DNA from: Bacteroidales bacterium | GTDB lineage: Bacteria > Bacteroidota > Bacteroidia > Bacteroidales > UBA932 | Length of the DNA: 43,361 nucleotides | Assembly (NCBI GenBank): GCA_024398075.1 | Contig: JAKSJM010000021.1 | Coordinates: 1 to 43,361, forward strand | Reading direction: 5' to 3' | In this document: positions 1 through 43,361 of the stretch, piece by piece | Layout: the number at the start of each line of letters is the position of its first letter | How positions within the stretch are numbered: position 1 is the first letter of the stretch | Notes under the pieces: model-generated | Seen by the model: only the letters and a program-made list of their open reading frames with translations | The model's database searches: none | What the model was told of the DNA's origin: nothing | Made by a program: the position numbers and the translations under genes

Positions 1-23
1 TTCGCCTCCCGTCCTCCCATCGT

Positions 24-121
24 CTCCCGTGCGCAAAATGGCTGCCCCTGCGCACAAAACCCCAGCCGGACCGACTCCCGTGCGCAGAATGGGCGTCTCT
101 GCGCACGAAACCCTCGCCGGA
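24..121. repeat. Two-copy tandem GC-rich repeat with internal palindrome
   Basis: Two 47-bp units (24-70 and 75-121, 51-bp period) align with few mismatches. Each contains the inverted pair GTGCGCA / TGCGCAC separated by 13 bases (29-35 with 49-55; 80-86 with 100-106), followed by a purine run and a GCCGGA end. The bases before position 24 (CTCCCGTCCTCCC) look like a degenerate further copy. The block lies upstream of sbcD in non-coding, strongly GC-rich sequence unlike the genes beside it. It resembles a REP-like intergenic palindrome or protein-binding sites; its function is unknown. Confidence 0.7.
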
Positions 122-222
122 GCGCTGCGACGGGGCGGGAGGTCCGGCGGCAACGGAGCGTGGAAGAAAAAGTTTTGCGAAAATGGGGGAGAATTCTAGA
201 GAAAATGGTATCTTTAGGTATG

Positions 223-1401
223 ATGAAGATTTTGCATACTAGTGACTGGCACATTGGCCAGCAGTTTTATAACCATGATAGGGCTGAAGAACATTTGGCT
301 TTTTTCGTTTGGCTCGCAGAGATGGTGAAGGCGCATCAGCCTGATGCGCTTCTGGTGAGTGGTGACGTGTTCCATACGGGCATGCCTTCGGCTGCTTCGC
401 GTAAGCTTTATACTGATTCTCTTCTGAAATTGCATGAGGCTTGTCGGGAAATGCAAATCATTGTGACGGCTGGAAACCATGATAGCAGTTCGTTCCTTGA
501 GGCGGATGGAAATTTGTGGGATTTGGCAAGGGTAAAAGTGGTTGGACACTTTATGCGGCCTGAAGATCATGTGATTAGGGTAATGCGTGGTGAGGAGATT
601 GTGGGATATGTGGTAGCATTGCCACACAGCTATCCGCAGAATATTCCGGTTCTGGTGGATGGGGCTGAGAGGGCTGACAGGCTCGGCGCTTTTGCGAAAG
701 AGGCTGTCAGCGGAATAGCTCAGGATGGGCTGCCTGTCGTGCTGATGGCGCACACTACTGTATCAGGATTTGATTTCAGCGAAAAGCTGGAGAGTGTCGG
801 GACGATTGACACTGTGACGTTGGACTCATTCGGGGAAGGATTTGACTACATGGCACTTGGACATATTCATATGCCACAGTCTGTGGTGGACGGCAGTCGC
901 ATGGCGAGGTACTGTGGAACACCGATTCCCATTGGCTTTTCAGAGGATTTCGGCCATTCGGTGTCGCTCGTGAGCCTGAGCCAGAGAGGGGAACTTCCTG
1001 TGGTGGAGGAACTTGCATTTGAAGGCACCGTGCCGGTGAAGACTGTCCCATTTCATCCTGTGGGGCTCGATGAGACGCTTGATTATATAGCGAAGCATCC
1101 ATTTTCTGAGAAAACTTATGTGCGTGTTCAGATTTCATCTAAGACGTATTTGCCAATGGACAGTGCCGATAGGGTGGCGAAGGCTGTGGCTGAGGCGGGT
1201 GGATTGTATTGTTTGATAAAGCTTGTCAGGACGGATGAGCAGTCTGACGCCTCGACTGTATCCAGTATGGACGTGAGTGAACTGAGGGAAGCTGACCCTT
1301 TGGATATTGCATGTCGATACTATCAGGAAAAGCATCATCTGGAACTCGGGGACGAACTGAAAGAGATGCTGAAACAGGTGTGTGAAGATCTTAAAGCGTA
1401 A
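223..1401 (+). CDS. sbcD: SbcD-type exonuclease subunit (Mre11-like metallophosphoesterase)
   Basis: The product is about 392 aa and is the nuclease subunit of the SbcCD complex, which cuts DNA hairpins and trims protein-blocked double-strand ends. The Mre11/SbcD metal-binding motifs appear in order near the N-terminus: HTSDWHIG, SGDVFHTG, GNHDS, then LMAHTT and ALGHIHMPQ around residues 170-225. A C-terminal capping region follows. The start at 223 gives the canonical MKILHTSDWHIG opening; an ATG at 220 is immediately adjacent and equally possible, while the open frame back to 160 adds a low-complexity extension not typical of the family. sbcC starts 9 bp downstream, so the two are almost certainly co-transcribed and form one heteromeric machine. 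Confidence 0.95.
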   Translation: MKILHTSDWHIGQQFYNHDRAEEHLAFFVWLAEMVKAHQPDALLVSGDVFHTGMPSAASRKLYTDSLLKLHEACREMQIIVTAGNHDSSSFLEADGNLWDLARVKVVGHFMRPEDHVIRVMRGEEIVGYVVALPHSYPQNIPVLVDGAERADRLGAFAKEAVSGIAQDGLPVVLMAHTTVSGFDFSEKLESVGTIDTVTLDSFGEGFDYMALGHIHMPQSVVDGSRMARYCGTPIPIGFSEDFGHSVSLVSLSQRGELPVVEELAFEGTVPVKTVPFHPVGLDETLDYIAKHPFSEKTYVRVQISSKTYLPMDSADRVAKAVAEAGGLYCLIKLVRTDEQSDASTVSSMDVSELREADPLDIACRYYQEKHHLELGDELKEMLKQVCEDLKA

Positions 1402-1410
1402 TCTTAAGAA

Positions 1411-4400
1411 ATGAGATACAAGAAACTGATTATCCATAATATAGCATCTATAGATGATGCGACTATTGACTTTGAGGGACCTAAGCTTAGAGATAAGGCT
1501 TTGTTCCTGATCTGTGGCGATACTGGCGCAGGAAAGACCACCATTCTTGATTCTATTTGTCTGGCACTTTATGGCGATACCCCTCGAATGAGTGCGGCTG
1601 CTTCTGATTCTTTTGAGTCCTCTACTGGTGCAGATGCTGAGACGACTACCATGTCTGTCGGAGACTGCCGACAGCTTTTGCGTCGTGGTACAGGAGAGGG
1701 GTTTGCGCAGCTTGTGTTTGTGGGCAATGACTCTAAAGACTACACCGCTACCTGGACTGTCAGAAGGTCAAGGGACAAGGTCAATGGCAAGCTTCAGGCT
1801 GTGGTAAGGACTCTGCATGACCATTCGAATGACATAACTTACAAGGGCAAGGAAATAGATCCTCTCGTCAAGGGACATATCGTAGGCCAGGACATGCAGC
1901 AGTTCTGCAAGACTTCTATGTTGGCTCAGGGAGAGTTCTCGAAGTTTCTTACTTCCAAGGAAGATGATAAGGCTGCGATACTTGAGAAACTGACTGGTAC
2001 TGAGAAGTTTGCGGCGATCGGTGCCAAGATATTTAGTATCTATACACAGAAAAAGGATGAATTTGAGAGGGCTGATGGTGAGGCAAAGGGGATAAAGCCT
2101 ATGGCTCCAGAGGAGCTCAAGCAGGCAAAAGATACGCTCGAAGAGCTTAAGACCAAGATCTCAGGTCTGGAAAAGCTTAGGGGAGAGTATGAGGATGTGG
2201 TAAAGAAACTAGACGACTATAAGTTATGTCTAGAGAAAGACGAGGAACTTTCTTTCAGGGAAAAGGGCTTAGCTGCTGACTATGAGGTGCTTCTGATGGG
2301 AGTCAATGATTTGGTGGCCCAAAAGAAGAAGGCGGAGAGCGAGTGCTCATATCTTACCCAGAAGATAGGCGAGAAGGCTCCGCTCAAGGAGATGTTTGAG
2401 AACGCGAAGGGTATTGTGGAAAACTTGCGGTCGTTCATACAGGAGTCGGGGGCGAAGAGAGCAGCCGAGGCGGAACTGAGGAGCCTGGAACAGCAGGCGG
2501 AGCCGCTGGACAAGGAGATGAAGGAAGCCGAGGCGATGCGCAAGCGGCAGGAGGAGGCGGATGCTGCGAAGCAGAAGGAGCTGACGCAGGCGCGCGAGCG
2601 GCTCTCTGCTATGGACAGGGTGACCAAAGATGCAGAATATAAGCGCCTTAACTTAATAGTCGGGGAGGTTGACAAGGCCATTGCCAAGTATGATGCCTAT
2701 GAGGAGTCAATGTCCAGGTTTGATACTTGGAAGACTAGCGTGAATGTCGCTAAAGCAGAGATGGAAGCTCTTCAAAAGACTGCTTCTGAAGCAGAGGTGG
2801 CGTCACAGAGGGCTGCGCAGATGGAAGCTGACTCACTGGAGTATTATCACAAGATTCAGAACTCTCTGGCCGACTGGCCTAGAGAGCAGAGGCAGCTGCT
2901 GAAAGTGGGAGATCATTGCCCTGTGTGTGGCCAGATCATTGGCTTTGAACTTCATGAAGATGAGTTTGAGTCAGCCCTCACCGTGCCTCGACAGGCTTAC
3001 GAGGAGATGAGAGAGATTGCCAAGAATGCTGCGTCAAAATACTCTGTCACAATGGGCGAGCTCCGCGAAAAGCAGAAAACGTTGGCTTCTTTTGAAGATT
3101 CCCTGAAGAAGGAGGAGTCTGCTTCCAGATCCATTTATGGCGAATTTGTGAAAATATGTGCATCGTTGGGCTTGGAAATGCTTACTGTCGAGGAGATTAA
3201 GACATACAGGGAGAATGCTTCGCTGGAGGCTATGGCGCTAGGCAAGCAGATTGATGAAATCGATGCTTTTGCCGACATCGTGATGAAGATGCAGGACGAG
3301 AAAGATACTCTTGCTGCAATGCTGAAGCAGGCTGAAACTGCGTTGCAGGAGTCAAAGAACAAAGTAGAGGCACTTGGACGCCGGGTTAATGAAGAGAAGA
3401 TAAAGGCTTCAGTGGCTTCAGCAAAGCTCAAAGAACTGACTGAGAGCCTTAAGGGCAAGATAAGTTATGATGATTACAAGAGCCAGGATCCAGTAGCGTT
3501 GATGCGTAGAATCGAGGAGGATTCACGTGAATATGCGACATGGGTGGACACACTCGAAAAGACCAAGATCCTTGTCAAGGGCTATGTGGAAGCCATAGGC
3601 AGATGTAATGAGTGGACAGGAGCGATGACGAAGAAATATCCTTCATGGAATCATTGTGTAAGCGTTTCGAGGCCTTTGACATCCCTGGATCCAATGCTTA
3701 TGTCCCTTTCTTCTCGTGAATCGGCACTTGAGGCGGAGCTTAAGTCTAACTTGGACCATAAATTGTCCCTTGAGACGGCCATAAATGCCTTTTACGGCAG
3801 CCATGACGCAAAAGATGAGCGGATGCTCAGAGATGCTTGTTCTTCCTTCTCTATCGCGCTTTCTGACATGAACCAGCAGATCGGTACCATTTCCCAGATT
3901 ATCCACGATGATGAGGTGAAGAATAGCAGGCAAGCTGAACTCCTGAAAGATGCCGATGCCAAGAGGGCTGTCAAGGACAAGTGGGAGCAGCTCTATGATG
4001 CCTTTGGCGATTCTAATGGAAAGAAGTTTAGGAAGATTGCCCAAAGCTTCATCCTTGAGGGCCTTGTGGAGAGCGCGAACTGGTACCTCAAGCGACTTTC
4101 ACCTCGCTACATCCTTGATGCGAAGCCAGGCTCGCTTACTATTGTCGTTCGCGACCTGTACGCAGGAGGTGCCGAGAGTGCGGGAAGCACGCTCTCCGGA
4201 GGCGAGTGCTTTATCGCCTCGCTCTCGCTTGCTCTCGCCCTGTCGGGCATGGGCAAGCAGGAGAACAGCTTCGGCGTGAGCACTCTATTCATCGATGAGG
4301 GTTTCGGAACTTTAAGTGGAGAGCCTCTTGGCAAAGTAATGGATGTCCTGCAGCAGCTGCACATGATGGGCGGAAAGCAGGTCGGCATCATCAGCCATGT

Positions 4401-4488
4401 GGCCGCTCTGAGCGAGAAGATTACGACTCAGATATGTGTGAAGCGTAAGTCGAATGGCATAAGCAGCTCCGTGGAGGTCATTGGGTGA
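1411..4488 (+). CDS. sbcC: SbcC-type SMC-like ATPase, exonuclease subunit
   Basis: This 1025-aa protein is the Rad50-like ATPase partner of SbcD. The N-terminal Walker A is CGDTGAGKTTILD (about residues 35-47). Two long coiled-coil arms rich in E, K, A and Q flank a zinc hook CPVC at residues 503-506, through which two molecules dimerise. The C-terminal half of the ATPase carries the ABC signature LSGGECFIASLSLAL, Walker B TLFIDEGFGTLS and a switch histidine in GIISHV. Length and motif order are normal for the family. The codons for about residues 350-400 in the first arm are much richer in G+C than the rest of the gene (see findings). Confidence 0.95.
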   Translation: MRYKKLIIHNIASIDDATIDFEGPKLRDKALFLICGDTGAGKTTILDSICLALYGDTPRMSAAASDSFESSTGADAETTTMSVGDCRQLLRRGTGEGFAQLVFVGNDSKDYTATWTVRRSRDKVNGKLQAVVRTLHDHSNDITYKGKEIDPLVKGHIVGQDMQQFCKTSMLAQGEFSKFLTSKEDDKAAILEKLTGTEKFAAIGAKIFSIYTQKKDEFERADGEAKGIKPMAPEELKQAKDTLEELKTKISGLEKLRGEYEDVVKKLDDYKLCLEKDEELSFREKGLAADYEVLLMGVNDLVAQKKKAESECSYLTQKIGEKAPLKEMFENAKGIVENLRSFIQESGAKRAAEAELRSLEQQAEPLDKEMKEAEAMRKRQEEADAAKQKELTQARERLSAMDRVTKDAEYKRLNLIVGEVDKAIAKYDAYEESMSRFDTWKTSVNVAKAEMEALQKTASEAEVASQRAAQMEADSLEYYHKIQNSLADWPREQRQLLKVGDHCPVCGQIIGFELHEDEFESALTVPRQAYEEMREIAKNAASKYSVTMGELREKQKTLASFEDSLKKEESASRSIYGEFVKICASLGLEMLTVEEIKTYRENASLEAMALGKQIDEIDAFADIVMKMQDEKDTLAAMLKQAETALQESKNKVEALGRRVNEEKIKASVASAKLKELTESLKGKISYDDYKSQDPVALMRRIEEDSREYATWVDTLEKTKILVKGYVEAIGRCNEWTGAMTKKYPSWNHCVSVSRPLTSLDPMLMSLSSRESALEAELKSNLDHKLSLETAINAFYGSHDAKDERMLRDACSSFSIALSDMNQQIGTISQIIHDDEVKNSRQAELLKDADAKRAVKDKWEQLYDAFGDSNGKKFRKIAQSFILEGLVESANWYLKRLSPRYILDAKPGSLTIVVRDLYAGGAESAGSTLSGGECFIASLSLALALSGMGKQENSFGVSTLFIDEGFGTLSGEPLGKVMDVLQQLHMMGGKQVGIISHVAALSEKITTQICVKRKSNGISSSVEVIG

Positions 4489-4511
4489 TTGGAAAAGAAT
4501 CAGTAAATTTG
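4480..4511 (+). promoter_or_regulatory. Putative Bacteroidota promoter for the alkaline phosphatase gene
   Basis: TAAATTTG at 4504-4511 matches the -7 consensus TAnnTTTG. ATTG at 4480-4483 stands 20 bases upstream in the -33 position. The start codon at 4533 is 21 bases beyond the -7 box. The promoter overlaps the last codons of sbcC. No pho-box-like or other operator is evident. Confidence 0.55.
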
Positions 4512-4532
4512 TATGATAAAACGTTTATATAG

Positions 4533-5789
4533 ATGAATAAGACAGTTAAAAATCTTCTCATCGCGCTTCTCGGCGCGGCTTGTGTGGGCGTAGTGGCCCT
4601 CTCAACAAACGCTGTAAAGGCGAAGAAAGAGGCGAAGATGCCGAAGTATGTCATCATGCTCATTGGCGACGGAATGTCGTTCAACAGCATTGCCATGACA
4701 GAGAATTACCTTGCGTACAAGGAAGGCAAGAATTACGGTGGCCCAAGGCTTGCGATGAGGTCATTCCCATATTTTGCGATGGCAGAGACTTACTGCTATG
4801 ACAATGTTGTGACTTGCTCAGCTGCTGCAGGTACTGCCATAGCATGTGGACAGAAGACGCGCCAGAACTATGAGGGCGTCGATCCAGAAGGACAGCCTAT
4901 AGAGAATATAGCAGAGAAGCTGCATGCGATGGGCTATAACATCGGTATTGTCACCGATGAACCTATCAATCACGCTACTCCTGTGGCATTCTATGGCCAT
5001 GACAAGTCGAGATCGCATTATGGAACTTTCGCCAAGCAGCTCGCTGAGTCTGGTTTTGAGATGTTTGCTGGCAATGGCTTCCTTCAGGACCGCAGGGCCG
5101 AGTTTGATGATTTCGATGACATCGCCTATGCCAAGGAAAATGGCTATGAGGTTGTTTATAATGTAAGTGACCTTAAGTCAGCTGGTTCCAAGGTGTGTCT
5201 CTTCCAGCCAAGCAGCCGCGTGAAGGAGTCTACCATCACCGCTGAGGCAGATTCATTGAAGACCTATGATATCGAGGAGGCTGTTCAGGGAGACTTCTCC
5301 GTGAAAGAGATGCTTGAACTTACTATCGAGAAACTTGGTGACAAGAAGCCATTCTTCATCATGTGCGAAGGTGGTGACATCGATCACGCAGCACATGCAA
5401 ACTTCACAATGTCAGTGGTTAATGAGATTCTTGAGTTTGATGCAGCAGTTGCCAGTGCAGTGGCGTTCTATGAGAAGCATCCTGACGAGACCCTCATCAT
5501 TGTCACTGCAGACCACGAGACCGGTGGCGTCGCTGTAGGTGGCCCTAGACCTTACGGCAGGGATAATTGGGTGAACTGGGACGTTCTTGATGCAGACTGG
5601 GAGGCAAATAAGTCACGTGGAAACAACGAAGGCGCGTTCTGCCATGAGCTTAGCAGCCAGGCAAATGTGGGCTTCATCAGCTATAGCCACACTGCTGGAT
5701 GCGTACCTGTATTCGCACTCGGAAAGCATGCAGAGCGCTTCCAGACTGCGATGGATAACACTGAGTTTGTGAAAAAGATTATGGATTAA
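4533..5789 (+). CDS. Alkaline phosphatase family protein, exported
   Basis: This 418-aa protein belongs to the PhoA-type alkaline phosphatase family (phosphomonoester hydrolysis, two Zn and one Mg). An N-terminal hydrophobic segment (residues 7-27) suggests export to the periplasm or membrane anchoring. Visible active-site elements are LIGDGMS (metal ligand D46), the nucleophile in TCSAAAGTA (S96), HATPVAFYGHD, the ligand cluster GGDIDHAAH, TADHETGG, and a late histidine in SHTAGCVP. The residue before the nucleophile is Cys instead of the Asp of E. coli PhoA. It has its own promoter-like sequence and is not obviously coupled to sbcC. Its 3' end overlaps the convergent antiporter gene by 11 bp. 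Confidence 0.9.
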   Translation: MNKTVKNLLIALLGAACVGVVALSTNAVKAKKEAKMPKYVIMLIGDGMSFNSIAMTENYLAYKEGKNYGGPRLAMRSFPYFAMAETYCYDNVVTCSAAAGTAIACGQKTRQNYEGVDPEGQPIENIAEKLHAMGYNIGIVTDEPINHATPVAFYGHDKSRSHYGTFAKQLAESGFEMFAGNGFLQDRRAEFDDFDDIAYAKENGYEVVYNVSDLKSAGSKVCLFQPSSRVKESTITAEADSLKTYDIEEAVQGDFSVKEMLELTIEKLGDKKPFFIMCEGGDIDHAAHANFTMSVVNEILEFDAAVASAVAFYEKHPDETLIIVTADHETGGVAVGGPRPYGRDNWVNWDVLDADWEANKSRGNNEGAFCHELSSQANVGFISYSHTAGCVPVFALGKHAERFQTAMDNTEFVKKIMD

Positions 5790-7233
5790 CCTTTCTTACT
5801 ATCTTGTACCCTATCATTGATACAAAGATAGACATGAGAGGGGAGATGTAGTTGAAGAAACAGTAAGGAAGGTAGGTGAGTGTAGGCACACCGAGTATGG
5901 TGGCCTGCGTCATACCACACGAATTCCAAGGAATCAGCACGGAAGTAACTGTGGCTGAGTCTTCTGCAGAACGGCTTAAGAGTCTAGGCTCGAAGCCGTT
6001 CTTTTCGTACATCTTCTTGTACAGGGTGCAGGCGAGGATGATGGAGAGATACTGGTCGCCTGTGATCATGTTCGAGAAGATACCTGTGCCTACAGTGGCT
6101 GTGACTGTGCCCACGCGTGAGTTGACCTTCTTAGTGATGGCTTCAGTGAGGCTTGGGATCAAGCCGCTTCCGACCATGACTCCACCGAATGAAATCGCGC
6201 AGATGATGAGGAAGATGGTGTTCATCATGCCATTCATGCCGCTTGTGGTCACAAGCTCATTCAGAAGGCTGTTTCCGGTCTCCACCGCGGTATCTCCGTA
6301 GTATGTGATCATGATGCCCTTGAAGCCTTCCAGGAACGACATGCCATGGAAGCCGGTTACGGCTTCACCGGTGGCAATGCTCCACACTACGTCAGGCTGT
6401 GCTATGAGCGCTGTGATACCTGCCATGAAAGCTGAGATGAATAGTGTCAGCAGGGCAGGGACTTTCTTGGCGATGAGGATGCCAGTGATGATAGGCACTA
6501 TGAGCACCCAGCCATTGATGTTGAATGTCTCTTTCAGCGCTTGTGAAATCTCACCTGCAAGCTCCACATCGCTGACTTGGTGTGTAAGGCTCGCGATCAG
6601 GAAAATTACCAATGCTATCGAAATAGATGGCACAGTGGTTATGAGCATATAGCGTATATGCGTGAACAGGTCAGTTCCCGCAGCCGAGGAAGCTAGCACC
6701 GTCGTGTCCGAGAGGGGAGATATCTTGTCACCGAAGTAGGCTCCGGAGATGATCGCGCCGGCCGTCCAGCCAGAGGAGTACCCAAAAGCCTCACCTATGC
6801 CCAGCAGAGCCACGCCTATGGTGGCGATGGTGGTCCATGAGCTACCAGTCATGATGGATACCAATGCACAGAGAAGGCATGTGGCGATGAGGAATGCCTT
6901 CGGCGTGATGACGTGAAGGCCGTAGTAGATGAGCGAAGGGACAATGCCAGAAACCATCCAGCTACCAGCGATAGCGCCGATGAGAAGCAGGATGAGAAGG
7001 GCAGTGGCCACTGACTTTATATTCTGGGCAATGCTTTCTTCCAGTTTCTTCCATGGAACCTTGTAGAATATCATGGATATGCCGACGGCGACACCTGATG
7101 CGAGTATGAGGCAGACCTGGTTTCCTCCGAGGAATGAATCGGGTCCGAAGATCCTTACCACTATGATAAGAGAAATGGTAAGTACGAGGAAAGGTATGGT
7201 GGCTACCCACCAGCTAGGTTTCTTTTCAGACAT
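5779..7233 (-). CDS. nhaC: NhaC-type Na+/H+ antiporter
   Basis: The 484-aa product is an inner-membrane protein with about 11-12 hydrophobic segments. It matches the NhaC antiporter family, which exchanges Na+ for H+. Supporting motifs are GAYFGDKISPLSDTTVLAS in the middle, FGGVMVGSGL, and a C-terminal region beginning WNSCGMTQATILGV. I start it at MSEKKPSW (7233), because the upstream in-frame extension is hydrophilic, runs into the preceding gene and is absent from typical NhaC proteins. It lies 29 bp downstream of the small gene 7263-7820 and is probably co-transcribed with it. The stop codon region overlaps the end of the alkaline phosphatase gene on the other strand. Confidence 0.9.
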   Translation of the reverse strand: MSEKKPSWWVATIPFLVLTISLIIVVRIFGPDSFLGGNQVCLILASGVAVGISMIFYKVPWKKLEESIAQNIKSVATALLILLLIGAIAGSWMVSGIVPSLIYYGLHVITPKAFLIATCLLCALVSIMTGSSWTTIATIGVALLGIGEAFGYSSGWTAGAIISGAYFGDKISPLSDTTVLASSAAGTDLFTHIRYMLITTVPSISIALVIFLIASLTHQVSDVELAGEISQALKETFNINGWVLIVPIITGILIAKKVPALLTLFISAFMAGITALIAQPDVVWSIATGEAVTGFHGMSFLEGFKGIMITYYGDTAVETGNSLLNELVTTSGMNGMMNTIFLIICAISFGGVMVGSGLIPSLTEAITKKVNSRVGTVTATVGTGIFSNMITGDQYLSIILACTLYKKMYEKNGFEPRLLSRSAEDSATVTSVLIPWNSCGMTQATILGVPTLTYLPYCFFNYISPLMSIFVSMIGYKIVRKVNP

Positions 7234-7262
7234 TGTAAGTTCTTTTAGGGGGAGTGAGAGAA

Positions 7263-7820
7263 CTAGAATATGATCTTGAAGCTTGCAAGCTCGTTTTCTG
7301 CGAAGGAAGAGCAAATCTCAACGCTTTCCTCATCGCGCGATACGAGCTGCTTTCGTGGCTGGAGTTCTATGGCCAGGAGGTCACCGGTGCGGATGTATAT
7401 GAACCTGGTCGCCTCCTCGATGGCTTTCTCAACCATCTCTGCTGTCCCTTCAGCGTGGGAGAAGATCTCTTTGTCCCCAGCCTTAAGATGGTATTCCTTT
7501 CCCAATGTGTCTGGGCTGAAGAATGGAGCTGTGAGGAATGAAGTGTGGTCAAGGCATGATGCGCAGGCGAAACCGGTCTCGCTGCCATCGATCATGTCCT
7601 CAGGGTAGAGAAGGACTCCGTAGCCTACTGAATCGTAGTATCGCGAAGCAAACTTCGAAGACACGCTGCGGCCTGGCTTGGACACTCTGGCGAAAAGGAC
7701 AGGAGTGAAACTGATGCCATTCACAAACTCAGGTACGTACAGATCCTCAGCGTCTTTCTCCCATGTGGTATCTGGCCTAACTATGCATTTTCCGTCTGCT
7801 GTCTTGACTACTATGTTCAT
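7263..7820 (-). CDS. Uncharacterised 185-aa protein, possibly fumarylacetoacetate-hydrolase-like
   Basis: This soluble 185-aa protein has no signal peptide. The body contains RYYDSVGYGVLLYPEDM, ACASCLDHTSF and, near the C-terminus, RTGDLLAIEL. The last is reminiscent of the GD(L/V) strand in fumarylacetoacetate hydrolase (FAH) C-terminal-like folds, but the acidic metal-binding triad of true FAH enzymes is not clearly seen. The FAH link is therefore only a suggestion. It is first in a two-gene transcription unit with nhaC (29-bp gap) and has a promoter-like element just upstream. Real-gene status is well supported by its size, spacing and start context; its function is not. Confidence 0.6.
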   Translation of the reverse strand: MNIVVKTADGKCIVRPDTTWEKDAEDLYVPEFVNGISFTPVLFARVSKPGRSVSSKFASRYYDSVGYGVLLYPEDMIDGSETGFACASCLDHTSFLTAPFFSPDTLGKEYHLKAGDKEIFSHAEGTAEMVEKAIEEATRFIYIRTGDLLAIELQPRKQLVSRDEESVEICSSFAENELASFKIIF

Positions 7821-7836
7821 CTCTTCAAATTTTCTA

Positions 7837-7844
7837 CAAAAATA
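7837..7844 (-). promoter_or_regulatory. Putative -7 promoter element for the 185-aa protein/nhaC unit
   Basis: On the minus strand the bases read TATTTTTG, matching TAnnTTTG, and end 17 bases before the start codon at 7820. No convincing TTTG-like -33 box is present at the expected distance, so the call rests on the -7 match and position. The element lies between the start codon and the end of the upstream outer-membrane gene. Confidence 0.4.
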
Positions 7845-7856
7845 ACTCTTTTTTTC

Positions 7857-10625
7857 CTAACGGGAAGAGCCTTTGCGCCTGAATGAGTAGTTTACTCTAA
7901 GTAGGTAGAAACGTCCGTAGCTTGGAGTCCAGTTCTGCTGATAATAAAGAGGTGTCTGATAGGCCAGGTAGTCAGTTCCAGCGTTTAGCAGATCACCTGC
8001 CTCAAATGACACGGTAAGCTGGCCCTTGAATGCCTTATACTGGGCATTGAAACAAAGGAACTGAAATACATTATTTGGTCTGTCGCTTGAGAGATAGTCA
8101 TCGAACCTAAGCTGGTAGGTTCCCGTAATCTTGATTCTATTCTTCCATAGACTTTGTGTAGCGGTGACCCTTGAATTCGCCGAAATGCTTTCAAGCATCT
8201 TCTCACCGGAGTCGTTTATGCTCTGGTTCCAGCCACCGAACATGCTCAGCATTACTGAAGATGATTTATTCGGCCTCCACATCCCTGATGAGTTTATGTT
8301 TGCGTGGTAGTCTTTCAGGCCGATCATGTCTTCTCCTGCATACTGATAAGATTTACTATACATGAGATTCGGAGATAAGCTGATGTTTAATTTTCTTGAG
8401 AAGAATATATCCGAGAAGTCATTTCTTATGTCGAAATGATAGTGTGGCCTCGTGGAGTTCTCGAATGTATGGAGCATGGCACCTGCCTTGGCCTGGTAGT
8501 TATCCCACTCTGGTAGCACTGTGTCGGTGCTGAAATATGTAGTCTTGGTCACTATCTGGTTTGTGCTCACTTGAGCCGTCAGTGCGAGCACGGACTTGAA
8601 TGTCTTTCTTTTGGCTGAAGACAGTACCAGAATGTTAGCCCACGATGTGCTGAGACCCTTTTTCAAGTTTGGGTTTCCTCCAGTGAGTGAAAGTGGGTTC
8701 GTGTCGCTGATTTGGTCCCTGCTCTGCTCCAAAGAAGGTAGAGTAGAGTAAGAGTGCACACTTGTTTGGAATGTGACTTTATCAGTCTTTATGTAGAAAC
8801 TTCCGCTAGGTGTAAACATCCAGTAGCCTCTGTCAGCCGCACGGACACTTGGATAAGATTCCCTGTCTATGATGCTGCTATAAGTCGTGGGAAGGCTAAT
8901 GGAGAACGATCCCTCCTTTGAACTGTAGTTCACTCCTAAGTCCAGGACGTAGTCCATCTGGTTCCAGTTATAGTCATAAGACGATCCTATGTCCACTAGA
9001 GGCACTTCTACACCATACATATCGTAGGTCATCTGCCTATTCTTATGGTGGTCATAGTTTGCCCGCATCTCGGCCTGCACTCTCACGGTTTTCTCCTCTG
9101 AATTCACCACCACGGCATCCACACTCATTCGTGCTCTTGCATTTGCATAATTGCCTATATGGTCCGACTGAAGCTGACGCTTGGTATGCGACGATGCCAG
9201 CGTGTCCAGAGTCCAGCTGTCTCCACTTCCTGTACCCGTGTTCCAGTCAAAACTAAAGGTCGGCTTTATTCCTCCAGTATATGGGTTCGTCCAAGTGAGT
9301 ATGCCCGACAATTCCTTGTCTTTATTCTTTCTACCTCTGTCGACACGCGAGTAGATGTCTTCGGCGTCAGCCTTGACTATGCGCTGGGCACTGAAGTTAT
9401 CACTGTACTTGTCGCTGATTCTTGCAGTGACATTAAGATCGATGTTCTTGATGGCTGTATCCTTGAAGGAAGTCTTCAGCATGATGGTGTGCGTCCTCGA
9501 CAGACTGCTTGTCGAAGTCGTGTCGTAATAGTTCATCTGAGGCGAACTTGGGGTCGCGAAGTACTCTGTAAGGGCTCTTTCTGCAGACTTTTGCGTCGAA
9601 TGCATGAAGGAATAGGTGACGTCTAGGCTATTTCCGTAGTTCCTGTCCTTCCAGTATTTTGCTCCATTTAGATACAGTCCTGAATGCCTGTCATTGTTAG
9701 TAAGTGGGGACGTGAATGTCGGCGCCTGTGCGAAGATGATGGCTGAGTGTATGTCAGCGATGGCGCCGCCGAATGTGCTCATGTTTGAGCTGTACAGGAC
9801 CACGGAAGCATTGGCCATCTCCGAGTTGAACGTCATCGATGCTCCTGCATGTTCTCTTATGGTCTTGGATTCGTCTGCGCCTCCTTTCTGTGTCAGGTTT
9901 ATCTGCGTGAGCGACAGGATGGATTCCTTGGTCCTGATGTCAAGCACTTTCTCTTTTCTCGAATTCTTGAGGCCCCTGACCTTATCTTCAGCCTCCATCT
10001 CTTCATAGACGCGTATCTCTTTTACCTCATCGGCCTTCAGCGCATCCACGGCAGTGATAGGGGAGTTTCCAAATACCAGAACCCCATTTACATAAGTCTT
10101 CTTCACTTGCTGCCCGTCCACCGTGATATTGTTTTCGCTAACAGAAAAGCCTGGAAGCTGCTCGAGGATGGCCCTTGCGGACTCGTCAGCGCCTGTTCTC
10201 ACTGCTGCAGCGCTGAAGATGGTCGTGTCCTTCACCTGCTTCATCAGCTGCATCTCAGCGCTCACCTTTGACTCTTTCAAGGCAATGCTTTCCTTTTTCA
10301 GTTCAATGAAAATCGCGTTCACGCCTTCATCCAGTTCATACACGCTTTCGTGGGTGACATAGCCGAGCATCCTGGCACGGAGGCGCACATTTGTGGACTT
10401 TATGTTCTTGAAATAGAACTGGCCCTCCCTATCTGTGGTGGTATACAGGCTATCCACACTTTCACCATTCTGGTGGAATATCTGGACTATTGTGCCAGGA
10501 AGTGGAAATGTGCGAATCGTGCTTCCGGAGGACTCTCCCTTGACTGTGCCACGTACCACTATGCCCTGAGCGTTAAGACACACGCAGAGGACAAGACCTA
10601 GTATGGTGAACAGCCATTTTTTCAT
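7857..10625 (-). CDS. Outer-membrane beta-barrel protein, TonB-dependent-receptor-like
   Basis: The 922-aa product starts with a signal peptide (MKKWLFTILGLVLCVCLNAQ). It continues with a carboxypeptidase-regulatory-like Ig-type domain (about 22-110) and then a plug-like segment containing LEQLPGFSVSENNITVDGQ and VKEIRVYEE. A long barrel made of alternating amphipathic strands fills the rest and ends in aromatic-rich strands (RFYLLRVNYSFRRK). This matches the outer-membrane-beta-barrel/TonB receptor proteins common in Bacteroidota that occur without a SusD partner. The substrate is unknown. I chose the start at 10625 because it gives a proper signal peptide; the open frame continues upstream across the promoter element. 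It is separated from the SusCD operon by a terminator and so is transcribed alone. Confidence 0.85.
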   Translation of the reverse strand: MKKWLFTILGLVLCVCLNAQGIVVRGTVKGESSGSTIRTFPLPGTIVQIFHQNGESVDSLYTTTDREGQFYFKNIKSTNVRLRARMLGYVTHESVYELDEGVNAIFIELKKESIALKESKVSAEMQLMKQVKDTTIFSAAAVRTGADESARAILEQLPGFSVSENNITVDGQQVKKTYVNGVLVFGNSPITAVDALKADEVKEIRVYEEMEAEDKVRGLKNSRKEKVLDIRTKESILSLTQINLTQKGGADESKTIREHAGASMTFNSEMANASVVLYSSNMSTFGGAIADIHSAIIFAQAPTFTSPLTNNDRHSGLYLNGAKYWKDRNYGNSLDVTYSFMHSTQKSAERALTEYFATPSSPQMNYYDTTSTSSLSRTHTIMLKTSFKDTAIKNIDLNVTARISDKYSDNFSAQRIVKADAEDIYSRVDRGRKNKDKELSGILTWTNPYTGGIKPTFSFDWNTGTGSGDSWTLDTLASSHTKRQLQSDHIGNYANARARMSVDAVVVNSEEKTVRVQAEMRANYDHHKNRQMTYDMYGVEVPLVDIGSSYDYNWNQMDYVLDLGVNYSSKEGSFSISLPTTYSSIIDRESYPSVRAADRGYWMFTPSGSFYIKTDKVTFQTSVHSYSTLPSLEQSRDQISDTNPLSLTGGNPNLKKGLSTSWANILVLSSAKRKTFKSVLALTAQVSTNQIVTKTTYFSTDTVLPEWDNYQAKAGAMLHTFENSTRPHYHFDIRNDFSDIFFSRKLNISLSPNLMYSKSYQYAGEDMIGLKDYHANINSSGMWRPNKSSSVMLSMFGGWNQSINDSGEKMLESISANSRVTATQSLWKNRIKITGTYQLRFDDYLSSDRPNNVFQFLCFNAQYKAFKGQLTVSFEAGDLLNAGTDYLAYQTPLYYQQNWTPSYGRFYLLRVNYSFRRKGSSR

Positions 10626-10631
10626 AATATA

Positions 10632-10639
10632 CAAATATA
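10632..10639 (-). promoter_or_regulatory. Putative -7 promoter element for the solitary outer-membrane barrel gene
   Basis: The minus strand reads TATATTTG here, an exact TAnnTTTG match, only 6 bases before the chosen start codon at 10625. If used, the mRNA would be leaderless or nearly so. The upstream -33 position falls within the T-tract and hairpin of the preceding operon's terminator and shows no clear TTTG. Confidence 0.45.
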
Positions 10640-10641
10640 AT

Positions 10642-10673
10642 AAAAATGGCCTTTGCCCCAAAGGACAAAGGCC
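10642..10673 (-). terminator. Rho-independent terminator of the SusC-SusD operon
   Basis: The inverted repeat GGCCTTTG / CAAAGGCC (10648-10655 with 10666-10673) forms an 8-bp perfect stem with a 10-base loop. Read on the minus strand it is followed by ATTTTTATT. It lies 25 bp downstream of the stop codon of the last operon gene (10699) and cleanly separates the operon from the next promoter. Confidence 0.8.
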
Positions 10674-10698
10674 ACTATTTACTGTGTACTAGATGGAA

Positions 10699-12762
10699 TT
10701 AGTTCTTCCAAGCCATCTGGCTCTGTCTATTAGCTGCAGAGTAGTTCTGGAAGTAACTTACCTGGTTAGGAAGTGTACCGGTGAACTTGTATGTCTTGCC
10801 ACCAGCAGCTGCGGTAACGTCGAATGTGATACCGTTTGCTGAGATGGTTACTGAACCACCGTTTATATATGCTGTGGTTCCGGTATAGCCATTCTTGATG
10901 TAAGCAGCTCTAGCCGCCATCTTTACATTACAGATGAAGTCTGAGTTCTCAGTAGGAAGATCACCTACCCAGTTGTAAGTACCGTTTGGTACATTTACTG
11001 CGCAGAATCTACCGGCGTAGTTTGTTACATATGCCCATGCTGACTTAGAGTGAACAGGGAGATAGACGGTGTAGTGACCATCGACACCTGTTGACCATCC
11101 GAACATGAATACGTTGCCGCCGAGACCATAAGTGTCACCGTACCAGTAACCCATGTATGCTGGGTTGATGCTTACATTGCCAGAGAATTCCTTGTCCTCG
11201 TCTGGCTGTGGACGAAGCTGGTCGTCTGAAGGCTCAGGCATGGTGACATTCTTGAATGTGTACTTCCAGTCGAATGCGTCACCATTGACAACATCGTAGT
11301 TGTCATCGAAGCTCCACTTCTGGCACTTGAGATCGAAGGCAAGGTTGTATGTGCCGTCAGAATTCTTTGAGATCTCAATGCTACCGTCATTTACCTTGAC
11401 ATAAGAGTAGCTTGTTGTCTCAAAATCGTAGTCTGCGTAGTTGTACTCTGATGCATCGAAAGTCTTGTTCTCTGCGCTACGAGTACCGCTTGCATAAGCT
11501 GACTCGATGTAATTCTCTTCCTTGTTGAGGGTGAACTTGCCGGTAGGGAGACCCTTGTCTGCTACGATACCCTTGCCATCGAAGAGGTTGAAGCTGAGGG
11601 AGTAGAGAAGTGGCATGCCTGCTGCGATAGGCTCGCTGATATAGCATGAAACAGACCACTCGCTGTTGTCGTTTGCGAAATAGGTGCTGTAGTCACCAAG
11701 GTAGCGAATTGAACTTACCTCGATGCCGAGAGACTGGTCTGCGATAGACTCGATCTTTCCGATGTAAACATAGCTGAGGATGTTTGAAGCAGCATCCATG
11801 AGGTTTGCTACTACGGTATAGGTGTCACCCTCCTTGGAAACCTCTACCTCACCATCTACGATCTCGATCTCAGATGAACCTCTAAGTACTGTGGTGTAGA
11901 ACTTCTCCTTGCCTTCAAGGTCCTTGAGGCTGAATGTGTTCTCTGCGTGAGCGGCCTCATAGTCGCAGGTGAATGTTCCGGTAGGAAGAGCGGTCTTGTC
12001 AGCAGTAGCCTTAGGAACGTTGAATGCGATTCTTACCTCGTCAGTGTTGTTCTCGAGAGTGAGCGCGAACTGACCGAATCTTGTAAGCTCATAGATCTCT
12101 GAGTTATAGATGTTCTGGCTGTTTCCGAGGTAGCTTGCAGCAGCGGTCTCAGTGAGCACGAAGTTAGACTCCTGGGTGATGGCTACTGTGAACTCCTCAG
12201 ATGCTGTAGCGACAGCGATCTTACCCTCACGGGCAATGAGTCCGGTGTTTGAAGATACCTCAACGGTGATGGTAGCCTCAGCTGGAGCGGCCTTGGTGCT
12301 TGCGACCTTGAGCCAGTCAGCGCCCTCAACTACAGTAGCATTGAAGCTCTCGTTTGTGAGGACCTTGATGCTTACGGTCTGAGCTGCAGGAGATACTACA
12401 TTCACTGTACCTGCGCTGAAGACCTTCTCTTCGGTCTGCTTTACATTGAATACAGTGGTCTTGGTGCCAGCGGTAACGGTGACCTTACCTGTTCTGTCAG
12501 CGAAAGACTCGTTCTTCGCCGCTGTGATGGTGATGGAAGCAGTTCCTGCCTCGCCAGATGTCTTGCTGAGGGTGAGCCAGTCCTGGTCAGCAGCGGCTGT
12601 CCACTCTACGTTAGACTCGAATGCTACGGTCTGTGAACCACCTGCATTCGCGAAGAGAATCTCGGATGACTTGAATGTCAATGCATCCTCGACTTCCTTC
12701 TTACATGATGCAACTGCGAGCACTGCGGCTGCGATTGCGAAGATGAATGAAAATCTTTTCAT
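10699..12762 (-). CDS. BACON-domain surface lipoprotein
   Basis: This 687-aa lipoprotein has a signal peptide ending in AVASC (Cys 20). Two tandem BACON-like modules follow, about residues 30-112 and 113-198. Each has the typical layout: a FxSNVxWTA-like strand, then DWLTLS or DWLKVAS, then a closing VKQ or ITQES. Residues 200-687 are beta-rich and aromatic, without a recognised catalytic motif. BACON modules are thought to bind or space glycan or mucin ligands at the cell surface. As the last gene of the SusCD operon it is the likely surface-exposed ligand-binding or accessory lipoprotein. A 45-bp AT-rich gap separates it from the preceding gene, the longest in the operon, but no internal promoter is evident. 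Confidence 0.8.
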   Translation of the reverse strand: MKRFSFIFAIAAAVLAVASCKKEVEDALTFKSSEILFANAGGSQTVAFESNVEWTAAADQDWLTLSKTSGEAGTASITITAAKNESFADRTGKVTVTAGTKTTVFNVKQTEEKVFSAGTVNVVSPAAQTVSIKVLTNESFNATVVEGADWLKVASTKAAPAEATITVEVSSNTGLIAREGKIAVATASEEFTVAITQESNFVLTETAAASYLGNSQNIYNSEIYELTRFGQFALTLENNTDEVRIAFNVPKATADKTALPTGTFTCDYEAAHAENTFSLKDLEGKEKFYTTVLRGSSEIEIVDGEVEVSKEGDTYTVVANLMDAASNILSYVYIGKIESIADQSLGIEVSSIRYLGDYSTYFANDNSEWSVSCYISEPIAAGMPLLYSLSFNLFDGKGIVADKGLPTGKFTLNKEENYIESAYASGTRSAENKTFDASEYNYADYDFETTSYSYVKVNDGSIEISKNSDGTYNLAFDLKCQKWSFDDNYDVVNGDAFDWKYTFKNVTMPEPSDDQLRPQPDEDKEFSGNVSINPAYMGYWYGDTYGLGGNVFMFGWSTGVDGHYTVYLPVHSKSAWAYVTNYAGRFCAVNVPNGTYNWVGDLPTENSDFICNVKMAARAAYIKNGYTGTTAYINGGSVTISANGITFDVTAAAGGKTYKFTGTLPNQVSYFQNYSAANRQSQMAWKN

Positions 12763-12807
12763 GTTACTTGAAAGTTTGTTAAATAATTGTTTATTTGTGA
12801 TTTAAGA

Positions 12808-14358
12808 TTATCTAGGTGTTGTGGTGATCGCCGTGATCTCTCCATTGATCTTATATGAACCATTGTCCTTCATGGTGAAGAGACCTGTGCTGACGCTGAA
12901 AGGCCTCAAGTAGACCTTGCTCTCGCCAGTGCTGGCGTTGTATGTCGTGATTATGATCTGCAGACGGTGCGTGTCAAGCGTGAATGGATATTCGCCGAAT
13001 GACAGATGGGAAGTACCGTACCAGCTTTGAGCAAACTGCGATATAGAGGTGATCTTCTCATCCTTTGAGTCTGGCTGCCAGGTGAGTGACTTGACACTTG
13101 CTTTTCCTCCTGAGAGAAGCACTGCATAAATCTTGTCCGATGTGCTGTAGTACATTACATCTGTGTTGTCACAGAAAGCGAAGCTGATGGCCTTGTCTAT
13201 GTCCTTCGCGTTTGTGAGAAGGTAGTCAAGTGGCTTAGGGTCTAAAGATGAGAGGTCGAACCTATAGATGTGATAGGTGCCATCCGGGAGACTCATGAGC
13301 ATTGCTATGTCCTGGTTCTTGAGTGCACCACCTCCCATAGGCTTAGCACCGTTCAGCGAATAGTCCAGTCCAAGATTATCGATGCTGGACATACCTCCGT
13401 TGACTGAAAGCACTGATGCGAAGTGGAACTTCGAGTCCTCTTCATTGAATACGAGGATCTTTCCCTGGTCAGGCTTTGAATAGCCGACATTGTATTTGTG
13501 GAATACATCTGTCCTTCTTGACGAGATAGGCACTTTTGTGTATGCTCTGTCGAAGTTTCCGATGCATGCGAACAGGCGATTCTTCACTACTGCGGCTGTG
13601 CAATAGTCTCCGAAGTTGAAGAGCATGGTGGTGCCAAACTCGGTCTCCTTGCTGTTAAACAGGGTTACGTCGCGCTCGCTTTCCTTGTAGTCAAGCGACC
13701 TCAGTGCGATGAGATGTTCGTCTGTAGCCACCATGATTCGAGTGGTGTTGAATACAGCGCCATCTGTGACTACAGATGTCAGGAGGCTGTTCACCCTACC
13801 CTCGATAGGGGCGCCGTTTGCGAATGAATAAAGGTCCCTGGTGATGAGAGGTGTGTCGCTTGCGTAACCATAGGTGACTGGTTTTGCTGCTATTAGGTCG
13901 ATGTCGGAAGTCTTTCCGCCATCGCTTGTATGCGCTACGAGTATTCCTTCTCCCAAAGAGCTCGAAACGAATACTGCCCAGGAATGAAACTTCTGAAGGC
14001 CGGTAACTCGATCAGTGACTCTCAGGTAAAGGTAGTACGGCTCGGTCGCAGGGGAGTTACCCACACGATATACAAGTTTCTTTTCTGTTCCGATGTCGAT
14101 TCTGTCTACATTCCTTCCACTGGATGTGAGGTCTATCTCCCAATAGTACTCGAAGTCTTCGTCAGAACGGCCTTCCTGGAATACTTCTGGCTCCACTATG
14201 AGCTCATGTCCATAAGCTATGTTGAGGACATCTGACTCCGTCGATATGACTATGTCCGGGAGCTCTGTAGTGGCTTCCGTACTGAGATCCTTGTAGCATG
14301 AGCATAGTGCTGACGCTCCCAGGATAACAGCCAATATATGTGCTAACTTTTTCATCAT
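12808..14358 (-). CDS. PKD-like family lipoprotein
   Basis: This 516-aa protein has a lipoprotein signal (ILGASALCSC). An N-terminal Ig/PKD-like segment contains IAYGHELIVEPEVF and FEYYWEID. A long region follows with spaced hydrophobic strands and motifs such as GEGILVAHTSDGGK, consistent with a beta-propeller-like fold. This is the architecture of the PKD-like lipoproteins encoded after susD and DUF4843 genes in many Bacteroidota. The ATG directly follows the TAG of the DUF4843 gene, which implies translational coupling; a second ATG at 14355 is possible. No enzymatic motif is seen, and an accessory surface-binding role is inferred. Confidence 0.75.
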   Translation of the reverse strand: MMKKLAHILAVILGASALCSCYKDLSTEATTELPDIVISTESDVLNIAYGHELIVEPEVFQEGRSDEDFEYYWEIDLTSSGRNVDRIDIGTEKKLVYRVGNSPATEPYYLYLRVTDRVTGLQKFHSWAVFVSSSLGEGILVAHTSDGGKTSDIDLIAAKPVTYGYASDTPLITRDLYSFANGAPIEGRVNSLLTSVVTDGAVFNTTRIMVATDEHLIALRSLDYKESERDVTLFNSKETEFGTTMLFNFGDYCTAAVVKNRLFACIGNFDRAYTKVPISSRRTDVFHKYNVGYSKPDQGKILVFNEEDSKFHFASVLSVNGGMSSIDNLGLDYSLNGAKPMGGGALKNQDIAMLMSLPDGTYHIYRFDLSSLDPKPLDYLLTNAKDIDKAISFAFCDNTDVMYYSTSDKIYAVLLSGGKASVKSLTWQPDSKDEKITSISQFAQSWYGTSHLSFGEYPFTLDTHRLQIIITTYNASTGESKVYLRPFSVSTGLFTMKDNGSYKINGEITAITTTPR

Positions 14359-15165
14359 CTACAGTGTTTCAAGTGTTTCAAGTATGGTAGGCACGTAATC
14401 CAGTTTCCTTCCTTCACCAAATGCTACAGTGTATCCGGAATACAGCTGGTAGTCATCGCTGTGCATTAGAGGCTCCTCAGGATGCTCCATGTCGTGACTC
14501 CTGACATACTGATAGACAGTTCTTGAGGCTTCGTACCACCATGTCGGCATCTTCATGGTCAGTTCGGGATTCTCCTTAACATAAGATGCACTGCCGGTGT
14601 ATTTCTCCACTTCCTCTCCGAGAAGGTCTACGATGATCTCGTGAAGGGCACGGCTGTAGCAGTGACTGAAATAAAGGTACCAGTAGCGCCATACTCCCAG
14701 CTCAGGTCTTACATACTCCTCGCTCCATTCCACGTTTGCCTTAAGGTAGCTTGCGTATCCTTTATGGAAGTTTTCATTCTCCACTATTTCCAGGGTGGTG
14801 TTCAGACGAGTGACATCTCCAGTGAAGTTCTTGATCTCAAGGACTATCTTGCCTTCGAGTGCTCCTGCCTCTACTTCGTGTTTGGTGATTCTGAAATCAA
14901 CTCCTTCCTTGGCTGTGTTTGAACTGTTTTCGGAGACAATTACGCCGAATTCTCTATTCACTTCGTCCGTAGGACCAATCAAGGTGACAGGAATCTCTAC
15001 GCTGATCCAGTCCTCTGTCACTCCTTTCAGCGAGAACAAAGATGAACTGGCCTTGAAGCATACGGCAGAGTCTTCCTTATGGAACTTCTCTATGTCTATT
15101 TCCTTGCATGAGCACCATATTGATGTCATGAGGATGATCATGCTGATTCTGAATATTCTTTTCAT
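14359..15165 (-). CDS. DUF4843-type lipoprotein
   Basis: This 268-aa lipoprotein (signal ending SIWCSC, Cys 20) has an N-terminal beta-sandwich region. That region contains VCFKASSSLFSLKGV and EIPVTLIGPTDEVNREFGV, and then EGVDFRI and ALEGKIVLEI. This pattern is typical of the DUF4843 family encoded next to susD. The start at 15165 (MKRIFRIS) is preferred; ATG codons further upstream run into the end of susD. It lies 7 bp from susD and abuts the PKD-like gene. The function of the family is unknown; it is probably an outer-membrane accessory of the SusCD transporter. Confidence 0.75.
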   Translation of the reverse strand: MKRIFRISMIILMTSIWCSCKEIDIEKFHKEDSAVCFKASSSLFSLKGVTEDWISVEIPVTLIGPTDEVNREFGVIVSENSSNTAKEGVDFRITKHEVEAGALEGKIVLEIKNFTGDVTRLNTTLEIVENENFHKGYASYLKANVEWSEEYVRPELGVWRYWYLYFSHCYSRALHEIIVDLLGEEVEKYTGSASYVKENPELTMKMPTWWYEASRTVYQYVRSHDMEHPEEPLMHSDDYQLYSGYTVAFGEGRKLDYVPTILETLETL

Positions 15166-15172
15166 GGCCATT

Positions 15173-16639
15173 CTATTCTTGTACTCTACCATAATCTATT
15201 TCTTCCTGAGGGAATGGGAAAGTGAGGTCTTCCGCCTTGACGTTGAAGGATGGACAGAGTGACTCCTTCACATTCTTGTGCTTGAGCCAGTAAACCAGTT
15301 TTCCTTCGAGGATGAACTCTCTGTAATACTCTTTCATGAGCTCGTCGGCAGCATTTGCGCTCTCAGGGAGATTCTCGCTGATGCCTCTGTGGGTCCTTAC
15401 CATGTCAATGGTCTTGATCGCCTCTAGGTTTTGTCCTTTCTCGATGAGGTTCTCCGCTATGATGTAGTACAGCTCGGATACCTTCATCATAGGAATGCTG
15501 GTGTTTGTCCTCTTCTCCGTGAGTTTGCCGCACCAGTATCCAGTGTTACTGTAGTTCAGCATCAGCGATGGACCACGTACATCTTCCGCTCCCGACATCG
15601 ATCCTGTCTCTGGGTCTATCCTGACGAAGAGGGTGTTGTCCACAAATGATTCTGGGATGATGTATCCTGGATTTGTCATGCCTGGAATCGTGATGGCGGC
15701 CATATCAGGTAGGGCGAGGAAGCTGAGTCCAAAAATTTGCTCAGGCATGAAAAGGAAGTCCTTGTCGTGTCCTTCGGACATGATCTCTTCGACGCTAGCC
15801 CATCTGATGAGCCCGCTGGAGAACGCTATGTCGATGGATTTCTGGGCACACTGAGACGCCTCCTCCAGGCGGTTCAGCCACTGCAGTGTGCGTGCCTTAA
15901 GGCCGAGGGCTGCGGCATAGTTGAACCTGGTGTTTCTCTTCGTCCAGAAACCGTCATTGTTGAATGACTCGAGGATTCTCTCATCGATGTTTCCTGCCAC
16001 AGGATCAGCTGCCTCCAGGCACTCGATGGCTGTGTCGATGTCCGCGATAAGCATGTCAAATGTCTCTCTGTAGCTGAACTGAGGAGCAGGCTCCTTGTCG
16101 AACTTGACTGCATATGGGATGGCTTTCTTGCCCATGTTCTCCTCGCTCATGTCTACATGGCCAAAGAGCCTGATCAGGTCGAGGTAGATATATGATCTAA
16201 GGCCAAGGAACTCGCCCTTGTAGAGCTGATACTCTTCCTCGGAACGGAATACATCCTTGTTCTTCTCGACATACTCCAGGGCCATGTTTATGTTCGCTAT
16301 GATGTTATAGGCGCGCCTCCAGATGGTCTTTAACGCGTTTCTCAGTGACTGTGTCTGGTACTGATGGTCCTGGTAGAGCTTTATGCCAGCAGTTACCGAA
16401 GTGTTGTATGGATATGCGATCAGTTCGGTAGTATACCATGTAAGGTTCATTCCATAGACTTCATTGTCCTGAAGATTAAGGTAGACGCCAACCAAAGCCT
16501 CGCTGAAGCCTTCAGGAGACTCGAACACCTTGTCCGCAGGTAGGGAAGTGGATGATGTGGCCTCGAGCCAGTTCTCGCAAGAGGTCGTGGCGAATGTGGC
16601 TGCAAGGGCGACTATGGTGTATAATATCTTCTTTTTCAT
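15173..16639 (-). CDS. RagB/SusD-family nutrient-uptake lipoprotein
   Basis: This 488-aa protein has a lipoprotein signal (FATTSC, Cys 21) and a largely helical SusD-type fold. The usual SusD landmarks are present: NWLEATSSTSLPADKVFESPEGF near the N-terminus in shortened form (NWLEAT...LPADKVF), the TPR-like helices with LRSYIYLDLIRLFGHV, and the C-terminal stretch EYYREFILEGKLVYWLK. The shared FILEGK motif is diagnostic. SusD proteins form the lid over the SusC channel and capture ligand at the cell surface. The start is 5 bp after the susC stop. Ligand class cannot be read from the sequence. Confidence 0.92.
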   Translation of the reverse strand: MKKKILYTIVALAATFATTSCENWLEATSSTSLPADKVFESPEGFSEALVGVYLNLQDNEVYGMNLTWYTTELIAYPYNTSVTAGIKLYQDHQYQTQSLRNALKTIWRRAYNIIANINMALEYVEKNKDVFRSEEEYQLYKGEFLGLRSYIYLDLIRLFGHVDMSEENMGKKAIPYAVKFDKEPAPQFSYRETFDMLIADIDTAIECLEAADPVAGNIDERILESFNNDGFWTKRNTRFNYAAALGLKARTLQWLNRLEEASQCAQKSIDIAFSSGLIRWASVEEIMSEGHDKDFLFMPEQIFGLSFLALPDMAAITIPGMTNPGYIIPESFVDNTLFVRIDPETGSMSGAEDVRGPSLMLNYSNTGYWCGKLTEKRTNTSIPMMKVSELYYIIAENLIEKGQNLEAIKTIDMVRTHRGISENLPESANAADELMKEYYREFILEGKLVYWLKHKNVKESLCPSFNVKAEDLTFPFPQEEIDYGRVQE

Positions 16640-16644
16640 CTTTT

Positions 16645-19600
16645 CTAGAATGTGGCTGTCACTGACAATGTAAATGATCTCGCGAATGGATAGCTTGTAC
16701 CTCTTTCTACCTTGATGGAGGAGAAGGTCTCGATGTCATTGGCATAGAGAGTCACCCTCAGACGCTGCATCTTCATTTTCTCGAGGGCCTTGTATGGGAA
16801 CTCATAGTAAATGGATGCCGAGGCAAGCTTGAATACGTTGTTCTTCTGGACAAATCTCGATGTAGGCCTGGTGAGATTCTTGATTCCATTCTTGTACTGC
16901 GCCTCCTGGCCAGGGTAGTACCATCTTCCTGAGTAGATACGCTTGTCTACATTTGAGGAGATGGATACGTTTTCTACCTTGTCCACGAGTGTGGAGTTGT
17001 ACGAGTAACCACCGCCATAGAATGAGCCGGTGAAGTTTATACCGATGCCCTTGATCTCGCCGTTGATACCCACACTTCCATTGAACAGAGGGTCTTCCGA
17101 ACCATAATTTTCAAGGTCTGTGGCGCTCCATGAGTTTGTGATGGAGCCGTCCTTCTTCACGAAGATCTCCTTTCCTGTCACTGGGTCGATGCCCAAGGAA
17201 GGTACTACCCAGATCGAGTTCATTGGCACTCCATCGTAATACTGGATCACAGGTGCAGTGGCATTGTTTGCTGTCGCATTGTCCTGCTGCTCCTTGTTGT
17301 AGTTTCTCAGTACGTCGGAAATCTCCAGGATCCTGTTGTCGTTTGCGGCAATGCTGCTGAATACAGACATGTAGGATGCGCCTCGCTCAAAGAAACGGTA
17401 GTTTATGCTGGCCTCGACTCCCTTGTTTCGCACCTTTCCGAGATTATCACTGACCGCGGCAAATCCGGTAGAAGGAAGGATGGATCTCTGGAAGACGAGG
17501 TTCTTTGTGTCGCTGACATAGATGTTTGAGATGAGCGAGAGTCTCTTCGTACGGAAGTCCATTCCCACATTCCAGTCCATCTTCTTTTCCCATCCAAGGT
17601 CTGGGTTTCTCATGTTCACGAGTCCTGCTCCCGTGAATCCATCGTAGTAGGTCTTGTTATTGTACCTATAGATAGGGACAGACATGGTCGCTGCATAGTT
17701 CTGGTTTCCAGAAGTCCCGACAGAGCCTCTGAACTTGAGCTGCCTGAGCCACTTGACATTCTTCATGAACTCCTCGTTATGGACGTTCCATGCTACACCT
17801 GTACTCCAGAATGTGCCCCAGCGGTTGTTTGTTCCGAATACTGATGATGCACTGGCCTTGATAGTGCCGTCAAACATGTACCTGTCCATGTAGCTGTATC
17901 CCGTAGTAAGGAGGAATCCAAGACTTCTGCTGAGTGAAGCAGATCCAGAAGGGGTAGTGCCTTCGGCGTACTGTCTGGCGAAGGTGATGCTGTTCATCTT
18001 GCTGTTAGGGAATCCTTCTGCATCTATCCTGACATTTGAGGACTTGGTTTCGCTTATGGTGTACTGAGCGGTGGCGAAAATGTCATGCTTGCCGTTCAGG
18101 GTTTTGTTGAACTGGGCAGAGACATCTCCAGAAAAAGACGAGCTCTGGCTTGAGTCCATCATGTAGGTTCCTTTTCTGTTCATTAGTTCCGCCAAATCAA
18201 ATTTGATGAAGTCTGTATGGTCAGAAGGTCGGAATTCTTCCTTGGTTCCTCGCTTGTTCTCCACACCGAATCGACCCACGAGCTTGAGCGACTTGAACAT
18301 CTGGTACTCCACATACATGTTGTCCGTGAAATCGATGTACTCGTCGCTTGACTTCGTGTTTATGGTGGCGTTATACATGGGGTTGAGAGCAGTGACTACC
18401 TTGGAGCCCAGGACGCTTACGTAGAATGACTTGACTACGTTTCCATTCGCGTCATACGGGTTGTCATAAGGGTTCATCAGGGTGTAATCCGAGAATGTGC
18501 CGTAAGGCGATTCCTCGCTCCACATCTTCGCATAACTCATGATGTTTCGGAACTGCCATTTGCCCAGTCTGTATGATGTGGTGATGTCTCCGGAAATGTT
18601 ATCTCGGAAAGAACCCATCATGACGCCTGGAGTGTCCTTGAAGGAGAGTGTAGCCATGGTCTTCAGGTCCTTAGTGCCGAGTTCCACCTCGAGAGTGTGC
18701 TTCTGGTCAAACGAAGTGTGCAGAGGCTTGGAAAGCCAATATGTGGATTCTCCTTCCATCGCCCTCTTCAGCCTTTCATAGTAGATGTTCATGATCTCCG
18801 CATATGCTCCCGGAATGCTTATGCCTACGTTTCCGGATGTCATTCCTGACTCGTAGAAGCCTTCGCGTCTCTCGATCTCGAGCTTCTCCAGTGCATTACA
18901 AAGATTGTATGAGGTGAGGTCAGGCATCTGCACCTGCAGCGAACCGTAATAGCTCACGGCTGTCTGCCCTGAACGAAGTGATTTGGTCTCGATGACAATG
19001 ACACCGTTTCCTGCCTTCGATCCGTAGATGGCCTTCGCGGAAGCATCCTTGAGGATGGTTATGCTCTCAATCCTGTTCATGTCGAGGTCCTGGATCTTCT
19101 CGAGGCTTGCCTCGAATCCGTCGAGGATGAAGAGGGGAGTGTTCGGGTTCTTCATGTCTGAAGACTCGCTTGCGAACGATGATGCTCCTCGCAGCTGCAT
19201 GGAAGCCACTGCATTCGGGTTCGAACCCTGTGAAAGGTTATCGAAGACCATGAGTGAAGGGTCCAGGGTCTGGAGAGACTGGAAGAGGTTTGAGTTTGAT
19301 ACCCTCTTGAGCTCCTCGTTTGTGACGGACTGAACGGCTCCGGTGAAGCTCTCGGCCTTACGGGTGTAGATACCTGTAACGACTACGTCCTGAAGCATCT
19401 CTGAATCAGGAACAAGCTTTACGATGGTCGCGTCGCCTATCGGAACCACCTGGGTCTTGTAACCCATGATCTCGAAGGTGAGGTTCTTGCATTTGGAACT
19501 GACAGTTATCTTGTAACTTCCTTTGTCGGAAGTCATGGTGCCGCCACCTTTGTTTGCGGCGTCGTAGACGAATACTCCTGGCATCGGAACATCCATCTCG

Positions 19601-19722
19601 TCGAGAACTACACCGACCAATGATGTGGTCTGGGCAAACGCATTCCAGCTAGACATCAGACCGCTTAGAATGACCATTACAGAGATGGAATAGTTCCTCA
19701 ATAAGTTCTTCAAAAACATCAT
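16645..19722 (-). CDS. SusC/RagA-family TonB-linked outer-membrane transporter
   Basis: This protein of about 1025 aa has a signal peptide (to SSWNAFAQ) and a carboxypeptidase-regulatory-like domain (about 35-110). The SusC signature regions DVVVTGIYTRKAESFTGAV and RIESITILKDASAKAIYGSK-AGNGVIVIETK are present, and a C-terminal barrel ends FTLSVTATF with the aromatic terminus expected for outer-membrane insertion. It is the channel subunit of a SusCD importer powered by TonB. I start it at 19722, because a matching promoter -7 box occupies 19741-19748 and so the ATG at 19752 would lie within the promoter. It heads a five-gene operon. Confidence 0.93.
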   Translation of the reverse strand: MMFLKNLLRNYSISVMVILSGLMSSWNAFAQTTSLVGVVLDEMDVPMPGVFVYDAANKGGGTMTSDKGSYKITVSSKCKNLTFEIMGYKTQVVPIGDATIVKLVPDSEMLQDVVVTGIYTRKAESFTGAVQSVTNEELKRVSNSNLFQSLQTLDPSLMVFDNLSQGSNPNAVASMQLRGASSFASESSDMKNPNTPLFILDGFEASLEKIQDLDMNRIESITILKDASAKAIYGSKAGNGVIVIETKSLRSGQTAVSYYGSLQVQMPDLTSYNLCNALEKLEIERREGFYESGMTSGNVGISIPGAYAEIMNIYYERLKRAMEGESTYWLSKPLHTSFDQKHTLEVELGTKDLKTMATLSFKDTPGVMMGSFRDNISGDITTSYRLGKWQFRNIMSYAKMWSEESPYGTFSDYTLMNPYDNPYDANGNVVKSFYVSVLGSKVVTALNPMYNATINTKSSDEYIDFTDNMYVEYQMFKSLKLVGRFGVENKRGTKEEFRPSDHTDFIKFDLAELMNRKGTYMMDSSQSSSFSGDVSAQFNKTLNGKHDIFATAQYTISETKSSNVRIDAEGFPNSKMNSITFARQYAEGTTPSGSASLSRSLGFLLTTGYSYMDRYMFDGTIKASASSVFGTNNRWGTFWSTGVAWNVHNEEFMKNVKWLRQLKFRGSVGTSGNQNYAATMSVPIYRYNNKTYYDGFTGAGLVNMRNPDLGWEKKMDWNVGMDFRTKRLSLISNIYVSDTKNLVFQRSILPSTGFAAVSDNLGKVRNKGVEASINYRFFERGASYMSVFSSIAANDNRILEISDVLRNYNKEQQDNATANNATAPVIQYYDGVPMNSIWVVPSLGIDPVTGKEIFVKKDGSITNSWSATDLENYGSEDPLFNGSVGINGEIKGIGINFTGSFYGGGYSYNSTLVDKVENVSISSNVDKRIYSGRWYYPGQEAQYKNGIKNLTRPTSRFVQKNNVFKLASASIYYEFPYKALEKMKMQRLRVTLYANDIETFSSIKVERGTSYPFARSFTLSVTATF

Positions 19723-19740
19723 TAATTCTTTAATACACAA

Positions 19741-19771
19741 CAAATATAACAATGTGTGTGGTCATTTGAAA
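19741..19771 (-). promoter_or_regulatory. Promoter of the SusC-SusD operon
   Basis: On the minus strand TATATTTG (19741-19748) matches the -7 consensus TAnnTTTG exactly, and TTTC (19768-19771) stands 19 bases upstream in the -33 position. The transcript would begin about 10-15 bases before the chosen start codon at 19722. No adjacent ECF sigma/anti-sigma or hybrid two-component gene was found that would control it. Confidence 0.65.
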
Positions 19772-20043
19772 GGATTAATTTCGTTTTATCGTTTTATCGC
19801 TGATTTCTGTGTTAGTTTTGAACCGTTTCACGTTTGTTTTTCGTATGTAAGACGCTGATTTTGACTGATTTAATTGCTTATATTTAAATGGTTACAAATC
19901 GTAATTAAAATTTAATAAATTGCTTTTGAATTGTTATTGAAATGATATGTTATGTACTTGTTTTGTAAGCGCATGTTGCGGCGACATGATTGTCGCATGA
20001 CGGACGTCAGGATGAGGTCATTTCACGTATTCCCAAGCTAAAG
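19772..20043. other. Divergent regulatory intergenic region with a series of short dyads
   Basis: This AT-rich, non-coding stretch lies between the divergent susC and upxY genes. It holds an octamer direct repeat CGTTTTAT twice in a row (19782-19797), an 8-base repeat TTTCACGT at 19826-19833 and 20021-20028, and three inverted repeats. These are GCGACA-tgat-TGTCGC (19981-19996), TGACG-GGA-like centre-CGTCA (about 19998-20009) and CCAAGC-taaa-GCTTGG (20033-20048); the last overlaps the upxY -33 position. They could be operators or 5' structures. No gene-length ORF is supported here. Confidence 0.5.
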
Positions 20044-20075
20044 CTTGGTGAGTTGGTAGGAATTCGTTATATTTG
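20044..20075 (+). promoter_or_regulatory. Promoter of upxY and the polysaccharide locus
   Basis: TATATTTG at 20068-20075 is an exact TAnnTTTG -7 match, with CTTG at 20044-20047 placed 20 bases upstream. The start codon of upxY at 20093 follows 17 bases later. The right arm of the dyad CCAAGC-taaa-GCTTGG covers the -33 element, so a protein binding that dyad would compete with RNA polymerase. No long flanking inverted repeats of the kind that border invertible B. fragilis capsule promoters are seen. Confidence 0.6.
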
Positions 20076-20092
20076 TGTGATAGCTCAAAAGT

Positions 20093-20584
20093 ATGTTGGA
20101 TAAAAGTTGGTTTGCCCTGAGGATTAAGTACGTTCATGCTGAAAGGATTTCTTGTCAGTTGAATGCATTGTATCCTTATGTGCAGACCTGTTTCATCCCG
20201 CCCGTCAGCGGTCTTCTGTTTGCGCTTACCACAAGGGATGTTCTGGATGATTTCATTCATTGTCGTGCTGATGGCAAGTATGTGGGGTTCATCTGGGACA
20301 AGGCTACCAAGAATCCTGTTGTGGTTCGTGAGAAGGCGATGGATGACTTCATTCGCGTCTGCGGTGTCATGCAGTATCCTATCGTCATGACTGATCGTCC
20401 ACAGGTAACCCTTGGTTCACATGTGAGGGTCATTGACGGACCTCTCAAGGGCGTAGAAGGTAGGGTAGTGAGGATGAAGAAATCTCGACGCATCCTTGTC
20501 GATGTGGAAGGCGTTCTTTGGGCTGCGACCGAGTTCATTGGTCCTGACCTCCTGGAGGTCATAGAGGATGAACCGGCGAGTTGA
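20093..20584 (+). CDS. upxY: UpxY-family transcription antiterminator (NusG paralogue)
   Basis: This 163-aa protein fits the NusG-like UpxY family that prevents premature termination in capsule operons of Bacteroidales. The N-terminal NGN domain is recognisable from WFALRIKYVHAERISCQLNA through KNPVVVREKAMDDFIRV (about 1-100). The C-terminal KOW domain is at about 105-160 (LGSHVRVIDGPLKGVEGRVV and a basic stretch MKKSRR). It is the first gene of the polysaccharide locus, as is usual. No UpxZ-type partner gene (the inhibitor of other loci's UpxY proteins in B. fragilis) follows it. Between it and capF lies a structured leader on which it may act. Confidence 0.88.
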   Translation: MLDKSWFALRIKYVHAERISCQLNALYPYVQTCFIPPVSGLLFALTTRDVLDDFIHCRADGKYVGFIWDKATKNPVVVREKAMDDFIRVCGVMQYPIVMTDRPQVTLGSHVRVIDGPLKGVEGRVVRMKKSRRILVDVEGVLWAATEFIGPDLLEVIEDEPAS

Positions 20585-20629
20585 TAGGGGATAAGTCCCT
20601 GAAAATGTGCTCTTTCAATCGTATGTGTC

Positions 20630-20707
20630 ATGAAAATTACAGAAAGAGGACATAAAAAAGAGATCTGGACACCAGTGCTGGATAGTCGAGGACCGGATGC
20701 CTTATAG
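20630..20707 (+). CDS. Possible 25-codon leader ORF in the capsule leader
   Basis: An ATG at 20630 opens a 25-codon frame beginning MKITERGHKKEIW and ending with TAG at 20705-20707, only two bases before the hairpin at 20710. It lies in the 175-bp gap between upxY and capF. There is no strong Shine-Dalgarno, which is common in this phylum. Chance ORFs of this size are frequent, so coding is unproven. Its exact placement relative to the hairpin suggests that a terminating ribosome would cover the stem. Confidence 0.3.
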   Translation: MKITERGHKKEIWTPVLDSRGPDAL

Positions 20708-20709
20708 GC

Positions 20710-20737
20710 CACGAGGGCGTATGCCCGCGTGACTTTT
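20710..20737 (+). promoter_or_regulatory. Leader hairpin, possible attenuator or pause site between upxY and capF
   Basis: CACG-a-GGGC (20710-20718), loop GTAT, and GCCC-g-CGTG (20723-20731) form a GC-rich stem of eight pairs with one central A/G mismatch, followed by ACTTTTGTC. The short U run makes it a weak intrinsic terminator. The right arm and tail (GCGTGACTTTTGTCG) also resemble the GCGTG-T-run end of the enterobacterial ops element recognised by RfaH, another NusG paralogue. It sits 28 bp before capF, where a UpxY-responsive or ribosome-controlled attenuator would be expected. Confidence 0.5.
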
Positions 20738-20759
20738 GTCGTATGAAAAAGATTATCGA

Positions 20760-21959
20760 ATGAAAATACTAGTGACTGGAGCCAAGGGATTTGTAGGAAA
20801 GAATCTTTGCTCCCAGCTCAGAAACATCAAGGAAGGCAAGGCGCGGTGGTATGGCGAACTCGTCGTGGACGAAGTCTACGAGTTCGACGTCGACAGCGCC
20901 GAGGAGGAGCTGAAGCGCTGGTGCGCTGAAGCGGACTTCGTCTTCAACCTTGCAGGTGTGAACCGTCCGAAGGACGCGTCGGAGTTCATGCAGGGAAACT
21001 TCGGCTTTGCCTCGACATTGCTCGATACACTTCAGGAGTGTGGAAACACTTGTCCTGTAATGCTTTCCTCTTCCATTCAAGCGTCTCTGACTGGCCGTTT
21101 CGGCGACTCGGAGTACGGTAGAAGCAAGAAAGCCGGCGAGGAACTGTTCTTCAGATACGGCGAGGATACGGGAGCCAAGGTGCTCGTGTACCGCTTCCCA
21201 AATCTCTTCGGAAAATGGTGCCGCCCGAACTACAACAGCGTGGTGGCCACATTCTGCCATAACATTGCCAATGATCTCCCTATAACCATCAACGACCCAT
21301 CGGTGGACATGGAACTGCTCTACATCGATGACCTCGTGGACGAGCTGATCGGTGCGCTGAAGGGGAATGAGCATCGCTGCGACTATGACGGCATGGGCGT
21401 GCTGCCTCTGAAGCATGGACAGTACTGCTACTGCCCTGTAACACACAAAGTTACCCTCGGCGAACTAGCGAAGATGATCCAGTCATTCGCTGACCAGCCA
21501 AAGACGCTCACCATACCGGAGATACCTTCTGGCAGCCTTGCTAAGAAACTATATAGCACATACTTAAGCTACTTGCCGAAGGAAAAGGTCGCATTCGACC
21601 TGAAGATGAATTTGGACGACAGAGGCTCCTTCACGGAGCTGGTGCGCACGCTGGACTGCGGCCAGGTGAGCATCAACATCAGCAAGCCTGGGATCACGAA
21701 AGGACAGCATTGGCACCACACCAAGTGGGAGCTCTTCATCGTCGTCAGCGGCCACGGCCTCATACAGCTTCGCAAGGAGGGAACCGACGAAGTGCTTGAG
21801 TATGAAGTGTCTGGCGAGCGCATCCAGGCAGTGCACATGCTACCAGGTTACACTCATAACATCATCAACCTCAGCGACTCGCAGGACCTTGTGACTGTGA
21901 TGTATGCCAATGAATCCTTCGATCCAGGCAGGCCAGACACCTACTTCGATCCAGTATAA
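20760..21959 (+). CDS. capF: CapF-like bifunctional UDP-sugar C3-epimerase/reductase
   Basis: This 399-aa protein has two domains, as in S. aureus CapF (WbjC/FnlB). The N-terminal SDR reductase has MKILVTGAKGFVGKNL at residues 1-16 and YGRSKKAGEE at about residue 120 (Y/K catalytic pair). The C-terminal cupin (about 280-399) carries the zinc-site motif GQHWHHTKWE and later HMLPGYTHNI. The cupin domain epimerises C3 and the SDR domain reduces the 4-keto sugar made by CapE, in the pathway to UDP-L-FucNAc. The ATG at 20760 gives the exact Rossmann start; a TTG at 20736 in the hairpin tail is not used. capG follows after 9 bp. Confidence 0.92.
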   Translation: MKILVTGAKGFVGKNLCSQLRNIKEGKARWYGELVVDEVYEFDVDSAEEELKRWCAEADFVFNLAGVNRPKDASEFMQGNFGFASTLLDTLQECGNTCPVMLSSSIQASLTGRFGDSEYGRSKKAGEELFFRYGEDTGAKVLVYRFPNLFGKWCRPNYNSVVATFCHNIANDLPITINDPSVDMELLYIDDLVDELIGALKGNEHRCDYDGMGVLPLKHGQYCYCPVTHKVTLGELAKMIQSFADQPKTLTIPEIPSGSLAKKLYSTYLSYLPKEKVAFDLKMNLDDRGSFTELVRTLDCGQVSINISKPGITKGQHWHHTKWELFIVVSGHGLIQLRKEGTDEVLEYEVSGERIQAVHMLPGYTHNIINLSDSQDLVTVMYANESFDPGRPDTYFDPV

Positions 21960-21968
21960 TAAACGCTT

Positions 21969-23159
21969 ATGGAAAAGACTCCGAAATTCGACTACAGCGA
22001 TGTGCATTTCCAGGACAATGGAAAACTGAAGCTCATCATCATTGTCGGAACACGTCCTGAAATCATCAGGCTTGCGGCCGTCATAAACAAGTGCCGCAGG
22101 TACTTCGACGTCATCCTGGCGCATACGGGCCAGAACTATGACTACAACCTGAATGGAATTTTCTTCCGCGACCTCAAACTCGCTGAACCAGAGGTGTATA
22201 TGGATGCCGTAGGCGATGACCTCGGCGCTACATGCGGTAACATCATTAACTGCAGCTACAAGCTTTTTGCTGCCACTAACCCAGACGCCGTGCTGGTGTT
22301 AGGTGACACAAACAGCTGCCTCAGCGTGATAGGAGCAAAGCGCCTTCACATCCCTATCTTCCACATGGAGGCCGGCAACCGCTGCAAGGACGAGTGCCTC
22401 CCTGAGGAGACAAACCGCCGCATCGTCGACATCATCTCCGACGTGAACATGGCGTACAGCGAGCACGCGCGCTGCTACCTGGCTGACTGTGGCCTGCCGA
22501 AAGAGCGCACATACGTCACCGGCAGCCCGATGGCGGAGGTGCTCCACGAGAACCTCGCCGACATCGAGGCGTCAGACGTGCACAAGCGCCTTGGCCTCGA
22601 GAAGGGCAAATACATACTGCTGAGTGCCCATAGGGAAGAGAACATTGACACAGAGAAGAACTTCCTCAGCCTTTTCAATGCCATAAATGCAATGGCACAG
22701 AAATATGACATGCCTATCCTCTACAGCTGCCATCCACGCAGCCGTAACCGCCTCGCAGCCAGTGGCTTCCAGCTCGATCCTCGCGTGATCCAGCATGAGC
22801 CGCTCGGCTTCCACGACTACAATTGCCTTCAGATGAACGCGTTCGCCGTGGTCAGCGACTCGGGAACATTGCCAGAGGAGAGCAGCTTCTTCACCAGCGT
22901 GGGGCATCCTTTCCCTGCAGTGTGCATACGCACCTCGACGGAGCGCCCGGAGGCCATCGACAAGGGCGATTTCATTATCGCCGGCATCGACGAGAAGAGC
23001 CTTCTGCAGGCAGTCGACACCGCTGTGGAGCTGTGCAAGGCAGGGGATCACGGCATCCCCGTTCCTGACTACACCGACGAGAATGTGTCCACAAAGGTGG
23101 TGAAGATCATCCAGAGCTACGTGGGCATTGTTAACAAAATGGTTTGGAGAAAATTCTAG
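21969..23159 (+). CDS. capG: UDP-N-acetylglucosamine 2-epimerase family (CapG/FnlC-like)
   Basis: The 396-aa protein shows the WecB-type 2-epimerase fold: LKLIIIVGTRPEIIRLAAVI, AHTGQNYDYNLNGIFFRDL, LVLGDTNSC, FHMEAGNRCKDECLPEETNRRIVD and SDSGTLPEESSFF. Beside capE and capF, its role is the final C2 epimerisation giving UDP-L-FucNAc, not ManNAc formation. It is encoded 9 bp after capF and 3 bp before capE in the same operon. Context supports CapG, but family membership alone would not exclude WecB. Confidence 0.9.
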   Translation: MEKTPKFDYSDVHFQDNGKLKLIIIVGTRPEIIRLAAVINKCRRYFDVILAHTGQNYDYNLNGIFFRDLKLAEPEVYMDAVGDDLGATCGNIINCSYKLFAATNPDAVLVLGDTNSCLSVIGAKRLHIPIFHMEAGNRCKDECLPEETNRRIVDIISDVNMAYSEHARCYLADCGLPKERTYVTGSPMAEVLHENLADIEASDVHKRLGLEKGKYILLSAHREENIDTEKNFLSLFNAINAMAQKYDMPILYSCHPRSRNRLAASGFQLDPRVIQHEPLGFHDYNCLQMNAFAVVSDSGTLPEESSFFTSVGHPFPAVCIRTSTERPEAIDKGDFIIAGIDEKSLLQAVDTAVELCKAGDHGIPVPDYTDENVSTKVVKIIQSYVGIVNKMVWRKF

Positions 23160-23162
23160 CTT

Positions 23163-24254
23163 ATGAGCGTATTTGAAAATAAGACACTTCTCATCACAGG
23201 CGGCACCGGCAGCTTCGGAAACGCAGTGCTGCGTCGCTTCCTGGACTCCGACATCCGCGAGATCCGCATCTTTTCGCGTGACGAGAAGAAGCAGGACGAC
23301 ATGAGGCATCTGCTCCAGCAGAACCGCCCCGAGGTCGCAGGCAAGGTGAAGTTCTACATAGGCAATGTCCGCGACCGTCAGTCAGTGGACATCGCGATGC
23401 GCGGCGTGGACTACGTCTTCTCGGCAGCGGCGCTCAAGCAGGTGCCGAGCTGCGAGTTCTTCCCTATGGAGGCTGTCCGCACAAACGTTGAGGGCACGAA
23501 CAATGTCCTTCTCTCCGCCATAGAACATGGCGTGTCGAAGGTGGTGGTTCTCTCCACAGACAAGGCCGCTTACCCTATCAACGCCATGGGCATCTCCAAG
23601 GCAATGATGGAGAAGGTCGCCATCGCGCAGGGACGCGCTCTGGGCGATGATGCTGCGACGACCATCTGCTGTACGCGTTATGGCAATGTGATGGCTTCCC
23701 GCGGCTCTGTCATACCTCTGTGGGTGGAGCAGATGATGGCGGGCGGCCCGATCACAATGACCGACCCGAACATGACCCGCTTCATGATGACGCTCGACGA
23801 TGCCGTAGACCTCGTCGTCTACGCCTTCACTCACGGTCGCAATGGTGATCTATTTGTCCAGAAAGCTCCTGCGGCTACGCTTTCTACACTTGCGGCAGCA
23901 CTGAAGGAGATTTACTCTCAGCTGGATCCTAAGTATGCCTCAACCGAGGTCAAGGTGATTGGCACTCGTCACGGAGAGAAGCTCTACGAGACCCTTGTCA
24001 CTCGCGAGGAGATGCTTCGTAGCGAAGACATGGGCGACTACTTCCGCATCCCGTGCGACACGCGCGACCTGAACTACGACAAGTTCTTCACCGAGGGCGA
24101 TGACCGCATCTCCCGTACCGAAGACTACCATAGCCACAACACCCGCCGCCTCGATGTCGAAGGCATGAAGGAGCAGCTCCTCCGCCTTCGCTTCATCCAG
24201 GAGGACCTCGGGCTCATCCCTGCCGCCAAATCGAGAGAGATAAGGAGTGAATAG
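23163..24254 (+). CDS. capE: CapE-like UDP-GlcNAc 4,6-dehydratase/5-epimerase
   Basis: This 363-aa SDR enzyme catalyses the first step of UDP-L-FucNAc synthesis from UDP-GlcNAc. The nucleotide-binding loop is GGTGSFG (13-19), AALKQVPSCE lies at 89-98, and the catalytic region is YPINAMGISK, with Met142 and Lys146 forming the MxxxK motif that replaces the usual YxxxK in CapE. Late motifs include TRYGNVMASRGSV and GTRHGEKLYE. Together with capF and capG the complete three-enzyme route is present. The stop codon abuts the next glycosyltransferase ATG (24255). Confidence 0.93.
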   Translation: MSVFENKTLLITGGTGSFGNAVLRRFLDSDIREIRIFSRDEKKQDDMRHLLQQNRPEVAGKVKFYIGNVRDRQSVDIAMRGVDYVFSAAALKQVPSCEFFPMEAVRTNVEGTNNVLLSAIEHGVSKVVVLSTDKAAYPINAMGISKAMMEKVAIAQGRALGDDAATTICCTRYGNVMASRGSVIPLWVEQMMAGGPITMTDPNMTRFMMTLDDAVDLVVYAFTHGRNGDLFVQKAPAATLSTLAAALKEIYSQLDPKYASTEVKVIGTRHGEKLYETLVTREEMLRSEDMGDYFRIPCDTRDLNYDKFFTEGDDRISRTEDYHSHNTRRLDVEGMKEQLLRLRFIQEDLGLIPAAKSREIRSE

Positions 24255-25409
24255 ATGGCTCGCAGGAAAATAGATGTGCTCATCATAGCACGCCCCGATC
24301 ACTCATACCAGATTTACAAGGCTCTTTCTGCCCAGAAGGAGCTCTCGTTTCTGTATGTGACTTTCGGCCTTTTCCCTAGGTGGCTGTCTTTCCTTCGTCT
24401 TCCTAAGCTTCGCTATGTTGATGGTAATGCCCTGATCCTTAAGTGGTTCACAATCCTCCATACGCTTTATTTCAAGCTTCACTGGACCAAGAGGTTTGAT
24501 GAGAAGAAGTGCTTTGAGAGGTCGATCCGGAATCTGGCGAAACGGTACGAGCCCCGCATCATTCATTACTGGCCTGACTACTGTGACGAGACCGTCCATG
24601 AGCTGAAGAAGGCTTTTCCTGATGTTATAACATTGGCCGAGATGTATATGCCGAATCCGGTCACTATCATAGACGACATGAAGAGGGTATATGCGGAACA
24701 TGGGCTTGCCTTTAGGAATGATTTCCTCGAGGGTTATGCATCTGTAGTAGGCTCAAGATTCAACGATGCCGATTACATCATGGTAGCGTCGAAGTATGTG
24801 GAAGAGACTATGAAAGTGACATTCCCGGACAAGAAGTATCTGGTCACATCCTATGGCATCCAGCGCTCTCCTTACTATCGTTTCTCCCTGAAGGAGACTC
24901 CGGTTAAGAAGTTCGCCTATTCGGGCGTCATCAGCCTCGAAAAAGGTGTGGATGTGATTTGCGACTACTTTTCCGAGCATCCTGAGTTTGAACTTCACCT
25001 ATACGGAAAGATGTCAGAATCACAGAAGGACCTCTTCTCCAAATACTCGTCTTTCCAGAATCTTGTCTTCCATGGCCCTGTATCAAGGGAGGAACTATTC
25101 TCTGCCTTCCAGCACATGGATGTGGGCATTCATCCTAGCCGCTTCGACGCCTACTCGCTCGCTGTCGGCGAGGAGATCGGCGCCGGCTTGCCGGTGATCG
25201 TGTCGGATAAGACTGGAAATGCCTTCGATATTCGTGAGAATGGGTGGGGAACTGTGTTTGAGCTGAATAATCTGAATAGTCTAGACTTAGCCATCGACAG
25301 AGTTCAAGAGTACTACAGTGATTATCAGAAAGCGATAGATGCGTCTGTACATGCATCGCATCTGTCGTATGGAGAGCAAATCATACAATTATACCACAAG
25401 CTTGTCTAA
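24255..25409 (+). CDS. GT4-like glycosyltransferase
   Basis: The 384-aa protein has a GT-B-like layout. The C-terminal half holds KKFAYSGVISLEKGVDVI, LHLYGKMSES, VFHGPVSREELFSAFQHMDVGIHPS and EEIGAGLPVIVSD, which match glycosyltransferase family 4. The N-terminal acceptor domain (1-200) is divergent. It is presumably a cytoplasmic enzyme adding one sugar to the lipid-linked repeat unit; donor and linkage cannot be told. The start follows directly on the capE stop. The segment 25141-25200 coding for the donor-site motif is about 70% G+C by hand count, against about 40% just downstream. Confidence 0.85.
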   Translation: MARRKIDVLIIARPDHSYQIYKALSAQKELSFLYVTFGLFPRWLSFLRLPKLRYVDGNALILKWFTILHTLYFKLHWTKRFDEKKCFERSIRNLAKRYEPRIIHYWPDYCDETVHELKKAFPDVITLAEMYMPNPVTIIDDMKRVYAEHGLAFRNDFLEGYASVVGSRFNDADYIMVASKYVEETMKVTFPDKKYLVTSYGIQRSPYYRFSLKETPVKKFAYSGVISLEKGVDVICDYFSEHPEFELHLYGKMSESQKDLFSKYSSFQNLVFHGPVSREELFSAFQHMDVGIHPSRFDAYSLAVGEEIGAGLPVIVSDKTGNAFDIRENGWGTVFELNNLNSLDLAIDRVQEYYSDYQKAIDASVHASHLSYGEQIIQLYHKLV

Positions 25410-26439
25410 AGGAGATTCATACGATCTGGTATTCGTGACGAATATGCCCTCGTTCTACAAGGTCCGCCTATGGAATGAGTTAAATCGTCATGTGCGTGTA
25501 TATGCCATTTTTGTTGATTCTATTGAAAAAGATAGAAATTCGGACTTCGTATCTGTGAAACCGGAGTTTTCTTATTCGGTGCTTTCCTCTTCGGGAGTTG
25601 CTGGTAAGTCGTTGGAACTCTTGCGTATCTTACGCCGGGTTAATTATAAGAAACTTGTTGTAGGTGGTTGGGAATCAATTCCTTCCATGCTGTCGTATTT
25701 CATATCACCTAAACGAAAGAATGCGGTGTTCTGTGAATCAAGCATATATGAAATCCACCGCTCCTTTCTTAAGGACTCAATAAAGAAGCTGATTCTTTCA
25801 AGGACTTCGGTCGCTCTTCCATCAGGACAAGCTCAAAATGATATCTTGAACCTGTTTGGCTACAAAGGCAGAGTCATTTATACAGGTGGGTGTGGCTTGT
25901 TGAATTATGTGAGTCAGCCTCCATATGAGCCTAGGAAGAACGCAAGGAATTATTTGTATGTCGGAAGACTGGCAGATGTGAAGAATCTCAAGATACTTGT
26001 TGAAGTGTTTAATGACCTGCCTGACTTGCATCTCGATATCATTGGATTCGGAGAACAATACAATGAGCTTAAGGCGCTGGCTGCTCCCAATGTGACATTG
26101 CTTGGTGCCGTGAATAATGTGGATTTGCCATCTCATTATCAGTCACACGACGTCTTTGTGTTGCCTAGCAAGGTGGAACCATGGGGATTGGTGGTTGAGG
26201 AGGCGCTGAACAATGGTCTCCCAGTGATTGTAAGCGACAGCGTAGGCTGTAAGGATGATTTGGTAAATAGCAGCAATGGCCTGGTGTTCGCTCACGATGA
26301 CAAGATTGCTCTTCGAGATGCGATTCTGAAGACTCAAGACATCGGCTTTTATAATTCTCTTAGAATGGGGGTATCCCAAATAGATTTTTCATCCAGAATA
26401 GAAAGTCAAGTCAATGCTTATTTGAAGCTATTAGAGTAG
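25369..26439 (+). CDS. GT4-family glycosyltransferase
   Basis: This 356-aa protein has a GT-B fold with the classical GT4 motifs in its C-terminal half: NYLYVGRLADVKNLKILVEVF, LDIIGFGEQYNELKAL, DVFVLPSKVEPWGLVVEEAL and NNGLPVIVSDSVGC. The EPWGLVVEEAL motif is the EX7E donor-phosphate site. The chosen start MESKSYNY at 25369 overlaps the preceding gene by 41 bp; an upstream ATG at 25339 overlaps still more and adds no conserved residues. Donor and acceptor are unknown. The stop is followed immediately by the flippase ATG. Confidence 0.88.
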   Translation: MESKSYNYTTSLSKGDSYDLVFVTNMPSFYKVRLWNELNRHVRVYAIFVDSIEKDRNSDFVSVKPEFSYSVLSSSGVAGKSLELLRILRRVNYKKLVVGGWESIPSMLSYFISPKRKNAVFCESSIYEIHRSFLKDSIKKLILSRTSVALPSGQAQNDILNLFGYKGRVIYTGGCGLLNYVSQPPYEPRKNARNYLYVGRLADVKNLKILVEVFNDLPDLHLDIIGFGEQYNELKALAAPNVTLLGAVNNVDLPSHYQSHDVFVLPSKVEPWGLVVEEALNNGLPVIVSDSVGCKDDLVNSSNGLVFAHDDKIALRDAILKTQDIGFYNSLRMGVSQIDFSSRIESQVNAYLKLLE

Positions 26440-27738
26440 ATGAGTTTGTTAGTGACATATAGAGATAAGCTTAGGTCTTCCGCTATGGCGAAGGGTTTTT
26501 TGACGACCCTTCTCGGTAGTGGTACGGCTAAGGTCATACTCGTTCTTGCCACATTTATTTTTACGCATCTGTTGAGTAAAGACGACTTCGGCAGTTTCAG
26601 CTTTGTTCGAAACACGCTGAATGTCGTCCTGACAATGTGTGCATTGAATTATGTGGAGTTGCTGACAAAGTTTACAGCGGAAATAGAGTATGACAAGCGA
26701 GCACTCTCGAGGGCGGTACTCCTATTCATCGTCTCGCTCGTCATTTGTGTGGTGCTTGGACTAGTGCTCCTGTTTATGCCGCAGGCTGCATTGTCTTCCA
26801 TCACAGGAGATCCTTCTCTAAGGTTCTTTTTCAGGCTTATAGGATTGCTTCTGCCTTTGTTTATGATCCAGCCGCTGACAGAAGCCGTATTCAGGGGCCT
26901 GAAGATGTTCAAACTCATTGGAGTGCTACAGACATGCACTGCGCTTCTGTTTGTTGCCTTTGTCACTGTGGGCTCGTTGATTGCGGGAAAGAAAGGCGCT
27001 GTCGCCGGCCTACTTATATACTATCTGGCTTACTCCCTGGTGAGCGTTTGGTTCTTCATCAAAAAAGTGGATCCTACTCTTTGGAGAACAAACAGATCGT
27101 TAATGCTAAGATCTGAGTCGAAGGTCATCTGGACCATGATCCTGCCGGTATTTCTGCTGTCATTCATTGAAGCTCCTGTGAACTGGTGGTCCCAGGTCTT
27201 GATGACAAGATATGACTCAATGGGCACTATCGGTAGCATGTCCGCTATCCTTCAGATAAGAAATATCCTTATCATTGTTCCGAATTATTTCTTCAGCACC
27301 TTCATCACGTTCCAGGCATCCATGAACGCTGAGGGGCAACATGATAAATATTTCAAATATTTGTGGAAAGCGTTTGTTTGGTGCCTTATCGTAGGAATAG
27401 TGTTGTCTGTCTTAATGTGGGTTCTTAGCCCATTAATGCTTAGCCTATATGGAAAGGCATATGTAAGCGACGTGCCTGCATTACATGTTGCCATGCTTTC
27501 GTTTCCATTAATCATGTCTGTTAGCCTTTTAAGGGGGAGCTTAATGATAAAAGAGCATCAACGACTTATGTTAATTACATCTATTACAGCGTGTTTGGCA
27601 CAAATTACAATGATGTATGTGCTCTTGTCGTCAGGTGTGTCCCCGGTAATTACATATTTTTGGGCACAGCTGTTATTTTATGGAATACACTTCACTTGTT
27701 TCGTTTCTTGTTGTGTATTTGATAGCGTAAAGAAATAA
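26440..27738 (+). CDS. wzx: Wzx-type lipid-linked oligosaccharide flippase
   Basis: The 432-aa protein has about 12-14 hydrophobic helices and the N-terminal pattern of polysaccharide flippases in the MOP superfamily (KGFLTTLLGSGTAKVILVL, FTHLLSKDDFGSFSFVRN). It moves the undecaprenyl-linked repeat unit across the inner membrane. It abuts the preceding glycosyltransferase and is followed by the polymerase gene after 19 bp. The assignment rests on topology, N-terminal signature and operon position. Confidence 0.88.
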   Translation: MSLLVTYRDKLRSSAMAKGFLTTLLGSGTAKVILVLATFIFTHLLSKDDFGSFSFVRNTLNVVLTMCALNYVELLTKFTAEIEYDKRALSRAVLLFIVSLVICVVLGLVLLFMPQAALSSITGDPSLRFFFRLIGLLLPLFMIQPLTEAVFRGLKMFKLIGVLQTCTALLFVAFVTVGSLIAGKKGAVAGLLIYYLAYSLVSVWFFIKKVDPTLWRTNRSLMLRSESKVIWTMILPVFLLSFIEAPVNWWSQVLMTRYDSMGTIGSMSAILQIRNILIIVPNYFFSTFITFQASMNAEGQHDKYFKYLWKAFVWCLIVGIVLSVLMWVLSPLMLSLYGKAYVSDVPALHVAMLSFPLIMSVSLLRGSLMIKEHQRLMLITSITACLAQITMMYVLLSSGVSPVITYFWAQLLFYGIHFTCFVSCCVFDSVKK

Positions 27739-27757
27739 TTTTTGTTCAATAATTGGT

Positions 27758-29014
27758 ATGGCTATTTTCTTGTTAGTTTTGTTATCACTTCTGATGGCTT
27801 TCCAATTGTCCGTGGCAGTGATTTCAAAAGACAAAAAGCAAATATTCTCTCCTGCTATTTTCTTGAGCATTTATTTAACCTATTATATTGTTCTCCCTTT
27901 TCTGAAGGGAGGCGGAAACGCTTCTGAAAAAGCTCAGATTCTACTGATTGCAGGCGCACTGATCTTTTACATCGTATTTCAGATCGCTTTTCAGTATTTG
28001 CCAGGAAAGTATTCATTCCCTAAAGTGAATAGCTTGTTAACAACCGACAATTCATTTATTATTGCAATCGTCTTGTTCATGATTGCATTTGTCGGTAATG
28101 GTATTTTTAACGGATTTGGTGTGTCAATATTGTCTTCCAATTCTAGAGAGGATATCATTTTTGATGAAGGGGATTCATTTGGACATATAGAGATGTATGT
28201 TACATACTTGATTTCCTTATTCACTTTTGCTTGTCCATTGATATACATATCGAAAAAGAGGATTACGCCTCTTCTTTTGGTTATGATGGTAATATCAATG
28301 GCGATTTATATTATCGGCGGTTTCAGGTATCGAATTCTGGTGTTTTTCGTGGTATTTGCTGTCGTTTATTATCTTTATCCTACTGCTCGTAGAATCAATT
28401 TATTCATTGTATTGCCGTTGGTGATCGCTCTCTATTTGCTTATGGGAGTAATAGAAACTACAAGAATGTATGGCCAAGGACTAGATGCAGCTGCGCTTAA
28501 AGAGTTAACACAATCTGGAGAGATTCGTGAAGCTAGGGAAGACGTTCTGGTATATGAGTTTTCTGCAGAATGTATGGATAGATACAAAGTGGACGATTTC
28601 ATTCTGTTTGAGCCATTGGTTAACGCCGTATGTAGTCCTTTGCCTCGTAGTATTTTCCCATGGAAGCCAAAAGGAACATACATGCGTGAAGCTAATATGA
28701 AGATATATGGTACCGTAGCTCATGGAAATGCTTTCTTGAATATAACAGAAGCCTATATCTCTTTTGGGTGGTTGGGAATCATACTTTATGCTTTATTCAT
28801 GGGATGGCTATCTAGAGTTTTTTGGTCCAATTATCTTTCTAATAGTTCCTCGATAGGTTCAATAGTGCTGCTGGCTCTTTATAATGGTACACTCTATCAA
28901 GTAATAGCAAGAGGCTATATGGCTTTCGCTCTTACTACTTTCCTCTACTATATAGTCATCCCATTCATCTTGGTATTGATATATAATTTCATCATGCGTT
29001 TAGTGAAGCAGTAG
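27758..29014 (+). CDS. wzy: Wzy-type oligosaccharide repeat-unit polymerase
   Basis: This 418-aa integral membrane protein has about 10-12 hydrophobic segments and one large loop (about residues 220-330) containing charged and aromatic residues and CSPLPRSIFPWKPKGTY. That is typical of O-antigen/capsule polymerases, which share little sequence otherwise. The late segment NAFLNITEAYISFGWLGIIL matches the conserved end of the loop. It polymerises repeat units at the periplasmic face. The gene is visibly AT-rich compared with capF-capG-capE, as is common for wzy genes. Confidence 0.85.
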   Translation: MAIFLLVLLSLLMAFQLSVAVISKDKKQIFSPAIFLSIYLTYYIVLPFLKGGGNASEKAQILLIAGALIFYIVFQIAFQYLPGKYSFPKVNSLLTTDNSFIIAIVLFMIAFVGNGIFNGFGVSILSSNSREDIIFDEGDSFGHIEMYVTYLISLFTFACPLIYISKKRITPLLLVMMVISMAIYIIGGFRYRILVFFVVFAVVYYLYPTARRINLFIVLPLVIALYLLMGVIETTRMYGQGLDAAALKELTQSGEIREAREDVLVYEFSAECMDRYKVDDFILFEPLVNAVCSPLPRSIFPWKPKGTYMREANMKIYGTVAHGNAFLNITEAYISFGWLGIILYALFMGWLSRVFWSNYLSNSSSIGSIVLLALYNGTLYQVIARGYMAFALTTFLYYIVIPFILVLIYNFIMRLVKQ

Positions 29015-29016
29015 AT

Positions 29017-30201
29017 ATGCCTAAACTCCTTCAAATCAACGTCGTCAACAATATGTTGAGCACAGGAAAGATCTGTGAGGATATCGCCAAGGTGGCAGGT
29101 GCTCATGGATGGGAGTGCTATGTGGCGTATGGTAGGAAGTCTCGTCCAAGTGTAAGTGAAGTGATTCATGTGGGTACGAGGCTGAATACATATGTACATT
29201 ATCTTGAGTTCAGGTTATTAGACGACGAAGGACTTGGTTCAAGGATGTCGACAAGGCTTCTTGTGCGTAAGATCAAGCAGCTTAAACCAGACATCATTCA
29301 CCTCCACAATATTCATGATCACTATTTGAATTACCGAATACTCTTTGAGTATCTATCGCACACGGGTATTCCTGTCGTCTGGACTCAACATGATTGCTGG
29401 TCGTTCACTGGTGGATGCATGTATTTCGACATGCTTGGATGTGAGAAATGGCGTACTGGTCAGTGTGAAAAGTGCCCTGACAATAGAGCGCTGATCAATA
29501 TGGCGGAGAGAAACTTCAGGATAAAGAAAGACATGATTAGTTCGCTAAAGAGTCTTACTTTTGTACCAGTTTCAGACTGGCTTCATGAGCTTTTGAAACA
29601 GTCTGTGCACGGAAGTCGTGAAATAGTGACGATCCATAATGGCATCGATATCAAACGCTTCCGTCCATCTGTGGAAGATGTGGACAAAAATGCAAGAGAG
29701 AGATTCTCCATACTCGGAGTCGCTGCTGTATGGGATGCCAGAAAGGGTCTGGAAGATTTCAAGAAACTGAGAACACTTCTTCCTGAGGAGTATGAAATCA
29801 CACTTGTGGGTTTAAGTGAATCGCAGATCAATAGCCTTCCTGATGGAATCAAGGGCATTAAGCGCACACAGAACGTGGATGAGATGGTGAGACTGTACTC
29901 TTCTTCAAATGTGTTCGTCAATCCTACGTATAGTGATAATTTCCCGACAGTAAATGTGGAAGCATTGGCATGTGGGACACCGGTAATTACATATAGGACT
30001 GGCGGCAGCCCTGAAGCAATAGATGCTTTTACAGGAGCCGTGGTGGAGCGTGGAAATGTTGAGGATCTAGCGAGATGCATCATGTCACTGAGGCAGAATC
30101 CGCTTGAACCTGCTGCCTGCAGGGCTCGTGCGGAGCGCCTGTTTGACAAGGATGCATGTTTCGAGGCGTATTTGGGCATATATAATAGTTTGCTGCGATG
30201 A
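29017..30201 (+). CDS. GT4-family glycosyltransferase with Cys-rich N-terminal motif
   Basis: The 394-aa GT-B enzyme opens with LLQINVVNNMLSTGKICEDI and has the stretch TQHDCWSFTGGCMYF followed by CEKWRTGQCEKCP. This set of five cysteines characterises one bacterial GT4 subgroup and might bind a metal. The C-terminal half has FSILGVAAVWDARKGLEDF, ITLVGLSESQ, NVFVNPTYSDNFPTVNVEAL and ACGTPVITYRTGGSPE, the full GT4 donor site. It overlaps the next gene by 4 bp (ATGA), so the two are translationally coupled. The sugar specificity is unknown. Confidence 0.9.
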   Translation: MPKLLQINVVNNMLSTGKICEDIAKVAGAHGWECYVAYGRKSRPSVSEVIHVGTRLNTYVHYLEFRLLDDEGLGSRMSTRLLVRKIKQLKPDIIHLHNIHDHYLNYRILFEYLSHTGIPVVWTQHDCWSFTGGCMYFDMLGCEKWRTGQCEKCPDNRALINMAERNFRIKKDMISSLKSLTFVPVSDWLHELLKQSVHGSREIVTIHNGIDIKRFRPSVEDVDKNARERFSILGVAAVWDARKGLEDFKKLRTLLPEEYEITLVGLSESQINSLPDGIKGIKRTQNVDEMVRLYSSSNVFVNPTYSDNFPTVNVEALACGTPVITYRTGGSPEAIDAFTGAVVERGNVEDLARCIMSLRQNPLEPAACRARAERLFDKDACFEAYLGIYNSLLR

Positions 30202-31400
30202 AGCGCCTTCTGATTGTTACAAACCATTTTTATCCAGAGACATTCAGATGCAATGACATTGCGTTTGAACTGTCTTCCAGAGGATATGAGGTGTCTGTAC
30301 TCACAGGCATTCCAGACTATCCTCAGGGGCGGTTTCATGATGGTTATGGCGTCTTCAAAAAAAGGACGGAGACGGTCAATGGAGTGAAGGTTTATCGCTC
30401 GTTCTTGATTCCTAGAGGGAATGGTGGAAAACTGAGACTTATGATAAACTACCTTTCCTCTTTTATATGTATGACACTCAGAGCCTTCTGGCTTGCTATA
30501 GTCCATAGATATGACGCGGTCCTGGTACACGAGACATCTCCGGTAATGATTGGTACACCTGCGAAGCTGGTGGCAAGACTTCAAGGCATTCCGATGTATT
30601 TCTGGGTCCTCGATCTTTGGCCAGAGAGTCTTCGCGCTGCTGGGGGAATAAACAGTCCTAAGATACTTGGCTTTTTCTCGTGGTTGACCAAGAGGTACTA
30701 TAAGGCCTCTAGAAAGATATTGGTCAGCTCTCAGGGTTTTGAGCAGTCCATATGTCAGATGGGAGATTTTAGGGATAAACTTGTCTATTTTCCTAACTGG
30801 TGTGATAAGGGGATGGCTTCGGCTGAGATGAAGGCTGTTGATGGTCTACCTGATGGTTTTAAGGTTATGTTTGCAGGAAATGTCGGCGAGGCTCAGGATT
30901 TCGAGAACATTGCCAAGGCGGCATTGGTGCTAAGAGATAAGGACATCCATTTCGTGATTATAGGTGACGGACGTAAAATGCCATGGTTCAAAAACTTTGT
31001 TGAAGAGAATGGTTTGTCGTCGACAGTGCATCTGCTTGGACGTCATCCAGTTGAGATGATGCCTTCTTATTTCGATAAAGCGGACGTAATGCTTGTAAGC
31101 CTCAAGGACGAGGATATTTTCAATCTTACCCTGCCCGCTAAGGTTCAGGCATATATGGCGGCCGGCAAGCCCATAGTTGCCATGATGAATGGCGAAGGTC
31201 CGAGAATCATAGACGATGCTGCTTGCGGAATACACGTTCCTGCTGGAGATTACCTCTCACTGTCTGATGCTATTTTATCCATGTCGATGAAGTCTGGGGA
31301 GGAGTTATCTTGTATGGGAAAGAATGCTAAGGATTACTGTGAATTACATTTCTCATATGTATCCTGCATAGATAAATTAGTCAGTGAGATTCTAGTATAG
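30198..31400 (+). CDS. WbuB-like GT4 glycosyltransferase, candidate L-FucNAc transferase
   Basis: The 400-aa enzyme opens with LLIVTNHFYPETFRCNDIAF and continues with VSVLTGIPDYPQGRFHDGYG, HETSPVMIGTPAKLVA and FWVLDLWPESLRAAGG. This pattern matches the WbuB/WcaI-like glycosyltransferases, in which WbuB is associated with L-FucNAc transfer in E. coli O26-type loci. The C-terminal donor site is MFAGNVGEAQDFENIAKAA, FVIIGDGRKMPWFK and VQAYMAAGKPIVAMMNGEG. With a complete UDP-L-FucNAc pathway in the operon, L-FucNAc transfer is the natural inference, but it is not proven by sequence. Confidence 0.88.
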   Translation: MKRLLIVTNHFYPETFRCNDIAFELSSRGYEVSVLTGIPDYPQGRFHDGYGVFKKRTETVNGVKVYRSFLIPRGNGGKLRLMINYLSSFICMTLRAFWLAIVHRYDAVLVHETSPVMIGTPAKLVARLQGIPMYFWVLDLWPESLRAAGGINSPKILGFFSWLTKRYYKASRKILVSSQGFEQSICQMGDFRDKLVYFPNWCDKGMASAEMKAVDGLPDGFKVMFAGNVGEAQDFENIAKAALVLRDKDIHFVIIGDGRKMPWFKNFVEENGLSSTVHLLGRHPVEMMPSYFDKADVMLVSLKDEDIFNLTLPAKVQAYMAAGKPIVAMMNGEGPRIIDDAACGIHVPAGDYLSLSDAILSMSMKSGEELSCMGKNAKDYCELHFSYVSCIDKLVSEILV

Positions 31401-31403
31401 ATT

Positions 31404-32576
31404 ATGAGACAAAGATATATAGTAGCCATTCTTTTGATGGTGGCTTTTCTGGTGGTGTCATTGACATACCCTATCGTTCTGAAACTTGCAAGGCGGTGGG
31501 GCATATATGATAATCCAAATATCAGGAAGAATCAGAAAGACCCAGTTCCAGTGTTTGGTGGTGTTGCCAGTTTCATCGGCATCCTAGTGGGTATTACTAT
31601 AGGTGAGTTCTTCTTTGATCCTACCTTGCTCAGTCTGACTCTTGCGTCTATGACAATTATGCTTGTAATTGGTGTCTGGGACGATGTCAAGGATATCTCA
31701 CCTGTTTTGAGATTCCTTATCGAGATGGCTGTAGTCTATCTTTTCATGATGATGGGCGGGCGCTATATCGATGACTTTCATGGCCTTTGGGGAGTAGATC
31801 AAATCACACTTTTCAAGGCGATACCATTATCACTTCTCGCTGGTGTCGGTATTATCAATGCTACAAACCTTATAGATGGTATTAATGGTTACTGTTCTGG
31901 ATTTTGCATTATGTCGTGTGCCTTGTTCGGGACATTCTTCATTTGTACAGGTAATCTGCCGATGGGATGCATCGCTTTCATTTGCCTTGGCGCTATTCTT
32001 CCATTCTTCATACACAATGTGTTTGGTAAGAAATCTCTCATGTTCCTTGGTGATGGAGGGTCATTGATGATGGGTATGCTAATGACAGCTTTTGTATTCA
32101 ATGCAATTACATCGGTAATAGATATAGATTGGTTCCTTGAAGATGGTTTCGGCGTAGTTCCTTTCACGCTTGCTGTTATGTCTATACCTGTGTTTGATAC
32201 TTTGAGGGTGATGATGGGCAGGATACTTAACAATAGATCGCCATTTTCGCCTGATAGGACTCATTTACACCATGTTTTTCTCGATCTTGGTTTTTCGCAT
32301 GTGGGAACCACATTGTCGATTCTTGCGATGAATTTTTTTATTGTTGTGCTGTGGTTTTTAGCATGGAAACTTGGATTGTCTGTTGATGTTCAACTATATG
32401 TCGTTCTTGCTTTTGGTGTTCTATGCGTGTGGGGATTTTACTATTTTGCAAAAAGACATATTAACAGAAATACGAGAACTCTTCGTTTCCTTCAGTCTAT
32501 TGCAAAGTATTCTCACTTTGAGAACAAACCTTTCTGGATAGCATTACAAAGGATTGTAGATCGTAGTGTCGTGTAA
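31404..32576 (+). CDS. WecA/MraY-family undecaprenyl-phosphate phosphosugar transferase
   Basis: The 390-aa polytopic protein has about 10-11 helices. It carries PVFGGVA (49-55), the paired aspartates in GVWDDVKD (93-94), the catalytic NATNLIDGINGYCSG (152-166) and, in the late cytoplasmic loop, RTHLHHVFLDLG near residue 286. It transfers a UDP-HexNAc phosphate to undecaprenyl phosphate and so starts the repeat unit. UDP-GlcNAc or UDP-L-FucNAc are the likely substrates. The position after the glycosyltransferases is common in Bacteroidales loci. It is preceded by the WbuB-like gene with a 3-bp gap. Confidence 0.92.
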   Translation: MRQRYIVAILLMVAFLVVSLTYPIVLKLARRWGIYDNPNIRKNQKDPVPVFGGVASFIGILVGITIGEFFFDPTLLSLTLASMTIMLVIGVWDDVKDISPVLRFLIEMAVVYLFMMMGGRYIDDFHGLWGVDQITLFKAIPLSLLAGVGIINATNLIDGINGYCSGFCIMSCALFGTFFICTGNLPMGCIAFICLGAILPFFIHNVFGKKSLMFLGDGGSLMMGMLMTAFVFNAITSVIDIDWFLEDGFGVVPFTLAVMSIPVFDTLRVMMGRILNNRSPFSPDRTHLHHVFLDLGFSHVGTTLSILAMNFFIVVLWFLAWKLGLSVDVQLYVVLAFGVLCVWGFYYFAKRHINRNTRTLRFLQSIAKYSHFENKPFWIALQRIVDRSVV

Positions 32577-32582
32577 TTTATT

Positions 32583-33497
32583 ATGCAGACAAGTACAAAG
32601 ACAAGCGAAAGGTTGCTTTGGGTAGATATTTCCAAGGGAATAACTATTATCCTGATGGTTATTGGGCATGCTAATTTACCTATTTATGCTCGTAACTTAA
32701 TCTGGGCATTTCACATGCCTCTTTTTTTCATCCTTTCAGGTTTTACAACTAAGTGGAGTGAATTGTCATTTCGAACATTGCTTCAAAAACGAATCAAGTC
32801 TTTGCTTGTTCCTTTTTTGGGGTACTCTATTATAGATTTTATTATTTATTACTTCTACTTGGATGGCCCTGATTTGATAACGATATTACAAGATGGTTGG
32901 GATCTAGCGCTATGGTTTATTCCGGTGCTTTTTTTATCTAATTGTTTGGCGTATACGCTAAAGAAAGTTTCAAATCTGCGCCTTCAAATTCTCGTTAGCT
33001 TTGTTATTTCCCTTTTGACACCACTAATGTCATATTTTCATGTTGATGTACCATGGTCATTGGCTGTTGTCCCATATGCATCTCTCTTTGTAGTCTTAGG
33101 GTCGAACATGAATTGTGTTAAACAATTATACAGCTCTCGTAGTATTCTGTTGCCGATCGTTTATTTGATCATTATTATGACAGAGGCCTGCTTTTTCAGA
33201 TTTGATATGGCTACAAATAAAACTGTGCCTTTTGTTGTGCTAACCATTGGTGCACTTGCTGGCTCATTGATGATTTTCAATGTATCGACGAGGTTTTCAT
33301 CCGAGTCCCTAGTTTCGCGGATTCTATCTTCTGTTGGACGGGAGACGTTTGTTATAATTGCATTTTCACAAATACTAATTATGTTGGCGAATAGGTATCT
33401 GTCAATAGGTAGTATCTTAAAGTACTTATTACTTGTTGTGGCATTGTTCTCTATCTGCAAGCTCAAGAATTTCATCGTTAGAAGACTATTTTGCTGA
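32583..33497 (+). CDS. Acyltransferase-3 family membrane protein, probable O-acetyltransferase
   Basis: This 304-aa membrane protein with about 9-10 hydrophobic helices starts with the acyltransferase-3 signature RLLWVDISKGITIILMVIGH followed by FHMPLFFILSGF. Such proteins acetylate sugars of lipid-linked intermediates or polymers. It is 6 bp after the WecA-like gene and last before an internal promoter-like site and wza. The gene is AT-rich like wzy. The acetylated residue is unknown. Confidence 0.88.
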   Translation: MQTSTKTSERLLWVDISKGITIILMVIGHANLPIYARNLIWAFHMPLFFILSGFTTKWSELSFRTLLQKRIKSLLVPFLGYSIIDFIIYYFYLDGPDLITILQDGWDLALWFIPVLFLSNCLAYTLKKVSNLRLQILVSFVISLLTPLMSYFHVDVPWSLAVVPYASLFVVLGSNMNCVKQLYSSRSILLPIVYLIIIMTEACFFRFDMATNKTVPFVVLTIGALAGSLMIFNVSTRFSSESLVSRILSSVGRETFVIIAFSQILIMLANRYLSIGSILKYLLLVVALFSICKLKNFIVRRLFC

Positions 33498-33501
33498 TTC
33501 T

Positions 33502-33535
33502 CTTGTGACATTTATTTTGATTATTCTTATTTTTG
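33502..33535 (+). promoter_or_regulatory. Putative internal promoter for wza-wzc
   Basis: TATTTTTG at 33528-33535 matches TAnnTTTG, and CTTG at 33502-33505 lies 22 bases upstream, slightly wide for a -33 element. The gap before wza (57 bp) is the largest in the biosynthetic part of the locus, so a separate input for export genes is plausible. A five-codon frame (ATG at 33545, stop 33560-33562) overlaps the wza start codon. Confidence 0.4.
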
Positions 33536-33554
33536 TAAGATTACATGAACGAAT

Positions 33555-34373
33555 ATGATTAAAAGAATTATTAATATCTTCGCCTCTGCCGCTATCATCG
33601 CAATGATGTCATCATGCTCTTCCGCATCTCATATTGCATACATGCAAGATGTAACATCAGGAGATAATTTGTGCGTTAATACATTTACGTCTATTATTAC
33701 CGTAATGCCAGGTGACGAGATAAGCATCATCGTAAACTCTCAGGATCCTGAACTATCACAGCTTTTCAATCTTCCTTATGCTGGTCAGCGAATAGGTGCT
33801 CAGACATCTCAGACAGGAAACTTCACTCAGGGTGTTTGTGGATATTTCGTAGACTCTGAAGGTTGCATTGATTTCCCAGTGTTGGGCAAACTCAAGGTGG
33901 CTGGCCTTTCACGCGAAGGGGTAGCAAGTATGATTAAGCAGAATCTTAAGGAGTCGAATCAGCTTCAAGACGCCGTCGTAACCGTGAACTTTATGAACTT
34001 GGCTGTCTCTGTTATGGGAGAGGTCATGGTTCCTGGCAGGTATTATATCGATCGTGACGAGGTGACTATCCTTGATGCTCTGTCAAGAGCTGGAGACCTT
34101 ACAATTTATGGCATCCGTGAGAAAGTTATGGTCATCAGAAATGAAGGTGGGGCACAGAAGACATATACAGTCGATCTTACATCTGCTTCAAATCTGTTCT
34201 CTTCTCCAGTATATTATCTTCGTCAGAATGATGTGGTATATGTACAGCCAAACTCTAAGAAGGTTGGTGAGTCAACTGTTAATGGAAACAATACCCGTTC
34301 AGCTTCATTCTGGATTTCTCTTTCATCACTTGCCGCAAGTATTGCGACAGTAGTTATCAACGCCGTTAAATAA
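33555..34373 (+). CDS. wza: Wza-type polysaccharide export outer-membrane lipoprotein
   Basis: This 272-aa lipoprotein (MMSSC, Cys 21) has a Poly_export domain (residues about 45-130, with MPGDEISIIVNSQDPEL and GYFVDSEGCIDFPVLGKLKV) followed by one SLBB domain (VSVMGEVMVPGRYYIDRDEVTILDAL). It forms the outer-membrane export channel together with Wzc. At 272 aa it is shorter than E. coli Wza, as is usual in Bacteroidota. The C-terminal hydrophobic segment (about 250-270) probably crosses the outer membrane. It is 5 bp upstream of wzc. Confidence 0.92.
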   Translation: MIKRIINIFASAAIIAMMSSCSSASHIAYMQDVTSGDNLCVNTFTSIITVMPGDEISIIVNSQDPELSQLFNLPYAGQRIGAQTSQTGNFTQGVCGYFVDSEGCIDFPVLGKLKVAGLSREGVASMIKQNLKESNQLQDAVVTVNFMNLAVSVMGEVMVPGRYYIDRDEVTILDALSRAGDLTIYGIREKVMVIRNEGGAQKTYTVDLTSASNLFSSPVYYLRQNDVVYVQPNSKKVGESTVNGNNTRSASFWISLSSLAASIATVVINAVK

Positions 34374-34378
34374 GACCA

Positions 34379-36805
34379 ATGGAAACATCAAATAATCAGA
34401 ATCAGGACCAGGTACAGGGAATCGAGATAGGACGTCTTCTTGATTTTTTCGCTCTGTGTATAAGAAAGTGGTGGTGGTTCGCCATATCTGTCTTTGTGAT
34501 ATGTGGCTTCGCTTACTTGCATATATTGAGAACGGAACCTTCTTATGGTTGTACCGCTGCTGTGATGATCAAGTCGGACTCTAGGTCTCGTACAGTAACT
34601 TCAAGGATTGAGGCTATCGATATGAATGCACTCAAGACCACATCTAGCGTAGACAACGAGATCATTGCCATTCAGTCTGTATCGCTAATGCGTGAAGTCG
34701 TACGACGCATAAAGCTGAATAACATCTACACCACAAGAGGTCGTTGGCACTCCGTGACACTGTATGGCAAGACATTGCCAGTATCTGTAGATTATCTCGA
34801 TGTGGATGATTCTGAGGGTTGTGAGTTTAAGTTGAAGCTGTTGTCGGGTGGCAAGTTCGAGATGAGCGATTTTAAGGCGACTGATGAGCTTCCTGAAATT
34901 AGCGTCAAGGGTTCCCTCTTCGACACCCTAAAAACTCCAATTGGTAGGGTAGTGGTCACACCGGCTCTTGCATACACTGATGATTTGAAGATGGATATCA
35001 ACTGCGCTCACGCTCCCGTGAATGCAGTAGCGAAGAAATATTCATCAAAGATGACTGCTACTCTAAATGATAAGAAAGCAGATGTCTTCACGCTGAATGT
35101 TACAGATGTTCATCCTCAGCGTGCTGAGGACCTTCTTGCGATGGTAATTGCTATTTACAACGAGAAATGGGTGCTTGACAAGAACCAGATCGCCAAAAGT
35201 ACATCTGCATTCATTCAGGATCGTCTCACCCTGATTGAGCAGGACCTCGGAGGCGTAGATAGCGATATCTCATCTTTCAAGTCTGCAAACCTTCTTCCAG
35301 ACATCACGGCGGCAACAAACATGTACTTGTCGCAGAACTCAGAGACTAACAAGAAACTGCTTGACCTTGATAACCAGGTTAACGCAGTGTCATCCGTAAT
35401 GGATTACATGAGGGATGAATCGAATAAGAATCAGCTTCTTCCTTCAGGGTCAAATCTCTATGGTCAGGGTCTTGATGCTCAGATTAAGGAATACAATACC
35501 ATAGTCCTTAGGAGGAATTCTCTCGCTTCAAGTTCTTCACCATCTAACCCTCTGGTTATTTCTCTTGATCAGAGTATAGAGTCAATGAGGGAAAGTATTG
35601 TCGCATCAGTGGAAACTCAGTTGCTTGCTCTCAATGCACAGCGCAATGCGCTTGTCAATGCAGAGAAGAAGACCACTTCAAAGATAGCAATGAACCCTTC
35701 TCAGGCTAAGTACTTGATCTCAGTGGAGCGTAAGCAGGGTGTGCTTGAGTCTCTCTATCTCTACTTACTCCAGCAGCGTGAGCAGAACGAACTGAATCAG
35801 GCGTTTACTGCGTACAACACTAGAGTCATTGATCCTCCTATCGTGACAGAGAAGCCTATCGCCCCTTCGAAGAAGAATATCATGGTGATCGCATTCATGC
35901 TCGGACTTTTCATCCCGCTTGTGCTCCTTTATGTGCAGGAGGTGCTGAACACCAAGGTTCGTGGACGAAAGGATGTTGAGAATATGAGTGTTCCATTCCT
36001 TGCTGAAATCCCTCAGGTCAAGAAGACAAATGCTGAGAGAGCTATGGTGAAGCACGGCAGTCGAGACATCATCAATGAAGCATTCCGTGTCCTTCGTACT
36101 AACCTGCAGTTCATGATGAAGGATGGTGAAGGCGCTAAGGTTGTAGCGTTCACATCTTCGAACCCTGCTTCAGGTAAGTCCTTCATAGCACTTAACCTCG
36201 CGATGAGCTATGCCATCAAGGGAAAGAAGGTACTCCTTATCGACGGTGATATGAGACACTGCTCAACTTCTGAGTATCTTTCAAATCCTAAGAATGGATT
36301 AAGTATCTATCTTTCAGATGATTCTACGTCGCTCCATGATGTGATCACCGTTGATGAGACTACCGGCCTTTCCATCATTCCAGTCGGTGTCACCCCTCCA
36401 AATCCTACTGAGCTCCTTGAGACCCCTAGATTTGAGCATCTCATCAATGCTGCAAAGGAAGAGTTTGACATTATCTTCATAGATTGTCCTCCTGTAGACG
36501 TGGTCGCTGATGCAAGCATCATTGCTGGCTTCGCGACAAATACCATCTTCGTGATTCGTGCCGGCCTTATGAGCCGCTCAATGTTGCCACTTGTGGAGTC
36601 ATATTATAAGGATCACAGATTCAACTCGATGGCATTGGTACTCAATGGTACAGAGATGTCTGGCAGCTCGCATCGTTATGGCTACGGCTATGGCTATGCT
36701 TACGGATATGGCTACGGTTACGGATATGGACATAGCTACGGAAGTTACTATGCTACAGACGAGAAGGGAAAGAGAAAACATCATCACCATCATAAGAAAT
36801 CATAA
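34379..36805 (+). CDS. wzc: Wzc-type polysaccharide co-polymerase and BY-kinase
   Basis: The 808-aa protein has a Wzz N-terminal domain with a first membrane helix (about 31-51), a long coiled-coil periplasmic region, a second helix (about 500-520) and a C-terminal bacterial tyrosine kinase. The kinase motifs are Walker A SNPASGKS (to residue 601), Walker A' VLLIDGDMR and Walker B IIFIDCPP (D702). The tail from about residue 766 has 12 tyrosines, mostly as GY dipeptides, then a KRKHHHHHKKS end. Tyrosines of this tail are the autophosphorylation sites that control polymer length. No cognate Wzb phosphatase is found in the window. Confidence 0.94.
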   Translation: METSNNQNQDQVQGIEIGRLLDFFALCIRKWWWFAISVFVICGFAYLHILRTEPSYGCTAAVMIKSDSRSRTVTSRIEAIDMNALKTTSSVDNEIIAIQSVSLMREVVRRIKLNNIYTTRGRWHSVTLYGKTLPVSVDYLDVDDSEGCEFKLKLLSGGKFEMSDFKATDELPEISVKGSLFDTLKTPIGRVVVTPALAYTDDLKMDINCAHAPVNAVAKKYSSKMTATLNDKKADVFTLNVTDVHPQRAEDLLAMVIAIYNEKWVLDKNQIAKSTSAFIQDRLTLIEQDLGGVDSDISSFKSANLLPDITAATNMYLSQNSETNKKLLDLDNQVNAVSSVMDYMRDESNKNQLLPSGSNLYGQGLDAQIKEYNTIVLRRNSLASSSSPSNPLVISLDQSIESMRESIVASVETQLLALNAQRNALVNAEKKTTSKIAMNPSQAKYLISVERKQGVLESLYLYLLQQREQNELNQAFTAYNTRVIDPPIVTEKPIAPSKKNIMVIAFMLGLFIPLVLLYVQEVLNTKVRGRKDVENMSVPFLAEIPQVKKTNAERAMVKHGSRDIINEAFRVLRTNLQFMMKDGEGAKVVAFTSSNPASGKSFIALNLAMSYAIKGKKVLLIDGDMRHCSTSEYLSNPKNGLSIYLSDDSTSLHDVITVDETTGLSIIPVGVTPPNPTELLETPRFEHLINAAKEEFDIIFIDCPPVDVVADASIIAGFATNTIFVIRAGLMSRSMLPLVESYYKDHRFNSMALVLNGTEMSGSSHRYGYGYGYAYGYGYGYGYGHSYGSYYATDEKGKRKHHHHHKKS
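36677..36740 (+). repeat. GGNTAY hexanucleotide repeat coding the Wzc tyrosine cluster
   Basis: About ten near-copies of a hexamer of the form GGCTAY/GGATAY/GGTTAC lie in tandem and encode alternating Gly-Tyr. Because the unit is 6 bp, gain or loss of units changes the number of tyrosines without shifting the frame. Third-base variation between units means the tract is old or selected at the protein level. Confidence 0.75.
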
Positions 36806-36806
36806 C

Positions 36807-37667
36807 ATGAGAAAGCTAGTTTCAGCATTGGCAGTCTGCCTCTTTGCACTCTGCTCATTCAGCGCCCGCGCGGGTAAGGTCGTGACCGATAGCCTTTACA
36901 GCAATGTCCTTCACGCTCAGGTCAAGTACAATGTCTTCCTTCCTACTGGTTTCGACAAGTCTGAGAAACAGTACCCGGTGGTATATCTTCTCCACGGACT
37001 CAGTGGTACCTATGATGACTGGAATTCAAGAGGACATGTGCAGCTTGTGGCAGACGAACTCATTGGCACTGGTGAGGCTTCTGAGATGATAATTGTCATG
37101 CCAAATGCAGGCGGTCCTGATACTCACAACACATGGAATGGATATTTCAACATGCCAGGCTGGAATTATGAGGATTTCTTCTTCGAGGAGTTCATGCCAG
37201 CCGTTGAGGGCAAGTATAGAGCCATCAGCGATAAGGGACATAGAGCTATCATGGGTCTGTCAATGGGTGGTGGCGGCAGCACCGTATACTGCCAGAGGCA
37301 TCCGGAGATGTTTTCAAGCTGCTATGCAATGAGCGCATGGCTGGATAATGACAGCTCCATTATCAGTTCCGGAGCAGAAAAAGACAAGCGCTACTACGTA
37401 TGTGAAGCCGTTCATAATCATTCAGCACTTGCTTTCCTTGACAATGCTGACGATGAGACCAAGGCTAAACTTCGCACAGTCAAGTGGTTCTTCGATTGTG
37501 GCGATGATGATTTCCTTCTTCAGTACAATATGGATATGCACATGAAAATGCGTGCCGCAAAGATAAAGGACGAGTTCAGAGTCAGAAATGGAGTACACAA
37601 CTGGGAGTACTGGAGAGCTGCTCTGAGACTGTCTCTTCCATTCGCGTCGAGAAGCTTTGACAAGTAA
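36807..37667 (+). CDS. Secreted esterase (PF00756, esterase-D/feruloyl-esterase-like)
   Basis: This 286-aa protein with a signal peptide (to SFSARAG) has an alpha/beta-hydrolase fold. YPVVYLLHGLSGTYDDW supplies the oxyanion region. GLSMGG is the nucleophile elbow (Ser152), DCGDDD (230-235) holds the acidic residue, and GVHNWEYW the histidine (His264). The start at 36807 is one base after the wzc stop; the frame stays open upstream through the wzc tail but gives no signal peptide there. Its coupling to the capsule operon suggests periplasmic or surface de-esterification, perhaps of the O-acetylated polymer. Feruloyl, acetyl-xylan and thioester substrates of related enzymes cannot be excluded. 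Confidence 0.88.
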   Translation: MRKLVSALAVCLFALCSFSARAGKVVTDSLYSNVLHAQVKYNVFLPTGFDKSEKQYPVVYLLHGLSGTYDDWNSRGHVQLVADELIGTGEASEMIIVMPNAGGPDTHNTWNGYFNMPGWNYEDFFFEEFMPAVEGKYRAISDKGHRAIMGLSMGGGGSTVYCQRHPEMFSSCYAMSAWLDNDSSIISSGAEKDKRYYVCEAVHNHSALAFLDNADDETKAKLRTVKWFFDCGDDDFLLQYNMDMHMKMRAAKIKDEFRVRNGVHNWEYWRAALRLSLPFASRSFDK

Positions 37668-37679
37668 TCAAATATTATT

Positions 37680-37710
37680 GTTGGTTTTTACTCAAAAAGT
37701 TGTATATTAG
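37680..37710 (+). promoter_or_regulatory. Putative promoter for the small outer-membrane barrel gene
   Basis: GTTG (37680-37683) and TATATTAG (37703-37710, two mismatches to TAnnTTTG) are separated by 19 bases, the usual spacing. An AT-rich 39-base leader then runs to the ATG at 37750. This fits a strongly expressed small outer-membrane protein. Confidence 0.45.
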
Positions 37711-37749
37711 CACGTTCAATTAGTAGAAATAATTAAAATAGATTTAGAT

Positions 37750-38259
37750 ATGAAAAAGATTCTTGCAATCGCTGCTATCCTTTTCGCAGTAGCAGTATCA
37801 GCAAATGCTCAGGACAAGCAGCACGGTACTATCATGGGCCAGAACAAGGTTAACTATGGTGTTACAGCTGGTTATGGTACTGGTCTTCTCGGACTCGAAG
37901 GTGCAGCAGTCATCGATGCTAACATCACAAATACTAATCTTCGTTTCCGTACCACAGTAGGTCTCATGGAGGCGTGGGTTTCACCTGCAGCAAGTGTGAA
38001 TGTTCAGTATCTTCTTCCACTTTTCGGTGGCCTTTATGTTTACCCTTCTGTGGGAGTATATGCAGAGCTTCATGACAAGAGCGCTTGTCTCGGACTTGAT
38101 GAGAAGGAGTTCTCATTCGGTGGCCAGTTCGGTGTAGGTCTTGAGTATCAGTTCAGCGAGAAGGTTGGTCTCTTCGTAGAGGGTGGCTACCAGGTTCTTA
38201 CTCCTACAGCAAGCCGTCCTGCAGTTAATGCAGGTCTTATGTTCCATTTCGGAAACTAA
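37750..38259 (+). CDS. Small outer-membrane beta-barrel protein
   Basis: The 169-aa protein has a signal peptide (MKKILAIAAILFAVAVSANAQ) and alternating beta strands rich in G and aromatics (VNYGVTAGYGTGLLGLEGA, LYVYPSVGVYAEL, FGVGLEYQFSEKVGLFVEGG). It ends MFHFGN, with the penultimate aromatic expected for an outer-membrane barrel of about eight strands. It resembles the porin-like/OmpW-like small barrels of Bacteroidota. It stands alone between a promoter-like site and a strong terminator; a link to the capsule locus is only positional. Confidence 0.85.
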   Translation: MKKILAIAAILFAVAVSANAQDKQHGTIMGQNKVNYGVTAGYGTGLLGLEGAAVIDANITNTNLRFRTTVGLMEAWVSPAASVNVQYLLPLFGGLYVYPSVGVYAELHDKSACLGLDEKEFSFGGQFGVGLEYQFSEKVGLFVEGGYQVLTPTASRPAVNAGLMFHFGN

Positions 38260-38280
38260 TCTAAAGATTACATACTTACA

Positions 38281-38307
38281 AAGGCTGGGGGATACCTCAG
38301 CCTTTTT
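38281..38307 (+). terminator. Rho-independent terminator after the small barrel gene
   Basis: AAGGCTG (38281-38287) pairs with CAGCCTT (38298-38304). The stem extends by one G-U and two G-C pairs to a GATA loop and is followed by TTTTT. It lies 21 bp after the barrel stop codon. Its stem and loop are nearly the same as those of the terminator at 43236-43269. Confidence 0.9.
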
Positions 38308-38313
38308 GAATAT

Positions 38314-39420
38314 ATGACACAGACTTATCAGGCTCTTCTTGCTCTTATTCGCGCTTCGATTTCTGACGAACTCGAGGCCACGCAGTCATCGTTTCCTGAA
38401 GGTATAGACTGGAATCTTATCATGAAAACCAGTTCTTTGCACAAGGTAGGGGTGATGGCAGTCGATGGCCTTCAGCGTATTTTGGACAGCATGCCAGATA
38501 TTGACATGCATTATCCAGAAGGACGCGAGGACCTTGTGGCTAGGCGCAAGTGGATGGGGCAGTCTGTTTTGGCAGAACGCAAGTATGCCGAACATGAGCG
38601 AATCATGGCCGAGTTGTCGGCTATTTACGCTACTAAAGGCATACGCATGATGGTGCTCAAGGGATATGGTATGAGCTTGAATTATCCCATTCCGGAGCAT
38701 AGGCCTGGCGGTGACATTGACACATATCACTTCGGCCTCTGTGATGAGGCTGACGCACTTGTAAGTGAGTCACTGGGAGTGAAGATTGATTCCAGCCATC
38801 ATCATCACACCACATTCCGCGTACATGGGGTGCTTGTGGAGAACCATTATGATTTTATCAATGTTCACGCGCACAAGGATGCACCAGCCATAGAGGCGAA
38901 GCTGAAAGAGTTAGCCAACAAAGACTTTCAGTCTGTGGATGTTCTAGGTGAGACCATCTACCTTCCTTCGGCGGACTTCAATACCATTTTCCTCATGCGC
39001 CACATGGCGCAGCATTTCGCAGGAGAGCGCATTACGCTTCGTCAAGTACTTGATTGGGGCCTCTTTATGAAGAGTCACTCATCAGAGGTAAACTGGGAGA
39101 TGGCTTCTGCTTTCTTGCAGCAGATCGGTCTTTGGGACTTTTGTATGATGATTAATTCCATCTGTGTGGATTATCTCGGCATCGACGCGTCATGCTTTCC
39201 TGGGGTGTCAGATGATAAGCCGATGGTCGATAGAATCATGAACGACATATTTGAACCGGAGTTTTCCGGCAAGGAACCTAAACCATTTGTCAAGAAATGG
39301 ATTTTCAAGTCGAGAAGATGGTGGAGCAACAGATGGAAGCACAGACTCGTATATAACGATTCTCTCTTCTCTACGGCTTATACATTGACACTCAGTTATT
39401 TAAGAAAACCTAAAAGATGA
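38314..39420 (+). CDS. Nucleotidyltransferase family protein (PF14907-like)
   Basis: The 368-aa protein contains MMVLKGYGMSLNYPIPEHRPGGDIDTY around residues 110-135. The R-x-GGDID motif holds the metal-binding aspartates of the uncharacterised nucleotidyltransferase family NTP_transf_5. A helical region follows with NTIFLMRHMAQHFAGERITLRQVLDWGLFM. The substrate is unknown; members are often found near surface-polysaccharide genes. The start lies only 6 bp beyond the terminator, so its promoter must overlap or read through the barrel gene. It overlaps dapF by 4 bp (ATGA), so the two are coupled. Confidence 0.8.
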   Translation: MTQTYQALLALIRASISDELEATQSSFPEGIDWNLIMKTSSLHKVGVMAVDGLQRILDSMPDIDMHYPEGREDLVARRKWMGQSVLAERKYAEHERIMAELSAIYATKGIRMMVLKGYGMSLNYPIPEHRPGGDIDTYHFGLCDEADALVSESLGVKIDSSHHHHTTFRVHGVLVENHYDFINVHAHKDAPAIEAKLKELANKDFQSVDVLGETIYLPSADFNTIFLMRHMAQHFAGERITLRQVLDWGLFMKSHSSEVNWEMASAFLQQIGLWDFCMMINSICVDYLGIDASCFPGVSDDKPMVDRIMNDIFEPEFSGKEPKPFVKKWIFKSRRWWSNRWKHRLVYNDSLFSTAYTLTLSYLRKPKR

Positions 39421-40244
39421 TAGACTTATTCAAATATTCAGGCGCCGGCAATGATTTCATCGTGCTGGATGGCCGCACTGAGAATGTAGATAAATATCGT
39501 AATCCCCAGACCATATCACGCCTTTGTGATCGCGAGTCTGGCTATGTCGCTGCTGATGGCAGGCTAGGGGCTGATGGACTGATGATTTTGACATCGTCTC
39601 AGGCCAATGACTTCCGCATGGAGTACTATAACTCAGATGGTTCCGGTGGCATGATGTGTGGCAATGGTGGCAGATGCATTGTCGCATTTGCAGATCAGAT
39701 AGGCGTGAAACCTGCAGCGAAGGATGGTGTTTACGTTTTCGAAGCTGCCGATGGTTTGCATACCGGTGAGGTTCTTGAACGTAATGGAAATGACAAGATA
39801 GTTCGCATCAAGATGATTGATGTAAATGGCATCGAGCCCGTTCTGGACGGCTATTTCCTTAATACAGGCACCCGCCATTATGTTCAGTATGTTCCAGATG
39901 TCGAGTGCATTGACATAGATTCTGTCGGGAAACGCATACGCTGGGATGAGACATTTGCTCCTGAAGGTGCCAATGTGAACTTCGTCGACCAAAACCGTAA
40001 AGTTCGCACCTTCGAGAAGGGAGTGGAGGCGGAGACGCTCGCATGCGGCACCGGGCTCACGGCATGCGCCATCGCCCTTCACCACATGGGGCTCGCTCCT
40101 TCCTCGGCTGACGCGGAGTCGGGCCGCATTCGCTTCCTCCTCCACGCTCGCCGCGACGACCTGTCTGTAGACTTTATCCCATGTCAGAGTCCTTATGAGG
40201 CTAAAAGTGTGTACCTCACTGGCCCTGCGACGTGGATTAAATAG
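39417..40244 (+). CDS. dapF: Diaminopimelate epimerase
   Basis: The 275-aa enzyme converts LL- to meso-diaminopimelate for lysine and peptidoglycan synthesis. Motifs are YSGAGNDFIVLDGR at the N-terminus, the first catalytic cysteine in MMCGNGGRC (Cys81), EGANVNFVD, and the second catalytic cysteine in ACGTGLTACA (Cys210). The length is normal. Hand counting gives about 70% G+C over 40021-40140, around the second active-site loop, against 42% for 39781-39840 in the same gene. Such mosaic composition may reflect recombination. Confidence 0.95.
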   Translation: MIDLFKYSGAGNDFIVLDGRTENVDKYRNPQTISRLCDRESGYVAADGRLGADGLMILTSSQANDFRMEYYNSDGSGGMMCGNGGRCIVAFADQIGVKPAAKDGVYVFEAADGLHTGEVLERNGNDKIVRIKMIDVNGIEPVLDGYFLNTGTRHYVQYVPDVECIDIDSVGKRIRWDETFAPEGANVNFVDQNRKVRTFEKGVEAETLACGTGLTACAIALHHMGLAPSSADAESGRIRFLLHARRDDLSVDFIPCQSPYEAKSVYLTGPATWIK

Positions 40245-40252
40245 CTTTTACC

Positions 40253-40283
40253 CTTGTAATCTCATTGATTATAAGTAAATTTG
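40253..40283 (+). promoter_or_regulatory. Promoter of the small-protein/fimbrillin-like unit
   Basis: TAAATTTG at 40276-40283 is an exact TAnnTTTG match, and CTTG at 40253-40256 is placed exactly 19 bases upstream. An AT-rich leader of about 40 bases leads to the small ORF at 40328. It is among the best-formed promoters in the window. Confidence 0.65.
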
Positions 40284-40327
40284 TTTGTTTTGCGCAAATT
40301 ATCAAATCAAATAATATAGTTTAACTA

Positions 40328-40462
40328 ATGATCAAAGTAACTCTTGAGCAGAGAGAGCGTTATGAGACCCCTCTTTGCGAGACCATGGAAATGGCCGAAT
40401 GCGGTGTGCTCTGCGCGAGCATCGAGGATTGGGAGTATGACGATGATTCTTTTAATGATTAA
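40328..40462 (+). CDS. 44-aa Cys-containing acidic small protein
   Basis: The ORF starts MIKVTLEQRERYETPLC and continues to a middle CGVLCAS motif and a strongly acidic end (EDWEYDDDSFND). It has three cysteines (17, 25, 28). It begins about 44 bases after a good -7 box, ends 4 bp before the ATG of the fimbrillin-like lipoprotein, and is the first gene of that transcript. The pattern of a YxxP-like start, a hydrophobic VLCAS-like core and an acidic tail recalls short hypothetical proteins often seen beside surface-lipoprotein genes in Bacteroidales. No signal peptide is present. The function is unknown. Confidence 0.6.
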   Translation: MIKVTLEQRERYETPLCETMEMAECGVLCASIEDWEYDDDSFND

Positions 40463-40466
40463 GATT

Positions 40467-43214
40467 ATGAAAAGAATTATTCGCATCCTGGGCATGATGG
40501 TGGCAGCCACCCTCACCCTTACCAATTGTAATAAAGTTTCTTCAATTGAGGAACCAGCAGCTAAGCTCTTCACTATCAGAGCAAATACTGGTGCCGACTC
40601 GAAGACCACAAATGATGGCATGCACACTCTGTGGGCAGAGAATGACGAGGTTTCGCTTCTCTATGCTCCTGCAGGTACAGATGTTACCTCTGAGTTCACA
40701 AATGTTCAGATGACCATCGCCTCTGGCGCTGGCACTTCATCAGCAGAGTTCACCGGAAAGGCTACACTCTCTGGGTCAAATGATTTCTACGCCATCTATC
40801 CTTATTCAGATAAGCACAAGATTCCTGGACAGCGTAATTCAGGCTACATCTATGTGGGCAACAAGAATGGCGTGACTCAGAATGGCTATGACAGCATGGC
40901 ACATCTTTCAGGATCGAACTGCCCTATGTATGGCGTCGCTCTTGACAATGATGACGAGACCATCCCAGAGTTCTCTATGAAGCAGCTTGCTTCGGTGATG
41001 GAGCTCAACATTAAGAATGAGAGCGGCTCTGAGATCGTCATCACCAAGGTAGAGGTTGAAGCCTCAGAGGACATCGTTGGATCATACTACATCGACATCG
41101 CTAGCGCTACCCCTGTCTATACCGCATCAGGTGCAAACTATGTATCAAAAGTGGGTATTGTCAATGTGACCGCGGACGCTGATGTAGCCAATGGCTCTAC
41201 AGTGAAGGTTTACCTTCCTATCAAGCCTTACACCCAGGCTCAGGGCACCCCACTCAAGGTGACTTTGACTGCCAATGTATCTGGTTCCGCACAGACTGCG
41301 ACTGTCAATGTGACCGCGTCTGCTGATGCAGCCAAGCGTACATTCCACGCAGGAAAGATCAAGAGAGTCCCTGTCTCTGTATCATCATTCGAGGCTGTAA
41401 CTCCTTCTGGAACCACCCTCGCAGACCTCGTGGCTGTAGCAGGCACACTTGCTTCAAACACAACATCTTCAGACACATACACTGTGGATGAGGTTAGAGT
41501 CCTCGCCAAAAATGGCTCGAATGTCGTTATCGAGGATGATACTGACATCATGGTGTACTATGGATCAAATTCTGTGGCTGCAGGTGATATCGCTTCTGTG
41601 ACGGGTAAGGTAAAGAATCAGTATTGCACACCTGAGATTGTCAATGGTAAAATCGCCAAGAGTGGAACATTCACTCCTGACTATTCTCACCCAGCCACAT
41701 TCAATGCTACTTCTTTCAAGGAAACTTATGACGCAAACCAGATCGTAGACATTACGCTTGTCACATTTACTGGCGAACTTGACGCAGAAGGCAAGTATGT
41801 CGCTATCGACGGCACATCCCTCAAGTCCGCTGTTTATGGAATCGACGCTACCCTCAAGGGCAAGAGAGTTGTAGTCGTAGGTTATCCTATCGGTGTCGGA
41901 TCTGCTCCAAATGGAAACCCTATCAACTTCGTTCCTGTGTCTGTAGAGGAAGAAGGCGGAGTAACCCCTCCACCTGCTACAGGAAGCCAGATCAGTGATC
42001 TCATCAGCGTAGCTGCATCTCTCGCAAAGAGTGCTACTTCTACAGAGTCATATACTGTTGAGAACGCTAAGGTGATGGCTATCAATGGTAAAAATGCTGT
42101 CGTTCAGGATGCTACTGGTATCATTCTTTACTATGGTACTCTCACTGACATCACAGTTGGTGACGTCGTTACCATGACAGGAAAAGTTCAAAATTACTAT
42201 TATACTCCAGAGGTTACTAGTGGTTCGCTTACGAAGACAGGCACCTTTACTCCTGACTACTCTGGTGCATCTACATCATTCAGTTCTGATATATTCAAGG
42301 CTACCTATGCCGCGAATCAGCAGCTTGCCATCACTCTTGCTACTGTAACTGGTCAGTTCAGTGCAGATGGAAAGACGCTTACTGTTGATGGACAGACTGT
42401 AGAGTATGCGCCATATGGTACTACAGCGTATGCAAACAAGACTGCAGAAGTTACTGGTTATGCAATTGGCGTAAGCTCACCTGATTCAGGAGAAAAGATC
42501 AATTTCATCCCGGTATTAGTGAATGAGGTGGCTTCTCCACAGGTTGTTGTTTCTCCTTCTAATCTTTCATGGAGCGCAACTGATACAAGTACAAAGACTG
42601 TAACTGTAGTATGTGGCAATGACTGGACTGTTACTGGTGCTCCATCATGGCTTACAGTCACAAAGGTTGATGCTACCAGCTTTACAGTAACTCCTACAGC
42701 AAACACTGGTGCATCTAGAAATGCTACACTCACTGTTACAAATAGTGCAAATTCTTCTTACACAGCGACTGTTTCTGTTTCTCAGGGTTCTGCTTTAGAT
42801 AAGACTTATTTGTGGACTACTGCTGCAGGTCAGGTTACTGCTGCTGCTGGTAGTGTGACGGTTTCAAACGTTAAGTGGGACTTCTCTGCTGCCACATACA
42901 TAGGTTTTGAATCTGCAAATTCAGCACGTGGACTTCAGATAGGCTCTTCAAATAAGCCTCAAACTTCAGAGTGGACACTTTCTACAGATCAAATCAGTGG
43001 TACTATTAAATCAGTTAAGGTGAATGCTTGTACTGGCGGTTCTGCTACGCTTTCAATTTCAGTAGGAGGTGTGTCATATCTTTCAGCCACATCGCTAACC
43101 TCTACGACGACTGCATATACAGGAACTGGCTCGTCATCTGGTACGATTGTTATCACTATGCAAGCTGGAACAAAGGCTATGTACATAAAGTCAATAGAGA
43201 TAGTATATAACTAA
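40467..43214 (+). CDS. Multidomain surface lipoprotein: fimbrillin-like, duplicated domain, BACON
   Basis: The chosen start gives a 915-aa protein with a lipoprotein-like signal (MMVAATLTLTNC). Residues about 25-310 resemble Mfa-like/fimbrillin N-terminal domains (WAENDEVSLLYAPAG, DFYAIYPYSD, GKIKRVPVSV). Two copies of one 180-residue domain follow at about 315-495 and 508-690. Each starts (L/I)SDL(V/I)SVA-like and has YTVD/EN-V-V-NG, IMVYYG/IILYYG, GTFTPDYS and INF-PV. A BACON-type module (about 692-773, VSPSNLSWSATDT to VSVSQGS) and a beta-rich C-terminal domain complete the protein. Surface adhesion or ligand binding is inferred. The long in-frame extension back to 40344 overlaps the small gene and is rejected. 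Confidence 0.8.
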   Translation: MKRIIRILGMMVAATLTLTNCNKVSSIEEPAAKLFTIRANTGADSKTTNDGMHTLWAENDEVSLLYAPAGTDVTSEFTNVQMTIASGAGTSSAEFTGKATLSGSNDFYAIYPYSDKHKIPGQRNSGYIYVGNKNGVTQNGYDSMAHLSGSNCPMYGVALDNDDETIPEFSMKQLASVMELNIKNESGSEIVITKVEVEASEDIVGSYYIDIASATPVYTASGANYVSKVGIVNVTADADVANGSTVKVYLPIKPYTQAQGTPLKVTLTANVSGSAQTATVNVTASADAAKRTFHAGKIKRVPVSVSSFEAVTPSGTTLADLVAVAGTLASNTTSSDTYTVDEVRVLAKNGSNVVIEDDTDIMVYYGSNSVAAGDIASVTGKVKNQYCTPEIVNGKIAKSGTFTPDYSHPATFNATSFKETYDANQIVDITLVTFTGELDAEGKYVAIDGTSLKSAVYGIDATLKGKRVVVVGYPIGVGSAPNGNPINFVPVSVEEEGGVTPPPATGSQISDLISVAASLAKSATSTESYTVENAKVMAINGKNAVVQDATGIILYYGTLTDITVGDVVTMTGKVQNYYYTPEVTSGSLTKTGTFTPDYSGASTSFSSDIFKATYAANQQLAITLATVTGQFSADGKTLTVDGQTVEYAPYGTTAYANKTAEVTGYAIGVSSPDSGEKINFIPVLVNEVASPQVVVSPSNLSWSATDTSTKTVTVVCGNDWTVTGAPSWLTVTKVDATSFTVTPTANTGASRNATLTVTNSANSSYTATVSVSQGSALDKTYLWTTAAGQVTAAAGSVTVSNVKWDFSAATYIGFESANSARGLQIGSSNKPQTSEWTLSTDQISGTIKSVKVNACTGGSATLSISVGGVSYLSATSLTSTTTAYTGTGSSSGTIVITMQAGTKAMYIKSIEIVYN

Positions 43215-43235
43215 TCACTTTAGTTCTTTTATAAT

Positions 43236-43269
43236 CAAGGCTGGCCGATAGGTCAGCCTTGTTTTTTTT
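43236..43269 (+). terminator. Rho-independent terminator after the fimbrillin-like gene
   Basis: CAAGGCTG (43236-43243) pairs with CAGCCTTG (43254-43261). The inner G-T wobble and CC/GG pairs close a GATA loop, and eight T residues follow directly. It ends the small-protein/lipoprotein transcript 21 bp after the stop codon. Confidence 0.92.
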
Positions 43270-43286
43270 ATCCAAAGATTTAGTCG

Positions 43287-43294
43287 TACCTTTG
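43287..43294 (+). promoter_or_regulatory. Putative -7 promoter element for the gene at the window end
   Basis: TACCTTTG matches TAnnTTTG exactly and ends 20 bases before the ATG at 43315. A CTTG at 43258-43261 lies 25 bases upstream, too far for a standard -33 box and inside the terminator stem, so only the -7 element is proposed. Confidence 0.5.
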
Positions 43295-43314
43295 CAGGCC
43301 CAAATACGCGCAGA

Positions 43315-43361
43315 ATGAAAGTCGAACTGTCTGGACATTATGGATATGGACGCATCGTGAA
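43315..43361 (+). CDS. Partial CDS, start of a probable MATE-family transporter
   Basis: Only 15 complete codons are in the window (MKVELSGHYGYGRIV). The short polar start with LSGHYGY and a following RIV resembles the N-terminus of MATE-family drug/sodium antiporters in Bacteroidota, which begin with similar LS-H-x-Y segments before the first helix. A promoter-like -7 element and a terminator just upstream support a true gene start. The family guess is weak because no membrane helix is visible. Confidence 0.4.
   Translation, partial: MKVELSGHYGYGRIV

Follow-up and report, generated by a model that had tools for sequence, protein, structure and literature searches.

It is a question of regulation whether the gap between a upxY-like gene and the capsule genes following it holds a control point of its own, and if so, of which kind. 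For Bacteroides, the part of the literature available to us reports an action of UpxY at the 5' leader upstream of upxY (PMC7819879). At the locus described here, found in 43,361 nucleotides of DNA from a Bacteroidales bacterium (the window, to which all positions refer), a preliminary description had placed a second control point after upxY, namely a short leader ORF ending directly before a terminator-like hairpin. The conserved two-hairpin element described below, which is also present in relatives, supports such a control point, and the way in which it might work is discussed thereafter.

Organization of the locus

The window upxY stands at the head of a polysaccharide operon of co-directional genes, i.e., capF-like, epimerase, CapD-like, glycosyltransferase, Wzy, acyltransferase, export and Wzz/AAA-type genes (Table 1). 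The Pfam search, which covered the operon ORFs with those at 24255 and 25339 outside it, gave no match for the ORF 26440-27738. An upxZ gene is absent after upxY in the window and the capF-like gene is found there instead. The UpxY protein is, by its scores, probably a divergent family member: it matches NF033644 with an E-value of 2.4e-21 and 76.4 bits at a curated cut-off of 100, and its KOW match reaches 21.9 bits at a cut-off of 22.3. A scan of the GTDB collection with this protein gave one locus, L002 (JAKSJL010000109.1, Bacteroidales bacterium, horse faeces), encoding a UpxY that is 64% identical over residues 1-159 and followed by capF. Its score of 83.9 against NF033644 is also under the cut-off of 100, and the proteins of L006, L008 and L010 are over it. 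The first block of the L002 upxY-capF gap is identical to the window in 30 of 32 letters.

Table 1. Features at the upxY-capF junction and the operon behind it.
Feature	Position	Strand	Sequence or basis
Promoter-like -7 box (TAnnTTTG), directly 5' of upxY	20068..20075	+	TATATTTG; sequence
upxY-like NusG paralogue gene, 163 aa product	20093..20584	+	NCBIfam NF033644 and KOW matches
Leader ORF, 25 codons, ATG 20630, TAG 20705-20707	20630..20707	+	MKITERGHKKEIWTPVLDSRGPDAL; read from sequence
Hairpin P1	20663..20698	+	R1 57.3 bits and covariation
Hairpin P2 (stem of the preliminary description)	20710..20731	+	CACG-A-GGGC / GCCC-G-CGTG
Tail 3' of P2; candidate site of pausing, about 11 nt 3' of the stem	20732..20745	+	ACTTTTGTCGTATG
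capF ATG (capF-like gene, next gene 3' of upxY)	20760
Co-directional ORFs, mainly polysaccharide genes	20760..36805	+

Two hairpins between upxY and capF

The hairpin P1 is traversed by the leader ORF and was missed in the preliminary description, and it is the most conserved part of the element. Its outer stem ATCTGG/CCGGAT (20663-20668 pairing with 20693-20698) encloses inner pairs, a bulged U at 20676 and the apex GCT-GGAT-AGT at 20677-20686. Related elements belong to two classes, to both of which the bulged U and GCU-N4-AGY are common. In class A, an outer stem differing between most sequences encloses about ACACCRGTGCTGNNNAGTCNAGGA, and in class B the box is YTGCTGGATAGYGC, with a bulged-U stem bearing GCU-GGAU-AGY. 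Across the elements the loops read GGAU, GGAC, GUAG, GUUA or GUAU.

For class A (alignment A3, 7 sequences), 91.7% of cells are paired compared to 77.6% in shuffled alignments with none of 500 shuffles as high, and the covariation score is 0.44 vs 0.04-0.14 when slid, the structures of both classes having been chosen from the same sequences that were used for these figures. The corresponding values for class B (A1, 11 sequences, the variant L018 excluded) are 94.3% vs 85.0% (0/500 shuffles as high) and 0.47 vs 0.04-0.20. A modest test is provided by 17 held-out class B elements, in which 76 of 85 cells of the five outer pairs are paired (28/5000 shuffles as high). Together with four class B elements that are not adjacent to upxY, 94 of 105 outer pairs hold (2/5000), and these four alone (18/20; 833/5000 shuffles as high) give no significant signal. 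The model built from A3, R1, which stands for class A, gave one strong match in the window (20655-20704), 3' of upxY. R2, the class B model built from A1, gave no match with an E-value below 0.05 in the window, and no strong second copy 5' of upxY was obtained with either model; these scans cover R1- and R2-like sequences, and an upstream target of another sequence may exist. The Rfam 15 covariance models did not match positions 19700-20900 at E up to 5, and in 15 relative loci they gave eight matches (E up to 1), all of them outside the element.

The fold of P2 alone is only mildly good and not exceptional (-14.9 kcal/mol in its 43-nt surroundings, z -1.56, 14 of 200 shuffles as good). Its conservation in L002 raises it above chance, since all 22 letters are identical there despite a upxY and a capF with 69.9 and 85.1% identity in DNA and a spacer just 5' of P2 that is unalignable between the two loci. 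Across 34 elements the sequence of P2 varies with the pairing retained. As the MAFFT columns (A4) are too ragged to count pairs, the halves of the stems were swapped between sequences: own halves fold with -11.5 kcal/mol and swapped halves with -7.4 kcal/mol, with none of 2000 permutations as low, the halves being cut at each sequence's own loop, which somewhat favours own pairs. The test comprised 34 of 42 elements, picked by eye, and left out L006, L007, L013, L019, L098, L099, L102 and L103, in which stem or anchor is unclear.

P2 is a genuine hairpin, though probably not a simple terminator as proposed in the preliminary description. The short U run reported behind the stem is present in the window (ACTTTTGT) and is found in a minority of the elements, the relatives often having (A/T)CCC or (A/T)CCT at the same place: U-rich tails were counted in 9 of 34 A4 elements, the window included, and in one of seven class A tails, so that 25 of 34 tails are not U-rich and a conserved U run immediately 3' of the stem, a trait of intrinsic terminators, was not found. 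P2 is likewise not listed in a terminator scan of 18000-22500, which requires at least 5 pairs whereas P2 consists of 4 pairs, a mismatch and 4 pairs. On the tail sequences and this absence from the scan, P2 was rejected as a conserved intrinsic terminator.

Occurrence of the element and its relation to UpxY

By sequence comparison it was shown that the composite two-hairpin element lies by most upxY loci examined in the genus and that its class tracks the UpxY clade. A UpxY match (E up to 1e-20) was found in 23 of 200 genus genomes, the window's included, many of the genomes scanned being incomplete assemblies. A related element adjoins upxY in 17 of these 23 loci, among them L018, a variant read by eye. 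Five of the 17 are of class A (window, L003, L004, L005, L006) and 12 of class B, with the element before upxY in two (L011, L019). Class A comprises in addition L002 (also L027, L095), L031 (also L097), L056 and L098.

The model scans of the genus covered 200 + 160 genomes, with G360-G399 outside; the short calibration of these models makes their E-values rough, and stricter filters were applied in scans over 40 genomes. R1 gave nine places with E-values below 1e-11, seven of which are the model's own sequences; eight of the nine adjoin upxY on the same strand, the new ones being L098 (with upxY) and L056 (without). L056 precedes nucleotidyltransferase/ManC-like and GDP-mannose dehydratase genes, and the UpxY of its genome (L005) is of class A. 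Four other R1 places (L054, L055, L057, L096) were read by eye as chance.

In the 160 held-out genomes R2 gave 17 places at E up to 2e-6, and at each of them a UpxY homologue is encoded within about 150 nt on the same strand, the element following upxY in 11 and preceding it in six; none of three weak held-out matches lies beside upxY. Four more R2 places were found in the first 200 genomes, i.e., L070, L071 and L072 (E 1e-5 to 7e-5) and L076 (E 0.0013, included for its likeness to L071). They precede a Polysacc_synt_2 or Bac_transf gene and are located in G060, G068, G016 and G075, four of the six genomes with a upxY that lacks an element nearby; the upxY of G068 and that of G075 lie about 1.7-1.8 kb downstream of the non-adjacent element. 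The other two, G074 and G063, contain upxY and no element in the 38.8 kb searched, and none was found before the operons of L118 and L119. The R2 places L073, L074, L075, L077, L114, L115 and L117 were read by eye as chance, with L078-L087 and weaker rows of the first 200 genomes outside this reading.

Beyond the genus, 393 genomes of the order gave no convincing R2 match: seven match at E up to 1e-3, of which L088 is of the same genus and the other six were taken as chance, five lying over long ORFs and one (L094) beside no recognised polysaccharide gene. R1 matched the window only in 80 genomes of the order. The element is therefore not a general target of UpxY.

In a tree of 43 UpxY proteins the eight class A rows form one side of a branch (SH-aLRT 100), and the distribution of element classes A and B on the tree needs one change. 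As upxY and element are linked, this agreement could be plain co-inheritance. In the alignment, a segment of about 17 residues following FVP is missing from the class A proteins (4/4 aligned rows) and present in the four aligned class B rows. The printed starts of L003, L004, L005 and L098 agree with its absence, and the class B protein of L108 is also without it. This difference might bear on the different element class.

The motif TAnnTTTG is the -7 box of the Bacteroidetes promoter consensus. Such a box lies 5' of upxY and none was found by a scan of the 220 nt 5' of the P1 apex in the window, which argues that the capsule genes are probably transcribed together with upxY, the element being located between them. 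In 10 of 29 upxY-adjacent class B loci, and also in L098, the box lies 46-74 nt 5' of the apex, so the element is probably part of an ordinary 5' leader there. Just 5' of the upxY promoter -7 box, the window has a palindrome, CCAAGCTAAAGCTTGG (20033-20048), with a counterpart CCAAGCTATGCTTGG in L002 (1777-1791), both possible operators. Runs of 8-10 G followed by TAAA lie between upxY and the element in L007, L010 and L012 and are candidates for slipped-strand variation. Two class B loci have a tmRNA gene 5' of upxY and in the same orientation (L007 2031-2429, L012 2047-2445).

The leader frame

The leader ORF and the stem behind it had been placed correctly by direct reading, including the 2 nt between the stop codon, reached after the ORF has traversed P1, and P2. 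The importance given to the frame is borne out in the relatives. When an ATG is counted if it stands at most 60 nt before the box with no intervening stop, the box frame has one in 27 of the 29 class B loci adjacent to upxY, compared to 3 and 6 for the two other frames; for class A the counts are 7 of 9 compared to 3 and 0. The frame remains open as far as +60 in 27 of the same 29 class B elements, the next frame in 10 of 29, and the third is mostly closed by the box. As the loci are related, these counts are not independent and are inflated. The ATG lies usually about 20-50 nt 5' of the P1 apex and exactly 20 nt 5' of GCT in 22 of the 29 upxY-adjacent class B elements. These patterns support that the leader frame is translated.

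The frame and the stem recur in relatives, but the position of the stop, taken in the preliminary description as the key geometry, varies. The frame stops within the P1 loop in L004, L005, L006 and L056, 5' of P2 in the window, L008 and L108, inside P2 in L020, at the P2 3' end in L021, L088, L106 and L107, and 3' of P2 in L031, the remaining loci likewise stopping elsewhere beyond P2. In seven loci (L011, L019, L099, L103, L110, L111, L116) the reading frame of the box runs through into upxY in phase, and the element may therefore encode the regulator's own N-terminus. No general third-position excess was found outside the box, where the three codon positions vary about alike; thus the frame seems to be kept and the peptide not. 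The closest relative, L002, keeps both hairpins without an ATG in the box frame, hence the core shared by this pair is DNA/RNA and not the ORF. An in-frame ATG is also lacking in all four non-adjacent class B elements, which retain the apex form.

A putative loading and pause signal in a translated leader

We lean moderately towards the explanation that the element is a signal for UpxY loading and pausing inside a translated leader, ahead of the 16-kb capsule operon. Transcription would start 5' of upxY, and UpxY would thereby be made without passing the signal. The polymerase would pause at the element with P2 as pause hairpin; a pause about 11 nt after P2 is suggested with the spacing as the single indication. 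UpxY, on which the element presumably depends, would be loaded at this place through contact with the paused complex, the P1 apex or both, and the modified polymerase would then read the long operon, whereas in the absence of UpxY the majority of polymerases would fail ahead of the operon or inside it. Such a signal would account for where the element is placed, for its two classes, and for its occurrence both linked to upxY and away from it. Translation of the leader may control whether P1 forms, keep a ribosome close, or both. A tentative and rather doubtful extension is that translation acts as a gate for recruitment of the NusG paralogue. The hairpin used for loading would lie in a short translated leader, sometimes in the start of upxY itself, so that the factor would board only a polymerase followed by a ribosome; the window upxY would stand before this gate.

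It is unlikely that UpxY simply binds nascent P1 itself, as LoaP does the dfn hairpin in the available part of PMC12691694, with an incidental leader ORF. The conserved apex, the bulged U and the covarying outer stem would fit this explanation, as would the non-adjacent class B elements, which keep the apex form with no in-frame ATG; however, P1 has no UNCG loop, and a start codon in 27 of 29 loci, even if related loci inflate the count, is hard to call incidental. Quite improbable is classic translation-coupled attenuation, in which a ribosome at the leader stop would mask the left arm of P2 acting as intrinsic terminator, as proposed in the preliminary description. This geometry is present in the window, whose tail belongs to the U-rich minority, and the leader frame recurs, but the mechanism is not conserved: stop positions and tails vary, most tails are not U-rich, L002 retains P2 with no ATG in that frame, and in the seven loci with a frame passing P2 into upxY, ribosomes would always traverse P2. 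Finally, a UpxY-independent cis RNA, i.e., a metabolite- or ribosome-sensing polysaccharide leader found near upxY as both mark such operons, is very improbable, since the strong apex conservation and the places before polysaccharide genes with no adjacent upxY (L056, L070-L072, L076) are set against the facts that those genomes nonetheless encode UpxY, that the element class tracks the UpxY clade and that 17/17 held-out matches adjoin upxY.

If the preferred explanation of a loading and pause signal holds, a family of capsule regulators would have a candidate target that is defined and transferable. The control point could then lie 3' of the regulator gene, and also ahead of polysaccharide genes that have no such gene beside them, and how translation contributes to the recruitment of NusG paralogues would become directly testable.

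Comparison with known systems

In the parts of the literature on UpxY and NusG paralogues available to us no description of the element was found, and no literature joining UpxY to a leader peptide was found. Leader-peptide attenuators of the trp, his and pyrBI type have a short frame that overlaps a hairpin 5' of biosynthetic genes. Like these, the window element appears to have a conserved open frame with a start codon; unlike these, it has no conserved stop position or terminator, and the peptide letters do not look conserved.

UpxY, in work by Saba from 2024, is reportedly recruited to the paused polymerase, involving non-template and upstream duplex DNA and nascent hairpins. As in the UpxY/UpxZ system of Bacteroides, a NusG-like factor expected to carry the polymerase past an early block is encoded at the head of a polysaccharide operon, but the window element lies 3' of upxY, no upxZ is next to it and a leader frame enters the element. 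The motif GGATAGCG has a weak likeness to ops. With RfaH/ops of Enterobacteria, the element shares the use of a short conserved signal in leaders of long operons, but the hairpin of ops, a DNA element of 12 nt, is small, and P1 has a longer covarying stem; ops joins pausing with recognition, according to the accessible part of the source (PMC7819879). As for LoaP at dfn/mln in Bacillus, a long biosynthetic operon has a specialised NusG paralogue and, in its leader, a small RNA hairpin. The dfn hairpin is of the UNCG type in the part of the study available (PMC12691694), whereas P1 is without a UNCG-type loop and has a bulged U, a second hairpin and a leader frame. By analogy, and as far as the available parts of these sources go, LoaP and RfaH would provide precedents for a hairpin- or pause-assisted recruitment.
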